From Candidatus Nitrospira kreftii (GTDB taxonomy: Bacteria > Nitrospirota > Nitrospiria > Nitrospirales > Nitrospiraceae): a stretch of DNA of 64,000 bases. The notes beneath the pieces were generated by a model. It saw nothing but the letters and a program-made list of their open reading frames with translations. It searched no databases and was not told where the DNA came from. The position numbers were made by a program, and so were the translations under genes. How positions within the stretch are numbered: the stretch's first letter is position 1; the number at the start of each line of letters is the position of its first letter. Below, piece after piece: positions 1 to 64,000 of this stretch. The stretch covers positions 682,001 through 746,000 of the forward strand of contig CP047423.1 of assembly GCA_014058405.1 (NCBI GenBank), in the 5' to 3' direction.

Positions 1-887
<887 letters not shown>

Positions 888-955
888 AAGCTCCTCATTG
901 TCCGTTGAGAATCGACGAACACCGACCAAAAGGCGAAAGTGAGGGAGGAGGATGT

Positions 956-1585
956 ATGTTGAAGGATGAACACCCAATGCGTAAGCGAGTACGCGGGATC
1001 GCTCTCTTAGCGCTACTGCTGTGCAGCGGATCGCTGATCAGTGGATGTGTGGTGTTGGAAGAGAAATACAGTGCGGAAAAGGCGCGAAGTTTGAATTTTC
1101 AGCGTCTTCTAGCGCAAGAAGAAAAGCGAACGGCGGAATTGGACAGCGAGGTGAGGCGTGCGAAGGCTGAACTGGCCGAATTCGAGGCCAGGAATCGGGA
1201 ACTCTCGTCCCAAGTGCAGATGGCACGTGAACAGATGGGTCGCCTCCAGGAAGAGGCTGAAGCAATTCGGGAGGCCACGGTGCTCGAACGAAAAGCTTTG
1301 GAGGACATGCAGCGGAAAGGGCATTCTCCTGCTGGCAAGCAGAAAAAAACCGGGGTCCGCAAACCTGCCCCGAGCAATATCGATCGAAAGGATCATGCCG
1401 ATGAAGATCTGCTAAGCAGCGCCGACACGAAGGCTGATGCAAAGTTGCACGTGGTAAAACCAGGAGAAACTCTCTTTAGCATCAGTCGACGGTATGGAAT
1501 TGGGATGGGCAAGTTGAAGCAGATAAACAATCTTCCGGATGACATCATTGAAGTCGGTCAAAAACTCGTCCTGATAGCAGAGTAA
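956..1585 (+). CDS. LysM-domain lipoprotein with coiled coil
   Basis: Predicted 209-residue outer-envelope lipoprotein that probably binds peptidoglycan. The start at 956 is chosen because a strong ribosome site (GAGGGAGGAGG, 941-951) lies just upstream; an in-frame start at 905 would give a poor, non-secretory N-terminus. The signal peptide ends in a lipobox, LISGC. A charged, heptad-like stretch follows (about residues 35-115), then a low-complexity linker. A C-terminal LysM domain starts at LHVVKPGETLFSISRRYGIG and includes the typical IEVGQKLVL end. The gene stops 10 bases before trpE, so it appears to be the first gene of the tryptophan operon. A functional link to tryptophan synthesis is not obvious and may only reflect shared transcription. 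Confidence 0.85.
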   Translation: MLKDEHPMRKRVRGIALLALLLCSGSLISGCVVLEEKYSAEKARSLNFQRLLAQEEKRTAELDSEVRRAKAELAEFEARNRELSSQVQMAREQMGRLQEEAEAIREATVLERKALEDMQRKGHSPAGKQKKTGVRKPAPSNIDRKDHADEDLLSSADTKADAKLHVVKPGETLFSISRRYGIGMGKLKQINNLPDDIIEVGQKLVLIAE

Positions 1586-1595
1586 GCGGAACGCC

Positions 1596-3092
1596 ATGCG
1601 GTCTGAGACCTATTCTCTCAATCTGGACGAGTTCCGCTCCTACGCAAAACAAGGGAATCTGATACCGCTATTCCGCGAGATCTTGGCGGACCATGACACG
1701 CCGGTCTCGGCCTTCGCAAAGATCGATCATGGCCCATCGGCCTATTTGCTGGAGAGTATTCAGGGCGGAGAAAAGTGGGCGCGGTACTCCTTTCTCGGAA
1801 GCGGCTCTCCACTAGTCATCTACGAAGATCGCGGTGACCTGTGTGTGAAAAAGGGATCACATCGCCGACGTATTCCTAGCCGGGGTGCGCCACTGGACCG
1901 TCTACGAGAGCTTATGGAAGCGTATCGACCGGTGACGGTTCCGGATCTGCCGCGCTTCGTCGGTGGCGCGGTCGGCTATCTTGGTTACGATATCGTGAAG
2001 ACATTCGAGCATCTCCCTTCTCGACGAAAGGAGCACCTCAATCTACCGGACTTTGCATTTCTTTTGACTGAGACCCTGCTCATCTTCGACAACGTCTCGC
2101 AGAAGATCAAGGTCGTGGCCAATGCTCATGTCAAGTCCAGCTCGGATCGAGACATTCGCGCGGCCTATCGCCAGGCGACGGGACGCATCGAAGCCATGAT
2201 CGGCAGAATCCGTCAGCCCCTGAAGCGCGTGAAGCCGAAACGCCGACGATCTCCGATTCGGTTCACGGCCAATATGAACAAGACGGACTTTGAGAAGATG
2301 GTGTCTCGCGCTCAGGAATACATCAAGGCAGGAGATATCTTTCAATGTGTGCTTTCGCAACGGTGGGAGACGAATCTACAGGCTCCACCATTTCAGCTCT
2401 ATCGCGCCCTCCGTGTCGTGAATCCTTCGCCGTACATGTATTACCTGCGTATCGCAGGAGTCGAACTTGTCGGCTCGTCTCCTGAAATTCTTGTGCGATG
2501 CGAAGACGGACAGGTGTCGGTGCGCCCGATCGCGGGGACCAGACGACGCGGGACGACGATGGAAGAAGACGCGGAGCTGGAGCGCCGACTACTCGCCGAT
2601 TCCAAAGAGCGGGCGGAACACATCATGCTGGTAGACCTTGGGCGCAATGATATCGGCCGCATCGCTGAACGGGGATCGGTTCGCGTTGAATCGTTGATGA
2701 ATGTTGAACGGTATTCACACGTAATGCATATGGTGTCGAACGTCACGGGAAAGTTGGACCCGACCAAGACGGTGTATGATGTGTTGAAGGCGTCTTTTCC
2801 AGCAGGCACGGTATCCGGAGCTCCCAAGATCAGGGCCATGGAAATCATTGAGGAGCTTGAGCCGACGAAGCGTGGGCCCTATGCCGGCGCGGTGGGGTAC
2901 ATCAGCTTTTCGGGCAATATGGATATGTGCATCAATATTCGAACGGTCGTCGTTTCTCGGCATCGGGCGTTCATTCAGGCCGGCGCCGGGATCGTCGCCG
3001 ACTCAAACCCGGAACACGAGTACGAAGAAACGTGCAACAAATCCCGCGCGATGATGAAGGCGATCGAACTGGCCGAACAGGGATTAGAATGA
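1596..3092 (+). CDS. trpE: Anthranilate synthase component I (TrpE)
   Basis: Converts chorismate and ammonia (from TrpG) to anthranilate, the first committed step of tryptophan synthesis, in the cytoplasm. At 498 residues it has full family length. The N-terminal regulatory domain carries LLESIQGGEKWARYSFLG, the region that binds feedback tryptophan in TrpE. The C-terminal chorismate-binding domain shows NPSPYMYYL, PIAGTRRRG, DLGRNDIGR, PAGTVSGAPKIRAMEI and GPYAGAVGYISFSG. The intact LLES element argues for TrpE rather than the paralogue PabB. It starts 10 bases after the LysM gene and is followed, after 77 bases, by trpG. Confidence 0.96.
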   Translation: MRSETYSLNLDEFRSYAKQGNLIPLFREILADHDTPVSAFAKIDHGPSAYLLESIQGGEKWARYSFLGSGSPLVIYEDRGDLCVKKGSHRRRIPSRGAPLDRLRELMEAYRPVTVPDLPRFVGGAVGYLGYDIVKTFEHLPSRRKEHLNLPDFAFLLTETLLIFDNVSQKIKVVANAHVKSSSDRDIRAAYRQATGRIEAMIGRIRQPLKRVKPKRRRSPIRFTANMNKTDFEKMVSRAQEYIKAGDIFQCVLSQRWETNLQAPPFQLYRALRVVNPSPYMYYLRIAGVELVGSSPEILVRCEDGQVSVRPIAGTRRRGTTMEEDAELERRLLADSKERAEHIMLVDLGRNDIGRIAERGSVRVESLMNVERYSHVMHMVSNVTGKLDPTKTVYDVLKASFPAGTVSGAPKIRAMEIIEELEPTKRGPYAGAVGYISFSGNMDMCINIRTVVVSRHRAFIQAGAGIVADSNPEHEYEETCNKSRAMMKAIELAEQGLE

Positions 3093-3169
3093 GGACCATA
3101 GGCCTTGGATAGAGGTGGAGATCGACGGTCTTTGGATCTGGGCAGATATTTTAGACAGTTGGTATAGGC

Positions 3170-3736
3170 ATGCTACTCGTCATCGATAACTACGATTCCT
3201 TTACGTACAATCTGGTCCAGTATCTTGGGGAATTAGGTGAAGACGTGCAGGTCTACCGTAACGACAAGATTACGATAGAGCAGATTGAGGAGTTGCGCCC
3301 AAGTCGGATGGTGATCTCTCCTGGGCCTTGTACTCCCAAGGAAGCCGGTGTGTCAGTCGAGGCGATCCGTCGGTTCGGAGGCACGATACCCATTCTCGGC
3401 GTCTGTTTGGGCCATCAATCGATGGCCGTCGCGTTTGGAGGAGAGGTGATTCGTGCGCAGCGTCTGATGCATGGGAAAACATCGCAGATCAAACACGACG
3501 GCAAGACGATCTTTCAGTTCTTGCCCAATCCGTTTGAGGCGACACGCTATCATTCTTTAATTGTGAATCGAAACAATCTGCCCGATTGTTGTGAGATCTC
3601 CGCAGAAACCGGCGAAGGCGAGATCATGGGGATTCGTCATAAGACGCTCTGTGTCGAAGGAGTGCAATTCCATCCGGAATCGATCCTGACGACCGTTGGG
3701 AAAGATCTGCTCCGCAACTTCTTGAAACTCTCATAA
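3170..3736 (+). CDS. trpG: Anthranilate synthase glutaminase subunit (TrpG; may double as PabA)
   Basis: Class I glutamine amidotransferase of 188 residues that releases ammonia from glutamine for TrpE. It begins with the family signature [19 protein letters not shown]. The catalytic cysteine lies in GVCLGHQ and the histidine and glutamate in QFHPES. The oxyanion region [12 protein letters not shown] is present. Many bacteria use one such protein for both anthranilate and 4-amino-4-deoxychorismate synthesis, so a dual PabA role is possible; its position between trpE and trpD favours the Trp role. The next gene, trpD, starts 12 bases downstream. Confidence 0.95.
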
Positions 3737-3748
3737 CTCCATCTCTGT

Positions 3749-4771
3749 GTGACTATGATCAAAGACGCGCTCGCCAAGTTGGCCGACAGAACCGATCTTA
3801 CCGCACAAGAGGCCGAAACCGTCATGCTGGAGATTATGGACGGTGCTGCGACCTCGGCTCAGGTAGCCGCCTACCTCATGGGGCTCAGGCAGAAGGAAGA
3901 AACGGTTGCAGAGGTCGTCGGTTCAGTCAACGCGATGCGATCGCGAGCGACCAAAATCAGGATCGGCTCGTCGGTTGTGGTGGATACCTGCGGAACCGGT
4001 GGAGATGGGGCCAACACGTTTAATATCTCCACGGCTGCGGCGTTTGTCGTCGCCGGAGCGGGCATTACAGTGGCGAAGCACGGCAATCGTTCGGTATCGT
4101 CCAGATCCGGTAGTGCCGATGTGTTGAGCGTCCTCCGGGTCAAGATCGACCTGGAGCCGAGGCGCGTAGCCGATTGTATCGACGAAGTCGGCATTGGTTT
4201 CTTGTTTGCACCGCTCTACCACGGTGCTATGAAACAATGTGCCGGAGTACGGCAAGAGATGGGGATCCGGACTATTCTGAACGTGTTGGGCCCGTTAGCG
4301 AATCCGGCCGGCGCAACACACCAAGTGCTCGGGGTTTACGATGCGAAGTGGACAGACATTCTCGGGCGGGTCCTGTTGGAGTTGGGATCACAGCATTGTT
4401 TCGTAATTCATGGCATGGATGGCCTGGATGAAATCACCCTATCGGATCGAACTAGAGTGTCCGAAGGAAAGAGTGGAGTGGTATCGAGCTATTTTATTGC
4501 TCCTGAAGAGTTCGATCTGCCTCGTGTCTCGAAAAAAGAGTTTGCCGGTGGCACACCGGATGACAACGCGCAGATCATACAGGACATTTTACAGGGTCGA
4601 AAAGGTCCGAAACGGGACATCGTGTGCTTGAATGCCGCTCCTGCCATGGTCGTGGGGCAAAAGGCGAGAACGCTCAAAGAAGGCTTCCGTCTCGCCCAAC
4701 AGACGATCGACACGGGAGCGGCGGCAGAAAAGCTGGAGCGACTCATTGCCTTTACGGCACAGTGCGGTTGA
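3749..4771 (+). CDS. trpD: Anthranilate phosphoribosyltransferase (TrpD)
   Basis: Transfers phosphoribose from PRPP to anthranilate. The 340-residue protein has the expected PRPP-binding loop DTCGTGGDGANTFNIST and the anthranilate/metal motif KHGNRSVSSRSGSADVL. Two starts are possible six bases apart: GTG at 3749 (MTMIKD) and ATG at 3755 (MIKD). Neither has a convincing Shine-Dalgarno, and the product is essentially the same. It is a stand-alone enzyme, not fused to TrpG as in enterobacteria. trpC starts only three bases after its stop. Confidence 0.95.
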   Translation: MTMIKDALAKLADRTDLTAQEAETVMLEIMDGAATSAQVAAYLMGLRQKEETVAEVVGSVNAMRSRATKIRIGSSVVVDTCGTGGDGANTFNISTAAAFVVAGAGITVAKHGNRSVSSRSGSADVLSVLRVKIDLEPRRVADCIDEVGIGFLFAPLYHGAMKQCAGVRQEMGIRTILNVLGPLANPAGATHQVLGVYDAKWTDILGRVLLELGSQHCFVIHGMDGLDEITLSDRTRVSEGKSGVVSSYFIAPEEFDLPRVSKKEFAGGTPDDNAQIIQDILQGRKGPKRDIVCLNAAPAMVVGQKARTLKEGFRLAQQTIDTGAAAEKLERLIAFTAQCG

Positions 4772-4774
4772 CTC

Positions 4775-5602
4775 ATGATTCTCGATCGTATCCTCGATCA
4801 TAAAAAAGCCGAACTGAGGCATAAGCAGAGCCGGTCTTATCTGGCTAACCTCAAAGCGGCGATTCGAGATGCTCCGACGACGCTCGGATTCGCCGTCACC
4901 TTGGATGCGACCAAGCCTTCCTCCAGCCCAGCCTTGATCGCGGAGGTGAAGAAGGCCTCGCCGAGCTTAGGACTCTTGCGGCCGGAGTTTTCCGAGACGT
5001 TCGACTATCTGACACTCGCGCGCACCTATCATGAGCATGGCGCGTCCGCCGTTTCCGTACTGACGGACAAGGAGTTTTTTCAAGGCGACCTTCAGTACCT
5101 TGAAGCGATCAAGCGTGCGCTGCCGATCCCCGCGCTCAACAAGGAGTTCATGGTCGGCGATGTGCAATTTTATGAAGCGCGGGCGCACGGCGCCGATGCC
5201 GTGTTGCTGATCGTGGCGGCGTTGGAACGGCGCCAACTGATGGATTTCTATGCCTTGGCCACCGAACTTGGGATGGATTGTCTCTTCGAAACTCATCACG
5301 AGAGGGAGTTGGATACGGTCTTGGAGTGGATTCCCACCGCGAGGATGATCGGGATTAACAATCGAGATTTGAAAACCTTCACGACTGACCTCAACGTCAC
5401 CTTTCGGCTGGCAAAACGAATTCCGGCCGACAAGCTGATCATCAGTGAAAGCGGGATTCACACTCGGGATGACGTGATGAAACTGATTGAGGCAGGCATT
5501 CATGCCATGTTGATCGGGGAATCGCTGATTCGCGCCGAGCAGACCGCAGACAAAGTCCGAGAGCTGCTCGGTCTCAGAGCCAACAATGCGCAGTCCGCCT
5601 AG
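4775..5602 (+). CDS. trpC: Indole-3-glycerol phosphate synthase (TrpC)
   Basis: Closes the indole ring of CdRP to give indole-3-glycerol phosphate. It is a 275-residue TIM barrel. Diagnostic strands include LIAEVKKASPS (catalytic lysine), PALNKEFMV (second lysine), HGADAVLLIVAAL, GINNRDLKTF and IISESGI. The domain is free-standing rather than fused to TrpF. The gene follows trpD after three bases, and trpF begins ten bases past its stop, so translation of the three is probably tightly linked. Confidence 0.95.
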   Translation: MILDRILDHKKAELRHKQSRSYLANLKAAIRDAPTTLGFAVTLDATKPSSSPALIAEVKKASPSLGLLRPEFSETFDYLTLARTYHEHGASAVSVLTDKEFFQGDLQYLEAIKRALPIPALNKEFMVGDVQFYEARAHGADAVLLIVAALERRQLMDFYALATELGMDCLFETHHERELDTVLEWIPTARMIGINNRDLKTFTTDLNVTFRLAKRIPADKLIISESGIHTRDDVMKLIEAGIHAMLIGESLIRAEQTADKVRELLGLRANNAQSA

Positions 5603-5612
5603 AGCGTTCTCT

Positions 5613-6242
5613 ATGAAAATCAAGATTTGCGGCATGACAAACCTAGAGGATGCGGACGGTGCAGTGCGGGCAGGCGCGGATGCGTTGGGATTTGTCATGT
5701 ACCGCAAAAGCCCGCGTTTCGTGGAGCCAGCGGTGGCCAGAGCCATTGTCGCCGGGCTTCCACCGTTTGTGCTGCCTGTGGGAGTGTTCGTCAATGAAGA
5801 AGCCGAGAAGGTTCGGGCACTTATGGATGAATGTGGCTTCGCGTTGGCTCAATTGCATGGCGATGAATCGGCTTACTATTGCCAGAACCTCGGTCGTCCG
5901 GCTCTCAAGGCTATTCGCCTGAAAGACCGGGGTGGCTTTCTGGCTTTGGCTGAATTTCACGGGCGGGCAAACGTACGAGGATTTCTGATCGATGCGTTTT
6001 CCGACCACGCCTATGGCGGCACGGGGCAGACGGTCGATTGGACATTGGCCCAGGAAGCGGCTCGATCTGCGCCGATCATTCTGGCCGGAGGCCTGAATCC
6101 TGGAAACGTTGCACAGGCGGTCCAAATGGTGCGTCCCTATGGAGTCGATGTGAGTAGTGGCGTGGAACAGAGTCCTGGGAAAAAGGATCCAGACAAAGTG
6201 AAGGCGTTTATTCAAGCGGCCAGGCTTGTGCCTGCCGAATAA
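5613..6242 (+). CDS. trpF: Phosphoribosylanthranilate isomerase (TrpF)
   Basis: Amadori isomerase that converts PRA to CdRP. The start is placed at ATG 5613 because the conserved strand KIKICGMTNLEDA must lie at the very N-terminus; an upstream in-frame ATG at 5586 would add nine residues and overlap trpC. The catalytic cysteine is in KICGMT. The catalytic aspartate is in LIDAFSDHAYGGTGQTVDW, and the phosphate-binding ends are ILAGGLNPGNV and GVDVSSGVEQSPG. About 209 residues, which is standard for the family. trpB follows after 45 bases. Confidence 0.94.
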   Translation: MKIKICGMTNLEDADGAVRAGADALGFVMYRKSPRFVEPAVARAIVAGLPPFVLPVGVFVNEEAEKVRALMDECGFALAQLHGDESAYYCQNLGRPALKAIRLKDRGGFLALAEFHGRANVRGFLIDAFSDHAYGGTGQTVDWTLAQEAARSAPIILAGGLNPGNVAQAVQMVRPYGVDVSSGVEQSPGKKDPDKVKAFIQAARLVPAE

Positions 6243-6287
6243 GCACGACTATACTGCTGGCCGATGTATTGAGGAGGGTTTGATCAG

Positions 6288-7481
6288 ATGCCGATGTTAC
6301 CCGATACCCATGGCCGGTTCGGCTCCTATGGCGGCCGGTATGTGCCGGAAACCCTCATGCCGGCGCTCTTGGAGCTGGAAGAAGAATATGCGAAAGCGAA
6401 AAAGGACCGTCGATTTCAGGCTAGCCTTGCCTATTATCTGAAAGAGTATGTGGGCCGGCCAACCAGCCTCTATCGAGCCGATCGGCTCACCAAGAAATTA
6501 GGTGGTGCCAAGATTTATCTGAAACGCGAAGACCTCTGCCACACCGGTGCACACAAGATCAATAACGCGATCGGGCAAGTGCTGCTGGCTCTACGCATGA
6601 AAAAGCGCCGCATCATCGCTGAAACCGGAGCAGGGCAGCACGGTGTTGCAACGGCTACAGCAGCAGCGATGTTTGGACTGGAGTGTGAAGTCTACATGGG
6701 TACGGAGGATATGCAGCGGCAGGCATTGAATGTCTTTCGCATGCGGCTGCTCGGAGCTAAAGTGACGGGTGTTGATGCCGGGAGCCGAACCTTGAAAGAC
6801 GCCATCAGTGAGGCGATGCGCGATTGGACGACGCATGTTCGAACTACGCATTACATTCTCGGGTCAGTGTTAGGGGCGCATCCCTATCCCATGATGATCC
6901 GAGATTTTCAGGCGATCATCGGGCGAGAAGCACGGAAGCAGATTCTTTCCGCGGAAAAGCGGTTACCGAATTATCTGGTGGCCTGTGTCGGAGGAGGAAG
7001 TAATTCCATCGGGCTGTTCCATGCATTCCTCCGCGATACCAAGGTCAAGATGATCGGGGTCGAGGCCGGGGGACTTGGGATCGAGAGTGGAAAACATGCC
7101 GCACGTTTTTCAGGCGGTAAGACTGGTGTCCTGCAAGGCACCATGACCTACCTGCTGCAAGACGAAAACGGACAGATCAATTTGACCCATTCAGTCTCAG
7201 CCGGACTCGATTATGCGGCGGTCGGACCGGAGCATAGTCTCTACCATGATCAGGGCCGCATTGAGTACACCTATGCCACGGATGCTGAAGCCTTGTCGGC
7301 ATTTGATCTCCTTGCGCGTGAAGAGGGTATCGTCCCCGCGCTCGAAAGCGCGCATGCTATCGCAGAAGTCGTCAAGTTAGCGCCGAAGCTCAGGAAGTCG
7401 CAGCTCATCATTGCCAACCTTTCAGGTCGTGGAGACAAAGACGTGCAACAGGTCGCGAAGATGCGAGGGGTTGAGCTATGA
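6288..7481 (+). CDS. trpB: Tryptophan synthase beta subunit (TrpB)
   Basis: PLP enzyme that condenses indole with serine to give tryptophan, working as an alpha2-beta2 complex with TrpA. It has 397 residues and follows a GAGGAGG ribosome site. The Schiff-base lysine lies in [13 protein letters not shown], and the PLP phosphate loop is [12 protein letters not shown]. The catalytic glutamate region reads [13 protein letters not shown]. Its length and N-terminal [19 protein letters not shown] match the TrpB1 form that partners with TrpA, not the TrpB2 salvage form. Its stop overlaps the trpA start (ATGA). Confidence 0.96.
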
Positions 7482-8281
7482 GCGGACGGCTGGAAAGCAT
7501 GTTTGAGACCCTTCGGAAGAAGGAACAAAAAGCGCTCATCGCCTATTTAATGGCGGGGGATCCTGGACTTGCCGAAACCGAACAGCTGGTAGTGGCGTTG
7601 GAAGAAGCAGGCGCCGATATCATTGAGCTGGGTGTGCCTTTCTCGGATCCGATCGCGGACGGGCCGGTGATTCAGCAGGCTGCGGAACGAGCATTGAAGA
7701 GCGGGACGTCCCTGCGCAAGATTCTGGATTCTGTGAAGTCCCTCAGGCGGCGTACGGAGATTCCGATTGTCCTCATGTTGTATTACAACTCGATCCATGC
7801 CATGGGCTGTGAGGAGTTTTGTAAGACTGCGAGCGCCGCCGGAGTGGATGGGTTGATCGTGCCCGATATGCCACCGGACGAAGCCGGACCGCTCAAAAAG
7901 CCGGCAGAGGCAGCTGGACTGCCGCTCATCTTTTTGCTTGCACCGACCAGCACAACCGATCGTCGCAAGCTTGTCGCCAAGGAGTCACATGGATTTGTCT
8001 ACTATGTCTCGCTGACGGGGATTACAGGATCGAAACTCAGCAATATTGGGGACATCCAAGATAACATCAAAAAACTGAGGAACGTGTCGGGATCTCCCAT
8101 CGCCGTCGGATTCGGTGTAGCGACGCCGGAGGATGCCGCGCAAGTGTCGAAGATGGCCGATGGGGTGATCGTCGGTAGCGCGATCGTGAAACGTATCGCT
8201 TCTCACCAACAAGATCCGGCCATGATTAGACACGTCGCTGAGTTCGTCCGCTCTCTCAAGACTGCGATGGCGCCAGCCTAG
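7478..8281 (+). CDS. trpA: Tryptophan synthase alpha subunit (TrpA)
   Basis: Cleaves indole-3-glycerol phosphate to indole, which is channelled to TrpB. It is a 267-residue TIM barrel with the catalytic glutamate in [19 protein letters not shown] and the second acidic residue in the same stretch. [26 protein letters not shown] and [11 protein letters not shown] are further family landmarks. It overlaps trpB by four bases and is the last gene of the operon. The next gene is convergent 133 bases away, and no clear U-run terminator is visible between them. Confidence 0.96.
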
Positions 8282-8414
8282 GCAACTTTCAGGGGTAGGC
8301 CATCCAGCCGAATATGGGAGTCCGTAATCTTGTCTTGGTTCTTTTCTTGGAATCTCACCGCCATGAATCAGGATGCCCGTAGCCGTTTTGAGATGGAATC
8401 GGCAGTAGCCTGGG

Positions 8415-9020
8415 CTAGGGTTTGGCTTGCGGAGGCATGTACTTGATCATTTCATCAGCCAAGTCTTTGGCGATCTCTTTGAGGCTTGGCTTGACAAACA
8501 TGTAGCTGCTGGAACGTTCATGGCGTGCTTTCCAGACGGTGGTCCCGGTTGCGGCATCGATCAGGCGCAGGCTCAATCCAACGCGCCCGACATTATCGCC
8601 TTCCTTACGCATGTATTCCCAGGAATTGACCCTGACGACCAGAAAAGAGTCGACGTTGAGCGATCTTCCAAGCTTGATGGCTGAGTCTTTGTCGGATTGA
8701 CCGGTCATTTCGAGTCGAGAGAAATAGAACACGAGAGAGTCGAAGGCTTCTTTTGAGGTCTGAAAAATATCGGTGACGTTTTCCGGGGTCACCACCCGTT
8801 CGATGCGTCCCTGCCGATTGAGTGCGACGGCCAATACCTCTTGAATGTCTTCTCGGGCGCTGTCGTATTGACTCGACATCGGTGGCAATACGGCGATGCT
8901 CTGCGGTCGGAACACCCTGGCCCCTGGGCCTTCCCACACTTCCTGCAAGCCGCCACAGCCACCGAGGACCAGAACAAGTCCGAGGACAGCTACGAATTGC
9001 GCGTATGATCGAGACAACAT
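8415..9020 (-). CDS. Putative lipoprotein with CsgG/LpoB-like (GNA1162-type) fold
   Basis: 201-residue envelope protein with a signal peptide ending in the lipobox VLGGC. The mature part starts with SIAVLPPMSSQ. This is followed by an alternating alpha/beta pattern with DSFLVVRVNSWEY and SLRLIDAATGTTVWKARHE. That last element is the strand seen in GNA1162/DUF799 and other CsgG- or LpoB-like periplasmic lipoproteins (recognised by pattern, not by search). It starts 15 bases after the stop of the outer-membrane barrel gene upstream, so the two are probably co-transcribed. The partner or substrate is unknown. Confidence 0.7.
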   Translation of the reverse strand: MLSRSYAQFVAVLGLVLVLGGCGGLQEVWEGPGARVFRPQSIAVLPPMSSQYDSAREDIQEVLAVALNRQGRIERVVTPENVTDIFQTSKEAFDSLVFYFSRLEMTGQSDKDSAIKLGRSLNVDSFLVVRVNSWEYMRKEGDNVGRVGLSLRLIDAATGTTVWKARHERSSSYMFVKPSLKEIAKDLADEMIKYMPPQAKP

Positions 9021-9035
9021 AAGCCTAGTATACCA

Positions 9036-10181
9036 TCAGAAAGTGAAAGAAATGGAAGCAGAAACTAAGGCACCTTTTTCTCGGAAGTCATATCCTCCGC
9101 CGGCATCGGCGCGAAACATAAACCACCGTAAGCCTAATCCCGCCGTGGGTATAAAGGGGCTGGACGCGTCCTGCATATTTTTGAATGTTCCGACTCTGAA
9201 CGACAGAAACTCGGACAAGATCGTTTGCTCGAGTCCCAAGCTCAAGAGCTGACTCTTCACGCCAGGCACAAAGGTTTTGTTCGAGGTGACATCCACATCG
9301 GCTGTGAGTGTTAAAGAGGAGTAAGGGTTAATGGCGATACCACCCCGAACCTGCGGATCGAGTTTGAGCTCCCCTCCACCAGCTGCATCGAACGTCGGCG
9401 TATTGATATCCTTCGCGACAATCCCAAACCTAATTAATGATGAGGGGCGATAGATGGCTCCGATATCAATGCCGTAGGTTGTGGAGATGGTTGGCTTGCC
9501 GAAGTGATCGGTGGTGCTGACGCCGCTTCCACTTTGCAGGTCGGTCGAACCATTGTAGGACGCGCCTTGAATGACCTTCGCGGTAATTCCGATGGCAAAC
9601 GTTTTATCGGAAAAGGCATAGGCATAGGAAAACGCCAATTGTCTGGCCTCAAGCCCACGCAGCGCCATCTGGCCTGCGACGGTGATGGGCGTGCCAATTC
9701 CCCCAGGTTGGGTTGCCTGGACAGGCGTTGAGACAAATCCTCCTCCGGTGGCGACATCTGAGACATTGAATCCAAATGCATGTTCGCCGAAGTGTCCTTT
9801 TACATACAGCCCAGCGGATCCATTAACCGAAACGGCCGCTCCCGGTTGATTGATGCGATCGGCAATCTCCTGTGCCCTCACAAGATTGGTCGGAGAAGTG
9901 TCGCTGGTGTTGAACTTCTCTAGATCGTTGAGCGCGTCGCCAAAGCCGAGGCGATCGATCGCCAGGCCTCCTCCCTGGACACGAATATCTACGGTCTGGG
10001 TCATGGCCAATCCGGCGGGATTCCAATAGGTCGCGAGGGCATTGGTTGTGACGGCGACGCCGGCTCCTCCCATACCCATGGCACGAGGGCCGGAGATGAC
10101 AAATTCTGCCGCTGATACCTGAAGTGGCAGCGCTGAAGTAGCCAGCAAAACGGCTATGCGAACTGATGGCGACCAGCGCAT
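9036..10181 (-). CDS. Outer-membrane beta-barrel protein, TraF/PorV-like
   Basis: 381-residue secreted protein with a signal peptide ending near VSAAEF. The mature N-terminus (GPRAMGMGGAGVAVT, then ALATYWNPAGLA) is the hallmark shared by the FadL/PorV and the 'conjugal transfer TraF' (TraF_2) outer-membrane families. The rest is rich in alternating aromatic/polar strands and Gly/Asn turns. The chain ends in SASISFTF, a terminal phenylalanine typical of proteins folded by the BAM machine. There is no conjugation gene nearby, so the TraF name should not be read as function. It precedes the lipoprotein gene at 8415-9020 with a 15-base gap. Confidence 0.75.
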   Translation of the reverse strand: MRWSPSVRIAVLLATSALPLQVSAAEFVISGPRAMGMGGAGVAVTTNALATYWNPAGLAMTQTVDIRVQGGGLAIDRLGFGDALNDLEKFNTSDTSPTNLVRAQEIADRINQPGAAVSVNGSAGLYVKGHFGEHAFGFNVSDVATGGGFVSTPVQATQPGGIGTPITVAGQMALRGLEARQLAFSYAYAFSDKTFAIGITAKVIQGASYNGSTDLQSGSGVSTTDHFGKPTISTTYGIDIGAIYRPSSLIRFGIVAKDINTPTFDAAGGGELKLDPQVRGGIAINPYSSLTLTADVDVTSNKTFVPGVKSQLLSLGLEQTILSEFLSFRVGTFKNMQDASSPFIPTAGLGLRWFMFRADAGGGYDFREKGALVSASISFTF

Positions 10182-10365
10182 CTCAAATCCTTGGCCAGAG
10201 CTGATTCAGCGAGTCTAGAGAAGGAACGGTTGTTCGTCAAGGATTGCAGCCATTCCAAATGATTTTACGACGACAGAGTGCGCGAGCGGAGACCACAAGC
10301 ATTCCCAGGACATGTGAGGATCAGATGAGAAGCAGAATGGAACGTGATAGGGACATACGATACAC

Positions 10366-11028
10366 TCAGGCGATCTGTCCGTCTTGCATGTGAATGATGC
10401 GGTCGGACTGGGCGGAGAGTTTGTCGTTATGTGTCACGATTACAAACGTGGTTCCGCGCGTTTTGTTCAAGGTGCGCATCAGCCCGAACAGCCCTTCCCC
10501 GCTGGTGGTATCGAGATTGCCGGTCGGTTCGTCGGCCAAGACTAAGTCCGGGTTCTGCATCAACGCGCGGGCCATGGCGACCCGTTGTTGTTCGCCCCCA
10601 GAGAGTTCGCCGGGCTTGTGGTGCAGGCGATGCCCTAATCCAACGTCTATGAGAAGCGCGGTGGCGTCGGCTTTGACTGAGGTTGGCTCTCGACGTTGGA
10701 CGAGCGCCGGCATGCAGGCATTTTCCAGCGCGGTGAACTCGGCGAGCAAATGATGAAACTGAAACACGAACCCGATCCGTCGATTGCGGAACTCCGCCTG
10801 TTGAGCGTCCGTCATGCGAAACAGATCTTGCCCATCGAACGTCACGGTGCCGCTGCTGGGTTTATCAAGCGTTCCAATAATATGGAGGAGGGTGCTTTTC
10901 CCGGCTCCGGAGGCCCCCACAATGGCGACCAACTCGCCGCGCTGAATCTCAAGATTGATCCCCTTGAGAACGGGTAGCTCATGGGATCCCATCGAAAACG
11001 ATTTGTGGAGATTGATCGCTTTAATCAT
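10366..11028 (-). CDS. lolD: Lipoprotein-releasing ABC transporter ATPase (LolD)
   Basis: ATPase that powers extraction of outer-membrane lipoproteins from the inner membrane. It has 220 residues with Walker A GASGAGKST, Q-loop region FVFQFHHLLAEFTALEN, signature LSGGEQQRVAMARAL, Walker B LVLADEPTGNLD and the switch histidine in VIVTHND. The sequence is of the LolD/MacB/FtsE branch. The location directly after the permease gene, in a run with lnt, fits lipoprotein trafficking. It is the last gene of the minus-strand run. Confidence 0.93.
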   Translation of the reverse strand: MIKAINLHKSFSMGSHELPVLKGINLEIQRGELVAIVGASGAGKSTLLHIIGTLDKPSSGTVTFDGQDLFRMTDAQQAEFRNRRIGFVFQFHHLLAEFTALENACMPALVQRREPTSVKADATALLIDVGLGHRLHHKPGELSGGEQQRVAMARALMQNPDLVLADEPTGNLDTTSGEGLFGLMRTLNKTRGTTFVIVTHNDKLSAQSDRIIHMQDGQIA

Positions 11029-11112
11029 ATTCAGTGATGAGCTATGAGGCCTGGAATATGAGGATGGGAATTACACCACAGCCTTCGGCAATCAATTCTC
11101 AGTTCTGCGAGT

Positions 11113-12390
11113 CTATTCATAACGTAACGCTGCGACCGGTTCCAATTTTGCCGCCTGATTGGCTGGGTACACTGTTGCCACAAAACTAATCAGAATGGCA
11201 GAGCCTGCCACGAGTAGGACATCTTCGGCCAGCACGTGAACCGGAATGGTTGAGATGTAGTACACGGACGGATCGAACGTCCAAAACGTTTGAATCAGCC
11301 AGAGAAATGTATAGCCCAGGGGAATGCCGATCCCGGTTCCGGCAAATCCGATGATCAACCCATTCAGCATGAAGATCCGTCGAATACTTCGTTTGGTCGC
11401 GCCCATGGCTTTGAGGATCGCAATTTCCTTCTGCTTCTCCGTGACGATCATGGTCAAGGTGCTGACGATGTTGAACGAGGCCACGATCGTAATTAAAACG
11501 AGCAGGAGAAACATCATCGTCTTCTCCAGCTTGAGTGCCGAAAAGAGATTCCGGTTCATTTGCATCCAATCTCTGGCTCCGTGGCTGAACCCCAGCTCTT
11601 GTTCGATGCGACGAGCGGTCTCTGCGGCTTGGAACACCTCGGTTACTTTGACCTCGATCCCGGACACGCTTCCATCCATGTTGAAAAACTTCTGGGCTTC
11701 ACCGAGTTCGATATAGGCTAGTGATGAGTCGTATTCGTACATGCCGGAATGAAAGAGCGCGACGATCGCGAAAGTGCGGATCTTGGGCACCATTCCCATC
11801 GCGCTGATCGGACCGACGGGGGAGACCACATTGACCGTATCGCCGACAAACGCGCCCAGCCGCAGCGCCAGTTCTTTACCAAGAATAATGCCGGGCTTTT
11901 CGACGACGCGGGGACGGCCTTCAGGGTCGTCCTCCGGTGCTTGGGTGACTTTCACCGGGGTGAGCAGATCGAGCAATTGACCGGACGTAATATTTTTTGA
12001 GAGCTCGGTGACGTTGGCTTCGCGTTTCGGGTCGATCCCACGGAGGACGATTCCCTGCACGCCCGATTGAGTGGTCAGGAGGACTTGGCGGAGCACAAAG
12101 GGTGTCGCGGCCACGACATCAGGTACGGTCTGAATCTTGTCGGCCAGACCGTCGTAGTCGGTCATATTCTCTTTCATGCGTTCTTGGACGATGATATGGG
12201 CCGTCGTGCCGAGAATCTTACTCTGAATATCTTCCCGGAAGCCGGTCATAATCCCAACTGTGCCGATGAGCGCTGCCACGCCCAACGTGATGCCGGCGAT
12301 CGACACGAACGTGTTCAGCGAGATCGTCCGGTTGCGACGCTTGGCGCGCAGGTAGCGGAGCCCGACGAAAATTTCATAAGGAAGAGCCAC
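11113..12390 (-). CDS. lolC: Lipoprotein-releasing ABC transporter permease (LolC/LolE type)
   Basis: 425-residue inner-membrane protein. The N-terminal segment YEIFVGLRYLRAKRRN is the usual LolC/E start, followed by a transmembrane helix (about residues 25-48) and a large periplasmic MacB-like domain. Three more helices lie in the C-terminal FtsX-like half (about residues 270-415). Only one permease gene is next to lolD. Either a homodimer serves both LolC and LolE roles (as in LolF-type systems) or a second permease lies elsewhere. It starts one base after the lysS stop and is separated from lolD by 84 bases. Confidence 0.9.
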   Translation of the reverse strand: MALPYEIFVGLRYLRAKRRNRTISLNTFVSIAGITLGVAALIGTVGIMTGFREDIQSKILGTTAHIIVQERMKENMTDYDGLADKIQTVPDVVAATPFVLRQVLLTTQSGVQGIVLRGIDPKREANVTELSKNITSGQLLDLLTPVKVTQAPEDDPEGRPRVVEKPGIILGKELALRLGAFVGDTVNVVSPVGPISAMGMVPKIRTFAIVALFHSGMYEYDSSLAYIELGEAQKFFNMDGSVSGIEVKVTEVFQAAETARRIEQELGFSHGARDWMQMNRNLFSALKLEKTMMFLLLVLITIVASFNIVSTLTMIVTEKQKEIAILKAMGATKRSIRRIFMLNGLIIGFAGTGIGIPLGYTFLWLIQTFWTFDPSVYYISTIPVHVLAEDVLLVAGSAILISFVATVYPANQAAKLEPVAALRYE

Positions 12391-12391
12391 G

Positions 12392-13876
12392 CTATGGTTT
12401 CTCCGGCCTCAATTGCGGGAAGAGGACCACATCGCGGATAGAAGCTTGATCGGTGAATAACATGATCAATCGGTCGATGCCGATCCCTTCTCCGGCGGTC
12501 GGTGGCATCCCGCACTCCAGGGCGCGAAGAAAGTCCTCATCGACGAGATGGGCTTCATCGTCCCCCGCCTCACGCTGAGCGGCCTGGCCGTCGAACCGTT
12601 CGCGTTGGTCCAACGGATCGTTCAACTCGGAAAAGGCGTTGGCGATTTCCCTGCCGGCGATGAACAGCTCAAATCGGTCGGTCAGAGTTGGGTCTGAATC
12701 TTTTCGTCTGGCAAGCGGAGAAATGTCGATCGGATAATCGGTAATAAACGTGGGTTGCTGCAAATTCGGTTCGACGGTTTCCTCGAAGATCTCATTGACG
12801 ATCGTGAACAGCGACGCCTTCGGGTCCACCGGCACGCGCAGCCGCTGAGCAGCGGCCAACGCCTTGTCTCGATCATGTAGCACGGATGGATCTAGGCTAT
12901 TCACCTCAAGAATAGCTTGGTGATAAGACCATCGTCGCCATGGAGGCGTAAGCACAATGTCATTCCCTTGGTAGGGGATGACCGTCTTGCCGAGTATCTG
13001 TTGGGCGAGGCTGGAGACCAACTCTTCCGTAAGGGTAATCAGGTCCTGATAATCCGCATACGACACGTAGAACTCCAGCATCGTGAACTCGGGATTGTGG
13101 ATCGTCGAGATACCTTCATTTCGAAAGTTCCGATTGATCTCGAACACTCGTGGAAATCCACCGACGATCAAGCGTTTCAGATAGAGTTCCGGGGCAATGC
13201 GCAGGTAGAGATCGACGCCGAGCGCATTATGGTGCGTGACGAACGGTTTGGCGGTGGCGCCTCCGGGAATCGGATGCATCATGGGGGTCTCGACTTCAAG
13301 GAAGCCTCGCTCGATCAGAAACGCTCGAATGCCGGCGATGATGCGGCTTCTAGTGGAGAAGATCTGGTGGACTTGAGGATTGGCGATCAGGTCGACATAG
13401 CGTTGTCGATACCGTGTTTCGACATCCGTCAGGCCATGCCACTTTTCCGGGAGCGGGCGGAGGGCTTTGCTCAGAAACGTCAGGTGATGAACTTCAACCG
13501 TGAATTCATTCGTCTTTGTGCGGAACAAGGTTCCGGTGACGCCGATCCAATCGCCCAGATCGAGCTGCTCCACCACGGTGTAGGCCTGTTCCGATAGCAG
13601 ATCTTTCTTGAGATACACCTGGAGGCGGTCGGCTCCGTCTTGCAGAACTGCAAACCCAGCCTTCCCAAAACGACGCAGCGCGACGACACGTCCGGCGATG
13701 GTGCAGGAGATCTTTTCCTGCTCCAATGTTTCCTTGGGTTTTTCGCCATGCTGTTTCAGCAGTTGTCCGGCCCGGTCTTTGACCTCGAAGCGACTGCCGT
13801 AGGGAGCGACGCCGGCCTCTCGAAGAAGGTCGAGTTTCTTGATCCGTTGTTGCCGCTGTTCGTTCAGTTCGTCCAT
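12392..13876 (-). CDS. lysS: Lysyl-tRNA synthetase, class II (LysS)
   Basis: Charges tRNA-Lys with lysine. It has 494 residues: an N-terminal OB-fold anticodon domain (GRVVALRRFGKAGFAVLQDG) and a class II catalytic core. Motif 2 is visible in RNFRNEGISTIHNPEFTMLE and motif 3 in GIGIDRLIML. The segment VETPMMHPIPGGATAKPF is specific to LysS. It sits between prfB (18-base gap) and lolC (one-base gap) in the minus-strand run, so it is probably part of one transcript. Confidence 0.96.
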   Translation of the reverse strand: MDELNEQRQQRIKKLDLLREAGVAPYGSRFEVKDRAGQLLKQHGEKPKETLEQEKISCTIAGRVVALRRFGKAGFAVLQDGADRLQVYLKKDLLSEQAYTVVEQLDLGDWIGVTGTLFRTKTNEFTVEVHHLTFLSKALRPLPEKWHGLTDVETRYRQRYVDLIANPQVHQIFSTRSRIIAGIRAFLIERGFLEVETPMMHPIPGGATAKPFVTHHNALGVDLYLRIAPELYLKRLIVGGFPRVFEINRNFRNEGISTIHNPEFTMLEFYVSYADYQDLITLTEELVSSLAQQILGKTVIPYQGNDIVLTPPWRRWSYHQAILEVNSLDPSVLHDRDKALAAAQRLRVPVDPKASLFTIVNEIFEETVEPNLQQPTFITDYPIDISPLARRKDSDPTLTDRFELFIAGREIANAFSELNDPLDQRERFDGQAAQREAGDDEAHLVDEDFLRALECGMPPTAGEGIGIDRLIMLFTDQASIRDVVLFPQLRPEKP

Positions 13877-13894
13877 GGTTCAATTACGTGAGGA

Positions 13895-15041
13895 CTACAA
13901 TTCGTCCTCAGGTCCACCGACGGGCGCGAGCGGCTCACTGCCCTTTCCGAGCTTCTTTTTCAAAAACGCTTCGATGAATCCATCGAGATCCCCGTCCATG
14001 ACGGATGACACATTGCTGATCTGATGGCCGGTTCGGTGGTCTTTAACCATTTGGTAGGGTTGGAACACGTAGGAGCGAATCTGGCTGCCCCATGCGATGT
14101 CCTTCTTCTCACCGACGATCGCGTTAAATTCCGCTTCCTTCTTTTTCTGTTCCAACTCAAAGAGGCGCCCTTTCAAGATCTTCATGGCGCCGTTTCGATT
14201 TTGAAGCTGCGAGCGCTCATTCTGACATTGCACGACAATGCCGCTCGGCAAGTGCGTAATGCGGATGGCGGTTTCAACTTTGTTGACATTTTGGCCTCCC
14301 GCACCACCGGCGCGGAAGGTATCGATCCGGAGATCCTTATCGTCGACTACGACGTCGATATCTTCACTCAGCTCCGGATATACGAACACGGACGCAAACG
14401 ACGTGTGCCGTCGCTTGTTCGAATCGAAGGGGGAGATGCGAACCAGTCGATGAACTCCTGCTTCCGCCTTCAGGTAGCCATAGGCATACGGTCCGGTGAT
14501 CGAAATCGTCACGCTCTTGATACCGGCTTCGTCGCCGGGCAACAGATCTAATGTTTCCACCTTGAACTTCTTGTGCTCCGCCCACCGCACATACATTCGG
14601 AGGAGCATCTGTGCCCAATCCTGTGATTCCGTGCCTCCGGCGCCGGGATGAATCGCGATGATGGCGTTGTTAGGGTCCAGGTCGCCTGAGAGCAGAAGCT
14701 CCAGCCGCAGCGTGGCGAGGCGCGGCTCCAATTGTTTTAATTCACTGGTAAGCTCGGCCTCGATTCCCGCATCGCCGCTTTCATGCGCAAGTTCCAACAG
14801 CGCCCCGAGGTCCCCCATTTTGGCTTCAATTTCATGCCACTGCTGGAGTTCGTGTTCGATGGTCGCCTTTTTCCGACTCACCACGGCAGCGGTGCGGGTG
14901 TCGTTCCAGAAATGCGGCTGGCCCATCTGCGCTTGAAGTTCTTCCAACTCGGCGGTCATATGAGCGAAGTCAAAGATGCCCCCGTAATTCGGAAATTTGC
15001 TCGCCGAGATCGCGAACCCGAACTTCGACTTCCTCTAACAT
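13895..15041 (-). CDS. prfB: Peptide chain release factor 2 (RF2), expressed by programmed +1 frameshift
   Basis: RF2 terminates translation at UGA and UAA. The full gene starts at ATG 15041 behind a GGAAGGAGG ribosome site. Twenty-three codons are read to an in-frame TGA (14972-14970). Reading then resumes in the +1 frame (GAC TTC GCT CAT) and continues to 13895, giving a 381-residue product. The body carries the RF2 anticodon-like tripeptide SPF ([15 protein letters not shown]) and the GGQ motif ([15 protein letters not shown]) that triggers peptide release. Starting at the later ATG 14959 would remove the N-terminal helix. The frameshift is a known autoregulatory device: when RF2 is scarce, UGA is read slowly and frameshifting rises. 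Its start lies 18 bases after the lnt stop. Confidence 0.95.
14969..14983 (-). promoter_or_regulatory. prfB programmed +1 frameshift site
   Basis: On the minus strand the sequence reads CGG GGG CAT CTT TGA C. The pyrimidine-start CTT codon followed by UGA and C is the conserved RF2 slippery site. The G-run just upstream (14983-14979) acts as the internal Shine-Dalgarno that stimulates slippage. Codon spacing between the G-run and CTT is the same as in the Escherichia coli site. Confidence 0.93.
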
Positions 15042-15059
15042 GGAACGATCCTCCTTCCA

Positions 15060-16676
15060 TCAGGCCGGCGTGATAACCGTCAGGGTTGGTTCCTTCGTAC
15101 GGAAGTACCCGAACAGAAATAAAAGTCCGCAGATTATAACACAGGCGTACGCAAACACGTCGCCATAGTAGCTGTAAAATGTGCGAGAGTGTTTGATCGG
15201 AATCGTCGCCTGTAAGGCCAGTTCCGTAAATAGGGGCGTTGCCTGGGTGACTTCTCCGAACGGATCGACGAACCCGGAAATTCCCGTATTGGCGGCACGT
15301 GCGAACGCGAGGTGATTTTCGACCGAACGAAAGACCACCATCGCAAAGTGTTGAGCCGGCGCCGAGGACGGTCCAAACCATCCATCATTCGTGATCGTCA
15401 CCAGAAACTCCGCGCCGTTGGCGGCGAACTGACGGACCAAGTCCGGGAAAATCACTTCGTAGCAGATCGCGACGCCGAACCTCACAGCCCGCGGAGTAGT
15501 GGACGTGCCGCGTTCCCACGACTTGGGGTGAAACGACAAGATCTTCGACCCCGGTCCCGGCTCAAAGTCGCCGATGCCCTCGACAAGTTTGTCGAGAAAG
15601 AACAGCAATGATGATTTCAGGGGGATGTATTCTCCGAACGGCACGAGATGGTGCTTGTCATACCGGCCGAGGATCGTGCCGTCTATTCCCAGCAGATAGG
15701 CACTGTTCAGAAGATACGGGCGACGGTCTGGATAAAACCGAAGCGCAGGACTGCCGAGTAGGAGCGGCGCTTGAGCACGTTCCGCCCACGCGATCAGCTC
15801 GAGCTGATATTCCTTTTCGCGCTCCAAGATGAACGGTGTTGCCGCTTCCGGCCACACGATCAAGTCCATATCCGTGCCGAGCTGAGTCGTCAGGCGGTCA
15901 AAGCGTCGCATGGTCTCATCGCGAAACGACGCATCCCACTTCACGGCTTGATCGATATTCGGTTGAACGACACCCACAGTGACGGAAGGTTGTCCCTCTT
16001 TGACGGCTCTGTCGCTCAGGACGGCCGAACTGTAGAACCACGAAAGGACCATGCAAGCCGCTGCCGTCGTGAGGAGTTCCCATGGAAGTTTGGCCGGGTG
16101 AACGCCACGGAAAAACGGCATGATCCACAAAATGAGCTCGGCCAAGGCCACATTCACGAGCACGACTAAGAAAGATACTCCATAGACCCCTGTATGGTCT
16201 GCCACTTGGATCAAGTCCAATTCACGGTATTGTGAATAGCCCAGGAGACACCATGGAAGACCTGAGAGGAGGTAGGTCCGAGCGAATTCGAGCGCGACCC
16301 AGAAGCAGGGGGCAAAGAAAATTCCATAGCGTGGGATGAGCTCGCGGAGCCAGACAAACGCGAGGCTATAGAGCGCGACGTACAGTCCGAGGTAGGCGGT
16401 AAGGAGCAGGAGAATCGCGTAACTGATGGGTTCTGGTACCTTGCCGTAGGTCGTCATGGCCGTGACGACCCAGGACATGATGCCGGTGAATCCGATGACT
16501 CCGCTCAACCAGCCGATCCAAAATGCTCGTTGTCTGGAACATTGATCGAGCGCGAGATGGAGGGGAATGAGGACGACCCAGGCCAGCAGTCCCCAGTCGA
16601 ACTTCGGAAAGCAGAGCGGCAACAACAGCCCGCTCGCGCAGGCAAACATGATTTGGCGCGAACGAACTCCATTCAT
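15060..16676 (-). CDS. lnt: Apolipoprotein N-acyltransferase (Lnt)
   Basis: Adds the third acyl chain to the N-terminal cysteine of lipoproteins in the inner membrane. This fits both the Lol genes in the same run and the many lipoproteins in this window. ATG 16676 gives 538 residues; an upstream TTG would add 18 poorly hydrophobic residues. About six transmembrane helices form the N-terminal half. The nitrilase-like domain follows, with the catalytic glutamate in LIVWPEAATPF, the lysine in RYDKHHLVPFGEYIP and the cysteine in GVAICYEVIFPDLVR. A final helix lies near the C-terminus. Confidence 0.94.
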   Translation of the reverse strand: MNGVRSRQIMFACASGLLLPLCFPKFDWGLLAWVVLIPLHLALDQCSRQRAFWIGWLSGVIGFTGIMSWVVTAMTTYGKVPEPISYAILLLLTAYLGLYVALYSLAFVWLRELIPRYGIFFAPCFWVALEFARTYLLSGLPWCLLGYSQYRELDLIQVADHTGVYGVSFLVVLVNVALAELILWIMPFFRGVHPAKLPWELLTTAAACMVLSWFYSSAVLSDRAVKEGQPSVTVGVVQPNIDQAVKWDASFRDETMRRFDRLTTQLGTDMDLIVWPEAATPFILEREKEYQLELIAWAERAQAPLLLGSPALRFYPDRRPYLLNSAYLLGIDGTILGRYDKHHLVPFGEYIPLKSSLLFFLDKLVEGIGDFEPGPGSKILSFHPKSWERGTSTTPRAVRFGVAICYEVIFPDLVRQFAANGAEFLVTITNDGWFGPSSAPAQHFAMVVFRSVENHLAFARAANTGISGFVDPFGEVTQATPLFTELALQATIPIKHSRTFYSYYGDVFAYACVIICGLLFLFGYFRTKEPTLTVITPA

Positions 16677-16791
16677 CGTGCCGTACCTTAGCGAAAAGAT
16701 TCGCCGACTTGCAAGAGAATGCTCGAACAATCAGCGGCTTGGGACGTTTCTCACGTGCTTTTCCCCGGCAAGGTAGGGTATTCTTGACTTA

Positions 16792-17121
16792 ATGGAACGG
16801 CGTCAGCATCGTCGCGTGTCGGGACAGGTTAAGACTCTCCTTCGGGCAAACTCGCATGAGGTGGAAGGGGAGACGGTCGATCTTTCACTGGGCGGCGCCA
16901 GGATCGAGAGCTCGCTGGATGTGCAACCGGGCAAGCCGATCGTGGTCAAACTCTTGATTCCAGGTGACGACGTTCCGATCGTGATTGAGCAAGCGCAGGT
17001 ACAATGGAGGGTTGATCGGACCTTCGGCGTCAGATTTCTTGATGTGCCACAACAGGAGCTGGATGAGTTAGAAATGTTGATCGATGAATGCATTGCACTG
17101 GATGAAAGAAGAGAGGCATGA
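16792..17121 (+). CDS. PilZ-domain protein (probable cyclic-di-GMP receptor)
   Basis: Single-domain 109-residue protein. The N-terminal arginine cluster (RRQHRR) and the later DLSLGGARI are the two c-di-GMP-contacting motifs of PilZ domains (RxxxR and D/NxSxxG). The C-terminus EMLIDECIALDERREA is helical. Such stand-alone PilZ proteins act as small adaptors that respond to c-di-GMP. Its stop overlaps the start of the next small membrane protein (ATGA), so the two are probably made together. No cyclase or phosphodiesterase is nearby. Confidence 0.85.
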   Translation: MERRQHRRVSGQVKTLLRANSHEVEGETVDLSLGGARIESSLDVQPGKPIVVKLLIPGDDVPIVIEQAQVQWRVDRTFGVRFLDVPQQELDELEMLIDECIALDERREA

Positions 17122-17333
17122 AACTGGTGAGCACTCAGAACGAACCTCAGAATGACGACCCGCGCAGTTGGATGGGAGCCGAAGCGACGGTCGGTTCCCA
17201 AGCCCGCAGCTATATCCGCCGTCAAGCAGGGCCACCGGCATCGCTACTCGGCGTCATCCTCGGTCTTACCTTCCTCGGCGGCCTCGCCTTGGGCAGCTCT
17301 TTCGGTCTGCTTTGTCGGAACAAGAGTAAATAG
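17118..17333 (+). CDS. Small membrane protein, translationally coupled to the PilZ gene
   Basis: 71 residues of unknown function. The first 40 residues are polar. The C-terminal part has one clear transmembrane segment (LLGVILGLTFLGGLALGS) and a short basic tail ending in RNKSK. It overlaps the PilZ gene by four bases (ATGA), which supports that it is real and that the two products may act together. No family is recognised. Confidence 0.6.
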   Translation: MKLVSTQNEPQNDDPRSWMGAEATVGSQARSYIRRQAGPPASLLGVILGLTFLGGLALGSSFGLLCRNKSK

Positions 17334-17538
17334 CGCGTCTGCAGCTTACGCTGTATCGAGAATCTTCCATATGTGACACGGTATCTTGCATTTCTTACCT
17401 GTCCGATCCAGCCAGCACACCGCCTCAGATATAACGCGTTCATCATGACAGAGATTCCGGAAGCTTGCCGAATCCTCCCATGATTGCGGTCTGATCAACA
17501 GGCTACTTCTGCATCTCAGTCAGGTATAGAATGAAGAT

Positions 17539-18594
17539 ATGTCGCATCTCATGAGATCGTCACCTTTGGGTGTCAAGGTTGTCGCTAGACATGCAACAGT
17601 CCCGTTTGTTGTTGGACTTTTCCTAATCACGCTACCGCTTTCCATTCAATCGGCCCAGATCGAGCCGGATCGAGGATCTTGGCGTATGGCAGCTCCGATG
17701 CCGACGAAGCGGACGGAGGTAGCGACTGCGACGCTGGAGGGGAAAATCTGCGTGGTTGGTGGGTTTGAAAAGCCCAGTCTCGGCAATGTGCTGAATTTGG
17801 CGATCACGCCATCAGTCGAAGTGTATGATCCAACGGCTGACCGGTGGACGTCCAAAGCTTCAATGCCGGTCGGCTTGCACCATATCGGGATTGGTGTTGC
17901 AGGCGGACGATTATACGTGATTGGGGGATACAGCAAATCTGGTCTCGGCGTCTGGAATCCAGTGGCAACAGTCTATGCCTATGATCCAACTACGGATAGC
18001 TGGACTGAGCGCGCTCCGATGCCGACAGCGAGAGGCGCATTGTCTGTAACGGAGCACGACGGAAAGTTGTATGCCATCGGCGGGTATGATCGGAAAGCCA
18101 ACAATGCGCAGGTCGAAGTTTATGATCCTCTGCACAATGTCTGGACGACAGCTGCGCCAATCCCGACGCCTCGGGATCATCTTGCGGCGGCCACGATCGA
18201 CGGGAAGATTTATGCAATCGGCGGACGCCTAGATGGTGACTATTCTCGCAATCTCTCTGTGACAGAACGGTACGACCCTGTGAACGATCGCTGGACACGT
18301 GTCGCGGACTTGCCGACTGCGCGGAGCGGTATCACCGCTGCGGTTATTGAGGGAACGATCTACGTCATGGGTGGCGAGGGAGCTGCTGGTACGTTCAATG
18401 AGAACGAAGGCTATGATCCGGCGCACAATGTGTGGCAGCGTATGGCCCCAATGCCGACGGCGCGTCATGGTTTGGGATCAGCAGTCGTGCAGGGGCGGAT
18501 TTATGTGATCAGCGGCGGCCCGACGCCCGGCGGCTCCTTCAGCGATCTGAATGAAGTGTTTATCCCTCCAGGAACCAGTGTAAAGGCCGACTGA
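17539..18594 (+). CDS. Secreted Kelch-repeat protein
   Basis: 351 residues. A hydrophobic signal segment (VVGLFLITLPLSIQSAQ, about residues 22-40) is followed by about six Kelch blades. Each blade shows the pattern of a GG turn, a tyrosine, VYDPxxDxWT and APMPTAR (for example VEVYDPLHNVWTTAAPIPT). Six blades make a closed beta-propeller, usually a binding scaffold or, in some secreted proteins, a sialidase-like fold. There is no sign of catalytic residues. The TATAGAAT just upstream of the start is too close to the ATG to be a usual -10. It stands alone, convergent with the CPBP protease gene. Confidence 0.85.
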   Translation: MSHLMRSSPLGVKVVARHATVPFVVGLFLITLPLSIQSAQIEPDRGSWRMAAPMPTKRTEVATATLEGKICVVGGFEKPSLGNVLNLAITPSVEVYDPTADRWTSKASMPVGLHHIGIGVAGGRLYVIGGYSKSGLGVWNPVATVYAYDPTTDSWTERAPMPTARGALSVTEHDGKLYAIGGYDRKANNAQVEVYDPLHNVWTTAAPIPTPRDHLAAATIDGKIYAIGGRLDGDYSRNLSVTERYDPVNDRWTRVADLPTARSGITAAVIEGTIYVMGGEGAAGTFNENEGYDPAHNVWQRMAPMPTARHGLGSAVVQGRIYVISGGPTPGGSFSDLNEVFIPPGTSVKAD

Positions 18595-18720
18595 TTCCAT
18601 CCTTCTTGTCGCTTTGACCGTAGAGCGGTACCCATTCCTTCAATCGACCGCGCTTCACGACATTCATTCGAATACGCGTGTGGGACCAGAATCATCGAGG
18701 GAATCCAACTGCGGGTTATT

Positions 18721-19320
18721 TTATCTGGAAAAGTTTAGAAAGGTGGCACCGCCGATGAGAAGAAAGTAACCGGTATTATAGAAGACATGCAGAATGATCG
18801 ACGGATACACAGATCCGAAGCGATCTCGGACAAAGCCGAAACAGAGGGAGGGGATGAGCACGAGCAAGGACCACGAGGTGGAATGGCTGGCCAGATGGGC
18901 TAATGTGAACGAAAGAGATGTCAGGAGGTTGGCGAGGGAAAGGCCATGCCATGTCTTCTGCCCCATGGATTGCAATAAATAACCCTGGAGGATGCCGCGG
19001 AACAGCAATTCTTCGCACAGAGGCTTCCAGAGCGCGACAGAGAAAAACGCCGCTGACCATATGGCATACAAAGGCAGTGGTTGAAATGCAAAGAACCCGA
19101 TCATGGCAAGCCATACAATCGGGCCAAGAGCGAGCAACAAGAGAAACAGAGAATTGCGATGAAAGGGACGGTTGTATTGAAGGCCCAGTAATGCCATTGC
19201 TTGTGCTGGACGGCTTAGTTTAGGGAGTACCCCAGAGGAAACATCCTGAACCGCGACCATGTGGTCAAGGTAAAGCTCCCGCCGTGCCGCCACTCCTCGC
19301 GTTCCAAAATTAAGTTTCAT
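18721..19320 (-). CDS. CPBP-family (CAAX/glutamic) intramembrane protease, probable sorting-signal processing enzyme
   Basis: 199-residue multi-pass membrane protein. The start at ATG 19320 overlaps the stop of the subtilase gene (ATGA); a longer in-frame reading to 19413 would run deep into that gene. The CPBP motifs are all present: EELLFRG (paired glutamates and arginine), the histidine in SFTLAH and HVFYNTGY with the last His/Asn pair. Some CPBP proteases process C-terminal sorting tails (for example the MrtJ enzymes of JDVT-CTERM systems, or MrtX). The coupled subtilase has just such a tail, so it is a likely substrate. That pairing is an inference from context. Confidence 0.85.
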   Translation of the reverse strand: MKLNFGTRGVAARRELYLDHMVAVQDVSSGVLPKLSRPAQAMALLGLQYNRPFHRNSLFLLLLALGPIVWLAMIGFFAFQPLPLYAIWSAAFFSVALWKPLCEELLFRGILQGYLLQSMGQKTWHGLSLANLLTSLSFTLAHLASHSTSWSLLVLIPSLCFGFVRDRFGSVYPSIILHVFYNTGYFLLIGGATFLNFSR

Positions 19321-21638
19321 CGGCGTCGCGCTCTCCACAACAGGACAGTCAGAGACATGAGTAACATGGCTGGTAACAATATGTCTCCAGTTCTGCCAGG
19401 AGCGATAGTGCAACCTCCTCCGACGTTATCGATGGGGGCTGGCGGGGGTGTCGCCATGTTGAAGGTGGCGGTGACAGTCGCATCTTGAGTGAGCGAGCAG
19501 GGAGCGGTTCCGCTACAATCTCCATTCCACCCTGTGAAGACAGACGCAGGATCGGGTGTTGCGGTGAGGTTTACAGTGCTACCTTGGGGAAACTGTCCAT
19601 CGCATGTCGCTCCGCAGTCAATTCCGGAAGAATTGGAGGTCACTGTGCCGGTTCCGGAACCTGCTTTGTTAACGGTAACGGTGAAATTTGTCACCACGCT
19701 GGCCAACGCCGCCCGGGCATTGATGCGCCCACCGGTCGAGACCTTTCCGCTCAAGGAAGCTTTCTTATCCACTGTGTTGAGGATTGCGTTCCTGAGTTGG
19801 GATACGGTGAGATTGGGATTAACCGATAGCAATAGGCCAGCGAGTCCCGCCACATGCGGAGTGGCCATCGAAGTACCGAGCAGAAACTGGTAATCCGTTG
19901 TTTGCGATGGCGGACCCGCCACGCAGGCGACCCGGACATCGTCTAAATACACACCGTCGAAGACCTGGCGCTCATCCGAGATAAATCGAAATCGAAACTG
20001 TGAATCAGCCATATCATCTGCGACATCGCCCCAGGTAACAGGGACAAATTGGTCGTTGCTATTTTCCGTGATTGTGCGAACGTGCTCCCAGTTGGCACCG
20101 CCGTCCCGTGATGTTTCCGTAAGCACTCCATCTATATCTTGCTCGGTTTGCAAGCGAACGCGGCTGTCGAGGCGGCACCCTCGCTGTCCCTTGGTAGTGA
20201 ATACGGGTCCGGTTGCAAAGGAATCGGTGCTGTTTTTATAGTTTTCGCCAGGGCTGTCGGTTAGGCTGATTGATTGGCTGAAGGATGCAGAATTGGTGAA
20301 CCCCCAGGTGCTATTGATTCCTCCGAAGACATAACCTAGCCCGGTTGGGTTTGAATCAAAGTCATGTGAAAGCACATTCCTAACATTCGAAGTGGGCCTC
20401 GTGCTGTTGATTCTGACCCCTGGTGCGGCCACGTGGACCGTAGTGGGCCCAAAATTTGAGAAAGTCGCCAATTGATCGTTCTGATCCGTTGCGGCAACCG
20501 TGATCAGGTTTCCCAGCGCGGGTTTCTGTTGGCCATCACACACGGAAGGCGCACTGAAATTTGCGGGGAAGCTGGGAATGTTGTCATTATCCGATCCCTC
20601 ATTTCCTGCCGCTGCAACAAACAGTACGCCTGCTGCATTCGCGGCACTCACCGCATCATAGAGGGCCAGGCTACAGTCAGGTCCGGCAAAACTCGCGTTG
20701 ATCACACGGGCACCATGAGCAACGGCGTAGTGGATCGCCTTGACAATGGCAGTGGTGGGTAAGGATCGATCCACTCCCCCTGCTTTCAGAGCCATTAGTC
20801 TTGCGGTCCACATAATACCGGTTACCCCAGTACCATTGTTCCCGGCTCCAGCGATGATTCCCGCCACATGAGTACCATGTCCAGGATTGCCTGCAGGATT
20901 GAGATCTATTGGGTCCATCGGCTCATGGTCGTCCGCGTAAAAATCCCATCCATACACATCGTCGACCAATCCGTTTCCATCATCATCAACACCATTTCCG
21001 GCAATTTCCCCCAGATTTTTCCAGATATTGGGGGCGAGGTCAGGATGATCATAGGCGATACCCGAGTCAATCACAGCAATAGCCACTTCGGAGCTTCCCG
21101 TGCTGATGTCCCAGGCTTCTGGAGCATCGATGTCGGCATCTGGCGCTCCCCCTATTCCGTTGACGGTTTGGCCAGTATTATGGAGACCCCATAACGTGTC
21201 AAACTGAGCATCGTTGGGAATGGTTTTTAGCCAGTAAAGATAGTTCGGTTCGGCATACTCAATGGCTGGATTACTTCGGTACTTCAAGACGGCTTCGTCG
21301 ACAGACATGGTCCCATCCAATTTGTACTGGTGGATCACCCTGCCATTGACAGAGAACGCTTTGATTTCGTGAGTATTACCATCTACATCAAGAGACTTCA
21401 TTCCTAACGAGGATGCCTCATCCTTGAACTTGACGAGCACTTCTCTCGGTACATACTTGCCCAGGTGGCGAGCATCCTGTGCTAGCGCTGCCATTCTGCT
21501 AGACACCTGTTTCTGCTCCGCATAAACCAAGTGATCCTTCAGCATGAATCCAGGTAAAGCGGCCACGATAGTGGCTCCAATCAGAATGGAGCCAGCTAAA
21601 TAGATTCTAATTCTCTTTATCCTACTTTTGCATTTCAT
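19317..21638 (-). CDS. Secreted S8 subtilisin-like protease with GGGC-type C-terminal sorting signal
   Basis: 773 residues from ATG 21638. Order: signal segment (YLAGSILIGATIVAALPG), propeptide (PREVLVKFKD to IEYAEPNYLYW, about residues 60-140), catalytic domain, bacterial beta-repeat, sorting tail. The triad is Asp191 (AVIDSGIAYDHPD), His254 (GHGTHVAG) and Ser590 (GTSMATPHVAG). The His-Ser interval of 336 residues is far longer than in subtilisin and holds an inserted beta-rich module (about residues 420-570). Near the end, GTGTVTSNSSGIDCGATC starts a repeat domain. The tail reads GGGCTIAPG, then a hydrophobic helix and RARRR, a layout used by protease- or sortase-processed C-terminal anchors. 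It overlaps both its upstream neighbour (17 bases) and the downstream CPBP protease (4 bases). Confidence 0.9.
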   Translation of the reverse strand: MKCKSRIKRIRIYLAGSILIGATIVAALPGFMLKDHLVYAEQKQVSSRMAALAQDARHLGKYVPREVLVKFKDEASSLGMKSLDVDGNTHEIKAFSVNGRVIHQYKLDGTMSVDEAVLKYRSNPAIEYAEPNYLYWLKTIPNDAQFDTLWGLHNTGQTVNGIGGAPDADIDAPEAWDISTGSSEVAIAVIDSGIAYDHPDLAPNIWKNLGEIAGNGVDDDGNGLVDDVYGWDFYADDHEPMDPIDLNPAGNPGHGTHVAGIIAGAGNNGTGVTGIMWTARLMALKAGGVDRSLPTTAIVKAIHYAVAHGARVINASFAGPDCSLALYDAVSAANAAGVLFVAAAGNEGSDNDNIPSFPANFSAPSVCDGQQKPALGNLITVAATDQNDQLATFSNFGPTTVHVAAPGVRINSTRPTSNVRNVLSHDFDSNPTGLGYVFGGINSTWGFTNSASFSQSISLTDSPGENYKNSTDSFATGPVFTTKGQRGCRLDSRVRLQTEQDIDGVLTETSRDGGANWEHVRTITENSNDQFVPVTWGDVADDMADSQFRFRFISDERQVFDGVYLDDVRVACVAGPPSQTTDYQFLLGTSMATPHVAGLAGLLLSVNPNLTVSQLRNAILNTVDKKASLSGKVSTGGRINARAALASVVTNFTVTVNKAGSGTGTVTSNSSGIDCGATCDGQFPQGSTVNLTATPDPASVFTGWNGDCSGTAPCSLTQDATVTATFNMATPPPAPIDNVGGGCTIAPGRTGDILLPAMLLMSLTVLLWRARRR

Positions 21639-22011
21639 ACTGATAATTGGGCTCTGCATACTCGATCTCCTGATATGAAATGAATTGGGTGATCGCGGAT
21701 TCAACCGACCGATCGTCTATGATTTTGACGTGATAGAGTCGTCCGCGTTGGAGTTCAGAAAGGACCTCAATCCGGTTCTCTTTCAGGATGGACGCGATCT
21801 TCTCTTGTGAAATTCCGTCCTTGAATTTGACTAATACTTCATGTGGGACGAATCGTGGTGCCTGGGGCTTTATAATGTGTTTAATGGCATGTGTCGGTGT
21901 GGCATTCTGATTGCCCGCGTCACAGGATGTGTAAATCCATACAGCCGACACAGATATGATGAGAGTGACAACCTGTGTCATTCGATGAGATAGGGCTGGC
22001 AAATCAGACAT
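21622..22011 (-). CDS. Free-standing subtilase propeptide-like (inhibitor I9-like) protein, possible lipoprotein
   Basis: 129 residues. An N-terminal hydrophobic segment (VVTLIISVSAVWIY) runs up to a cysteine (YTSC) that may be a weak lipobox. The mature part reads VPHEVLVKFKDGISQ, then IEYAEPNYQYE near the C-terminus. It is thus built like the propeptide region of the S8 protease encoded immediately downstream, but has no protease domain. Propeptides of this type act as foldases and inhibitors, so this protein may chaperone or inhibit the neighbouring protease in trans. The gene overlaps the protease start by 17 bases. It could also be a duplicated or truncated remnant of a second protease. 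Confidence 0.75.
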   Translation of the reverse strand: MSDLPALSHRMTQVVTLIISVSAVWIYTSCDAGNQNATPTHAIKHIIKPQAPRFVPHEVLVKFKDGISQEKIASILKENRIEVLSELQRGRLYHVKIIDDRSVESAITQFISYQEIEYAEPNYQYEMQK

Positions 22012-22507
22012 GGTGTTTCACCTGTGCAACGTGAATAAGCGCGCGAATCGAATCTCGGTGGCTAGCTATCAGAGGGCAGTTCATCAAGGGAATCCATCTG
22101 GCTGGGGTGGCTGCAGATGAGACAATTGCCTGGCCGAAGCCAAGCGCGAAGTGGGCGTTCTCAAGCTGCAATTCCCAGAGCGTACAATCACCAAAGTCAA
22201 ACATCACCTCCGCATGAGGAAATCGCGAGAGGTTCCGTTTTCTGACCTCGTGGTACGACGGCGCATCGAGACGAAAGTATCGCGCCTCTCCTTGAAGATT
22301 CATGCCTCTCAACGCGAGCGCATTTGTTCTGACGCTCGTCCGTTCCGTATCGTCAATAAGACCGCCGTTTTCACGTCTTCAGCCAGCCGACCAGGTTTGC
22401 TGAACATCCGCACTCGTTAATGCTGACGCCATCGTCAAGCTCACTTCCGACATGGACAAAAAGCCATCAGGCGCTTCGATAGATGCGTCAACACCATACC
22501 ATTCGGT
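22004..22507 (-). pseudogene. Decayed HugZ-like heme oxygenase (DUF2470 + split-barrel) gene
   Basis: One minus-strand frame from 22507 to the stop at 22004 reads as a HugZ-family protein in fragments. First comes a DUF2470-like end (YGVDASIEAPDGFLS, then LTSADVQQTW). An in-frame TGA follows. Then come NLQGEARYFRLD, RFPHAEVMFDFGDCTLWEL and HFALGFGQA, which match the C-terminal part of the split-barrel domain. An earlier in-frame TGA lies just before 22507. The FMN-domain N-terminal half expected between the parts is missing, so there has been an internal deletion as well as stops. A 102-residue reading from TTG 22312 could still be translated. Recognition is by motif pattern only. Confidence 0.6.
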
Positions 22508-22591
22508 TCAGGCAATCGCGACATGTGAAAAACCGTCAAGTTGAATTATCCCGACCTCTTGACTCACATTGGGATGAAGCCTATCGTACGT

Positions 22592-22748
22592 GGGTGGGAG
22601 GAGTTAACGCCCCGAGGGAATATTGGTTCATAAGGAGATCAAGTGTGAGGATGGTGTGCAGGCCCAGCTTGTACTGGGAAGCCTAAAGTTCTCCCAAGAT
22701 CGCCGCCGTACCTAATCGTCCTCGGTTAGGTGCGTGCTCCTCCCACCC
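22592..22748. repeat. Separated 12-bp inverted repeat in a gene-poor stretch
   Basis: GGGTGGGAGGAG at 22592-22603 is the exact reverse complement of CTCCTCCCACCC at 22737-22748. A smaller hairpin, ACCTAA/TTAGGT, lies just inside the right arm. The 133 bases between the arms hold no convincing gene. It may be the remains of a small mobile element or chance; no target duplication was identified. Apart from the HugZ remnant and this repeat, 22508-22850 shows nothing recognisable. Confidence 0.35.
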
Positions 22749-22850
22749 TAACATCCACCGTACCGCCCATCCCAGTTTCCTGATCTGCTCCTTAATCATT
22801 GACTCGGCGATGGTCATGCTTTGCTGCGGCCAGGCACACATACGGCTGCC

Positions 22851-22859
22851 TGCTATACT
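22851..22859 (+). promoter_or_regulatory. Putative extended -10 promoter for the DUF4124 gene
   Basis: TGCTATACT at 22851-22859 matches an extended -10 element (TGnTATAAT), placing transcription start near 22866, 38 bases before the gene at 22904. No good -35 hexamer is visible at the normal distance. Confidence 0.4.
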
Positions 22860-22903
22860 TTGGCCAATAGCCACATCCCCTAGCACCACGGCAAATCGAC
22901 AAC

Positions 22904-23398
22904 ATGCACTTCTTCACCCTGAGCGTCATCACGGGCCTCTGTCTCTGGCCGATGATTGGTTCAGCGGAGCTGTATAAGTGGACCGATGAAGAAGGGAATC
23001 TCCATATTACGGATGCTCCCCCATTCGAGCCACAAAAGAGGTCAGGTTCGGCGGTAAGGCCCACTCCACGATCCCCGTTGCCGAAGAAGGCAACGAGGAA
23101 GCCGGCGATGCCGGAACTGCCACGAGCCGAGGTGTATCCCGTACCGGAGCAATCGGTTGTGCCTTCTTCGCTGAGAGATACGGTGGTCCAACAGAGCCTA
23201 GAAGGTCTCAGTCCGAACCACGCGACGTTCACGAGTGGATGGCAAACATTCGATGGGTCCCCAGTGGTTGCTAAGGCTCCTGTACAGCGCTGGAAAGATG
23301 AACGGGGCATCGAACATTTCGTCGATGTGTTGCCGCCTGTAAAACCCTCAACCGGCGTAGAGGCCATGCGGAACAAGTACCGATCCAAATCGCAGTAG
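22904..23398 (+). CDS. DUF4124-domain secreted protein
   Basis: 164 residues with a signal peptide (FFTLSVITGLCLWPMIGSAE). The mature protein begins with ELYKWTDEEGNLHITDAPP, the DUF4124 signature, a short three-stranded module common in periplasmic proteins. A second, similar module lies near the C-terminus (VQRWKDERGIEHFVDVLPP), so the protein is a pair of such modules joined by a proline-rich linker. The function of the domain is not known. The WD40 gene follows 105 bases downstream in the same direction and may be co-expressed. Confidence 0.75.
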   Translation: MHFFTLSVITGLCLWPMIGSAELYKWTDEEGNLHITDAPPFEPQKRSGSAVRPTPRSPLPKKATRKPAMPELPRAEVYPVPEQSVVPSSLRDTVVQQSLEGLSPNHATFTSGWQTFDGSPVVAKAPVQRWKDERGIEHFVDVLPPVKPSTGVEAMRNKYRSKSQ

Positions 23399-23503
23399 CG
23401 GCTATGAGCAATCGAGAGAATAGAAGTGTTTTCGGATTCATCAGCGCCTGAGTGAAGAGCAGGTTCTGGAAGTAGGACCGCACATGAACTGCTGAGGCAG
23501 CAT

Positions 23504-25747
23504 ATGAGCCAGCTGATACTATTGTCAGTAGTCGTCGTTCTTCTTGTCACGTCATCGATCCGGCAGGCAGATGCGTCTCTTTCACACATTCCCACGGCGT
23601 TTTCGGAAGACGGGCGATTCCTACTGATCCAGATGGACGAACTTGTGCTCTGGGATCTCGAAACCAAAGCGCTTCTCGCCAAGGTACCACTCACCTCCTG
23701 TCACCAAGTCGCCTTGCTGAAACATGATGGCTGGGTGCTATGTGTGAAGCACGACGTCGTGATTTACGATTGGAAGAATCAAGAGTCCGTGGCGACTGTT
23801 CCACAGGAATCGCGCCAGCCCTATAGCTTGCTCGCCTATTCGAATCAGACTGATCGGATGGTGCTCCGACACGGCAATGAGGCGGTGTCGGTCTGGCAAG
23901 TCGGAAAGAAGTTGGTACCGCTCAAGCATATTGGGTTAGATGCCAAGGCAGAGACCCAGTCGGTCATTGCGTCACCTGATGCGAAGTTGCTGGCGATCGC
24001 GCAAGGTCGTGCGATTCGTCTGCACGACCTTACCGGAACGACGATTCGTGATGTGAGCATCAAAGATGGAAAGCCACTCGACCTCCTCTTCGCACCGGAC
24101 GGCGCAACGTTGGCCGCCACCATCGGGAATACGATTCTGTTCATCGATACGGTGGAGGCATCGATACGTGGACGAGCTGGGCTGACAATCGCGGAAGGAG
24201 CTCGTGAACACCTCACCCCTCGTCGGTTTTCTCATGACAGCCACCGACTGGTGGCAAGTGATGGAGAAAGGAGGTATGGGCTGTTCGACACTGATACAGG
24301 CACGGTCGTGTCCGTGACCGAATTTACCTATGCTGATCAAGAGCACGGGGTGCAGGCCCCTACGCATCTCACTGCCGCCGATATTTCAGACGACGCCGAG
24401 TATGTGGTGGGACAAGCAGAACATCCCACTACGTTGCAGATCTGGGACTTGCGCACCGGCGCCATGCTGCCGGATCTCTGTGGCCATGATTGTCGGAATA
24501 TCGGACCGCATGTCTCATTGCTCAAATGGTCGCCTAATGGATTGAAGATTGTGGTGGGGATAGAAGGGGGTCTCAATCCGGATGTGGACGGGAAAATATC
24601 AGTCTGGGACATGCAGACTCGATCTCCTGAGCTGGTACTGGATCCTGGTCAATCTCAAGCAAAAGTGTTGGCCAATCGACCCACCACGCCAGTGACAGGT
24701 GTTGAATTGTCCGTGAAGCCTGTCGTGCTGTCTCCTGCCGAAGCTGGTCCGGCCTTTGTGCATGCGCACGCGTTGCGTGCGCTTGTGACGTCCCCCAGCG
24801 CCAATCTGCTTGTCACGAGCGCTGATGACGGATTGCTGAAAGTTTGGGAACCGAGTCAGGGAGTCTTTCTGCGGCAGCTGTCTTTGTCTGCACCTGCAAG
24901 CGCATTGGCGTTCAGCTCCGATGGCGCCCTTCTGGCGGCCGGTACAACTCAAGGAGAGGTACGGCTGTGGGACACGCAGAGCTGGCGGGAGTTCCCCTCC
25001 TACGCAACCCGACAGGGACAGATTAACGCACTGCAGTTTCTCACTGGCAAGCGATTTCTCGTCATTGCCGGCACGCAACCGAAGGTTCTCGTGGTGGACG
25101 TGGTGACCCGGATGATTGTCAAAGAGCTGGTGCATACTGGCTTCTCCCTGGCCTGCGAGCCGAAGGGCTGTGTCAGAACACGAACGACACAGGGCGACGT
25201 GGTGGAGACACTGAGTTTGTTGGATGGGAGCCCCTTTTTGCTCACGACGTCACGAACCGGACGTGTCGTTTGGAATATTGGAACATGGAACGAGGTCGAA
25301 GAGCCGGTCGGTCTGCCGGACGTTTGGTCCGGACTCGGATGGAAACGGCCCTTTGTGGCGACGACGATGCGCGCTCGTGATCCAAACGCATTCACGCTTG
25401 CCCTTTGGGACCTCAAACGCAACACGGTCTTGGCGAGTTTAGATACCTTCACTAAACGTGATACTGAGGCTGTCGAGAAGGGACCGACCGTGGCATTAGG
25501 CACATCAATGGCCGTCGATCCGTTGCATCGATGGGTTGTCACGCGAGTCGGAGAACACCTCGCCGTGTGGGATCTTTCTGCTCGTGCAAAGAAAAAGACC
25601 TTTCACGTGAACACCCCGTATCATCTCCATTGGACGAGCGACGGACAATATCTCGTCGTCGGCACACTCGACCGGAAAGTGCTCGTCTGGTCTGCAGAGA
25701 CAATGGAGCCTGTGCACTACCTGCGAGATCCTTCCCTTGCCCATTAG
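23504..25747 (+). CDS. Secreted WD40-repeat beta-propeller protein
   Basis: 747 residues. A signal peptide (LILLSVVVVLLVTSSIRQADA) is followed by repeated blades ending in W or hydrophobic-D pairs: VLWDLETKAL, LQIWDLRTGAM, VSVWQVGKK, LKVWEPSQG, VRLWDTQSW, LAVWDLSAR and VLVWSAETM. The number and spacing suggest two propellers side by side (about 10-14 blades). No enzymatic domain is seen, so a scaffold or binding role in the periplasm is likely. An inverted-repeat element starts directly after its stop codon and may end its transcript. Confidence 0.8.
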   Translation: MSQLILLSVVVVLLVTSSIRQADASLSHIPTAFSEDGRFLLIQMDELVLWDLETKALLAKVPLTSCHQVALLKHDGWVLCVKHDVVIYDWKNQESVATVPQESRQPYSLLAYSNQTDRMVLRHGNEAVSVWQVGKKLVPLKHIGLDAKAETQSVIASPDAKLLAIAQGRAIRLHDLTGTTIRDVSIKDGKPLDLLFAPDGATLAATIGNTILFIDTVEASIRGRAGLTIAEGAREHLTPRRFSHDSHRLVASDGERRYGLFDTDTGTVVSVTEFTYADQEHGVQAPTHLTAADISDDAEYVVGQAEHPTTLQIWDLRTGAMLPDLCGHDCRNIGPHVSLLKWSPNGLKIVVGIEGGLNPDVDGKISVWDMQTRSPELVLDPGQSQAKVLANRPTTPVTGVELSVKPVVLSPAEAGPAFVHAHALRALVTSPSANLLVTSADDGLLKVWEPSQGVFLRQLSLSAPASALAFSSDGALLAAGTTQGEVRLWDTQSWREFPSYATRQGQINALQFLTGKRFLVIAGTQPKVLVVDVVTRMIVKELVHTGFSLACEPKGCVRTRTTQGDVVETLSLLDGSPFLLTTSRTGRVVWNIGTWNEVEEPVGLPDVWSGLGWKRPFVATTMRARDPNAFTLALWDLKRNTVLASLDTFTKRDTEAVEKGPTVALGTSMAVDPLHRWVVTRVGEHLAVWDLSARAKKKTFHVNTPYHLHWTSDGQYLVVGTLDRKVLVWSAETMEPVHYLRDPSLAH

Positions 25748-25748
25748 C

Positions 25749-25869
25749 AGAATGCTGAAAAAGTCCTCCAGCGGCGTTCTCGCGTCACGCAGAGGCTCAA
25801 CGTACCGAAGCGTACGCCTCGCCCTCCTCGCTCGCTGCGGCCTTGCTGGACGGCCTTTTTGAGCATTCT
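25749..25869. repeat. 121-bp inverted-repeat (REP/MITE-like) element
   Basis: The ends are near-perfect inverted repeats: AGAATGCTGAAAAAG (25749-25763) against CTTTTTGAGCATTCT (25855-25869), one mismatch. Nested inside are a second pair (GTCCTCCAGCGG against the GCTGGACGGCC side) and a small palindrome, CGTACCGAAGCGTACG. The RNA would fold into a long hairpin with a U-rich 3' arm, so it may act as a terminator for the WD40 gene. It begins one base after that gene's stop. From 25870 to 26067 nothing recognisable was seen. Confidence 0.6.
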
Positions 25870-26067
25870 GGGATATAGAGTGCCACGGTTTTTTCTGTCA
25901 TCTTGTCACGGTGCACGAAGCTGAAACCGAGTGTTTGAGCAGACTGCTAGGGCGCTTCGTTGCCCGCCTAGGCCTTTCTTCGTTTTGCTTCTTCACCATC
26001 TGGTCCCATTGTTTCCTGGAAAGTTTTGTGATACCAAACAATCAATGATCGTTTGCTGAGAGGGTGA

Positions 26068-28164
26068 ATGGGAAAAAAGAAAGACTCCACACCAGTTACC
26101 GAATCGAAATCTGCCGCTCCTCGAGCCAATCCTGAACCAGCCGCAAAGAAACCAGCCGCCGCCAAACCGGCAGAGCGGGTCACTGCGGTCGAGATGGGGG
26201 CGCGCCAGCGGGAAATTTCCGTTTCTGAATTTTTCACGAAGAACCGGCATCTGCTCGGATTCGACAATCCGCGCAAGGCGCTGCTGACCTGCGTCAAAGA
26301 GGCGGTCGATAACGCGCTCGATGCCTGTGAAGAAGCCGGGATTCTTCCGGATGTAACGGTCCAGTTAGAAGTGGTGATGAACGGAGAACCGGTGGCGCCA
26401 AGCCAGGCGAATCGGTTTCGCGTCACAGTCACCGACAATGGACCGGGCATCGTTCGCCAGCAGATCCCACGAATTTTTGCCAAGCTGCTCTATGGGTCCA
26501 AGTTCCATCGCCTGCGGATGAGCCGCGGTCAACAGGGGATCGGCATCTCAGCTGCCGGAATGTATGGGCAACTGACGACCGGAAAGCCGGTGAAAATTAT
26601 TTCGCGTATCGGTCCCAAAGCCGCCGCGCATTTCTTCGAAGTGCAAATCGACACGAAGAAGAACGAGCCGCTGGTTCACGAGAACAAACAGATCGACTGG
26701 GAGCAGCCGCGAGGCACTCAAGTTACACTGGAAGTCGAAGGGAAGTATCAAAAAGGTCGTGCGTCGGTCGATGAATGGCTCGAGCAAACCTCCATTGCCA
26801 ATCCACATGTCAGATTGATCTACCGGACTCCTGAAGGGGAGACGAAAGAGTATCCTCGGACCTACCACGAGCTGCCGCCTCAACCACGCGAAATCAAACC
26901 GCACCCCTACGGGATCGAGTTCGGCATGCTTCTCAAGATGTTGCAGGACACAAAGAGCCATACGCTTTCCGGGTTTCTCGCCGGTGATTTTTGTCGGGTG
27001 TCTCCCCAGTTGGCGGATGAGATCTGCAAAGCGGCGAAGGTTTCACCTGAGGCCAAGCCTCGCGAGTTGAAGGGGCCGGTCGCGGAGGCACTCTACAAGA
27101 CATTGCAAGAGACGAAGATCATGGCGCCGCCGACCAATTGTATTTCTCCGATCGGCGAGAAGGCGATTCTTGCAGGGCTCTATAAGCAGATCAAAGGTGA
27201 ATTCTACACAGCGGTCAGTCGGCCACCGGCGGTCTATCGGGGTAACCCCTTCATCATTGAGGCCGGCCTCGCATACGGAAACAGACCACAGGACCAAAAT
27301 AAACCGCAGCAGCCGACTCTGCCAAAAGCCGAAGGGGAACACGAGGAGCAAGATTCCGAGCTTGCTCGGGTGATTCGCTACGCAAATCGAGTGCCGTTGC
27401 TGTATCAACAATCGGCCTGCTCCACGTTCAAGGCCGTCCTGAGCACGAGCTGGAAAAACTATGGCTTATCGCAGTCGCGTGGAGCCCTTCCGGGTGGACC
27501 GATGGTGATCTTCGTCCACATGGCGTCGGTCTGGGTACCGTTTACCAGTGAATCCAAGGAAGCGATCGCCGATTATGACGAGATTCAAAAGGAAATCACC
27601 CTGGCGCTGCGCGAGTGTGGCAGGCGGCTGGGACTCTTCGTGCGCCGGCGCGAACGGGCGGCCAGTGAATTTCGGCGGCGGAATATTTTTGAATTGTATA
27701 TAGAGGAAGTCGTCGAGGCCTGCAACCGACTCAAGGGAGGGACGCTTCCGAAGCAAAAGCTGAAAGAGCAGCTCCAAAAGATTGCGTCGTCTCGCACAGG
27801 CGGAATGAAGACCGACGAAGCGCTCGGGAAGACCGGGGCTGGTCCTGAAGGCCTCCCCCATTCGATCATCGTGACAGCAGATGGAGTGGAGGGTGAAACT
27901 GCGTTAGCCACCCAGGTTGAGTCTAGTCAGGGAGTTGTGGCGCCAGCAGCAGAGCCGGATCTTCTTGGTGACTCATTGCCGTCGGACAAGCCTGCTTCAA
28001 AAGAGAAAACCACGAAGTTGGGTCGAGCCAACCATCCAGTAAAGAAGGCATCCGCGAAATCAGACCAGGTCGCACTCGTTGCCGGCGAATCTAAAACAAA
28101 GAAGAAATCAGGTGGCAAGTCTGCCAGGTCTGCGAAGACCGCGGCCTCAAAGAAATCCAAATAG
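26068..28164 (+). CDS. top6B: DNA topoisomerase VI subunit B
   Basis: ATPase subunit of the type IIB topoisomerase that relaxes and decatenates DNA by double-strand passage. It has 698 residues. A lysine/alanine/proline-rich N-terminal extension of about 40 residues comes first. The GHKL ATPase fold follows: N-box EAVDNALDA, DNGPGI, and SRGQQGIGISAAGMYG, then TTGKP. The H2TH and transducer regions follow (MLLKMLQDTKSHTLSGFL and GGPMVIFVHMASVWVPF, where the transducer lysine is usually near). The last 120 residues form a lysine/serine-rich tail, unusual for archaeal homologues. It lies six bases upstream of subunit A. Topoisomerase VI is typical of archaea and plants and patchy in bacteria. 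Confidence 0.93.
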   Translation: MGKKKDSTPVTESKSAAPRANPEPAAKKPAAAKPAERVTAVEMGARQREISVSEFFTKNRHLLGFDNPRKALLTCVKEAVDNALDACEEAGILPDVTVQLEVVMNGEPVAPSQANRFRVTVTDNGPGIVRQQIPRIFAKLLYGSKFHRLRMSRGQQGIGISAAGMYGQLTTGKPVKIISRIGPKAAAHFFEVQIDTKKNEPLVHENKQIDWEQPRGTQVTLEVEGKYQKGRASVDEWLEQTSIANPHVRLIYRTPEGETKEYPRTYHELPPQPREIKPHPYGIEFGMLLKMLQDTKSHTLSGFLAGDFCRVSPQLADEICKAAKVSPEAKPRELKGPVAEALYKTLQETKIMAPPTNCISPIGEKAILAGLYKQIKGEFYTAVSRPPAVYRGNPFIIEAGLAYGNRPQDQNKPQQPTLPKAEGEHEEQDSELARVIRYANRVPLLYQQSACSTFKAVLSTSWKNYGLSQSRGALPGGPMVIFVHMASVWVPFTSESKEAIADYDEIQKEITLALRECGRRLGLFVRRRERAASEFRRRNIFELYIEEVVEACNRLKGGTLPKQKLKEQLQKIASSRTGGMKTDEALGKTGAGPEGLPHSIIVTADGVEGETALATQVESSQGVVAPAAEPDLLGDSLPSDKPASKEKTTKLGRANHPVKKASAKSDQVALVAGESKTKKKSGGKSARSAKTAASKKSK

Positions 28165-28170
28165 GACACC

Positions 28171-29274
28171 ATGACGACCAAGACAAAGAAAACGACCCTG
28201 GTCGAGAAGAAGTTGATCGGTCTGGCTGATATTGTGATCCAGTCGGCCGAACGATCAAAGGACCCCACGTTTCAGATTCCAATCCGCGCCCTCTCCAACG
28301 TGTCCTTCAATGAACGGAAGGGCCTCATCGAGATGGGCGCCAAGAAGCAGGAGCGGTCGTTTTTCAACGTCGGTATGGCGAAGAAATTCATGCAGACGGT
28401 GCTCGTGGCGGATGCGCTCTCCGAACTGCAGCGTGCCGAGTTGACCACCTCGCTTCGAGAAATTTATTATCGCACAAAACATACGATCAAAGACTCGCAC
28501 GAGAACACCTTCGACACGCAGGATGAATCTGATCCCGTGATCGAGGATCTCGAAGTCTCCCTCGCTGCGCTCCGGGAAGAGCTGCATGTGCGCGCGGAGA
28601 ACAGCGGGAGCATCGTCGGGCCTGTGGTCTTTGGAGACGATGGCGATCGGGTTGATTGCTCGAAACTAGGGAAAGGCGGGTACTCGGTCCCGTCGATCGT
28701 GGAGCCGGAGTATCTGGAGATCCGACGCTGTACCGCGGACTTTGTCCTGCTCGTTGAAAAAGGGACCCAGTGGAACCGGCTCTCGGAAGACAAGTTCTGG
28801 CGGCGCTACAACTGTGTGCTACTGACGGGCAATGGTCAGCCACCGCGAGGCGTCCGTCGTTTGGCACGGCGGCTCCATGAAGAATGCAAGCTGCCGGTGT
28901 ATGTCTTGGTCGATAATGATCCCTGGGGGTACTATATCTATTCCGTTATCAAACAGGGGTCCATCAATCTGGCCTTTGAAAGCCAGCGGATGGCGATTCC
29001 AAAAGCCAAATTCATGGGCTTATCCAGCGCCGACCCTGAGCGGTACGAGTTGCCGCGCAATGTCGGGATCAAGCTGAACGAGAAAGACATCGCTCGTGCG
29101 AAAGAGCTGATGAACTATACGTGGTTCAAGAAGCCGGCCTGGCAGGCGGAGATCAAGCGCATGTTGACCAGCGGATTGAAGTACGAACTCGATTCGCTGG
29201 CGAATAAGGATTTCCAGTACCTGACGAAGAAGTATCTGCCGAGGAAGCTCAAAGAAAAAGACTGGCTGGACTAA
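28171..29274 (+). CDS. top6A: DNA topoisomerase VI subunit A (Spo11-like)
   Basis: DNA-cleaving subunit of topoisomerase VI, 367 residues. The winged-helix CAP domain contains REIYYRTKHT, where one of the tyrosines at 99-100 is the nucleophile. The Toprim domain shows the glutamate in FVLLVEKGTQWNRL and the acidic pair in YVLVDNDPWGYYIYS. A basic N-terminus (TTKTKKTTLVEKK) precedes the fold. Gene order B-A with a six-base gap is as in archaea. All catalytic residues expected of an active enzyme are visible. The following gene encodes a helicase on the same strand. Confidence 0.93.
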   Translation: MTTKTKKTTLVEKKLIGLADIVIQSAERSKDPTFQIPIRALSNVSFNERKGLIEMGAKKQERSFFNVGMAKKFMQTVLVADALSELQRAELTTSLREIYYRTKHTIKDSHENTFDTQDESDPVIEDLEVSLAALREELHVRAENSGSIVGPVVFGDDGDRVDCSKLGKGGYSVPSIVEPEYLEIRRCTADFVLLVEKGTQWNRLSEDKFWRRYNCVLLTGNGQPPRGVRRLARRLHEECKLPVYVLVDNDPWGYYIYSVIKQGSINLAFESQRMAIPKAKFMGLSSADPERYELPRNVGIKLNEKDIARAKELMNYTWFKKPAWQAEIKRMLTSGLKYELDSLANKDFQYLTKKYLPRKLKEKDWLD

Positions 29275-29331
29275 CCTGCCTCCTACTCTGTGCCATCATT
29301 GAGCCACCAAGTTCTCGCTCGCGAACCGGCT

Positions 29332-30891
29332 ATGAAGACATTGCCTGCCTGGACGGCGCCCCTTCGTGACTGGCAACGTCGTGCCTTGGCGTCGGTCTGC
29401 ACCCATGCATCCCAGGATTTTCTGGCGATGGCGACGCCGGCTGCGGGGAAGACACGCTTTGCGTTGCGCATCGCGCATGAATTCATGACGAATCGAACTG
29501 CGGTTCGAGTGCTGGTCGTCTGCCCGACGAACCACCTCCGCACGCAATGGTCGGATGCGGCAGGGAAGCTGGGCTTACAGCTTGATCCGTCTCTAACCAA
29601 CGAACAGGCATCTGAAGCGGCTGACTATCATGGCGCCGTGGTCACCTATCAGCAAGTGTGTCTGGCCCCTGCGATCTTTCAGCGGGTCTGCAAGAGTAAG
29701 AAAACCCTGCTCATCTTCGACGAGCTGCACCATGCCGGTGACGGCAAAAACTGGGGGAAAGCGCTACGCACGGCGTTTGAACCGGCGGTGTTTCGATTGA
29801 TCCTGTCCGGCACACCGTTTCGTTCAGACAATAATCCCATCCCCTTTATTCGATATGAGAATGGAGAAAGCCGGGCGGATTTCGCCTATGGGTATACCGA
29901 TGCCATTCGCGACAATGTCTGCCGACCCATTGTCTTCCCAAGCTACGAAGGCGAGCTGAGCTGGCTGTCTGAGGGCCGCGAGCATCAGGCCACATTTGAA
30001 GACGGGTTGACGTTCAATCGGCAGCGAGAACGGTTAAAGACGGCGCTCCTCCAAGAAACCTGGCTTGGGCCGGTGATCACCGATGCCCATGCGCAACTCA
30101 CGCGTCTTCGCCAGCAGGAACAGCCGGATGCCGGGGGACTCATCGTCTGCATGGATCAGGAACATGCTCGGTGGGTTGCGGATCTTGTTGGTCGTATTGC
30201 CGGTACGAAAGCGGCTGTCGCTGTGTCGGATGATCCCGCCGCTTCGCACACAATTGAGGAGTTCGCCGGACACAAAAAACAGCAGTGGCTGGTGGCGGTG
30301 AACATGGTGAGCGAAGGCGTCGATATTCCGCGCCTTCGCGTCGGTGTCTACGGCACGAACGTTATCACGGAAATGTATTTCCGGCAGGTGGTTGGGCGAT
30401 TTGTTCGGATGCAGGACGGTGTGCCCAAGCCGCAACGCGCCTGGCTCTACCTACCGAAAGATCCGATCCTGGTGCACTATGCCAAGCAGATCAAGGCGGA
30501 GCGTGATCATGTCTTGGAGGATATCATGCCGGCCGGACAACGAGACTTGTTTGGCCGTGTCACCGTCTCCACCAATGAATACATGCCGCTGATGGCCGTG
30601 GCCAGGATGGATAGCCTGATCGGCGAAGACGAAGCGAGAGCGGAGGGCGATGCCGTGGCAGTTGCTGAACCAGCGGTCTCACTCCACGAGCAAAAACTAG
30701 AGCTGCGGGATCTCCATCGGCTGCTGGTCGGCACAGTCGCCAGAAACAGTGGAATCGATCATCGAAAACTCAATGCAGAATTGATTGCACGAACCGGGAG
30801 CCGTGTCGATCAAGCAACAGTCGAACAGCTACGAAAGCGCATTCAATTGCTGGAGCGGTGGAAAGAGCGAGGCTATGACGGAAAGCGATGA
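29332..30891 (+). CDS. SF2 DEAD/DEAH-type helicase linked to topoisomerase VI
   Basis: About 519 residues from ATG 29332; a GTG at 29290 would add 14 residues and neither has a clear ribosome site. Motif Q/I region: LRDWQRRALASV and the Walker A ATPAAGKTRFALRIA. Motif II is LLIFDELHHAGDG, motif III LSGTPFR, motif V VNMVSEGVDIPRLRVG and motif VI RQVVGRFVRM. This is the SSL2/type III Res-like (RadD-like) layout. The C-terminal 120 residues are helical and charged and are not assigned. It follows subunit A by 57 bases and is probably in the same operon, which suggests a role in DNA repair or chromosome handling with the topoisomerase. Confidence 0.85.
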   Translation: MKTLPAWTAPLRDWQRRALASVCTHASQDFLAMATPAAGKTRFALRIAHEFMTNRTAVRVLVVCPTNHLRTQWSDAAGKLGLQLDPSLTNEQASEAADYHGAVVTYQQVCLAPAIFQRVCKSKKTLLIFDELHHAGDGKNWGKALRTAFEPAVFRLILSGTPFRSDNNPIPFIRYENGESRADFAYGYTDAIRDNVCRPIVFPSYEGELSWLSEGREHQATFEDGLTFNRQRERLKTALLQETWLGPVITDAHAQLTRLRQQEQPDAGGLIVCMDQEHARWVADLVGRIAGTKAAVAVSDDPAASHTIEEFAGHKKQQWLVAVNMVSEGVDIPRLRVGVYGTNVITEMYFRQVVGRFVRMQDGVPKPQRAWLYLPKDPILVHYAKQIKAERDHVLEDIMPAGQRDLFGRVTVSTNEYMPLMAVARMDSLIGEDEARAEGDAVAVAEPAVSLHEQKLELRDLHRLLVGTVARNSGIDHRKLNAELIARTGSRVDQATVEQLRKRIQLLERWKERGYDGKR

Positions 30892-30911
30892 GAGGTTCTT
30901 GTGGTAGCTGA

Positions 30912-31208
30912 TCAGTTCGTGGCGACTTCTTTCTCCCGTAGGTGTTTATCGAACAGGAACGGTCCAAATGGGAGGATCGACGCAAGGAAGGCAGAGAATG
31001 AAAATCTGTTGTCCCAGTGATGTTGGGTTCTGAGCCTGGCCAACTGCCCGACATAGAGCAGAAACAAGATTCCGTGAATGGCCCCCACGACCGTCACGAC
31101 TTGCGGAAGCCCCGTCAGGTACTTGATCGGCATCGCCACGAGCAGTAACAAGAGAAATGAACTGCCTTCGGCCAAGGCGGTGATTCTAAATCTTCGGATC
31201 TGACTCAT
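30912..31208 (-). CDS. DUF3817-family small integral membrane protein
   Basis: 98 residues with three hydrophobic helices. The start RRFRITALAEGSSFLLLLLV and the segment VVTVVGAIHGILFLLYV match the DUF3817 family, whose members are annotated only as membrane proteins. The C-terminus is charged. It is convergent with the helicase gene (20 bases between stops). Function unknown. Confidence 0.75.
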   Translation of the reverse strand: MSQIRRFRITALAEGSSFLLLLLVAMPIKYLTGLPQVVTVVGAIHGILFLLYVGQLARLRTQHHWDNRFSFSAFLASILPFGPFLFDKHLREKEVATN

Positions 31209-31392
31209 ACGCCTCGATCTTTCACCCCCTTAAATGCTCCAGTCGTGATGTGACGTGCCAGCGTCCTCTGCGGCGTCTGGACAGAAGACATTGTCATGAA
31301 CTTTCTGCACGAGTGTCAATGAGGCTTGGCAGGGAAGGATTGTCGGGCTGGCCAAGCCCCCCTATGACGTTTGGATGGAATTGCTGATCGGT

Positions 31393-31421
31393 TATTGGGG
31401 CCGACAGGCGCGGCCCCAATA
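31393..31421. terminator. Strong GC hairpin downstream of the 74-residue membrane protein gene
   Basis: An 11-bp perfect stem (TATTGGGGCCG at 31393-31403 with CGGCCCCAATA at 31411-31421) and a seven-base loop. It lies 60 bases beyond the stop of the minus-strand gene at 31482. No U-run follows on either strand, so it may be a weak or factor-assisted terminator or an RNA-stabilising hairpin. Confidence 0.45.
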
Positions 31422-31481
31422 GTATGAACGAGGTAACGCTCTTGCTCTTCCAGAGAGAGATAATGTACTGCGCCCTGCAGT

Positions 31482-31706
31482 TTAGTTCGGCGGCAGCATC
31501 CAATAGGACCAGGCGAGAATAATTGGGGTTGCGACGTACATGGCCGTTTTCCCGAAGGCATCGTTGACCCCATAAATCAGGATTCCAGCGATGAAAGTAA
31601 AATAAATCCATCCAATTCCCCGATAACTGGCACTGTGGTCTGCCGCCAAGGCGAGGGCCGGCGATCCCAGGATCAGTCCGGCTGAGAGTGTGGCTAAATG
31701 TTTCAT
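31482..31706 (-). CDS. Small secreted/membrane protein, unknown
   Basis: 74 residues, started at ATG 31706 because a GGAAGGAG ribosome site lies ten bases upstream. A signal-like segment (LATLSAGLILGSPALALAAD) is followed by two hydrophobic stretches (IGWIYFTFIAGILIYGV and YVATPIILAWSYWML). It may be a two-helix inner-membrane protein after signal cleavage. No family is recognised and no neighbour is close. Confidence 0.6.
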   Translation of the reverse strand: MKHLATLSAGLILGSPALALAADHSASYRGIGWIYFTFIAGILIYGVNDAFGKTAMYVATPIILAWSYWMLPPN

Positions 31707-32160
31707 CGTGGTCTCCTTCCAAGACAGGTAAAAAGATAGGGCATGTGAACGAAGCACGTTGCGGTTATGGACATAAGAATGCCCTCATGGTGATCGATCC
31801 CAAGAGGGCGTGGGGTTGTTCTGGCGCGGGGCTCTATAGGGGCGTCAGCACGGTCTAGCAAGGAGTCACAGAACACCTCTTTGTCTAAATGGGATGGGCT
31901 ATGCTGCGCCTTCTTACCCAGGAAGTCAAACCAGCGGCTGTCGGCTGAATGTGCGAGATGTACGCGGGAGGGATCCAAAAGTGAATCGCGACGGCTGGGG
32001 GTCAGCGTCCATTGGATACCATGCGCCCGGATCACGGAGCATTCTGCTCCAGTCCGGCCACTCGCTGGACGGGAAATCCTCTCGTGTCAGGCGCATGTCA
32101 GAAAGCGTGCGGGTCAAAGCGATTAGGCCTTCTATCGTGTGAGAGTTCTAACTCCTCGAG
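31707..32160. other. 454-base stretch without a convincing gene
   Basis: Several open frames cross this stretch but none has a ribosome site plus a protein-like sequence. A GCCCTC/GAGGGC inverted repeat lies near 31788-31817. No sigma54-type or clear sigma70-type promoter was found. It presumably holds the promoter of the minus-strand gene ending at 31482 and the 3' flank of the PII-like gene. Confidence 0.5.
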
Positions 32161-32469
32161 CTACACATGTTCGTTACAAGGAAAAGAAAACACCTTGAGC
32201 GGGATAGGTGTGTCATCAGGCGCAGCCTCGGTTCGTTCAGTGTGAAGCGTCTTCAACGCGATGATGGCTCTGTCTGCTTGGTCGGATGGGAGAACCGCAA
32301 AAATGATGGCATTGATGTCAGGGCTGAGAAAGGTCCCATATACTCGACCAGCCCCGCCCTTCCCGATGACGTTGTTGAGGATGGAGTACGCCATGATCCC
32401 GTTTTTGTGTAGGAGCTCTTCCAAGTCGCTTACCATCGAGTTCCGAGCTACGATGATGAGATTTTTCAT
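32161..32469 (-). CDS. PII-like transporter-associated protein (PG0541/DUF3240 type)
   Basis: 102 residues with a PII/CutA-like ferredoxin fold pattern: KNLIIVARNSMVSDLEELL, a variable loop with GKGGAGRVYG, then INAIIFAVLPSDQADRAIIALKTL. The start at ATG 32469 has an AGAAGGA site upstream; the open frame extends further but without a plausible start. Small PII-like proteins of this kind are found beside RND efflux genes and are thought to sense a metal or small molecule. Here it follows the RND pump operon on the same strand, 352 bases downstream. The T-loop uridylylation tyrosine of classic GlnB is not evident. Confidence 0.7.
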   Translation of the reverse strand: MKNLIIVARNSMVSDLEELLHKNGIMAYSILNNVIGKGGAGRVYGTFLSPDINAIIFAVLPSDQADRAIIALKTLHTERTEAAPDDTPIPLKVFSFPCNEHV

Positions 32470-32821
32470 GCGCACACCATCCTTCTCTGGCCCATGCCGT
32501 ATGGATGACAAAGCTAGAGTTATTGAACGTTTCCAGGCCTCCGATTGTCTTGTCGATGATCCCTGTCTCACTGGCGGCTCTCGGCCAATTTCTTGAGCCC
32601 GGAGCCGGCCTTTAAGTCTCAGGCTCAAATAGGGTCCACCATCGTGCGCCTGGGTGCCTTTAAGCAAACCTTCATGGTCGGTGCCCTACCAAGATCGCCA
32701 GCAAAACTATTGAGGTGCCAGACAACAGCCGCAACCAGCCGCTTGAGGATGTCCAGTTGCGATAGGGAGAACAGTGTGCTTGATGCCGCTTGTACGCCTG
32801 AACCTATAAACAGCCGTGCTG
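32470..32821. other. 352-base stretch between pump operon and PII-like gene
   Basis: Holds a 66-codon minus-strand reading (32825-32625) whose ATG overlaps the adaptor stop. Its sequence is not protein-family-like and it is not called. The remaining bases probably include the ribosome site and perhaps a promoter for the PII-like gene. No clear hairpin with U-run was seen. Confidence 0.4.
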
Positions 32822-34042
32822 TCATAGAGGGTTCGTTGGTTGTTCCTTTGCTGCGATAGTTTCGGGTGCTATCCCCTCCCCAGTGACGAGGTCATACCCG
32901 GGAGCAGGTTTGACGATCCGCACCTTGTCACCTTCGAGCAGCGCGCTACTGGGGTTATTCACAATACGATCCTCTTCGGAAATCCCCGCTTGGACCTCCA
33001 CAGTGCTGTCGAGCATTTTAGCCACGATAATCGGCTTGTAGTGAATTCGGTCGTCCTCTGTGAGGACGGCTATCTGCGCGCCGTGCTCCTGAAAGACCAT
33101 CGCACTGGTCGGAATCGTTATCACACCTGAGTCCACTGGAGCGGTTAATCGGACGGTGGCGTAGGAGCCTGGCCAGAGGGCGCGGTCCTGGTTATCGATC
33201 GTAAAGACCGTGACCGCGGTGCGTGTGTTCACGTCGAACCCTTTCGCCACGGTCAGGAAGTTAAATGCGAAATGGCGATTGGGGATTTGCGGGACTGTCA
33301 CATCGGCCGTCAGGCCAGGGTTTAAGAAGGGACCAAAATTTGCTGGTACGCTCACAAAGAGTCGCAGTTTATCGACCTCGGCAACGGTAAACAGATTGCT
33401 TTTGGCATTTGAGGTACTGATACTGCCCTCTTTGGACACCAGATCACCGACATTGATATTCCTCTGGATGACAATACCGTCAAAGGGGGACGTAATCTTT
33501 TTAAACCCGATGAAAGCCTCAATGTTCTTGACCTTTTGCTCTGCCGCCGCGACTTTTGCGGCCGCTGACTTCGCCTCGGCGAGTTGCACAGAGATAGCCT
33601 GCTCGGAGAGCGCTTGGTGTTCTCGCATGGCGACGTAGCGCTCGGCGGTCAGCTGAGCCAGTGCGTTCTTGGCACGCTCGGAATCCAGATCTGCATGGGC
33701 CTGGCGGTATTCGGCATCGAGATCCGGTGTGGTGATTTCGGCGAGGACATCGCCTTTCTTCACAAGAGCACCGTAGTCCTTGTACCAGGCCTTCACATAA
33801 CCTTCGACACGCGCATAGATAGGCGCCTCGTACCACCCCTCAATCGTGCCGGGCAGCGTAATGGTTTCGGTTGCAGGCGATGTGTTGGCTTGTATGAGGG
33901 CCACAGATGGTGTGGCGGCTTCAAAGGTGATATCCGCCAATGCTTTAGACTCGTGCTGGCCTTCGACGTATCGGTAAACGAGAAACAGTGGAACCAAGAT
34001 GACAGCTAAAATCACAACAGTTTTTCTGGTCAAGGCATTCAT
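32822..34042 (-). CDS. RND efflux periplasmic adaptor (membrane fusion protein), copy 1
   Basis: 406 residues with an N-terminal anchor helix (VVILAVILVPLFLVYRYV). HlyD-family landmarks follow: the lipoyl half (ITLPGTIEGWYEAPIYARVEGYV, KKGDVLAEITTPDLDAEY), a helical hairpin (about residues 110-170) and the beta-barrel (PFDGIVIQRNINVGDLV, LFVSVPANFGPFL). The membrane-proximal domain includes WPGSYATVRL and ISEEDRIVNNPSSALLEG. It joins the inner-membrane RND pump to an outer-membrane channel; no channel gene is adjacent. The start lies one base after the stop of the pump gene. A close paralogue is encoded at 47391-48644. Confidence 0.9.
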   Translation of the reverse strand: MNALTRKTVVILAVILVPLFLVYRYVEGQHESKALADITFEAATPSVALIQANTSPATETITLPGTIEGWYEAPIYARVEGYVKAWYKDYGALVKKGDVLAEITTPDLDAEYRQAHADLDSERAKNALAQLTAERYVAMREHQALSEQAISVQLAEAKSAAAKVAAAEQKVKNIEAFIGFKKITSPFDGIVIQRNINVGDLVSKEGSISTSNAKSNLFTVAEVDKLRLFVSVPANFGPFLNPGLTADVTVPQIPNRHFAFNFLTVAKGFDVNTRTAVTVFTIDNQDRALWPGSYATVRLTAPVDSGVITIPTSAMVFQEHGAQIAVLTEDDRIHYKPIIVAKMLDSTVEVQAGISEEDRIVNNPSSALLEGDKVRIVKPAPGYDLVTGEGIAPETIAAKEQPTNPL

Positions 34043-34043
34043 G

Positions 34044-37000
34044 TCAGGCGAGCTCCTTTTGCACGGCGGTTCCTCGGTGATAGATCATGGCGTAGACGGA
34101 TGGGACGAAAAATAGTGTGAATAGGGTCGCCACAAACAAGCCGCCCATGACGGCGCGACCGAGGGGCGCATTTTGTGAGTTGGCCATTGCCATCGGGAGC
34201 ATGCCGATGATCATGGCTGCGGCAGTCATGAGCACCGGTCGAATGCGAGCCGTACCGGCTTCTACCGCTGCCAGCACACCGTCGCCATGGATAGCGATCC
34301 GCTCGCGGGCGTAGGACACGAGCAGGATGGAATTAGCAGTTGCCGTGCCCATGGTCATAATGGCGCCCATCAGCGACGGCACAGAAATATTCGTATGGGT
34401 CACGAATAACGCCCAGGCGATACCGGCCAACGCTCCTGGTAAGGCCGTAATGATAATGAAGGGATCGAGCCAGGATTGGAAGTTGACGACGATCAGGAGA
34501 TAAACCAATACGACTGCGGCCAGAAGTCCAAAGAGCATTTCAGCGAGGGCCTTGTGCATCACCTCGGCCTGGCCCTTGATTTCAATCACCGCACCCGTGG
34601 GCAGCTCCCCATCCATCTCGTGTATGACCTTCTGGACATCTGCGAGGACCTCGCCGAGGGACCGTCCTTCTGTGGCAACATAGACATCGATCAGCGGCAT
34701 AATATTCCCGTGCGTGACCGCCCCGGGCGTGCCGACCGGTTTCAGATTCGCCAAGTTTCCGAGGAGCTGTGAATTCACGACTCCTCCCTCCGACGTGGAT
34801 TCGTGACCTTCCTTCGCGACGGGAACGGTCATGAGGTCTTTGAGGCTCGTGAGCTGTGGCTGCGGCGTATACACATTGATCCGATAGGACATGCCGGTCG
34901 CGCGATCAAGCCAATACTTCTGATCGACCTGTTGGCTGCCGGCGGTTGTCACGAGCATGTTATTCCCGAAGTCCGTCTGGTCCAAGTTCATACCAAGCGC
35001 GAACCGTCTATCGGCTTCCGCGAGCAGGGTCGGCATACCCATCGGTTGCTGGACCACCACGTCGGAGGAGCCGGGGATTTGTCGCAACTTCCCCGCCAAT
35101 TTACGGGCATACTCATGGTTGGCATAGATGTCCGGACCGTTGATCTGTACATCGATCGGCGCGAGAGAGCCGAAATTCAGGATTCTCGCGGTGAGATCGG
35201 CCGGTTGGAACGTGAATTCAGTGCCTGGATAGCGGGCACCCAGTCCCTTGCGAAGGATGCGGCGATAGTCCCAGACGGGCGATTGCCCGTTTTTCAACGA
35301 GATGGTGAGGTCGCAGTCCTGGGTGCCGACCGTCGGGGTTGGAATGAAAGCGAGGTTGTGCGCCCCGACCGGAATGCCGCAGTTACTCACGATGGATTCC
35401 ACCTGGCCCGGCAGCAGTTGTTTGACGTCATTCGAGACCAGGGATGTAAGCCGCGCGGCCACCTCGATGCGCGTACCGAGAGGCGCCCGCATGTGCATCT
35501 GCATGATCCCGGACTTGATCTCGGGGAAGAACTCCGTGCCGTTGAAGTAAAAGAGAACAAGAGAGCTCACCGATATCACGAACGAAACCGTGACGAAAGT
35601 GCCACGATGGGCCACCACCAGTTTGAGCTGAGCACTGTAGCCGTCGCGGAAGCGATCAAAACTGTCTTGGAACCACTGCTGGAAGCGGACGAAAACATTC
35701 CCCGATGGGTCCGCTTTGTGGTGGCCTTCCTGCCCGGGCCCGCTCGAGACATGATGAGGCTTCAGAATATATTTCGCCATGGTCGGCACCAGTGTGTACG
35801 TCAGAATAAAGGAGGCCAGCATCGAATAGATGACCGCTTTTGCCATTGGCGGGAAGACCCAGCCGGAGAGCCCGGTCAGATGAAACAGCGGCACCCAGAC
35901 AATCGTAATGGCGAGCGTGGCCACGAATGTGGGCAGCAGGATCTGATTGGCGGCGTCGATGATCGCCTCCTCCAGCGGCTTACCCGAAGCAAGGTGGGTG
36001 TCGACATTTTCGATCATGACTGCGGCGTTGTCGACGAGAATGCCGACGGCCAGCGCCAATCCGCCCAGGGTCATGACGTTAATCGACTCTTCTTGAATAT
36101 GCAGTAGGATGAGTGCGCTCAAGATAGAGAGGGGGAGCGAAGTGAGGACAATGAGTGTCGGGCGCCAGGATCCCAGCAGCAGGAGCACGATGAGGCCGAC
36201 CAGCGCGGCGGCGACCACCATTTCATGGACGACGTCCGCAATCGCGTCTTTCACGAATTGTGAGGCGTCGATGAGGAGTTTGACTTCTACATCCTTGGGC
36301 AGAACATCCTGAATGCGTGGGATGATGTCCTTAATTCCGTCCACGACTTCCAAAGTGGAGGCTTCGCTGCTTTTCATTACCACAATGATGACAGCCTGCT
36401 GTCCCTCCACCAGCACGGCGTTCGTTTGTACTCGACCGGCGAGGCGAGTTGTGGCGACATCACGCAAATGAATGAAGGCATTACCGTCTCGTTTGATCGG
36501 GATCTCGTCGAAATCCTCGATCTTCAAAGCCGACGCATTGGTCAGGACGAGCCAGTCAGTGGCTTTGAGCTTGATATCCCCTCCAGGCAGCACCAGATTC
36601 TGCCTGGAAACGGCCTCGTGGATATCCGCTGGAGTCAGGTGACGGGCGAGGAGTTTCTGCTGATCCAGATTGATCATCACCTGCATGTCTTGGCCGCCAT
36701 AGGGGTGCGGCAGGATCGCACCGGGAATTGTGACGAGGAGGGGGCGGATCCGCATGATGGAGAGGTTGTAGAGTTCCGCCGGAGTCAGAGTCTCGGACGT
36801 GATTTGCAGAGTGGCTACCGGTACCTGAGAGGGGAACAGCCGCATGACCATGGGCGCGTTGATATCTGGAGGTAGCGCCTTGACAGTCGTCTGCGCAATC
36901 GCCGCGATATCGGCTTCGCTGCCACCCAGGTCGACTCCGTCCTGAAGATACACATTGATAATGGCATTGCCGAATAGAGAGTTACTCCATATATATTTGA

Positions 37001-37235
37001 TACCCTCTACAGTCTGGGTGAGAAAGCGCTCGAATACGTATGTGATACGACCCTCGACATCCGCCGGCATCAGGTTGTCATAGATCCAAACGATCGAGCT
37101 CACAGGAATTTGGATGACCGGAAAGACGTCAGTCGGGGCTTCAGTCACCGCCAGCGCCCCGAAGACCACGATGAGGACGGCCAGGACGACAAAGGTATAA
37201 GGCTTACTTAGGGCTATCTGGACGAGCTTATTCAT
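34044..37235 (-). CDS. RND efflux pump inner-membrane subunit, copy 1
   Basis: 1063-residue proton-driven transporter with 12 transmembrane helices in two halves. Recognisable parts are the first helix (YTFVVLAVLIVVFGALAV), the pore-domain segment LPPDINAPMVMRLFP, and helices 2-6 with GGLALAVGILVDNAAVMIEN (helix 4, proton relay acidic residue). In the second half are the segment IVSNCGIPVGAHN and GAIMTMGTATANSILLV. The sequence belongs to the AcrB/HAE-like pumps without obvious metal-binding (HME) signatures, so the substrate is not known. It is the first gene of an operon with the adaptor, behind a predicted sigma54 promoter at 37416-37431. Confidence 0.92.
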   Translation of the reverse strand: MNKLVQIALSKPYTFVVLAVLIVVFGALAVTEAPTDVFPVIQIPVSSIVWIYDNLMPADVEGRITYVFERFLTQTVEGIKYIWSNSLFGNAIINVYLQDGVDLGGSEADIAAIAQTTVKALPPDINAPMVMRLFPSQVPVATLQITSETLTPAELYNLSIMRIRPLLVTIPGAILPHPYGGQDMQVMINLDQQKLLARHLTPADIHEAVSRQNLVLPGGDIKLKATDWLVLTNASALKIEDFDEIPIKRDGNAFIHLRDVATTRLAGRVQTNAVLVEGQQAVIIVVMKSSEASTLEVVDGIKDIIPRIQDVLPKDVEVKLLIDASQFVKDAIADVVHEMVVAAALVGLIVLLLLGSWRPTLIVLTSLPLSILSALILLHIQEESINVMTLGGLALAVGILVDNAAVMIENVDTHLASGKPLEEAIIDAANQILLPTFVATLAITIVWVPLFHLTGLSGWVFPPMAKAVIYSMLASFILTYTLVPTMAKYILKPHHVSSGPGQEGHHKADPSGNVFVRFQQWFQDSFDRFRDGYSAQLKLVVAHRGTFVTVSFVISVSSLVLFYFNGTEFFPEIKSGIMQMHMRAPLGTRIEVAARLTSLVSNDVKQLLPGQVESIVSNCGIPVGAHNLAFIPTPTVGTQDCDLTISLKNGQSPVWDYRRILRKGLGARYPGTEFTFQPADLTARILNFGSLAPIDVQINGPDIYANHEYARKLAGKLRQIPGSSDVVVQQPMGMPTLLAEADRRFALGMNLDQTDFGNNMLVTTAGSQQVDQKYWLDRATGMSYRINVYTPQPQLTSLKDLMTVPVAKEGHESTSEGGVVNSQLLGNLANLKPVGTPGAVTHGNIMPLIDVYVATEGRSLGEVLADVQKVIHEMDGELPTGAVIEIKGQAEVMHKALAEMLFGLLAAVVLVYLLIVVNFQSWLDPFIIITALPGALAGIAWALFVTHTNISVPSLMGAIMTMGTATANSILLVSYARERIAIHGDGVLAAVEAGTARIRPVLMTAAAMIIGMLPMAMANSQNAPLGRAVMGGLFVATLFTLFFVPSVYAMIYHRGTAVQKELA

Positions 37236-37415
37236 GCGAGATACCTCTCAGCGGATAGGGGATGTTGTTTCATGAAGACCAGCGTCGCATCAGATGCGAC
37301 CACTTTCTGGTTAATTCCCATCTAAGTGCGATTCCTACTCATCCATCTTCCGACGCGACCAACGCCACGTTTGTTATCGAAGGAATGTGAAAACGGCAGC
37401 ATGAGCTAAGTGGTG

Positions 37416-37431
37416 AGCAAAGAGTTTGCCT
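37416..37431 (-). promoter_or_regulatory. Predicted sigma54 (-24/-12) promoter of RND operon 1
   Basis: On the minus strand the bases from 37431 down read AGGCAAACTCTTTGCT. The consensus is TGGCAC-N5-TTGCA/T, and the essential GG and GC are at the correct 10-base spacing; only the first T differs. Transcription would start near 37404, about 170 bases before the pump start codon. Repeat elements suitable for an enhancer-binding protein lie just upstream. Confidence 0.65.
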
Positions 37432-37447
37432 GGGAAGACGAAAGACC

Positions 37448-37567
37448 TGTGTCACGAAATCCTGTGGCAATTCGATGCGCTAGGTGTGACCGAAAGAAAA
37501 TTTGCGTGCCATAAGGGCACACCGGTGCCAAAGGTATCCGGTTGACACAGGCGCATCTGTGCCACAG
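37448..37567. promoter_or_regulatory. Putative enhancer-binding sites upstream of RND operon 1
   Basis: A cluster of related words: TGTGTCAC (37448-37455), CTGTGGCA (37462-37469), the palindrome GTGCC-N5-GGCAC (37506-37520), GGTGCCA (37524-37530), TTGACACAG (37542-37550) and CTGTGCCACAG (37557-37567). They start 17 bases and end about 136 bases upstream of the sigma54 box, the range used by NtrC-type activators. Similar TGGCA/TGCCA words recur before the other sigma54 promoters in this window. Confidence 0.55.
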
Positions 37568-37933
37568 GTCCAATCAGACAAGGGATGATAGACGTTTATT
37601 GGTTAGTGATGGATGAATGTTTTTTCTATGCGATCCTTCTCATGGATCGAGGCGGGATGGTGCTTTCATAGGGCACAAAATATGGCACGGAGTAGACACC
37701 GAATAGATGACAGTCTCGGGAGCTAATCATCGCGGCATCGCTTATGAATGTCACACCATGAGATATGATGGGTTGAACCGTCTTCACTACGCCAAGCGGT
37801 TCCCCGATTCAGCAAAATATAAAATATGGGTAGTAGGGAGTCTTACGGCGGTGAAGAATAGGTCAGCACAGGTTTTCGGTTCATCTCGCCTGTCGCAGAA
37901 TTTCTCCATTGATTCAATGCATTGGAGATATCC

Positions 37934-39550
37934 ATGAAGTCATTCAAGTTTCACGGCATCATGGTTTGGGTCACGATCACAGGGGTGGTACTCGTTACAT
38001 TTTCGATTCTCTTTATCGCACTTCTTGAAGGTCAGATCATTGATCGTGCGGGAGCGCACAACCGGGAGGTTGCGTTTTTGCTCCTTTCCCAGTCAGTCAG
38101 CGCCATGATCAGCCAAGCGGGGGGAATCCAAGACGTGCAGGCTCTTGAACATTTGATTCATGAAGTCAGCGAGCTTCGGCCAGGAATTTTGCGGCTCTCG
38201 GTGTATGAGATGTCGCCTCAATCCAGTTCCCTCATTGTGAGCACCGAGCCTCAGTCGGTGCCAAAAGTGTTGGATCCACAGGAACGGATGAAGATTGAAG
38301 TGGGGGACTCCGTCACGCAACTCGAGGATGCATCGGGAGAAAGGGCCTTGCGCATGACAGCTCCGATTGTGATCGACGGCAAGGTCGTTGCGGCATTACG
38401 TGGACTGTTTTCTGTGAAGGAGTACGACGACCTCATCAAACAGGAAACTGAGCTGGCCAAATCAATTGGCATCGGCGTTGTGGTCGTCACATCGCTGACC
38501 TTTTGGCTCTTGATCCGGGTCAAGGTCCATCGGCCTGTTCATCAACTGTTGCATGCCATACGAAGTGTCGTAGGGGAAGATATATCCGGTCATGCGCCGA
38601 TCCAAGGCCCCTCGGAAATCCAAGAGGTGGCGACTCAATTCAATAGAATGCTCGATCGGGTGCGCGAGGCCGGGGTAGAAAAGGATCGTCTCTTGGAGGA
38701 GGTGCGCCATTTCAACGAAACGCTTCGGATTCGGGTAGGGGATGCAACTGAGGAACTGCAGCGAGCGAATTTCGAACTGGTCGAAGCAAGGCTTGTCGCT
38801 GAACGAAATCAGCGTTTAGCTGCCCTGGGAGAATTTTCCGCCACAGTGGCCCATGAATTGGGCAACCCCTTGAACGCACTTTCCGGTCATCTGCAAATGC
38901 TCGTAGGCGCGACTGATTATGCAAGTCGCCAGCGCCATTTGGCCATCATTCGATCGGAGGTCAACCGCATGGTCAGTATCATCAAGCAACTATTGGAGCA
39001 AACCCATGTAGAGCTCCGGTCAGGTTGCGTGAATCTTAATAAAACCATCCACGAGGTGACGGCCTTGCTCTCGCCCGGTCTGCCGAGTCAGCACGTAACG
39101 CTGAAGACCGACTTGCAAGCCGACCTACCACCGGTTGCCGGCGACACTCGTGCGCTGCATGGGTTGCTGTTCAATCTGGTCACCAACGCCGCCCAGGCAA
39201 TGCCGCTCGGCGGAGAATTGACCATCCGGACTAGAGTTGCGTGTGGAGACAGACCTCCTGGAATTGTCATGGTGGGCGAAGGCGCTCCGATCGAAGAAGC
39301 GGCCATTCGCCTGACGATCGCGGACACGGGCGCAGGGATTCCTTCTGAGCACCTGTCACGAATTTTTGAACCGTTCTTCACGACCCGGCATGACCAAGGT
39401 GGGACGGGACTTGGGCTGGCAATCTGTCACCGAGTGGTGACAGACAGCGGCGGCCGGCTGGCCGTGAGGAGCCACGTAGGGCACGGAACTGAGTTTACCA
39501 TTGATCTACCAATCTGGAATACCGAGCGAGGCATACGGAGACATCAATGA
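37934..39550 (+). CDS. Sensor histidine kinase of an NtrC-type two-component system
   Basis: 538 residues from ATG 37934 (GGAG site seven bases upstream). Two membrane helices (about 12-34 and 180-200) enclose a periplasmic sensing domain of about 145 residues. A HAMP linker, a coiled segment and a histidine kinase core follow. The phospho-accepting His307 lies in VAHELGNPLNALSGH. The ATP-binding domain shows NLVTNAAQAMP (N box), IADTGAGIPSEH, IFEPFFTT and GGTGLGLAICHRVV. Its stop overlaps the regulator start (ATGA), so the two form a pair. The periplasmic signal is unknown; location beside an efflux operon suggests envelope or toxicant stress, as for ZraS-like kinases. Confidence 0.9.
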   Translation: MKSFKFHGIMVWVTITGVVLVTFSILFIALLEGQIIDRAGAHNREVAFLLLSQSVSAMISQAGGIQDVQALEHLIHEVSELRPGILRLSVYEMSPQSSSLIVSTEPQSVPKVLDPQERMKIEVGDSVTQLEDASGERALRMTAPIVIDGKVVAALRGLFSVKEYDDLIKQETELAKSIGIGVVVVTSLTFWLLIRVKVHRPVHQLLHAIRSVVGEDISGHAPIQGPSEIQEVATQFNRMLDRVREAGVEKDRLLEEVRHFNETLRIRVGDATEELQRANFELVEARLVAERNQRLAALGEFSATVAHELGNPLNALSGHLQMLVGATDYASRQRHLAIIRSEVNRMVSIIKQLLEQTHVELRSGCVNLNKTIHEVTALLSPGLPSQHVTLKTDLQADLPPVAGDTRALHGLLFNLVTNAAQAMPLGGELTIRTRVACGDRPPGIVMVGEGAPIEEAAIRLTIADTGAGIPSEHLSRIFEPFFTTRHDQGGTGLGLAICHRVVTDSGGRLAVRSHVGHGTEFTIDLPIWNTERGIRRHQ

Positions 39551-40950
39551 ATGATTCGCCTTCGATCCTCGTCGTGGACGACGACCAGAGGAATCGAGAG
39601 ATGATGGCCGAAGCCTTGAACCAGGCTGGCTTTGAAGTTGACACCGCACGTGATGGTGTAGAAGCAATGAGCAAGGCCAATGTACTCCCCTATGACGCCG
39701 TATTGAGCGATATCCACATGGCCCCCTGTTCCGGGTTGGACCTATTGGATTCTCTTCGCAAGACTATGCCGGAAATGCCCATCGTCCTCTTGACCGCATT
39801 CGGCTCCGTCGATACGGCAATCCAAGCCATGAAGCAAGGGGCGTTCGATTACATCGCGAAACCGGTGAATCTGGACGACCTCGTGGTCACGATGAAGCGG
39901 GCCGTCGAACACCGGCGTCTGATCGAGGATAATCGCACACTCAACCGTGCATTCAGTGAGCGGCCTCGGGCTGCTTCTCTGATGGGGCAAAGCAAAAAGA
40001 TGGTGGAGGTCTTCAAACTCATCGGAAAAGTCGCCCACAGCCGGACAGCCGTCTTGATTCATGGAGAAAGCGGCACCGGCAAGGAATTGATCGCCCGGGC
40101 GATTCACGACAACAGCCCGCGTTCGATACACCGGTTCGTCGCCGTCAATTGCAGCGCGATTCCAGACTCATTGCTCGAAAGCGAACTGTTCGGCCATACC
40201 AAAGGTTCATTCACCGGCGCCCACACAATGCGGCATGGCTTACTTGAGGAGGCGAGCGGTGGCACATTCTTTCTTGATGAGATCGGGGATCTCACTCCGG
40301 CAGGGCAGGCCAAACTCCTGCGCGTTCTTCAAGAAGGAGAAATTAGAAGGCTCGGCAGCAATGAGTCGGTGCGAGTTGATTTACGTATTATCGCGGCTTC
40401 GCGTCGAAATCTCGCTGAGCTGGCGGCGGCTGGTCGATTTCGTGAAGATTTGCTGTACCGGCTGAACACGGTCACGATTTTAATTCCACCGCTTCGGGAA
40501 CGCCCTGAAGATCTTCCTCTACTGGCCGAATTCTTCCTGGCACGGTATGGCGACCAAAAGGAAGTTCCTGTTACGTCTTTTTCCTCTTCCGCCATGCACG
40601 CGCTGGCAGAATATTCCTGGCCGGGGAATGTGCGTGAGTTAGAACATGTTGTGGAACGAGCGGTGGCGCTAGCCACCCATGCGATTCTTTCAATCGATGA
40701 TCTCCCGCCCGAAGTCCTTCAGAAAGACAAAAGTACTCCGAGTCACCTACCCATTCTCCCCGGCACGCTCAAAGCGTTACAACGGGAACAGGTGGCTAAA
40801 ATGCTGGAGGCGACTCACGGCAACAAGGAGCGAGCGGCGCGTTTGCTTGGTATCAGCAGGCGAACGCTGTATCGGCTTATTGAACGATACGGTCTCGGCA
40901 AACCTCAGGCTGCGATCGAGGCCGACGATTCGGATCCCACCAGTTCCTGA
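39547..40950 (+). CDS. NtrC-family sigma54-dependent response regulator
   Basis: 467 residues in three domains. The receiver (1-125) has the acidic pair in VVDDDQRN, the phosphorylated Asp55 in LSDIHMAPCSGLD and the lysine in YIAKPVN. The AAA+ domain (about 140-370) has Walker A GESGTGKELIARAIH, the sigma54-contacting loop GSFTGAH (GAFTGA variant) and Walker B GGTFFLDEIGDL, plus the arginine finger region RFREDLLYRLN. The Fis-type helix-turn-helix at the C-terminus reads GNKERAARLLGISRRTLYRLIERYGL. Such proteins activate sigma54 promoters from upstream sites, and four such promoters are predicted within 14 kb. It probably controls at least some of them. Confidence 0.93.
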   Translation: MNDSPSILVVDDDQRNREMMAEALNQAGFEVDTARDGVEAMSKANVLPYDAVLSDIHMAPCSGLDLLDSLRKTMPEMPIVLLTAFGSVDTAIQAMKQGAFDYIAKPVNLDDLVVTMKRAVEHRRLIEDNRTLNRAFSERPRAASLMGQSKKMVEVFKLIGKVAHSRTAVLIHGESGTGKELIARAIHDNSPRSIHRFVAVNCSAIPDSLLESELFGHTKGSFTGAHTMRHGLLEEASGGTFFLDEIGDLTPAGQAKLLRVLQEGEIRRLGSNESVRVDLRIIAASRRNLAELAAAGRFREDLLYRLNTVTILIPPLRERPEDLPLLAEFFLARYGDQKEVPVTSFSSSAMHALAEYSWPGNVRELEHVVERAVALATHAILSIDDLPPEVLQKDKSTPSHLPILPGTLKALQREQVAKMLEATHGNKERAARLLGISRRTLYRLIERYGLGKPQAAIEADDSDPTSS

Positions 40951-40991
40951 TTCAGACACCATCCTATCGTCGGGCCGTCATTGTGCCTTTG

Positions 40992-41006
40992 TGGCATGCA
41001 GTGCCA
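40992..41006. promoter_or_regulatory. Putative activator site TGGCA-N5-TGCCA (module A)
   Basis: Perfect palindrome TGGCATGCAGTGCCA, inside the longer shared block TGTGCCTTTGTGGCATGCAG that recurs with few changes at 42736-42756. Its centre is about 135 bases upstream of the -12 box of the sigma54 promoter at 41123-41138. Confidence 0.55.
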
Positions 41007-41122
41007 GCCTGTCATCAGGTCTTTCCTCATGTTCACCGGGATCAGTGCGATCCCATTCCATATATAGGCGGATTCACAAAATAAATCAGTGCAGGGAAGA
41101 GAACGACATTCAGGATCTCCAC

Positions 41123-41138
41123 TGGCATCACGCTTGCT
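41123..41138 (+). promoter_or_regulatory. Predicted sigma54 promoter (module A)
   Basis: TGGCATCACGCTTGCT matches TGGCAC-N5-TTGCA/T, with one change at the sixth base. Transcription would start near 41150, about 100 bases before the first small gene at 41248. The promoter is nearly identical to the one at 42869 (TGGCATCACGTTTGCT). Confidence 0.75.
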
Positions 41139-41247
41139 CATGATTGCAGTGAGGCGCACGAAAGACCATTGTTGAAAACCCGGAGTTCTAGTTATCGAGG
41201 AATTGAAGAATTGTTCGTAGCGAATCCTAGGGGGGAGGGACAGGTAC

Positions 41248-41397
41248 ATGATGCCAGCTTATATATTCCTATTCCTGATTGTGTGCCTTTATCTATGGAT
41301 CGCCGTCAGCGTTTGGAGCTGGACTACTCATAGCAGGTACGGCGCACGAAGCCATACGCACGTAACGAACAAAGTCAATCGAGTGAGAGGAACATGA
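41248..41397 (+). CDS. 49-residue single-helix membrane protein
   Basis: Begins MMPAYIFLFLIVCLYLWIAV, one transmembrane helix, followed by a basic soluble tail (RYGARSHTHVTNKVNRVRGT). A purine-rich GGGGGGAGGGAC site lies a few bases upstream. The gene is the first after the sigma54 promoter at 41123, and its stop overlaps the next ATG (ATGA). No family is recognised. Very small membrane proteins of this sort often modulate larger membrane partners, but none can be named. Confidence 0.55.
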   Translation: MMPAYIFLFLIVCLYLWIAVSVWSWTTHSRYGARSHTHVTNKVNRVRGT

Positions 41398-41513
41398 AGA
41401 AATGCCTGGCATCAAAGTTCATCGGCTTGTCGCAGGAAATTACTCGTTGTGAACGACGGGGCCTTCAGTCCCTCATTCGGTCGGCCGGAGGGAACTTGGT
41501 TGTTGACCCATGA
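41394..41513 (+). CDS. 39-residue protein coupled to the preceding membrane peptide
   Basis: Starts MKKCLASKFIGLSQEITRCE and ends GGNLVVDP. The ATG overlaps the preceding stop (ATGA), and AGAGGAAC lies just upstream. Two cysteines are present. No homologue is recognised. It could be a real small protein or part of a longer gene broken by a frameshift; no good continuation was found in other frames. Confidence 0.4.
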   Translation: MKKCLASKFIGLSQEITRCERRGLQSLIRSAGGNLVVDP

Positions 41514-41559
41514 TCTGAAGTGGCCCGTTCTCGCCAACAGATCTTCCAAAGGAGGACAC

Positions 41560-41832
41560 ATGACATGCCGACGCTGCGGGGGCCTAATGATCGTTGAGCC
41601 CATGTATCATGCGGCGGAATCGAATGCTTCCGAAGGACATCACGAAGCCAGATGCTTAAACTGTGGAAACATCGAGGATGGTGTGATCTATACCAATCGG
41701 CTGGATCCACCATCGACGGGAACAGGTCCGCGTCACAATATTGTCGTCGAAGTAGAATCCGGCTGGGAGAGGGAAAGACATAGTCGAAAGAAGGACAGAA
41801 AACCGGCTGCCACGACTCGGCTTGTTCATTGA
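41560..41832 (+). CDS. Small zinc-ribbon protein
   Basis: 90 residues from ATG 41560, which has an AAAGGAGGACAC ribosome site; longer in-frame starts lack one. Two CxxC knuckles (MTCRRCGGLM and ARCLNCGNIEDG) about 30 residues apart suggest one structural zinc. The C-terminal half is basic and charged (WERERHSRKKDRK), which could contact nucleic acid. It is the third gene of the run behind the sigma54 promoter at 41123. Unknown function. Confidence 0.65.
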   Translation: MTCRRCGGLMIVEPMYHAAESNASEGHHEARCLNCGNIEDGVIYTNRLDPPSTGTGPRHNIVVEVESGWERERHSRKKDRKPAATTRLVH

Positions 41833-41971
41833 TCGTTCAGTCTTAGGCAATGAGTATCCCAACCGAGCCATCGTCAGAGTTGTGGTGGTCGGCCAGTCCA
41901 CAATCTGGTTAGTGAGTGAGAAGATGGAGGGTGGTCATGAGTGTGAGCCCTTCTTCGCTATGTACTGCCTC

Positions 41972-42370
41972 TCACCGAGTCATTAAGAGCGCAGATTGAA
42001 GCTCCATGATCATTTCGGGCGGAATTTCCCGCTCGGCTTCCTGCGCTTGTACCCGCGCATACTCGGCGGCTTTCTCCAGTCGGTGCGCGAAGATTCGCAT
42101 CTGCTTCACGAACTCATCGGTCTCCGGCCCGGGCTGTTTCTTGACAACTAATTCGGCCTCGCGTTCTCGGTGCGTGGCCATGGTATGGAGTTCTCGTGCT
42201 TCCTCGATCCAATACAACATGCGATCTGATGCCCGCAACTGCGGTGCCGTCTGCACCATGGGTGGTGCTCTGAGGGGTGCCGAGGAATATGCCGGACCGG
42301 TTGTCGAACAGGCATCGAGTATCCCGAGTACCGCACATAAGGCGATAAAGTGCATGCTTGTCGGTTTCAT
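41972..42370 (-). CDS. Small lipoprotein, unknown
   Basis: 132 residues from ATG 42370, behind an AAGGAGG site. The signal peptide (MHFIALCAVLGILDAC) ends at a lipobox-like LDAC. After a proline-rich linker the mature part is helical with a charged coil (EEARELHTMATHREREAEL, then AAEYARVQAQEAEREIP). It resembles, in style, the lipoprotein at 43552 but they are not clearly related. It is convergent with the zinc-ribbon gene. Confidence 0.65.
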   Translation of the reverse strand: MKPTSMHFIALCAVLGILDACSTTGPAYSSAPLRAPPMVQTAPQLRASDRMLYWIEEARELHTMATHREREAELVVKKQPGPETDEFVKQMRIFAHRLEKAAEYARVQAQEAEREIPPEMIMELQSALLMTR

Positions 42371-42746
42371 ATAACCTCCTTCGACATGGAAGACACCGTC
42401 ATGGCAAGTTTGTTGTGGGCGTCCAGCGCGGCCACTCACAAATCTTTTCATTTCGTGAACTTGGCGTCCATACAGCATCTGTGTCTGCGGGCAAGCTATG
42501 TCGTGATTTCATGAGACCTTTAAACCGTGACAAATCTCTTCGAATGTACGGAGACTCCAAGGTGAATTCGATCACGCTCGATATGGAGTGAATTCTTAGT
42601 TCGCAATTTCGACATTCGGCGCATAATTTCAGTAGGAGCATAAATTAGACCGGTCCAAAGTAAGGTCGGAAGTTGTCATAACGTATGGTTATGCCCGCAT
42701 CTGTCTCGGGTCCTTCCATCAGCGTCGCCCCTTCGCTGCGCCTTTG

Positions 42747-42761
42747 TGGCATACCGTGCCA
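42747..42761. promoter_or_regulatory. Putative activator site TGGCA-N5-TGCCA (module B)
   Basis: Perfect palindrome TGGCATACCGTGCCA. The flanks (GCGCCTTTG before, then TTGTCACGAAGTCTT after) match module A at 40980-41030 in order and spacing. Its centre lies about 128 bases upstream of the -12 box at 42882. Confidence 0.55.
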
Positions 42762-42868
42762 TCTTGTCACGAAGTCTTGACTGATTACTCTGCCCAGTCG
42801 ATTCCAGCCAGAGACGGAATCACGGAGGAAACACGCATCAATACTAGATCGCAATTCCTTCTCCTCCA

Positions 42869-42884
42869 TGGCATCACGTTTGCT
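42869..42884 (+). promoter_or_regulatory. Predicted sigma54 promoter (module B)
   Basis: TGGCATCACGTTTGCT fits the -24/-12 consensus with correct spacing. It differs from the module A promoter by one base. Transcription would begin near 42896, about 70 bases before the gene at 42969. Confidence 0.75.
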
Positions 42885-42968
42885 GTTAATCGTTCCTAGC
42901 GGCATTAGGCGATCAACACCTCCGAAGGACAGCTTCGGTGGGCAGCATGTCCGAACTAAGAGGACAGC

Positions 42969-43268
42969 ATGCGACAAGGGCACAGCAACAACCTCTCGAA
43001 TGAACAGGAGAGTGGAAGCCATTCTGGAGACCGGCCATCAAGCATGGAATTGATGGAATACATTTTTAATCCAGATCAAGGGATGTGGTTCGGTTGTTTG
43101 AAGGGAAACCCCGATGACCAAGTGTCTGGTGAGTCGTTTGAAGTGCTGCAAGTGAAGTTGCGGCAACTGCATCTCAATCCACGCACCTCAACTCCATTTT
43201 TGGCCTGCTCCAATGAGGCACTGATTTGCTGGTACCGGGAGAGACGTATGTCTTCATGTCCGTATTGA
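42969..43268 (+). CDS. Hypothetical protein, first gene of sigma54 module B
   Basis: 99 residues with an AGGAC site before ATG 42969. A polar N-terminus of about 28 residues is followed by YIFNPDQGMWFGCLKGNPDD and LQVKLRQLHLNPRTSTP, which reads like a small folded domain. An internal ATG (43044, MELMEY) would give a shorter product. No family is recognised. It is followed by two very short open frames and then a lipoprotein and an SPFH gene on the same strand. Confidence 0.5.
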   Translation: MRQGHSNNLSNEQESGSHSGDRPSSMELMEYIFNPDQGMWFGCLKGNPDDQVSGESFEVLQVKLRQLHLNPRTSTPFLACSNEALICWYRERRMSSCPY

Positions 43269-43280
43269 GGAGTATAGGCA

Positions 43281-43355
43281 ATGGGAAATGCAAGATATGC
43301 TGAACGGAAGGTTTCTCTCCCGCTGCGAATACACGAGATTGAGGAAGCAAATTAA
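43281..43355 (+). CDS. Possible 24-residue peptide
   Basis: Reads MGNARYAERKVSLPLRIHEI and ends EEAN. It is listed because a GAGGAG site lies nine bases before the ATG and the next short frame starts right at its stop (TAATG). It may be a small peptide or the remains of a longer gene. Nothing more can be said. Confidence 0.3.
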   Translation: MGNARYAERKVSLPLRIHEIEEAN

Positions 43356-43407
43356 TGGCAGCACATCGGTTGAAATGGTTTGTAGCAGGTCCTTGGAGAG
43401 ACTAGAG

Positions 43408-43515
43408 ATGACATTCCTCGAAGTTCTGATGGTGTCGGTTTCCTTCCTATGGCCGGTTGTCAATGTATGGAGTAGCCAGGCAGCTCGAGGTTCGAGTACG
43501 CAAAGCGAAATGTAA
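43408..43515 (+). CDS. Possible 35-residue membrane peptide
   Basis: Reads MTFLEVLMVSVSFLWPVVNV followed by a short polar tail. A GGAGAG site lies upstream and the hydrophobic stretch could span the membrane. It is comparable in kind to the 49-residue protein of module A. The open frame extends upstream to 43288 without a ribosome site. Confidence 0.35.
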   Translation: MTFLEVLMVSVSFLWPVVNVWSSQAARGSSTQSEM

Positions 43516-43551
43516 TTCAACAATCAAAGTTGGCCGAGAGGGATCAGACGA

Positions 43552-43923
43552 ATGAAACGCTTCTCTCCGGACGTCGTACTGCTATTGGTACTAGGACTCG
43601 CCATCATGATCGGCTGCACGAGTCCGGCAACCAAAGATGAACTTGAGCTAACAACCTACGACCCAGCCCAAGATCACCAGAAAATTGCTGCCTACTATAA
43701 TCACGAAGCAGCAAAGCTGCGACAAGCCGCGGAGGAAATGTCGGTTCGCATTACGGTGTATGAGCGCCTCTTCGGTCCGACATCGGATTGGGTCACAGGC
43801 ACGCGACTCCTGGCCCAATCGTATGAGGATGCGGCGCAAGAGTATGAACGGAAGGCGCGTATACATTTGGAGCGCATCCGGGTGTCGCCGACTCCGCCTG
43901 AGGCTGGATTGAGATCTCAGTAG
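43552..43923 (+). CDS. Small lipoprotein, unknown
   Basis: 123 residues. The signal peptide (VVLLLVLGLAIMIGC) ends in a clear lipobox, MIGC. The mature part is almost wholly helical: HQKIAAYYNHEAAKLRQAAE and AQSYEDAAQEYERKARIHLE suggest a coiled coil. A GAGAGGGATC site precedes the ATG. It precedes the SPFH lipoprotein gene by 41 bases, so both may be on the module B sigma54 transcript and both products would sit in the envelope. Confidence 0.7.
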   Translation: MKRFSPDVVLLLVLGLAIMIGCTSPATKDELELTTYDPAQDHQKIAAYYNHEAAKLRQAAEEMSVRITVYERLFGPTSDWVTGTRLLAQSYEDAAQEYERKARIHLERIRVSPTPPEAGLRSQ

Positions 43924-43964
43924 GTCGACCGGCAAGCCGCGTTCTGCTGAGAAGGGAGGAAACT

Positions 43965-44822
43965 ATGCGATTCATTTCACAGACCATACTACTTGCCATG
44001 ATATGGCTCTCGCTGCAAGCCTGCGGGACCAGTGTCCAGCCTGGTGAGCGAGGATTACGTTGGTACCCATTAACCGAAGGACTGACCACCGAAACGCTCA
44101 AGAGTGGGTTCTATTGGCGAGCTCCCTGGAACCAAATCTACCGATATGACGTGAGGTGGCGCAGTTACACGGAAACCGTTGATGCCCTGAGCTCAGACGA
44201 CTTACTGGTCATCCTCCATGCCGCCATCGTCATGCGACCGATCCCCGAAGAGGTGTATTTCCTCGCCCAGGAAATCGGGCCAGATTTCTATACGCGCGTC
44301 GTGAAGCCGGAATTGTTGGCGGCCGTTCGGACCGTTGTGTCCAACTATCCTATGGTCACCGTACCGGAAAAAAGCTCAGAAATAAGCAGCAAGATACAGG
44401 CAGTGGTGGTGGAGAAACTCAAGGGTCGTCACCTTGAAGTATCGAGCATTGCCCTGGCTGATATCGATCTGGCCAAAGTCGTGTTGGATGCTGTCGAACG
44501 CAAACAAGCGAAAGAACAAGAGAAGGAGCAAAAGGAGTTCGAGCTCATCATTGCGGAGAAGGACGCAGAAATTATGCGCCGACGAGCCAGAGGTGAGGGA
44601 GATTCAGTTCGGATCAGATCTGAGGGAGAGGCGGAAGGGATGAAAATTCGTGCAGCCGGTCAGGCAAAAGCACAGGAAACGATCGCCCAGACCCTGACGT
44701 CGGAGTATCTCCGATTCAAGCTCTACGACAGTTCCAATTCCAAATTTGTGCTGTTACCGGACAAGCTGAATGTGCCGGTTATCATCAACCCAGGGACTGA
44801 TCATTCAAGGACCTCGCAATAG
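43965..44822 (+). CDS. SPFH/prohibitin-like lipoprotein
   Basis: 285 residues. The N-terminus is a lipoprotein signal (LLAMIWLSLQAC) rather than the usual transmembrane anchor. The SPFH domain follows: GLRWYPLTEGL, SGFYWRAPWNQIYRYDVR, then LVILHAAIVMRPIPEEVYFL and VVKPELLAAVRTVVSNY. From about residue 170 a long charged helix (ERKQAKEQEKEQKEFEL, then RARGEGDSVRIRSEGEAEG) gives the oligomerising coil. The end LLPDKLNVPVII is typical of the family. SPFH proteins form ring scaffolds that organise membranes and guard proteases such as FtsH. A strong GGGAGG ribosome site precedes the start. Confidence 0.85.
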   Translation: MRFISQTILLAMIWLSLQACGTSVQPGERGLRWYPLTEGLTTETLKSGFYWRAPWNQIYRYDVRWRSYTETVDALSSDDLLVILHAAIVMRPIPEEVYFLAQEIGPDFYTRVVKPELLAAVRTVVSNYPMVTVPEKSSEISSKIQAVVVEKLKGRHLEVSSIALADIDLAKVVLDAVERKQAKEQEKEQKEFELIIAEKDAEIMRRRARGEGDSVRIRSEGEAEGMKIRAAGQAKAQETIAQTLTSEYLRFKLYDSSNSKFVLLPDKLNVPVIINPGTDHSRTSQ

Positions 44823-45092
44823 GAACTCGACTCTGGCCGCTGTCGAGGTCCTGTTATACCGAGCATGTTGGACGGGACGGGATGACTCGACGTGGTCTGG
44901 CAGCCCGTCCTTGAGGAACAAGAACCACGATCTGCAGCTATTGGGAGGGACTTCTAGTGATCGAGCTGAGCTATGTCATGACGGAATCGCTGGTTCGGGT
45001 CAGGGCACCGCACACACGATGCCGTAGTCGCAGAAAAGTCGAGAGTCAACAGCGACTCGCAACATCCCGGGGATAAGTGCTCGGAGGTGATC

Positions 45093-46115
45093 ATGAGTGT
45101 GAAGAAGGCATCGCTATGGGGAATTATCTTAGCCGGAGGGGAAGGAGAGCGGCTGAAAGGATTCGTTCGAGAGCAAGTCGGATCAGCCATACCGAAGCAG
45201 TTTTGCGCCTTTGTCGGTCGGCGGTCGATGTTGGAACGCACCATTACTCGAGCACGACTCCTGATTCCGTCTGAACGACTCGTCGTCATCGGAACGGCTC
45301 ATCACGACTCATACATGGTTCGAAGCCTCGGCACATCACCGCCCAGCACGGTATTGCTCCAACCGGCAAACCGCGATACGGCACCCGGCATTCTGTTACC
45401 GCTTATCCATGTTCTGAATAAGGAACCGCAGGCAGTGGTGGCGATTCTCCCGGCCGATCACTTCATCGTACCCGGTCGTCGATTTATGTGTGCCATAGCG
45501 GCTGCGAGGCATTTCGTGGAGGATCAGAATGTAGACTGTCCTATTCTTCTGGCAGTGAAACCTGACCGGCCAGAATCGGAGTACGGCTGGATCGAGCCTG
45601 GAGATCTGGTGGAGCACGACGGCCCACAAACCATTCACCAAATCGCGTGCTTTGTCGAGAAGCCTCCTCATGACCAAGCGGAGCGATTACTGAAGGAGGG
45701 ATGGCTCTGGAATACGATGGTCATCGTCGTGCGAGCCAGAGCAATGATGGATTTGATGGCGAAGCATGTGCCGGACATTGCTGCGCGCTTCGCCCTGTTG
45801 CAACGGTTTTTGGGGAGCGTAAGAGAGCAAGACTTGATCAATGAAGTGTATCAGGCGATTCCTAGAATTAATTTTTCGACTTCCATCTTGGCAGGGCGGG
45901 ATACGAGGTCGTTGGTGCTTCCGGTGGAGAACATACACTGGAGCGATTGGGGAACCAAGGAGCGCATATTCAACGCCGCTGAGGCGCTGGGTCTGACACC
46001 ATCGGTTTCGGTCCCAACACCTCAGGTTTCTGTGACGGTTGCGACTGAGACTCTCCCACACGCCCGATATCAGCGAATTCCTTCTCTGGTCCGGTCAACA
46101 CAGAAAGGAGATTGA
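45093..46115 (+). CDS. Mannose-1-phosphate guanylyltransferase-like nucleotidyltransferase
   Basis: 340 residues from ATG 45093 (CGGAGGTG site). The start ILAGGEGERLKG with PKQFCAF is the nucleotide-binding signature of GDP-mannose pyrophosphorylases; NRDTAPGILLPL, ILPADHFIVP and IACFVEKPPHDQA follow. The HWSDWGTKERIF element replaces the usual WSDVGSW. It has the nucleotidyltransferase domain only, with no fused isomerase. The likely role is supply of GDP-mannose or a related NDP-sugar for surface polysaccharide; the exact sugar cannot be told. No glycosyltransferase genes are adjacent. Confidence 0.8.
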   Translation: MSVKKASLWGIILAGGEGERLKGFVREQVGSAIPKQFCAFVGRRSMLERTITRARLLIPSERLVVIGTAHHDSYMVRSLGTSPPSTVLLQPANRDTAPGILLPLIHVLNKEPQAVVAILPADHFIVPGRRFMCAIAAARHFVEDQNVDCPILLAVKPDRPESEYGWIEPGDLVEHDGPQTIHQIACFVEKPPHDQAERLLKEGWLWNTMVIVVRARAMMDLMAKHVPDIAARFALLQRFLGSVREQDLINEVYQAIPRINFSTSILAGRDTRSLVLPVENIHWSDWGTKERIFNAAEALGLTPSVSVPTPQVSVTVATETLPHARYQRIPSLVRSTQKGD

Positions 46116-46118
46116 CCG

Positions 46119-46175
46119 ATGCGTTTAATCCGTTTCATCGGATTGACCCTGATATGTTATTGGTTCGAAAGCTGA
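46119..46175 (+). CDS. Possible 18-residue hydrophobic peptide
   Basis: Reads MRLIRFIGLTLICYWFES. It starts three bases after the nucleotidyltransferase stop and has a very good ribosome site (GAAAGGAG). It may be translated by coupling, or be the N-terminus of a lost gene. From 46176 to 46485 nothing else convincing is seen. Confidence 0.3.
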   Translation: MRLIRFIGLTLICYWFES

Positions 46176-46485
46176 GAGACCGCCCCGCTGTTTTCCCCGA
46201 AGGTCGTGAATAATGTCGAAACGAACACCCTTGAGTTCCCAGGACCGGTGAAGCAGGGCATTATCTTCCCCAGGATAACGGTACTGCTCGGAAGGTGAAA
46301 TTGCGGAAAGAGGTAGCTCATGGTACGTCGTTCATCGAAGGGAATTGCCATTCTTGCCGATGAGCAGTCCGTCGGAAAGTGATCCGGGTATGACATGCCG
46401 GAATCATAATATGGGAAGGCGACGGACGGCATCAGATAGCCGGATATGTTGGAAGTCGTAGCTCTAAGAAAGGGGGTGCGGCAGT

Positions 46486-46773
46486 ATGGATGTGAAGGGA
46501 TTTATTATTCAAGACGGCCAAGGAAGAGATTTTGTATTGTTATGCGAGCAGTCCCATGCGGGGTTGAGGAACATGTTTTCACTCCGAGGCTGGCAGCGGC
46601 GGCGACCGGTTCCGCTGCAATGTACAGAGCAGGACCTTCGCCGGATTGTCGCAGATGTGCTGCTCACCCTCGATGCCCTATTTACAAGCCTCCCAAGATT
46701 CATGGGGGATCCTGATAAAGCGAATAGAACCGATCTGGGCGTTCCAGCGACACACCGACATTTAGAACGCTAG
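46486..46773 (+). CDS. Hypothetical protein
   Basis: 95 residues from ATG 46486, with an AAAGGGGG site upstream. It begins MDVKGFIIQDGQGRDFVLLC, a two-strand start, then has a basic middle (RGWQRRRPV) and a helix (LRRIVADVLLTLDALFTSL). A second frame (46446-46715) overlaps but lacks a ribosome site. No family is recognised. The single-domain response regulator follows 87 bases later. Confidence 0.5.
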   Translation: MDVKGFIIQDGQGRDFVLLCEQSHAGLRNMFSLRGWQRRRPVPLQCTEQDLRRIVADVLLTLDALFTSLPRFMGDPDKANRTDLGVPATHRHLER

Positions 46774-46860
46774 TATGAATGGGCCGAGTCAACCGGAGAA
46801 CTTCGCCGGTTTCAGTGGGGTATACATCGAAAACGAGGTGTTTCACAAACAGGAGGCCCT

Positions 46861-47277
46861 ATGAATGGCAATGGCAAACGGGTCCTTGTGGTGGAGGATG
46901 ATGCGGACGCAGGCTTGCTCCTGTCGACGCTCCTGGACCAGATTGGTTATAACGTGCTGCAGGTATGTGATGGAACGCACGCGCTCCTAGAATTAAACAA
47001 ACGCCGTTTCGATGTCGTGATTGCGGATTATTCGATGCCGTCGATCTGTGGAATGGAGTTGCTGAATCCCATGCGCGCCCGTGGTCTTAAGACACCGGTT
47101 ATTCTGGTGTCCGGAATGTCGGCGAATATCTCGTCCGTTGACAAGGGGTTGCGCCCATTCGCTTGGCTTCGAAAGCCGTATGAAGGCAGCGCGTTGCTCG
47201 ATCTGGTTTCCGTGGCATCCCACATAGCGGCGCGATCAGGCCATGAGGATCCGACCGCAGTGGCTGCGACGCGGTGA
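46861..47277 (+). CDS. Single-domain response regulator (CheY-like)
   Basis: 138 residues, a receiver domain with no output domain. The acidic cluster is VVEDDADAG, the phospho-acceptor aspartate is in VVIADYSMPSICGMELL, the Thr/Ser in ILVSGMS and the lysine in AWLRKPYEG. ACAGGAGG precedes the start. It could act as a phosphate relay or protein-binding switch. It lies far from the kinase at 37934 but in the same cluster, so cross-talk is possible. The downstream gene is convergent (RND adaptor copy 2). Confidence 0.85.
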   Translation: MNGNGKRVLVVEDDADAGLLLSTLLDQIGYNVLQVCDGTHALLELNKRRFDVVIADYSMPSICGMELLNPMRARGLKTPVILVSGMSANISSVDKGLRPFAWLRKPYEGSALLDLVSVASHIAARSGHEDPTAVAATR

Positions 47278-47390
47278 AAGGCACGTTTTTCAATGATGAG
47301 ACTTGATGGATCACATATGTCGGTGTCTTCCAGTGCGAGCCATCTCGGTCCACTCGGGCTGCAAGCATTCAATTGGAACGTCTTCCGACA

Positions 47391-48644
47391 TCATAAGGCT
47401 GGACCTTGCGTACCTGTGGCGGCTTCTCTCTCGGAGTTTGGGGGCGACTGTTCGGACTGAAGTGGTGCCTGCGGCTCGGAGACGTTGACGAGATCATACC
47501 CCGGCTCCGGCGTCACGATGCGAACCGTGGCGCCTTCATGCAACGCAGCGCTGGGATTATTGATCACGCGATCACTTGCGGACAGTCCTTCTTCCACTTC
47601 GACAACCTTGTCCATCAGTTTACTTATGGTGATAGGTTTCAAGTGCACGCGGGTAGTTTCCGTCACAACGGCCACCTGCGTGCCATGTTCTTGGAACACC
47701 AAGGCGGTGGATGGAATCGTGAACGATTGCCGATCGACCGGCGCCGTGAGCTGGACTTTGGCATATGAACCGGGCCAGAGTGTGCGGTCCGCATTGTCGA
47801 TGGTAAAGACGGTGACCGCCGTCCGCGTGCTCACATCAAACCCCTTCGCCACGGTGAGGAAGTCGAACTTGAAATGGCGATTGGGGATTTGCGGCACCAT
47901 CACGTCGGCCGTCATCCCTGGCTGAAGGAAGGGCCCAAACTGCTCCGGGATGCTGACAAAGAGACGCAGTTTATCGACGACAGCAACTTTAAAGAGGTTG
48001 TTCTTTCCATCGGTGGTGCCGAGACTGCCTTCCTTTGTGACCAAGTCCCCGACATTGATGTTTCGCTGAACCACCACGCCATCAAAGGGAGCTTTGATCT
48101 GTTTGAATCCAATGAATGCCGCGATGTTCTTGACTTTTTGCCGCGCCTCATTGACCACCGCCGCTTGGGCCTTCAGGTTTTGTACCTGTACTGTTATGGA
48201 CTGCTCGGAAACCGCTTGGTTTTTGCGCATGGCCACGTACCGCTTTGCAGTCACTTCGGCGAGCTCATACCTCGCGCGTTCTGATCCCAAAGCTGCCTTG
48301 GCCTGCCTATATTCGGCATCGAGACCGGGTGTGTTGATTTCCGCGAGGAGGTCACCCTGCTTCACAGGATCCCCGTAGTCCTTGTGCCACGCCTGTACGT
48401 AGCCGGTGACACGGGCGTAGATCGGGGCTTCGTACCACCCGACGATATTGCCGGGGAGCGTAATAGTCTCGCTCGCGGGCACCGGCTTCGGATGTATGAC
48501 GGCCACCGTCGGTGTGGCCTCTTTGAGGGTTTGCTCACGCAATGAATTTGCGTCGAGCCTGCCCGAATAGAGCCGAAATCCGATGTACAACAGGCCGACC
48601 ACGATCACGGCAATGGCGACAAATTTTCCATGCAGGATCTTCAT
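47391..48644 (-). CDS. RND efflux periplasmic adaptor, copy 2
   Basis: 417 residues from ATG 48644; the open frame extends to 48809 but only into the pump gene. An anchor helix (FVAIAVIVVGLLYIGF) is followed by the same domain series as copy 1: ITLPGNIVGWYEAPIYARV, KQGDLLAEINTPGLDAEY, PFDGVVVQRNINVGDLV and LFVSIPEQFGPFLQPG. The last 25 residues are a Ser/Pro/Glu-rich tail that copy 1 lacks. The high resemblance to 32822-34042 points to duplication of the whole pair. It starts one base after the pump stop. Confidence 0.9.
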   Translation of the reverse strand: MKILHGKFVAIAVIVVGLLYIGFRLYSGRLDANSLREQTLKEATPTVAVIHPKPVPASETITLPGNIVGWYEAPIYARVTGYVQAWHKDYGDPVKQGDLLAEINTPGLDAEYRQAKAALGSERARYELAEVTAKRYVAMRKNQAVSEQSITVQVQNLKAQAAVVNEARQKVKNIAAFIGFKQIKAPFDGVVVQRNINVGDLVTKEGSLGTTDGKNNLFKVAVVDKLRLFVSIPEQFGPFLQPGMTADVMVPQIPNRHFKFDFLTVAKGFDVSTRTAVTVFTIDNADRTLWPGSYAKVQLTAPVDRQSFTIPSTALVFQEHGTQVAVVTETTRVHLKPITISKLMDKVVEVEEGLSASDRVINNPSAALHEGATVRIVTPEPGYDLVNVSEPQAPLQSEQSPPNSEREAATGTQGPAL

Positions 48645-48645
48645 A

Positions 48646-51600
48646 TCAGGCACAGAGATTATGGCTCGTGGCGAGCCGACTGTAGATGATGGCATACACG
48701 CACGGCACGACGAAAAGGGTGAAAAGCGTGGCGATGAGCAAGCCGCCGATGACGGCGCGTCCCAGCGGCGCATTCTGAGAATATCCCGTCGCCATAGGGA
48801 CCATCCCAACGATCATGGCCGAGGCCGTCATGAGTACCGGCCGGAAGCGAGTTTTCCCAGCTTCGATCGCGGCCCGTAATGCATCGCCGTGTTCTTGGAG
48901 CCGTTCGCGCGCGTAGGAAACGACGAGGATCGAATTGGCGGTTCCGGTTCCCATGGTCATGATCGCCCCTGTCAGCGCAGGTTCAGACAGCCGCGTCTCA
49001 GACAGGAACAATGCCCACGCGATGCCCGCTAGTGCGCCGGGCAACGCCGTAATGATGACAAAGGGATCAAGCCAGGATTGGAAATTCACGACGATCAGCA
49101 GATAAACCAGCACGATCGCAGCAAGCAGTCCGAAGATCAACTCGGTATATGCGTCATACATCAGAGACGCCTGGCCATGGATTTCAATCGAGGCGCCGCT
49201 CGGCTTCTCCTGTTCCATGCTGTGGGTCACTTTCTCGACATCCGCCAATACTCCGCCGAGGTCCCGCCCTTCCGTGGAAACATAGATATCGAAAAGCGGC
49301 ATGATGTTTCCGTGCGTGATCACGCCCGGCGTTCCTTCCGGTGTGATGGAGACTAAATTGCCGAGCAACTGGACACCTTGATCGTGTGAAGAATCGGTCG
49401 AGGAATCAACCGGGATGGTCTCGAGACTCTTGACACTGTTGATCTGTGGCTGTGGGTTGTACACGTTAATCATGTACGACATGCCGGTCGAGGGATCGAG
49501 CCAATAGATCTGGTCCACCTGTTGGCTGCCCGCGGTCGTCATGAGTAGGTTGTCGGCGATGTCACTGAGAGTCCTGTTGACTCCGAATCCGAATGTACGG
49601 TCGCCCTCGACCGTGAGAGTTGGTGTGCGCATCGTCTGCTGAACCACGACGTCCGTGGAACCGGGTATCTCGCGAAGCTTGAACGATAACTTTCGAGCGA
49701 ATTCATAATTAGGGTAGATGTCCGGACCGTTGACCTGCACGTCGATCGGCGCGGGTGCGCCAAAGTTGAGAATCTTCGCGGTCAGGTCAGAGGGTTGAAA
49801 CGTGAATTCGATACCCGGGTAGCGTTCCTTCAAGCCCGCACGGAGAATGCGCCGATACTCCCACACAGGCGATTTCTCATTCTTCAAAAGGATCGTCAGA
49901 TCACAATCCTGGGAGCCGATCGTCGGCGTCGGGATGAAGGCGAGGTTATGCGGTCCGACGGGCAGGCCGCAATTACTGACGATGTTTTCAACCTCATCGG
50001 GCAGCAGCGCCTCGATGCGGTCCGACACCAGCGTGGCAAGGCGCCCGCTCGTTTCAATGCGTGTTCCGAGAGGCGCCCGCATATGCATCTGAATGATACC
50101 CGATCGGATTTCAGGGAAATAGTCGCGTCCGAGGAGGAAGAAGAGGCCGAATGTGGCCATGGCAAGCGCCAAAGTGACGGTGACGAACGGGCCGCGATGG
50201 GTGATCGCTCGCTCGAGCAGCCCACCATAACGCTCGCGGAATCGATTGAAGCGGCTTTCGAACCACTTTTGAAAGCGAATGAAGACGTTCCATGATGATG
50301 CCGTGATACCTTGCTCATCATGCTCGTTTGCCTGCGGGGTGATGGGCGGGGACTCTCCAGATTGATGACCCTTCATCATATACTTTGCCATCGTCGGCAC
50401 GAGAGTATAGGAGAGAATGAAGGAGGCCAGCATGGCGATCATGACCGCTTCTGCCATGGGCGCGAATAGGTAGCCGGCGACACCACTCAGACCGAAGAGG
50501 GGGAACCAGACGACCGCAATGCACAGGGTAGAGACGAGTGTCGGTACGATAATCTGATCTGCCGCATCAAGGATGGCGTTCTCGATAGGCTTTTCCATTT
50601 TGATATGACGATCAATATTCTCGATCATGACGGTCGCGTTATCGACCAGAATGCCGACGGCTAACGCCAACCCCCCCAGGGTCATGACATTGATTGTCTC
50701 ATCGAGCCAATGTAGGCCGATAATTGCGGTGAGGATGGACAGCGGGATCGAGGTCCACACGATGACCGTCGCTCTCCATGAGCCGAGAAGCAACAAGACA
50801 ATGAGGCCGACCAGTGCGACGGCCATAGTCATTTCATGCAACACATCTGAAATCGAATCCTTGACGAAGGTCGAGGCATCGTTGAGGAGTCTGATCCTCA
50901 CTCCCTTTGGAGAGATTTCCTCGGCGCGTGGAATCATGTTCTTGATCCCATCGACCACTTCCAGAGTTGACGCCTCGGTGCTCTTCATCGCGACGATGAT
51001 GACCCTCTGTTTGCCGTTCACCAGGACCGCGTTCTGCTGTACACGGCCCATGAGTTGCACTGTGGCGACATCGCGTAGGTAGATGAACGCATTGCCCTCC
51101 CGCTTGACCGGGATGTCGGCAAAATCCTCGATCTTCAGTGGCGACGCATTCGTCTGGATGAGCCAGTCGGTCGTCATGATTTTGACGTCGCCGGTCGGCT
51201 GAACTCGATATTGCTTCATGAGAATCTCATGAATGTCAGCCGCTGTGAGGTTGCGGGCAAGCAGCTTCTGCTGGTCGAGATTCACCATGACCTGCATGTC
51301 CTGTCCCCCATACGGATGCGGCAGGACGATTCCGGGGACAGTGACGAGGAGAGGACGGATCCGCATGTAGGCGAGATTGAAAAGCTCTGCAGGGGTCATG
51401 TCGTCGGAACTGATCTCCAGCATGGCCACCGGGATGGAGGACGGCGCAAGACGCATGATCATAGGTGGAGAAATATCAGGAGGGAGTGCCTTGACGACCG
51501 TTTGTGCAATACCCACGATATCCGCTTCGGCTCTTGCCACATCGACATTGTCCTGAAGAAAAATATTCGTGATGCTGAAACCGTAGTAGGAATCACTATG

Positions 51601-51846
51601 AATGTATTTGATACCTTCCACTGTGGAAGTGAGGAAGCGTTCAAATAGATAGGTGATGCGCCCTTCCACCTTTTGCGGTAGCATACCGGTGTAAACCCAG
51701 ACAACGGAGGTGACTGGAATAGTGATGTTAGGGAAGACGTCGGTCGGCATGCGGAAGATCGTTCGGCCTCCAAAGAGCACGACCATGATCGCTATCACCA
51801 CGAAGGTGTATGGCCTGCGGAGTGCGATGAGGACGATCTGTTTCAT
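48646..51846 (-). CDS. RND efflux pump inner-membrane subunit, copy 2
   Basis: 1066 residues, a paralogue of 34044-37235. Shared segments include FPNITIPVTSVVWVYTGMLP, LPPDISPPMIMRLAP, GGLALAVGILVDNATVMIEN, IVSNCGLPVGPHN and GAIMTMGTGTANSILVV. Helix and pore-domain layout are the same. No sigma54 box was found in the 240 bases upstream, in contrast to copy 1, so the two pumps may be controlled differently. Substrate unknown; no outer-membrane channel gene adjoins either copy. Confidence 0.92.
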   Translation of the reverse strand: MKQIVLIALRRPYTFVVIAIMVVLFGGRTIFRMPTDVFPNITIPVTSVVWVYTGMLPQKVEGRITYLFERFLTSTVEGIKYIHSDSYYGFSITNIFLQDNVDVARAEADIVGIAQTVVKALPPDISPPMIMRLAPSSIPVAMLEISSDDMTPAELFNLAYMRIRPLLVTVPGIVLPHPYGGQDMQVMVNLDQQKLLARNLTAADIHEILMKQYRVQPTGDVKIMTTDWLIQTNASPLKIEDFADIPVKREGNAFIYLRDVATVQLMGRVQQNAVLVNGKQRVIIVAMKSTEASTLEVVDGIKNMIPRAEEISPKGVRIRLLNDASTFVKDSISDVLHEMTMAVALVGLIVLLLLGSWRATVIVWTSIPLSILTAIIGLHWLDETINVMTLGGLALAVGILVDNATVMIENIDRHIKMEKPIENAILDAADQIIVPTLVSTLCIAVVWFPLFGLSGVAGYLFAPMAEAVMIAMLASFILSYTLVPTMAKYMMKGHQSGESPPITPQANEHDEQGITASSWNVFIRFQKWFESRFNRFRERYGGLLERAITHRGPFVTVTLALAMATFGLFFLLGRDYFPEIRSGIIQMHMRAPLGTRIETSGRLATLVSDRIEALLPDEVENIVSNCGLPVGPHNLAFIPTPTIGSQDCDLTILLKNEKSPVWEYRRILRAGLKERYPGIEFTFQPSDLTAKILNFGAPAPIDVQVNGPDIYPNYEFARKLSFKLREIPGSTDVVVQQTMRTPTLTVEGDRTFGFGVNRTLSDIADNLLMTTAGSQQVDQIYWLDPSTGMSYMINVYNPQPQINSVKSLETIPVDSSTDSSHDQGVQLLGNLVSITPEGTPGVITHGNIMPLFDIYVSTEGRDLGGVLADVEKVTHSMEQEKPSGASIEIHGQASLMYDAYTELIFGLLAAIVLVYLLIVVNFQSWLDPFVIITALPGALAGIAWALFLSETRLSEPALTGAIMTMGTGTANSILVVSYARERLQEHGDALRAAIEAGKTRFRPVLMTASAMIVGMVPMATGYSQNAPLGRAVIGGLLIATLFTLFVVPCVYAIIYSRLATSHNLCA

Positions 51847-52087
51847 GCATGCAACCGAAATCTGTGCCGAATACTCACGATTACACTTCCCCGATCGATG
51901 TGAGTAATGTAGCGAAAGGGCTGGTTCCAGATGAGCGCTTCCCCGATGAAGAGCGACCCATCACGCCTACAGACGCATGGTCGAACCATAACGTTCCACA
52001 GTCATGATCGATGTCGTCGTAGCCTGGCATAAATTCTTTCCTCAGCTTGATCAACCATCCAGACCCTCAACCGGATGGACAAGGGAA

Positions 52088-52908
52088 CTAGGGTCTGTTA
52101 ACACTACTGACCATTTTTATGCGATACTGCGCCCATGGAACTCACCGAGGCTCAGTATCGTCACATCGAGCGTTGCTTGCCCACCCAACGCGGCAACGTC
52201 ACGCTCGACAATCTGCACGTCCTCAATGCGATCTTGTACGTCGCCGAGCAAGGCTGCAAATGGCGCGGCCTCCCCAAGCGGTTTGGGAACTGGCACACGA
52301 TCTATACGCGCATGAACCGGTGGGCGAAGAGTGGGGTGCTAGATCGCGTCTTCGCCCAGTTGCAACAGGCTCAGATCATCCGCGTGAAGCTCGAAGCCGT
52401 CGCGTTGGACAGTACCATCGTCAAGGTCCATCCGGATGGCACGGGGGCGTTAAAAAAAACGGCCCGCAAGCCCTTGGCCGATCCCGCGGCGGGTGGACCA
52501 CCAAGATTCATCTGGTTGCCGCGGATGCTCGAACGGCCCTGACGTTTGCCCTGTCGCCGGGCCAAGCTCACGATGCTCCAGAAGGGCGCAAGCTGCTGCA
52601 TCGCTTCGGGAAAAGGCCATGTCCTATCCCCTTATTGATGGATCGGGCGTATGAAGGCGATGAGACGCGACACCTGGCCGTGGAACTGGGGTATATCCCA
52701 GTGGTGCCTCCCAAGCAGAATCGCTGCACGCCATGGGAATACGATCGTGTCCTCTATAGACGACGCAATGAGGTCGAACGGTTGTTCCGCCGGCTCAAAG
52801 GATTTCGCCGTCTCTTCTCGCGATTTGACAAGCTCGATGTCATGTTCAGCGCATTCATCAACTTTGCGTTAATCGTTGATGGCTTACGGTAGTGCTAACA
52901 GGCCCTAG
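52088..52908 (+). mobile_element. IS5-family (IS427-like) insertion sequence, about 0.82 kb
   Basis: The left end reads CTAGGGTCTGTTAACACTAC and the right end, read inward, CTAGGGCCTGTTAGCACTAC: two mismatches in 20 bases. CTAG is present at both outer edges; since it is palindromic, the exact target duplication (TA or CTAG) cannot be fixed. The element contains one transposase gene in two frames (52135-52892). The right end abuts the stop codon of the GGQAG-repeat gene. Both frames are open and the terminal repeats intact, so it may be active. Confidence 0.9.
52135..52892 (+). CDS. IS5-family DDE transposase, two frames joined by -1 frameshift
   Basis: The first frame (52135-52542) starts MELTEAQYRHIERCLPTQRG, an HTH-bearing DUF4096-like region, and holds the first catalytic aspartate in ALDSTIVKVHPDG. 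At 52452-52459 lies a run of eight A's; codons TTA AAA AAA ACG give an A_AAA_AAA slippery heptamer. A -1 slip leads into the second frame (GRSRGGWTTKIHLVAADART), which holds the second aspartate in LLMDRAYEGD and the glutamate in RRNEVERLFRRLKGFRRL. The second frame ends at TAG 52890. Full reading gives about 252 residues, normal for IS427-group elements. Confidence 0.88.
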
Positions 52909-53229
52909 TCATTTGGCTTTACTCTTGGCCCCTTTCTGGTCACTTTCCTTACCGGCTTGACCACCTACCCTCTTTCCTCCCACCGAACCATACTTCGTCG
53001 TCCTCTCTTCTAAAGCGGGCTCCTGGCCAGCCTGACCGCCCATGCGAGTTGTCTCAGTTGTAACGTTGCGCTTTTCGGAATGGACCTCTATGCCGGCCTG
53101 TCCCCCTTTCCTGTCGCCCGGCTGTTCGGTGGTCGTGGCGCGTGTCTCCGCCACTGCCACCCATGCAAGGCTAAGACTGAGCACTACACTCCAGAACGTG
53201 ATTTTGATAATGTCTCGAATGGATCTCAT
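52909..53229 (-). CDS. Small secreted protein with three GGQAG repeats
   Basis: 106 residues from ATG 53229, behind a GGGAGGAAG site. A signal peptide (ITFWSVVLSLSLAWVAVAE) is followed by a polar, basic mature part. The word GGQAG appears three times (RKGGQAGIEV, RMGGQAGQEP, RVGGQAGKES), about 25 residues apart. The tail is lysine-rich (KGAKSKAK). The stop codon touches the right end of the IS5 element, so the original C-terminus or 3' region may have been altered by the insertion. Looks intrinsically disordered; no family recognised. Confidence 0.6.
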   Translation of the reverse strand: MRSIRDIIKITFWSVVLSLSLAWVAVAETRATTTEQPGDRKGGQAGIEVHSEKRNVTTETTRMGGQAGQEPALEERTTKYGSVGGKRVGGQAGKESDQKGAKSKAK

Positions 53230-53593
53230 GGCTTCCTCCCTTCTGTAGTTGAGTGCATGCTCCACTTAGACAACCTCTCCTCAAGGATATGCGATCACGC
53301 CGCACGCACCGTGTCCTCGACAAAGTAAGCCGAAATGTTTACTACCATCCCTGTTTTCATAGGCTCGCTCTCGTCGACGCGTGAGATCGCTCCTCGCTGT
53401 GGGATGGAACACACGACCTACACTCAACTCGAGCAACATGTATGCCGAACGACGATTTCACTCAGATGTTCGGCGAAACAAATAATGAAATTAGGAAATT
53501 GTACGGTTCATGGCAAAGACAAAGTGTAGTGTAGGATCAGGTGAGAATGGTCGAGTGGGGAATCTTGCGACGATTAACTTGAGTGATCGTGTC

Positions 53594-53628
53594 TGTGCCA
53601 CTCTGATCCAATGTGACACAATGACACA
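53594..53628. promoter_or_regulatory. Putative activator sites upstream of the third plus-strand sigma54 promoter
   Basis: TGTGCCA (53594-53600) and TGTGACACAATGACACA (within 53611-53628) resemble the words before RND operon 1 (TGTGTCAC, TTGACACAG). They lie 100-130 bases upstream of the promoter at 53725-53740. Confidence 0.45.
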
Positions 53629-53724
53629 CTGTTCCGACGAGCTGCATCTCGGCAACAAAGGATTTGCGGGTTCTTCTTTCCCGAGATTGGCCTATTCTTG
53701 GTCCATGAGACCAGCTTCTCTCGA

Positions 53725-53740
53725 TGGCATTTCTTTTGCT
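53725..53740 (+). promoter_or_regulatory. Predicted sigma54 promoter
   Basis: TGGCATTTCTTTTGCT has GG and GC at the proper spacing and differs from consensus only at the sixth base. It would drive the broken small gene at 53849 and possibly zwf further on. Transcription would begin near 53752. Confidence 0.7.
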
Positions 53741-53848
53741 CGACTCGCATGATTAGCGGTTCGATATCGGCCGCAAGAGTATAGATCGTTGCCTCTTTCA
53801 AACCTGATTGGGCGGATACCCTCAGACAACCAGGGGCGTGAGGATCAG

Positions 53849-54113
53849 GTGCTTCGTACGATTCACAGCCGTGAGTATTTCCGGAAGAAACCTACACAAG
53901 CCGATGGACAGTATATAAAAATTCGACAAGGAACAGTTCTTTGCGATCGCTCGCCTCGACGTTCTGGCTCACCCGAAGCAGTTCACCGGTCATGATGGTT
54001 TCATCACTGTCTCGATAAAGTTAAGGGAGTTGTTGGAACATGTTCGCGTAACAAGGGATCGAGACACGGGTTATTTCGGTGTCCGGCATGCTACCGAGCT
54101 CTTCTCCGATTAA
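53849..54113 (+). pseudogene. Small gene broken (or recoded) by a frameshift in an A-run
   Basis: Starting at GTG 53849 (site AGGGGCGTGAGGA), one frame reads MLRTIHSREYFRKKPTQADG, then QYIK. At the A5 run 53917-53921 the sense passes to the +1 frame: FDKEQFFAIARLDVLAHPKQ and RELLEHVRVTRDRDTGYFGV to a TAA at 54111-54113. Both halves look like coding sequence and join smoothly, giving about 87 residues. One extra base, a sequencing error or programmed frameshifting could explain it. No family is recognised. It lies directly behind the sigma54 promoter at 53725. Confidence 0.5.
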
Positions 54114-54233
54114 TACTGAGGTGCAGCCGTTCGCGCGGCTTTGGCAATCGTGTGTAGCCCGCACATTGCTCGATCGGCCTCCGCCGCCGCTCCCCTGGTC
54201 AGTGAAGCAGTATCCTCCTGGTTGGCGGACAAG

Positions 54234-55670
54234 ATGAGAATAGGAAAGGACGTTGTGATAGGTGAGACTCACGGCGGCGCGACACGATCCGATGCGCTGG
54301 TGCTCTTTGGCGTGACGGGCGATCTTGCCCACAAGATGATCTTACCGGCGCTCTACGCAATGACCAAGCACGGTGTTCTCAACGTGCCCGTGATTGGAAT
54401 CGCTGCTCCGAAGTGGAGCATAGTGCAACTACGCAAACACACGACGGACAGCATCAAGCAGGCCGGCATGATCGATGATCGGGATGCCATCGACCACCTG
54501 CTCGCTCTTCTACGGTATGTGAGCGGTGACTACAACGACTCCGGTACGTTCAATACGCTCAAGCAGGCACTGGGCGATGCCAAATGCCCGGCGCATTATC
54601 TCCCCATCCCTCCCTTGCTTTTCGGGCCGGTCATCCAAGGGCTCGGTGCCGCAGGGTTGGCCAAGAATGCGCGTGTTATCATCGAAAAGCCGTTCGGACG
54701 CGATCTGGCTTCTGCGCGGGAGCTGAACCGCATAGCGCAGTCCGTATTTCACGAAGACTCGATCTTCCGCATCGACCACTTCCTCGGCAAAGAGGCGATC
54801 ATGAATATCCTCTATTTCCGGTTTGCCAATTCGTTCCTTGAGCCGATTTGGAACCGCAATTACGTGGCTAGTGTCCAGATCACACTCGCCGAGGATTTCA
54901 GTGTTGAGGGTCGCGGTAAGTTTTACGAGACCGCCGGTTGTCTGCGCGACGTCATCCAGAACCATCTCTTCCAGATTGTCGCGCTGCTGGCCATGGAGCC
55001 ACCAGCCTATCAGGGCTATGGTGCCGTCCACAGTGAGAAAAGCAAGGTCTTCCGCGCTATGCGCCCTCTGCGGCCAGAGAACGTGGTGCGCGGCCAATAC
55101 ATCGGCTACCGAAAAGAGCCTGGGGTAGCGAAATACTCCGATGTCGAGACCTTTTGCGCGCTGCGGCTCTTTATCGACTCGTGGCGCTGGGAGGGAGTGC
55201 CGTGGTACTTGCGTTCGGGAAAATGCCTGGCAACAACAGCTGCAGAGGTCCTCGTGGAACTAAAGCCTCCGCCGCAACGGCTGTTTGACGATTCAAGACC
55301 GGTAGCCGGGCGAGCCAATTATCTGCGTTTTCGACTCTCTCCCAGTTCGGCCGTCGCTCTTGCTGCTCGCGTCAAGCGTCCGGGGAAAGAGTTCATTGGC
55401 GATCAACGAGAGCTCCATCTGCTCGAAGAGCGATCGAGAGAGGAAATGCCATACGAGCGGCTCTTAAGCGATGCCATGGCCGGTAACGGCGCGCTCTTCA
55501 CCCGTGAAGACGCGGTGGAGGCCGCTTGGGCGGTGGTCGATCCTGTCCTGACGACTCATCGCCAGGTCCACCCATACAAGGAAGGCAGTTGGGGGCCTCA
55601 AGAGGCTGATCTGCTCATCAGCGCAGACGGAGGCTGGCATAACCCCATGCCGGAGCAGGCGAGCACATGA
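54234..55670 (+). CDS. zwf: Glucose-6-phosphate 1-dehydrogenase (Zwf)
   Basis: Oxidises glucose-6-phosphate to the lactone, making NADPH (or NADH), the entry step of the oxidative pentose phosphate route. About 478 residues from ATG 54234; GTG 54255 with an AGGAAAGGA site is an equally good start, and an in-frame TTG at 54141 is unlikely. The nucleotide-binding loop is [12 protein letters not shown], the substrate motif [10 protein letters not shown] and the catalytic histidine motif [12 protein letters not shown]. The end [16 protein letters not shown] is standard. gnd and pgl are not adjacent. A sigma54 promoter lies about 500 bases upstream. Confidence 0.92.
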
Positions 55671-55682
55671 GGGCGTCGTACG

Positions 55683-55928
55683 ATGGTCGATTTAAAAACA
55701 ACGCCTGGTTCAAGACCGATGTCCTTCCTGATGCCGAGAATCGCGGTTCCCAAACCAATTCAACTTTCGTCACACGCTGTGGTCTCCGCCATGTTTGCGG
55801 TTTGGTCCGGAGCATGTATCTACGTCGGGAGTTGGGAGCAGAACAGCGCTTCTGCTAGTTCAACTTCTAGCGGTGAGAAGCTAGCCGTAGCTCCACTCAG
55901 ATCTGTTCACCTGAAGCCGGACTTTTAG
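55683..55928 (+). CDS. Possible small membrane protein after zwf
   Basis: 81 residues with one hydrophobic segment (AVVSAMFAVWSGACIYVGSW). It lacks a good ribosome site, and a competing frame starts at 55667, overlapping the zwf stop (ATGA). It overlaps the convergent phosphatase-fold gene by four bases at its end. No family recognised; could be spurious. Confidence 0.3.
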   Translation: MVDLKTTPGSRPMSFLMPRIAVPKPIQLSSHAVVSAMFAVWSGACIYVGSWEQNSASASSTSSGEKLAVAPLRSVHLKPDF

Positions 55929-56896
55929 CGAGTTCTACTCTTAGGGAGCCTGCTCACCCGCATGTTGACGATTGGTACCAACTCAATATCTGCCCACACA
56001 CCGCGATGGTCGGAGGGCCAGAGAGCATCGCCGTTTGGGAGGCGACCGGGCTGGTCAAACGCGAGACGGCTTGAACGCACGACCGGACTGTTGCCGTTTT
56101 CCCCATGAAATAAGAAGATAAAATCGACGCGACGGTCGGCGGTGGGCCATTCTACGTGAATATTTTGCCAGACGGTCCCTCCAGATATTCCTGGATTCGC
56201 AACCCGAAAAGCATCGATTAGTCCGGGTTCCTTTTGCCATTCGGTAAGGACAGAAGACTGCTCTCCGGTATTCAAGTCACCCATGAGAACCGCTCGTCCC
56301 GTTCCTCGATGTTCGCGGAACAACTCTCCGACTCGTGTGAGCTGGCATTCATCTCCTTTTGCGGTATGGGCGGAAAAGACCTGGATCGGTCCATCCGGTG
56401 CGTTGATCTCAGCCCGCAAGAGAATGCGAGGATCCATGCGATGTTGGCACCGAGGCAACTCGTAGACCTCAGAGGCGATGATCGGGTAGCGGCTTAAGAT
56501 GGCCGGTCCCTCTTTGAAGCCGATGGCTGAAGTAATCAGCCGATCCAAGAAACTGATCCCGGAGATGTGTTGGGTGGCGGGCTCGAATACCATCTGATAC
56601 CCGAGCGCCTCAGCGATTCGTTGGGGGACATTGCCATGTTTTCGGCTGTCCGACGCTTCTTGAAGCGCGATTACGTCAGGTTGTAGCCGCTGTAGTTCCT
56701 GGATGGTCATGCCGAGCCGTTCTTCGAGATGAGTGCCGTTCTCGAAGAATCCCGACCACGGCCCGTCGTGGAGCAGGTTGTAGGTGAGGACCCGTAGTTG
56801 AGACGATTCCTCTAGGCTAGGTGCAGCCCAGGCAGCAGGACTCCAAAGCAGGAATGTGAAGGCGAGCCAAGGAAGGAGATGGAATGCGCGGTTCAT
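55925..56896 (-). CDS. Secreted endonuclease/exonuclease/phosphatase-family protein
   Basis: 323 residues from ATG 56896, with a signal peptide (LLPWLAFTFLLWSPAAWAAP). The EEP fold follows: LRVLTYNLLHDGP (metal-site Asn), DVIALQEASDS (metal-site Glu), VFSAHTAKGDE (His), GRAVLMGDLNTGE (Asp/Asn pair) and the C-terminal PSDHRGVWADIEL (Asp-His pair). All catalytic residues expected for an Mg-dependent phosphodiesterase are present. Substrates in this family range from DNA to sphingomyelin and inositol phosphates, so the substrate cannot be told; secretion favours an extracellular or periplasmic nuclease or phospholipase role. Confidence 0.85.
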   Translation of the reverse strand: MNRAFHLLPWLAFTFLLWSPAAWAAPSLEESSQLRVLTYNLLHDGPWSGFFENGTHLEERLGMTIQELQRLQPDVIALQEASDSRKHGNVPQRIAEALGYQMVFEPATQHISGISFLDRLITSAIGFKEGPAILSRYPIIASEVYELPRCQHRMDPRILLRAEINAPDGPIQVFSAHTAKGDECQLTRVGELFREHRGTGRAVLMGDLNTGEQSSVLTEWQKEPGLIDAFRVANPGISGGTVWQNIHVEWPTADRRVDFIFLFHGENGNSPVVRSSRLAFDQPGRLPNGDALWPSDHRGVWADIELVPIVNMRVSRLPKSRTR

Positions 56897-57097
56897 TCTA
56901 GTTGACTTGGTGTACGATACGCCTTCATCCGTTGCTTTTCCAGTATCGATTACGATGATTGTCTGGCTGCACGTTCTCGAATGCAATCACTCGGGCGTTC
57001 GTAATCGTACCTGACTTCTGTCCGCCTTGCGCCAACTTTTCAGCGGGTGCTAAGATCTGATCATCTGAATTAGGTTGAGACTTATTTCGGAAGCACC

Positions 57098-57364
57098 ATG
57101 CCAAATATAACCTTACTTGTGTCGCCCAGTTGCGGAGCCTGTCCCTCAGCGAAAAGCCTGTGGAAGCAATTGCGTGTGAAGTACAGTTTTTCGTATCGGG
57201 AAGTGGATATCACTACAAAGGATGGCCAGGAGTTGGCAGACCGTCATGCCGTCCGTGCTGTGCCTGCGACGATTATCGATGGCAAGCTGACATTCGTCGG
57301 CGTTCCCAGTCGAGAGAGCGCGGAAAAGGCCATTCAATTGAAGCTCAAACAGAGAGAAGGGTAG
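57098..57364 (+). CDS. Glutaredoxin/thioredoxin-like protein
   Basis: 88 residues with the thioredoxin fold pattern. The start NITLLVSPSCGACPSAKSLW carries a CGAC active site (CxxC). VREVDITTKDG-type strand-helix (here YREVDITTKDGQELADRH) and the cis-proline in RAVPATIIDGKLTFVG follow. It resembles the small MTH895/archaeal glutaredoxin-like proteins that lack a glutathione-binding signature. Likely a thiol-disulfide exchange protein of the cytoplasm. A 51-residue zinc-ribbon gene starts six bases after its stop. Confidence 0.8.
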   Translation: MPNITLLVSPSCGACPSAKSLWKQLRVKYSFSYREVDITTKDGQELADRHAVRAVPATIIDGKLTFVGVPSRESAEKAIQLKLKQREG

Positions 57365-57370
57365 GAAGTG

Positions 57371-57526
57371 ATGGACGAAGACGATAACGAGCTTCCGGAT
57401 CTTCCACTCATTGCCAAGGGGCCTCCGCCGGATTGTCCGATCTGCGGCGATCCCATGTCATTCATCGACGGCGACTGGGCCTGCGTCGACTGTAACGGCG
57501 AGCTATTAGGTCCGGAAACCGGGTAA
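57371..57526 (+). CDS. 51-residue zinc-ribbon protein
   Basis: ATG 57371 follows a GGGTAGGAAG site. The acidic N-terminus (MDEDDNELPDLPLIAKGPPP) leads to two CxxC knuckles, DCPICGDPM and WACVDCNGE, about 15 residues apart, a classic mini zinc ribbon. The gene is tightly packed between the glutaredoxin-like gene (six bases) and addB (11 bases), which supports it being real. Function unknown. Confidence 0.65.
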   Translation: MDEDDNELPDLPLIAKGPPPDCPICGDPMSFIDGDWACVDCNGELLGPETG

Positions 57527-57537
57527 AATACCCCGCC

Positions 57538-60500
57538 ATGCTGCGGGTCATCACCGGTCGATTTCATCCTACTCTTGAATCTGCACTTGTCGAGCATCTC
57601 ACACGCGCCAAGGCAACTGATCCTCTTGCGTCACTCGCGATCTTCGTTCCGTCCAAATCTCTAGCCGGCCATATTCGTACTCTTCTCGCCGTTGAACAGC
57701 GGACTCCGCATGTGAATCTGCACGTGTTGACCTTCCATCAATTGGCCTTACGGCTGGCTGGCGAGGTGTCCGCCTTTCATGCGTTGCCGCGGGTCGTTGA
57801 TGAGCTGTTCTTCGAGCGATTGGTTCGACACATTGTTCGCAGCAAGCTCTCTAGTCAGGCGCCATTACAGCGACTTGGACAATCCGCCGGGACGTGGGGG
57901 GCACTCTGGTCGACGATTCGTGATTTGAGGGATGCTGATGTCGACCCAAGTCAGGCGCTGCAAGGCCTCCGTGAAGGGTATTTCGAAGAAGACGATCGCG
58001 AATGGCTTGGCGCGCTGACATCGCTTTATGCAGCAGTAAAGGAAGCAAGCAAGACGCTGGAGGTCGGTACGCAAGACGATCTGGCTCAGGCGCTTATCCC
58101 TTTTATCCCGACTGCCTTGTTTCTCCAGTCCCTGAAGCGAGTGTTCTATTACGGGTTCTATGATCTGACGCAAGTACAGCTGTCTTTCTTTGAAGCCGTC
58201 AGCCGAACCAAGGACACCGCGTTGTTTTTCCCACTGGAAGATGATCCGGTCTATGGATTCGCCCGGCGATTTTTCGATCGGTATATCCAGCCGTTGGTGA
58301 CGACAGGCGAGGTGATGACCCGACTGGAACGAAACTCGACTCACGGAGCTGAGCATCCCGTCCAGCTCACTATCAGGAGTGTGATCGGTGTGGAGGAGGA
58401 ATTGGCGGCAACCTGTCGTACGATCCTTGATCTTGTTGAAACCAACGGCTATCGGTTCGACGAGATCGGCGTCGCCGCGCGGGCACTCGATCCTTACAGC
58501 CCATCGCTTCAGTCGATCTTCGATCGGCATCGAATCCCCTTCCATACGACCGCGTCGCGACCATTAGTTCACGAACCGATCTGTAAGCTTGTGTTGCAGC
58601 TGGTCTCCCTACCGGTCAACAGCTTTTATCGCGCCTCAGTTCTCGATGTCGTGACGTCGCCGCTGTATGGAACGGATCTGACCGACGACCTGTCGGAGTC
58701 ATATCGCCCCGAGCAATGGAAACTGCTGGTTCAAGCCCTACACATCACTCGTGGCGTCGAGGAGTGGAAACGACTGGAGCAGGCGAGTCAGGCTGCATTG
58801 ATACTTGATGGGGAGGAGAGCCAGATCGGTTCTCTCGCGATTGCGCCGGACGTGATCAGCCTGTTTTGGCAGGTTGTCTCACAGCTCATGAAAGACTGCT
58901 CAACCCTTCCCCCGCGAGGCACGATCGGTCAGATGGTCGCCGCCTGTCGGGCGCTCGTCGAGCGGCGGCTGCGACGGCCGGATGCAGCGGAATCGACGGT
59001 TCAAGATCCTCAGTCTGACCAACGAGCGATGATATGGAACGCCATCGATCGTATCTGGATGACACTCCTGGAATTGGAGCCACTCACCGAGGAGATGTCA
59101 TGGGATGACTTCGTCGAACTGCTGACTCATACCTGTGAGAGGACAAGAGTGCCTCTTCATGACAGCTCATCTCAGGGGGTGATGGTACTCGACGTGATGG
59201 CGGCTCGCGGGGTGTCCTTCAAAGCTCTGGTCGTCCTTGGCCTGAACGAAAAGGTGTTTCCGCGTTATATACGAGAAGATGCTTTTCTCAGGGATCGCCA
59301 TCGGCGCGTGCTCGACGCGACGCTTGGATTCAAGATCGACGAAAAATTGACCGCCTATGGAGAGGAGAGCTTGCTCTTCCACCTGCTCTGTCAGGCTGCC
59401 TCTCAGAGGCTCTATCTCTCCTATCAACGGGCCGATGAAACCGGACGGATGCTGGCGGCCTCTCCCTCTCTTGAAGTAGCTCACCGGCGGTTTGCGTTTC
59501 ATGAACAACCGATCGATGTCGTACCGCGCCGCCTGACTGATCGAGTCCTGCAACGGCCCACGATCAAACAGTTCCTACCACCTCCTGAACTGACTCAATG
59601 GTTGGCCATGAACGGGCAAGACCCAATCGATCTTGTCCAGGCGCTTGGGCGAGATGCCGATACGATTCGTCATGCGACGGTGGCGCTGGATCGCATCGAA
59701 GAGGAGGGCAAGACGCTGAATCTCTTCGATGGGATGACCGGAGCAGTCGAGTCCCATTGGGAACGGCTCATCGAACGGGGTGTTGCTCCCACGCCGCTCG
59801 AACGGTATGCGCGCTGTCCCTTCCAATATTTTGCCTCAGATGTGCTGCGCCTGGAACCAAGTCGTGTCTCGCTTTCGCAACAGCCGGATGCGGCGCTGGT
59901 GGGCACGCTCTGTCATGCCACATTACGGGCGTGCTACGAGCAGCTTGTACAGGCAGGGTGGCCAAGTACACGGGCATCAGACGATATGAAGGAACGAGCC
60001 ATTCGTATGTCCGTTGACCAGGCAGCAGTGGATCTCGAATCACAGCATCGGACAGGTCACTATCTTTTGTGGGAGCTGGCGAAAGATCAGATCGTGACCC
60101 TTATGACGGCGGCGTTGGAGGCGGAGGAAGCGGAACAGACCGAGCATCCGTACCAGCCTATTGCGTTCGAAGTGGATGGGGAAGGGACGATTCCCAATAT
60201 CCTTGACGGAGCATTACTGAAGATCCGTGGCCGGATCGATCGGCTCGATCGGAATCGCCATTCCGGCACATTACGGGTGGTCGATTACAAGTTTAAAGTC
60301 GGTTCAAGTATGAAACCTGAGGACCGTAATCTAACCCAGTCCGCGGTCCGTGGGTATCGGCTGCAACCGCCGCTGTATAGTTGCCTTACTGTTCCCGGAC
60401 AGACTACACCGAGTCAGGTGCAGTTCCTGTTTCTCGCTCCTGGTTGGTCGGCGCCGATCAGTCGCTCGATGTTTGAGAGGAAATCATGGACATCGGAGAC

Positions 60501-60708
60501 GGGGGGCCTCATCCATCGTACGATCACCATCTTGATCGACGGAATACGGGCCGGACGGTTTTTTATCATTCCGGACGGCTATTGCGACCATTGTGAATTT
60601 CGTGTGATCTGCCGAAGAGAGCATGCTCCGACGTGGTGGAGAGCCTATCGCGCGGACGAACCGAAAGTCCTGAGAACACTTCGCACGCAGAAAATTGCTG
60701 ATGAGTAA
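57538..60708 (+). CDS. addB: AddB-like helicase-nuclease subunit (PD-(D/E)XK, Fe-S)
   Basis: 1056 residues. With AddA it resects double-strand breaks for RecA-dependent repair. The N-terminal half is a helicase-like fold without a good Walker A. The C-terminal nuclease domain shows IRGRIDRLDRN and LRVVDYKFKVG, the metal-binding PD-(D/E)XK motif. Four cysteines (Cys760 in YARCPFQYF; Cys1016, Cys1019 and Cys1025 in GYCDHCEFRVICRRE) match the iron-sulfur staple of AddB in number and spacing (CxxCx5C). Its stop overlaps the addA start by eight bases, so the two are translated together. Confidence 0.88.
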   Translation: MLRVITGRFHPTLESALVEHLTRAKATDPLASLAIFVPSKSLAGHIRTLLAVEQRTPHVNLHVLTFHQLALRLAGEVSAFHALPRVVDELFFERLVRHIVRSKLSSQAPLQRLGQSAGTWGALWSTIRDLRDADVDPSQALQGLREGYFEEDDREWLGALTSLYAAVKEASKTLEVGTQDDLAQALIPFIPTALFLQSLKRVFYYGFYDLTQVQLSFFEAVSRTKDTALFFPLEDDPVYGFARRFFDRYIQPLVTTGEVMTRLERNSTHGAEHPVQLTIRSVIGVEEELAATCRTILDLVETNGYRFDEIGVAARALDPYSPSLQSIFDRHRIPFHTTASRPLVHEPICKLVLQLVSLPVNSFYRASVLDVVTSPLYGTDLTDDLSESYRPEQWKLLVQALHITRGVEEWKRLEQASQAALILDGEESQIGSLAIAPDVISLFWQVVSQLMKDCSTLPPRGTIGQMVAACRALVERRLRRPDAAESTVQDPQSDQRAMIWNAIDRIWMTLLELEPLTEEMSWDDFVELLTHTCERTRVPLHDSSSQGVMVLDVMAARGVSFKALVVLGLNEKVFPRYIREDAFLRDRHRRVLDATLGFKIDEKLTAYGEESLLFHLLCQAASQRLYLSYQRADETGRMLAASPSLEVAHRRFAFHEQPIDVVPRRLTDRVLQRPTIKQFLPPPELTQWLAMNGQDPIDLVQALGRDADTIRHATVALDRIEEEGKTLNLFDGMTGAVESHWERLIERGVAPTPLERYARCPFQYFASDVLRLEPSRVSLSQQPDAALVGTLCHATLRACYEQLVQAGWPSTRASDDMKERAIRMSVDQAAVDLESQHRTGHYLLWELAKDQIVTLMTAALEAEEAEQTEHPYQPIAFEVDGEGTIPNILDGALLKIRGRIDRLDRNRHSGTLRVVDYKFKVGSSMKPEDRNLTQSAVRGYRLQPPLYSCLTVPGQTTPSQVQFLFLAPGWSAPISRSMFERKSWTSETGGLIHRTITILIDGIRAGRFFIIPDGYCDHCEFRVICRREHAPTWWRAYRADEPKVLRTLRTQKIADE

Positions 60709-63700
60709 CGAGCTCTTGATCCCCGATCGTGTGGCCAGACAGTCGGCTGAGACGACCTTCGATCGCAACGTGGTGGTCGTGGCCGGCGCAGGGACAGGGA
60801 AGACGACGCTGCTCGTCAACCGTCTCGTGCATCTACTCATGAAAGAGCCCAATCCAGTGCTGATCACGCAGGTGGTGGCCCTGACGTTTACCAATAAGGC
60901 GGCGACCGAGATGAAAGTGCGACTACGCGAGCGACTCATCACCCTGGCTCAACCGGAGGCCGATTCGCTGCGAGCGAGCGACGGAGGAGCCGTTTCGAGG
61001 AGTGACCTGCAAGAACGATATGGACTCAGTTGCGATGCAATTGTCGCTCGGGCTCAAACTGCGTTGCAGGAGCTAGAAAAATCTCAGATCGGCACTTTGC
61101 ACAGTTTCGCCGCGCATCTGTTGCGACTCCATCCGTTGGAGAGCGGTGTCGATCCTGATTTCAAGGAAGACGATGGCCTGCGTTTTGAGGAACAGTTCAC
61201 GGCTGCGTGGGATTGTTGGCTCGATCAGGAATTGAGCCGAGCGGGCCAACACCATACACTCTGGCGATCGGTCTTGTCATCGGCCACGCTCGATGCAGTG
61301 AGATCGTTGGCCCGGTCGCTGTGCAGTGAATTAGTCGATCTCGACGCTCTCCAGCAACAACTTGGTTCAACGGCGGCGTTGCCGGCGATGTCGGACTGGA
61401 TCCAGCACATGAGCGCGCGGGCTGAGCAGCTCTTGAATACGCACGACAGGCCGAAGCGACGCAAGGTTGAACAGATGCTCGCTGCCGCGGCGTCTGTGAT
61501 GCGCCTCGTGGCAGACAAGGGCTTGAGCGGCCGGCAAGACGTGACGAAGGAGGAACGAGAATCGCTCGACAAAAACCTGGGGAGTGCTGTGGCTGGATGG
61601 GACAAAGGTGATTTTAAAGACGCTGGTGCCCTCATCGAGGTCGCGCAACAACTCCTCACGGTCGATCATGCGTTTCTGAACGACCTGTTGAAACTCCTCG
61701 TGCCGCTGGTGCGGAATATTCGCGAGACGTTTACTCGGCAAGGTTGGCTTTCGTTTGATGGGTTGCTGGCACGAGCGCGGGCGTTGCTCTTTGAGCATCC
61801 CTCTGTCCGGGAACGGATCAAACGAGAGTATCGTGCCTTGTTGGTCGATGAGTTTCAGGATACAGATCCCACGCAGTACGAGATTATCCTGGCGGTGTCG
61901 GAACGTCAGGGGAGTCAGGCGGATCGGTGGCAACAGATGGCCCTTGAGCCGGGGAAGCTGTTCATCGTGGGAGATCCCAAACAGTCGATCTATGCCTTTC
62001 GGCGCGCCGATATCGAAGCCTTCGATCGAGTCGTGGAGAAAGTCACGACTGAGGGTGGGAGAGCAGAGACGTTGACGACGAACTTTCGAAGCGATGGAGC
62101 GGTCTTGGAGGCGGTGAACGAAGTCTTCGATCGACTCTTTGAACGGCGGCCGCTGGTCCAGCCGGCGAACGTGCGGTTGGAGGTTCGCCCTCAACGGAGG
62201 CCTCCTTCGATCGAGCCGGGGGTTCGTCTCTGCGTGACGACGCCGGATGACGAGGACGAAGTGTTCGATGCGGCTGCGGCGACGAGAGCGGAAAGCGAAG
62301 TGCTGGCTCGTTGGCTGAGGGAGGAGGTGCTCAGTCGTTCAACCGTGAAGCCGGGTCATGTGGCACTGCTGTTCAGAAAGCTCACTCAGGCTGATGCGTA
62401 CCTTGATGCGTTGCGGCGACATGACATTCACTACGTCGTCGAGGGCGAGAAGCATTTCTATCGACGCCAAGAAGTCATCGATTTCGTCAATCTCTTACGT
62501 GTCTTGGATCATCCGCACGATGAGATCGCTTTGACCGGTCTCCTTCGTTCGTCGCTCGGAGGGCTGACGGATCGTGAACTGTATGATCTTAAGCAGGCCG
62601 GGCACTTCAATTATCTCCATGCATCACACCTCGGGACATGGCTCCATGTCCGGGCCGATGCCGTACGGCGGCTGTATGAGCATTTAGCATGGCTCCACCG
62701 CGCTATCCCAGTTCTGCCGTTGGCCGAGGCTCTCGAGCTGATTTTTGACCGATTACCGATCCTCGAGATCGCCGCTGCGTCGCTCCACGGCGAACAAGCT
62801 GTGGCCAACCTCATGAAGGTGAAGCACACGGCTGCTTCATTGGCTGACCGGCCTCACATGACTCTGAGTGGGTTTGTGGATCTCATGATCGCTCGGCTTG
62901 AAGAACAGCCCGATGAGTCCGAGAGTCTTCTTGCCGAGGAGTCGCTCGAAGCCGTGCATGTATTGACGATCCATAAGGCCAAAGGGTTGGAGTTTCCCAT
63001 TGTTGTGCTACCGGGCCTCCATCAGGGGAGTGGACGTGAACGGAGTGCGCCGCAGGTCTCCTACGATTGGTCGAGCGGAACCTATGGGCTCTCCTTGGAG
63101 CACCATCGATCGCTTGGCTCATTGCTGGTCCAATATAAACTACGGTTGCGAGAAGACGCGGAACGGCGCCGAGTGCTGTATGTGGGGATGACCAGGGCCA
63201 AAGAGCTGCTGCTGTTGTCCGGCGGGATCACCGCCCGTTCGGTCGGAGAAACAGTGTTCGAGCTGTTACGGAATATCGGGACAGGAGAGATCGGAGACGC
63301 CTCAACGGAGGCGTTGGCAATCGGAGCCAGTAGCATCCCTCAGCGGGTCGTCCAGGCATTGGAGCGAAAACGGCCACGGCGACGAGGGGAACGAGCAACG
63401 GGGGTGGCATCGATCAATCCACAGGAAATGGCTGCACTGTGGGAGGCACGGACTGCTCGATGGAGCGAGGCTCGTGAGACCCCACACCACCTGACACCGA
63501 GTGGCTTAGGCAAGCGGGCGGGGTCGGCTCGAAGTGAAACAACCTCAGTTCGACAGGATGCGGCGATTGGACGATTGGTCGGTGTGATTGCGCATCGCGT
63601 GCTGGAGCGATGGGACTTTGCGCTGGACCCCTCCGGGTTATGTGCTCAGGTTGGCTCAACCCTTCGGTCTGTCCTTGGGCCTGAGGAACAATCTTACGTC

Positions 63701-64000
63701 GGAGCGGTCGAAGATTCCGCGAACGATCTTCTGGCGACCTTCGGTCGATCCGAAGCGTATGCACGTCTGCGGTCGTCTCAGATCATTGGTCGTGAAGTTC
63801 CGTTCATCATCCCGTGGGGGAACCGGCAGGTCATGGAAGGAATCATCGATCTCATGTACCGGTTTGATGGAGAGCTCTGGATCGCCGACTACAAGACGGA
63901 TAGCGTATCGGCCGATCAGGCGGCCGCGCGGGCCGAACACTACCGAACGCAAAGCGAGATATACAAAGTCGCTGTGAAACAGAGTTTGGGAATCCAGCCA
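60701..64000 (+). CDS. addA: AddA-like UvrD/RecB-family helicase-nuclease (runs off the right edge)
   Basis: 1100 codons are open from ATG 60701 to the window end. Walker A is AGAGTGKTTLLVNRLV (Lys34), motif Ia has LTFTNKAATEMKVRL, motif II is LLVDEFQDTDPTQYEI and motif III GDPKQSIYAFRRAD. Motif V reads VHVLTIHKAKGLEFP and motif VI YVGMTRAKELL. The C-terminal nuclease domain begins near VGVIAHRVLERWDF and shows the metal motif GIIDLMYRF with IADYKTD. The last part of the nuclease is missing. Presence of both nuclease domains (AddA and AddB) fits the AddAB class rather than RecBCD. Confidence 0.9.
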   Translation, partial: MSNELLIPDRVARQSAETTFDRNVVVVAGAGTGKTTLLVNRLVHLLMKEPNPVLITQVVALTFTNKAATEMKVRLRERLITLAQPEADSLRASDGGAVSRSDLQERYGLSCDAIVARAQTALQELEKSQIGTLHSFAAHLLRLHPLESGVDPDFKEDDGLRFEEQFTAAWDCWLDQELSRAGQHHTLWRSVLSSATLDAVRSLARSLCSELVDLDALQQQLGSTAALPAMSDWIQHMSARAEQLLNTHDRPKRRKVEQMLAAAASVMRLVADKGLSGRQDVTKEERESLDKNLGSAVAGWDKGDFKDAGALIEVAQQLLTVDHAFLNDLLKLLVPLVRNIRETFTRQGWLSFDGLLARARALLFEHPSVRERIKREYRALLVDEFQDTDPTQYEIILAVSERQGSQADRWQQMALEPGKLFIVGDPKQSIYAFRRADIEAFDRVVEKVTTEGGRAETLTTNFRSDGAVLEAVNEVFDRLFERRPLVQPANVRLEVRPQRRPPSIEPGVRLCVTTPDDEDEVFDAAAATRAESEVLARWLREEVLSRSTVKPGHVALLFRKLTQADAYLDALRRHDIHYVVEGEKHFYRRQEVIDFVNLLRVLDHPHDEIALTGLLRSSLGGLTDRELYDLKQAGHFNYLHASHLGTWLHVRADAVRRLYEHLAWLHRAIPVLPLAEALELIFDRLPILEIAAASLHGEQAVANLMKVKHTAASLADRPHMTLSGFVDLMIARLEEQPDESESLLAEESLEAVHVLTIHKAKGLEFPIVVLPGLHQGSGRERSAPQVSYDWSSGTYGLSLEHHRSLGSLLVQYKLRLREDAERRRVLYVGMTRAKELLLLSGGITARSVGETVFELLRNIGTGEIGDASTEALAIGASSIPQRVVQALERKRPRRRGERATGVASINPQEMAALWEARTARWSEARETPHHLTPSGLGKRAGSARSETTSVRQDAAIGRLVGVIAHRVLERWDFALDPSGLCAQVGSTLRSVLGPEEQSYVGAVEDSANDLLATFGRSEAYARLRSSQIIGREVPFIIPWGNRQVMEGIIDLMYRFDGELWIADYKTDSVSADQAAARAEHYRTQSEIYKVAVKQSLGIQP

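Follow-up and report, generated by a model that had tools for sequence, protein, structure and literature searches.

In beta- and gammaproteobacteria, MrtJ and a single JDVT-CTERM protein form a two-gene neighbourhood (Haft 2024, as described in the consulted sections of PMC11980579). The same sections report that myxosortase MrtX cleaves MYXO-CTERM tails in M. xanthus, that the cleavage needs Cys, that MrtX also cuts in E. coli, and that it serves dozens of substrates, 35 of them in M. xanthus. According to the model given there for M. xanthus, the substrate is exported, anchored by its helix, lipidated on Cys (by Lgt, as proposed), cleaved beyond Cys and delivered to the surface by the type II secretion system (T2SS). 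The surface protease VesB is given as a client of rhombosortase (PMC11980579).

The locus analyzed here lies in the window, a 64,000-nucleotide stretch of the Candidatus Nitrospira kreftii genome, and its subtilase-protease pair is a further member of the MrtJ/JDVT-CTERM kind, in Nitrospira. It shares with the described pairs the matches to both curated models (NF033192 and NF033191), the adjacency of the two genes and the single tail in the genome, but differs from them, as far as those sections describe them, in its occurrence in Nitrospirota, in the prodomain gene preceding the pair, and in having relatives that carry different substrates or combine one enzyme with several tails. MrtX/MYXO-CTERM likewise combines a CPBP enzyme with a C-terminal tail that contains Cys, a helix and a basic end, but MrtX is one enzyme for dozens of substrates, and the window MrtJ reached 42.5 bits with the MrtX model (cut-off 180). 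The scores with the other sorting-enzyme models were also far below cut-off, including that of the related CPBP sorting enzyme MrtS of Synerg-CTERM (47.4 bits, cut-off 130), MrtC (50.7, cut-off 195) and MrtP (54.5, cut-off 250). Rhombosortase/GlyGly-CTERM also joins an intramembrane protease to a tripartite C-terminal tail, whereas rhombosortase is a serine rhomboid of another family, and we know of no invariant Cys in GlyGly-CTERM tails. New here are the conserved third gene, encoding a prodomain with an invariant Cys, the genus-wide survey of tails and MrtJ, and the finding that one substrate per enzyme is not a rule. No description of MrtJ in Nitrospira, of the prodomain gene or of cross-class sharing was found in the literature searched; Haft 2024, which was outside that search, may already note these points.

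Organization of the locus

The locus consists of three closely spaced minus-strand genes with overlaps at both junctions, and is flanked by a convergent gene:

21622-22011, minus strand: stand-alone subtilase prodomain, 129 aa (Pfam Fervidolysin_NPro-like, conserved Cys, AlphaFold/Foldseek)
19317-21638, minus strand: subtilase of family S8 (773 aa), comprising a prodomain, the S8 catalytic domain, a Flg_new_2 repeat and the sorting tail (Pfam, NCBIfam, translation)
19323-19421, minus strand: JDVT-CTERM tail, with Cys743 at 19410-19412 (NF033191)
19317-19320, minus strand: ATGA, shared by the stop of the subtilase and the start of MrtJ (sequence; alternative GTG start at 19338)
18721-19320, minus strand: MrtJ of 199 aa, a glutamic intramembrane protease of the CPBP family (NF033192, PF02517, motif residues)
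17539-18594, plus strand: convergent Kelch-repeat gene, a flank outside the system (Kelch_1, 198 bits)

The initial annotation had described a coupling of two genes, in which the tail-bearing subtilase overlaps the next gene by ATGA. Indeed, the MrtJ start ATG overlaps the subtilase stop, and an ATGA overlap is found at 24 of the 26 window-type tail-gene stops compared. The adjacency thus stands, but the genes number three, the upstream one at 21622-22011 having been missed. The 3' end of this prodomain gene overlaps the subtilase start, for which an alternative at 21659 is conserved and possible. The Kelch flank marks the syntenic site in relatives, including those in which mrtJ is deleted. 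The host genome is one contig of 4,125,728 bases (4.13 Mb).

Other genes in the window were also observed. A short minus-strand ORF at 22004-22312 is homologous to part of a gene of 195-217 aa conserved at the same place in relatives, and may be a shortened or frame-broken copy. Further on, a 747-aa protein that appears WD40-like by eye (23504-25747, plus strand) had no NCBIfam match at E <= 1e-5. Topoisomerase VI subunit B is encoded on the plus strand in the 26068-29274 region (NF003218, 670 bits, cut-off 274), followed by a 367-aa ORF resembling subunit A, and an ORF at 29290-30891 looks helicase-like by eye. Such a topoisomerase is of archaeal type, here in a bacterium.

The sorting tail and the MrtJ enzyme

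Pfam assigned to the subtilase its own prodomain, an S8 domain (Peptidase_S8, 187.8 bits) and one Flg_new_2 (InlB B-like) repeat. In its last 36 residues, NVGGGCTIAPGRTGDILLPAMLLMSLTVLLWRARRR, GGGC is followed by a hydrophobic stretch and then by a basic end, which is the JDVT-CTERM layout of Cys, hydrophobic helix and basic end. The tail had been named a JDVT-CTERM-like sorting signal and the next gene a CPBP glutamic protease of MrtJ type, with an HMM search proposed as the check. NF033191 matched residues 740-772 of 773 with 35.8 bits (curated cut-off 27), indicating that the tail is a JDVT-CTERM member and that the earlier naming was right. Among 30 tails picked from relatives, with the window tail included, GGC is invariant (30/30) and the spacing C-x8-D-x3-P is kept in at least 90%. 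Searching the host genome for further tails, as also proposed, gave one JDVT-CTERM match above the cut-off. A sensitive profile of the 30 tails scored the window tail at 74.6 bits and had no other match in the genome better than E 4.6. A second tail was rejected, since the runner-up in the JDVT-CTERM search reached 15.4 bits and the profile added none.

The downstream gene matched NF033192 with 100.3 bits (curated cut-off 75) and the Rce1-like Pfam family PF02517 with 61.7 bits (cut-off 22.4), in agreement with its proposed identity. CPBP enzymes carry the motifs EExxxR, H and HxxxN, all of which are present in MrtJ (E103-E104-x-x-F-R108, H142 and H178-x-x-x-N182), and these residues are invariant in alignment A3 and nearly invariant in a 52-row alignment. 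Judged by their sequences, both genes are members of their families. MrtJ had one match above the cut-off in the whole genome, the next reaching 44 bits, and the genome encodes three Rce1-like (PF02517) proteins, namely MrtJ and two others. The AlphaFold model of MrtJ is only moderate (mean pLDDT 73, N-terminus below 50) and its best PDB fold match, Rce1 (4cad), is weak (E 1.2), which we count against the interpretation preferred below. Searching PDB sequences with the MrtJ profile found no matching chain.

The stand-alone prodomain

The product of the upstream gene matched Fervidolysin_NPro-like with 47.6 bits (cut-off 21). Its N-terminal hydrophobic stretch ends in a lipobox-like Cys (VWIYTSC-D), and a Cys occupies this place in 30 of 30 homologous prodomain ORFs, mostly as S-C-D, with Y, S, F or L, and thus not always L, at position -3. 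The distant homologue in locus L123 carries LTAC, a classic lipobox. The AlphaFold model (mean pLDDT 67.5, core blocks 83-91) matched the subtilisin BPN' prosegment in Foldseek (1spb_P, TMt 0.68, E 0.015) as well as the furin/PC1 prodomain complex and fervidolysin; no match reached E 0.001, and the top row was an unrelated aldolase. When the prodomain profile was run against PDB sequences, only weak, apparently unrelated chains came up (best E 0.0095). The protein has its fold and Pfam family in common with the subtilisin propeptide and fervidolysin prodomain (PF22148), but it is encoded by a separate gene and has a lipobox-like Cys, while the window subtilase keeps its own prodomain. Nothing resembling a stand-alone prodomain was found among the titles and abstract openings of the propeptide papers listed.

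In relatives in which mrtJ is deleted (L108-L112), the prodomain gene is kept beside the subtilase, and it therefore goes with the protease and not with the sorting step. The stand-alone prodomain is probably a lipoprotein too, and would assist folding of the protease or keep it in check close to the membrane, as a chaperone or an inhibitor. A prodomain-like ORF before the L094 subtilase is a possible parallel only, for which Pfam gave no match. Two genomes with prodomain and subtilase without tail or MrtJ (G027 and G073) were set aside as neither supporting nor refuting, since both contigs end inside the subtilase.

Co-occurrence of tails and MrtJ

Among 79 genomes of the genus, tails above the cut-off were found in 33 (44 tails) and MrtJ in 35 (43 matches), and all 33 tail genomes have MrtJ (Fisher p 3e-20, a statistic that ignores relatedness). 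An MrtJ match lies directly downstream of 37 of the 44 tails. The initial annotation had named many genomes with the protease gene and no tail as a finding that would speak against its proposal. In the genus such genomes are not many, namely 2 of 35, both with shortened MrtJ ORFs (G061, 113 aa; G091, 141 aa, with the subtilase gone). Neither model had a match above its cut-off in 14 control genomes, indicating that the window pair is more than chance.

Sampling of the phylum (395 genomes) found MrtJ in 36 genomes, spread over 11 of 169 genera. Ten of these 36 lie outside the genus, of which six have a tail above the cut-off and two a weaker tail only; in the other two (G103 and G112) no tail was detected at E <= 0.05, which argues against a strict rule linking tail and MrtJ. 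In a distant branch of the phylum, the loci L118, L120 and L121 (G121, G103 and G112, respectively) have MrtJ above the cut-off with no adjoining tail-bearing gene. A search of the named contig collection found five loci, four of them of window type, with a single-sequence query, beyond which an alignment query would reach further; a plasmid search gave one 72-base match.

Substrate classes in relatives

The window type, with prodomain, subtilase and MrtJ, occurs in 28 of the 33 tail genomes. Other classes comprise a subtilase that has several Flg_new_2 repeats but lacks a separate prodomain (four genomes: G022, G025, G026 and G030), a glucose/sorbosone dehydrogenase (GSDH)-PKD protein with MrtJ (L091, L096, L098 and L102), and a subtilase with PKD domains (L094, L122 and L124). 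The MrtJ tree tracks the partner class, needing 7 label changes where shuffled labels need 21.6 on average; it leaves out L082, L093 and L124, whose N-termini are disturbed or shortened, and ORFs of less than 140 aa. The proposal of a one-substrate system thus holds for the host genome, with one tail and one MrtJ, but fails as a rule, since relatives have two or three tails, tail loci lacking MrtJ and other substrates.

A further class was seen in two genomes of another family (L126 and L127; other families of the same class), where a TSP3-repeat protein with a JDVT-like tail is followed by an OmpA-like TSP3 protein (the OmpA-like assignment was tested in L126 alone) and then by MrtJ. The OmpA-like protein of L126 reached 192 bits with the TraB exchange-protein model, below the cut-off of 700, and the arrangement recalls the TraA/TraB pair of myxobacteria. 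G408 has two MrtJ copies. The one in L124 lies next to an intact tail, but its N-terminus is disturbed and it reads VDELLFR where EELLFR is expected; the other, intact MrtJ is that of L123.

Proposed mechanism and alternatives

We consider it highly probable, by analogy to myxosortase, that the three genes form an MrtJ/JDVT-CTERM operon that is self-contained and serves surface anchoring. An N-terminal signal would direct export of the subtilase, whose C-terminal helix would then keep it in the inner membrane while the arginine-rich end stays on the cytoplasmic side. A general enzyme would lipidate Cys743 of GGGC, with Lgt as the candidate (259 bits in the host genome, cut-off 118.9), and MrtJ, made from the overlapping next gene, would cut just after Cys inside the membrane. 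A type II secretion system would probably carry the lipid-anchored protease to the outer surface, with the separate prodomain, probably a lipoprotein, helping it to fold or restraining it near the membrane. The GspD-like T2SS secretin of the host genome scored 290 bits, below the cut-off of 351; T2SS was rejected as specific support, since similar matches occur in 77 of the 79 genus genomes regardless of MrtJ and are thus no specific evidence for the export route.

A hydrophobic helix with a basic end would suffice for anchoring, and the tail might be a membrane anchor only, with the protease staying uncut in the inner membrane and MrtJ doing something else. We regard this as improbable, because it leaves unexplained the invariant GGC, the C-x8-D-x3-P spacing and the occurrence of tails solely with MrtJ. 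Even less credible is that another CPBP enzyme of the host processes the tail and MrtJ is incidental: of the two further PF02517 proteins, one does match MrtJ at 44 bits, but the relative with such a score (about 40-45 bits) is found throughout the genus whether tails are present or not, whereas it is the MrtJ above the cut-off that tracks them.

More weight attaches to the idea that any MrtJ in the cell acts in trans on every JDVT-type tail, whatever the substrate class, so that adjacency reflects co-inheritance rather than specificity. This is fairly probable in our judgement, and it extends the surface-anchoring interpretation rather than contradicting it. Eight genomes have window-type tails together with an intact GSDH-class MrtJ (G001, G004, G012, G018, G031, G072, G085 and G100), where an MrtJ counts as intact if its ORF is 160 aa or longer and contains both EExxFR and HxxYN. 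An intact window-type MrtJ is absent from seven of these eight, against 0 of 20 window-type genomes without an intact GSDH-class MrtJ (Fisher p 7e-6). The seven include G001 only through a 148-aa window-type ORF with an N-terminal deletion; counting it as intact gives 6/8 (p 7e-5), and merging the four close relatives G012, G018, G031 and G085 gives 3 or 4 of 5 against 0/20 (p 0.004 or 0.0004). In G012, G018, G031 and G085, mrtJ is reduced to its first ~10 codons behind an intact tail, the convergent Kelch gene being retained ~110-120 bases further on in G012, G018 and G085, and the G031 contig ending ~1.5 kb beyond the remnant. G004 has scraps of the window-type mrtJ only and G072 two broken copies; G010, G016 and G100 likewise contain decayed, redundant copies of the window type, and relics of both mrtJ ends persist in G016. 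Moreover, the dehydrogenase gene is gone from beside the GSDH-class MrtJ in G018, G031 and G085 while that MrtJ is intact, so that the enzyme is left with no known tail but the window-type one, which lies at another place in the genome. Loss of mrtJ in cis with the tail kept thus suggests, as the simplest reading, cross-class processing in trans. Against this, independent events are few, the last cis copy having been lost about three times; pairwise dN/dS among G012, G018, G031 and G085 (0.34-0.64) is moderately low and no strong proof of constraint; the MrtJ of the two classes are only ~42% identical; and several of these genomes are fragmented assemblies, in which an unseen extra MrtJ is possible.

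Significance

As a minimal system, an operon of one enzyme and one substrate is suited to finding the recognition signal of the enzyme, for which the residues common to the tails (GGC and C-x8-D-x3-P) are candidates, and the enzyme that adds the lipid. In addition, the paired prodomain suggests how the cell might restrain a surface subtilase, and the deletions that have occurred naturally among relatives lead to the prediction that an MrtJ can cut the tail of another class. Tentatively, and with more doubt than for the sharing itself, the locus may be a swappable three-part surface-protease module, in which one membrane would tether both the prodomain, as a lipoprotein, and the subtilase, lipidated at its C-terminus. 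MrtJ enzymes of ~42% identity would be interchangeable among the tails of unrelated proteins, such that a genome with two modules loses its redundant MrtJ and the remaining enzyme becomes a shared sortase. If this is true, one-substrate pairs would be the starting material for many-substrate sorting systems like that of myxosortase.

Follow-up and report, generated by a model that had tools for sequence, protein, structure and literature searches.

Results of our analysis indicate that two signals repeated in the window (the whole 64,000-nt stretch analysed here, within which all coordinates are given; the genome size is 4.1 Mb) are most likely real switches, each combining a docking site and a promoter for the two-component regulator encoded next to them. 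Judging from the sequences, it is very probable that each of these modules unites an enhancer and a promoter and belongs to a sigma54-dependent, two-component regulon run by the adjacent kinase-regulator pair. The comparison of genomes speaks for this reading through the conservation of the modules, their nearly fixed spacing, the co-occurrence and proximity of modules and kinase-regulator pair, and an operator core that the modules have in common with a neighbouring efflux pump operon. The central features of the locus are:

37934..39550, + strand: sensor histidine kinase with a predicted extracytoplasmic PDC/Cache-type sensor, HAMP, HisKA and HATPase domains (Pfam; AlphaFold/Foldseek)
39547..40950, + strand: NtrC-family response regulator, the proposed activator (Pfam; orthologues at 76-94% in module-bearing genomes)
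40982..41016, + strand: module 1 operator (predicted UAS), TGTGCCTTTGTGGCATGCAGTGCCAGCCTGTCATC (exact match; none in shuffles)
41123..41138, + strand: module 1 sigma54 -24/-12 promoter (predicted), TGGCATCACGCTTGCT (consensus match)
42736..42771, + strand: module 2 operator (predicted UAS), CGCCTTTGTGGCATACCGTGCCATCTTGTCACG (exact match; none in shuffles)
42869..42884, + strand: module 2 sigma54 promoter (predicted), TGGCATCACGTTTGCT (consensus match)

The initial annotation had described one layout occurring twice, at 40980-41138 and 42736-42884, with a sigma54 promoter about 115 bases after a palindrome, and both statements hold. The sequence GCCTTTGTGGCATNCNGTGCCANCNTGTCA is found exactly at 40985-41014 and 42740-42769 and, according to the pattern search, nowhere else in the window; shuffled sequence contained no match to this 30-base operator pattern with up to 3 mismatches. 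The palindrome-to-sigma54 gap is 116 bases in module 1 and 107 bases in module 2. The conserved block is opened by an extra element, CTGTGYC, directly 5' of TTTGTGGCA, the half-sites of the module 1 operator are TGTGYC, TGGCAT, TGCCA and TGTCAT, and inverted repeats are present in both blocks. The sigma54 consensus is represented by TGGCATCACGCTTGC at 41123-41137 and by TGGCATCACGTTTGC at 42869-42883, and both sites match TGGCAY-N5-TTGC, with GG and GC at -24 and -12, exactly. The idea that the operator itself is a decayed second sigma54 promoter was rejected, since the GC at -12 does not fall in register and the block forms a palindrome. The scan for sigma70 promoters and terminators yielded chance-level matches only.

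As the exact long pattern matched no more than 2 genomes and was too strict, the related genomes were searched with degenerate patterns and profiles. A degenerate pattern identified 9 modules in 6 of the 79 genomes of the genus, and its reversed control none; the bare palindrome TGGCA-N5-TGCCA with one mismatch was uninformative genome-wide (175 matches vs. 128 for the reversed control). In an alignment of 10 modules (A1), the TGGCA and TTGCT columns are invariant. A sequence profile (R1), for which ten modules of 6 training genomes were used, recovered module 2 (99.9 bits, E 2.8e-28) and module 1 (83.8 bits, E 2.7e-23) as the only strong sites in their own 4.1-Mb genome, two further matches (E 0.17 and 0.33) being at chance level. 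Strong matches (E <= 1.2e-4) were present in 19 of the 79 genus genomes, 13 of them outside the training set, and a search of 236 genomes of the order matched 22, all belonging to one family and three lying outside the genus. In the case of L209, no convincing site could be recognized on reading of the sequence.

The consensus of an alignment of 27 modules is CTGTGYCTTTGTGGCATACCATGYCAGnCTGTCACG ... TGGCATCGCGTTTGCT. CTGTG and TGGCA are separated by a distance of 126-131 in 23 of 26 modules, and the operator-to-promoter gap across the genus modules is 103-116 bases, which fits the location of NtrC-family sites about 80-200 bases upstream. The bases between the signals, which had been called dissimilar, are indeed much less conserved but are not random: the spacer averages about 0.5-0.9 bits per column vs. 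1.0-1.5 in the two signals. The elements are thus conserved in other Nitrospira, the comparison that had been proposed as a check, and the earlier suggestion of a dedicated regulon gains support from a module that, as far as the genomes compared indicate, keeps a nearly fixed spacing and is found in 19 of the 79 genomes of the genus, almost exclusively in those that also carry the adjacent kinase-regulator pair. Three modules lie within 3.5 kb in genome G008 (contig L074, 3526-7112), leading to a receiver protein, to a universal stress protein and a receiver protein, and to a 99-aa/SPFH operon, respectively. In three other genomes (G056, G020 and G054; loci L118, L121 and L127), modules precede a large protein of about 620 aa.

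The kinase-regulator pair is located directly upstream of module 1, the end of the kinase gene overlapping the start of the regulator gene by 4 bases. The regulator comprises receiver, sigma54 AAA+ and Fis HTH domains (PF00072, PF00158, PF25601, PF02954) and, with its cognate kinase, has the composition of an NtrC-family two-component system. The predicted fold of the kinase sensor (AlphaFold) is matched in Foldseek by those of WalK and CitA (E 1.6e-6 to 4e-5; TM by target 0.6-0.7) at a sequence identity of 14-16%. The kinase is present in 19 of the 79 genus genomes, and modules are found in 18 of these 19 vs. 1 of the 60 genomes that lack it (Fisher p 1.3e-15, a value not corrected for kinship, which overstates the number of independent events because the genomes are related). 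The single module-bearing genome in which no full kinase is present, G053, has an N-terminal part of it where a contig ends, adjacent to the pump promoter, and in each of the 13 genus genomes matched by R1 outside its training set the kinase gene is present, at least as a fragment. Genome G002 encodes a divergent pair (kinase 40%, regulator 58%) and has no modules. In 13 genomes, a regulator copy has one or more modules within 5 kb; 15 of 28 modules are near such a copy, and the remainder are far away or on other contigs.

The region between the kinase gene and the divergent RND efflux operon contains a related pair of signals, directed towards the pump:

34044..37235, - strand: RND efflux permease, divergent from the kinase (NCBIfam; tblastn in relatives)
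32822..34042, - strand: RND periplasmic adaptor (NCBIfam TIGR01730, above cut-off)
37505..37542, - strand: RND-operon operator (predicted), ACCGGATACCTTTGGCACCGGTGTGCCCTTATGGCACG (conserved block in the kinase-RND intergenic alignment of 17 loci)
37417..37431, - strand: RND-operon sigma54 promoter (predicted), AGGCAAACTCTTTGC (second conserved block of the same 17-locus alignment)

Only two islands of this intergenic region align well across the 17 loci, and both read towards the pump: the operator GGnTACCTTTGGCACA-CTGTGTAATTGTGGCACG and the sigma54 site CCAGGCAnACaCCTTGCT. A pump-promoter profile (R2) matches the window at 37414-37541 on the minus strand (75 bits) and matches the same 19 genomes as R1, an agreement that is only partly independent, as the 14 training sequences of R2 come from genomes that it matches. 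The pump operator has N3 or N4 spacing and a slightly different sequence (TTTGGCAC...GTGT), so that we infer, across this difference, that one protein reads both operator types. The initial annotation had overlooked this opposite-strand pump promoter (37413-37542) as well as the likely regulator (39547-40950). A second RND adaptor and permease pair, similar to the first, is located at 47391-51846, and a DDE transposase (IS) at 52119-52892 stands between this second pump and zwf. In some relatives (G063, G055 and others), a second RND copy comes with an additional copy of the regulator and has the pump promoter in a weaker form. Beyond the first pump, at lower coordinates, the window encodes the B and A subunits of topoisomerase VI (26068-28164 and 28171-29274), mainly an archaeal and plant enzyme that is present here in a bacterial genome, followed by a ResIII/DEAD helicase (29290-30891).

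Two diverged relatives (L133 and L134), the regulators of which are 67-68% identical to that of the window, have TTGGCACACTCGTGCCAA and GTGGCACGAGTGTGCCAA just 3' of the regulator gene. Their operator is 105 bases upstream of a GGGCAT-TTTTGCT sigma54 site, and this promoter is followed by a frame resembling the zinc-ribbon gene (CxxC) and then by nucleotidyltransferase and receiver genes. R1 and R2 miss these sites, which were recognized on reading of the DNA that follows the regulator gene and hence are independent of the profiles.

The sigma54 modules could be real and their operator could nonetheless be read by another NtrC-family activator, the adjacent pair being a mere neighbour. Nitrospira genomes are indeed rich in sigma54 activators (more than 100 loose candidates at first look), and almost half of the modules are distant from any regulator copy; however, module presence tracks the kinase-regulator pair across the 79 genomes, the operator core also occurs between the kinase gene and the pump operon, immediately 5' of the former, and the operator stands 3' of the regulator gene in the diverged relatives as well, which makes this explanation improbable. 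It is very unlikely that the modules represent a mobile or duplicated DNA element whose likeness results from recent copying and not from regulatory constraint. While two copies in the window and three in 3.5 kb of G008, two of the latter alike over their whole length, would agree with copying, conservation is concentrated in the operator and sigma54 boxes and is far lower in the spacer, the spacing is held as the intervening sequence changes, the first-gene families differ between modules, and the arrangement persists at 67% regulator identity. We regard the copying explanation as already largely refuted.

The inverted repeats in both blocks might also point to a structured RNA or a recombination site. 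We consider this extremely unlikely, as the repeats are short, operator-like half-sites, nearly every copy has, at a fixed distance, a -24/-12 sigma54 consensus in which GG and GC are invariant, and the Rfam search of 37000-56000 returned no RNA family match. The reading of the modules as targets of the adjacent NtrC-type regulator is the one that we favour.

The predicted targets of this regulator behind the two modules of the window, together with one weak candidate further downstream, are:

41248..41397, + strand: 49-aa putative membrane protein, first ORF of module 1 (GGGAGG upstream)
41560..41832, + strand: 90-aa CxxC...CxxC zinc-ribbon-like small protein (ribosome site AAGGAGG; module-linked relatives in 6 genomes)
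42969..43268, + strand: 99-aa protein, first gene of module 2 (leads the module-linked genes in most of the 9 genomes having this family)
43281..43355, + strand: 24-codon frame MGNARYAERKVSLPLRIHEIEEAN (compared by eye with module-linked families)
43552..43923, + strand: small lipoprotein without a Pfam family above cut-off (module-linked in 8 genomes)
43965..44822, + strand: SPFH/Band 7 protein, 285 aa, with an N-terminal lipobox-like LQAC (PF01145, E 1.3e-29, 104 bits)
45093..46115, + strand: sugar nucleotidyltransferase, mannose-1-phosphate guanylyltransferase-like (PF00483; below NCBIfam cut-off)
46861..47277, + strand: single receiver-domain protein (PF00072)
53593..53740, + strand: weak tentative module TGTGCCACTCTGATCCAATGTGACAC ... 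TGGCATTTCTTTTGC, before glucose-6-phosphate dehydrogenase at 54234-55670 (R1 10.6 bits)

The runs of very small genes that had been noted behind both modules are thus seen behind module 1 (49 and 90 aa), whereas behind module 2 genes of 99 and 123 aa give way to the SPFH and nucleotidyltransferase genes. Similarly, the products are undescribed in part only, the SPFH lipoprotein, lipoproteins, Usp and receiver domains of the set being recognizable. Counted by genomes, the commonest module-linked gene is that of the SPFH protein (14), followed by those of single receiver domains (12), the 99-aa family (9), the MADxRYSKR family (9) and Slp (4), and the nucleotidyltransferase is near modules in 3; Usp, SpoIIAA-like/Usp and Slp genes stand behind modules in relatives (Pfam assignment). 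A search for relatives of the 49-aa ORF found none, and it may not be a gene. The frame at 43281-43355 seems to be a truncated member of the 55-65-aa MADxRYSKR family, which occupies this place in 9 other genomes. Codon-position differences favour coding in the MADRY, zinc-ribbon, lipoprotein (0.16/0.17/0.46 for the small lipoprotein), receiver and SPFH families. In the 99-aa gene this signal is weak, and the case for coding is its recurrent position and conserved residues; its product has no Pfam or NCBIfam match, and the predicted structure contains a beta-beta-beta-alpha core (residues 25-75) that is weakly HicB-like (AlphaFold, fold search).

The site before zwf (53588-53740) has a perfect sigma54 consensus and a poor operator-like block. 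It was left tentative and not accepted as a third module, given its 10.6 bits, its absence from the genome-wide R1 matches at E up to 10, and its lack of conservation upstream of zwf in G034; zwf could be a weak member of the regulon.

The proposed mechanism would begin with the kinase (37934-39550) sensing a condition of the periplasm or cell envelope and phosphorylating the regulator (39547-40950), which would then bind the clustered half-sites TGTGYC - TGGCAY-N3/4-RTGYCA - TGTCACG. The bound regulator would form an AAA+ ring and contact and remodel the sigma54 polymerase about 105 bases downstream at TGGCATCRCGYTTGCT. NtrC-family activators are known to bind their sites, assemble into AAA+ rings and remodel sigma54 polymerase, and these steps of the proposal are drawn from this established mechanism. 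The divergent RND efflux operon, the zinc-ribbon operon and the 99-aa/lipoprotein/SPFH operon would be switched on; in relatives the targets may include universal stress proteins, SpoIIAA-like/Usp fusions, Slp lipoproteins and receiver-domain proteins. We infer the binding of these sites by the regulator, the phosphorylation trigger and the envelope-stress signal. The PDC/Cache sensor, together with the RND pump, lipoproteins and SPFH protein among the predicted targets, suggests envelope stress as the stimulus. More tentatively, and with the odds in our opinion somewhat against it, the system may be an envelope-stress response specific to the Nitrospiraceae, whose NtrC-type regulator acts through a clustered TGGCAY-N3/4-RTGYCA operator and controls an RND pump, a lipid-anchored SPFH protein with a lipobox, an associated lipoprotein, and two new small-protein families. 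If so, the SPFH-lipoprotein operon would encode a new membrane-protecting machine facing the periplasm.

Among known systems, ZraSR and AtoSC are alike in pairing a sensor kinase with a receiver-AAA+-Fis regulator that activates sigma54 promoters, ZraSR being a system related to envelope stress and metals. The best NCBIfam matches of the regulator include AtoC and ZraR; it reaches no equivalog cut-off among its best-scoring matches (score/cut-off: AtoC 481.8/714, ntrC 439.2/558.6, ZraR 410.1/760, pspF 270.7/443.55). To our knowledge, an RND pump, an SPFH lipoprotein, the 99-aa gene and receiver domains are not neighbours of ZraSR or AtoSC. The Psp system is likewise a sigma54-dependent envelope-stress programme, and the target set described here includes a membrane-associated SPFH protein; however, PspF has neither a receiver domain nor a cognate kinase, both of which the regulator of the window possesses, and among the genes behind the modules examined none was recognized as a PspA-type target. 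The kinase resembles the PDC (Cache) sensors of WalK and CitA in its predicted sensor fold and differs in that its partner is a sigma54 activator. HicB N-terminal domains are the best fold matches of the 99-aa protein, but the match is weak and not significant (Z 4.8), and no HicA was recognized among the module-linked families. The literature within our reach, which did not extend to most subscription journals, contains no description of a sigma54 activator regulon like this in Nitrospira. The architecture is of a known kind, and the regulator, operator, gene set and small families appear to be undescribed. Nitrospira are major nitrite oxidisers, some of which oxidise ammonia completely. Our analysis provides a predicted regulator, operator, promoters and targets, including conserved small families without Pfam assignment, in about 20 genomes, and opens the stress physiology of these bacteria, which are hard to manipulate, to testing in vitro or by means of existing RNA-seq.
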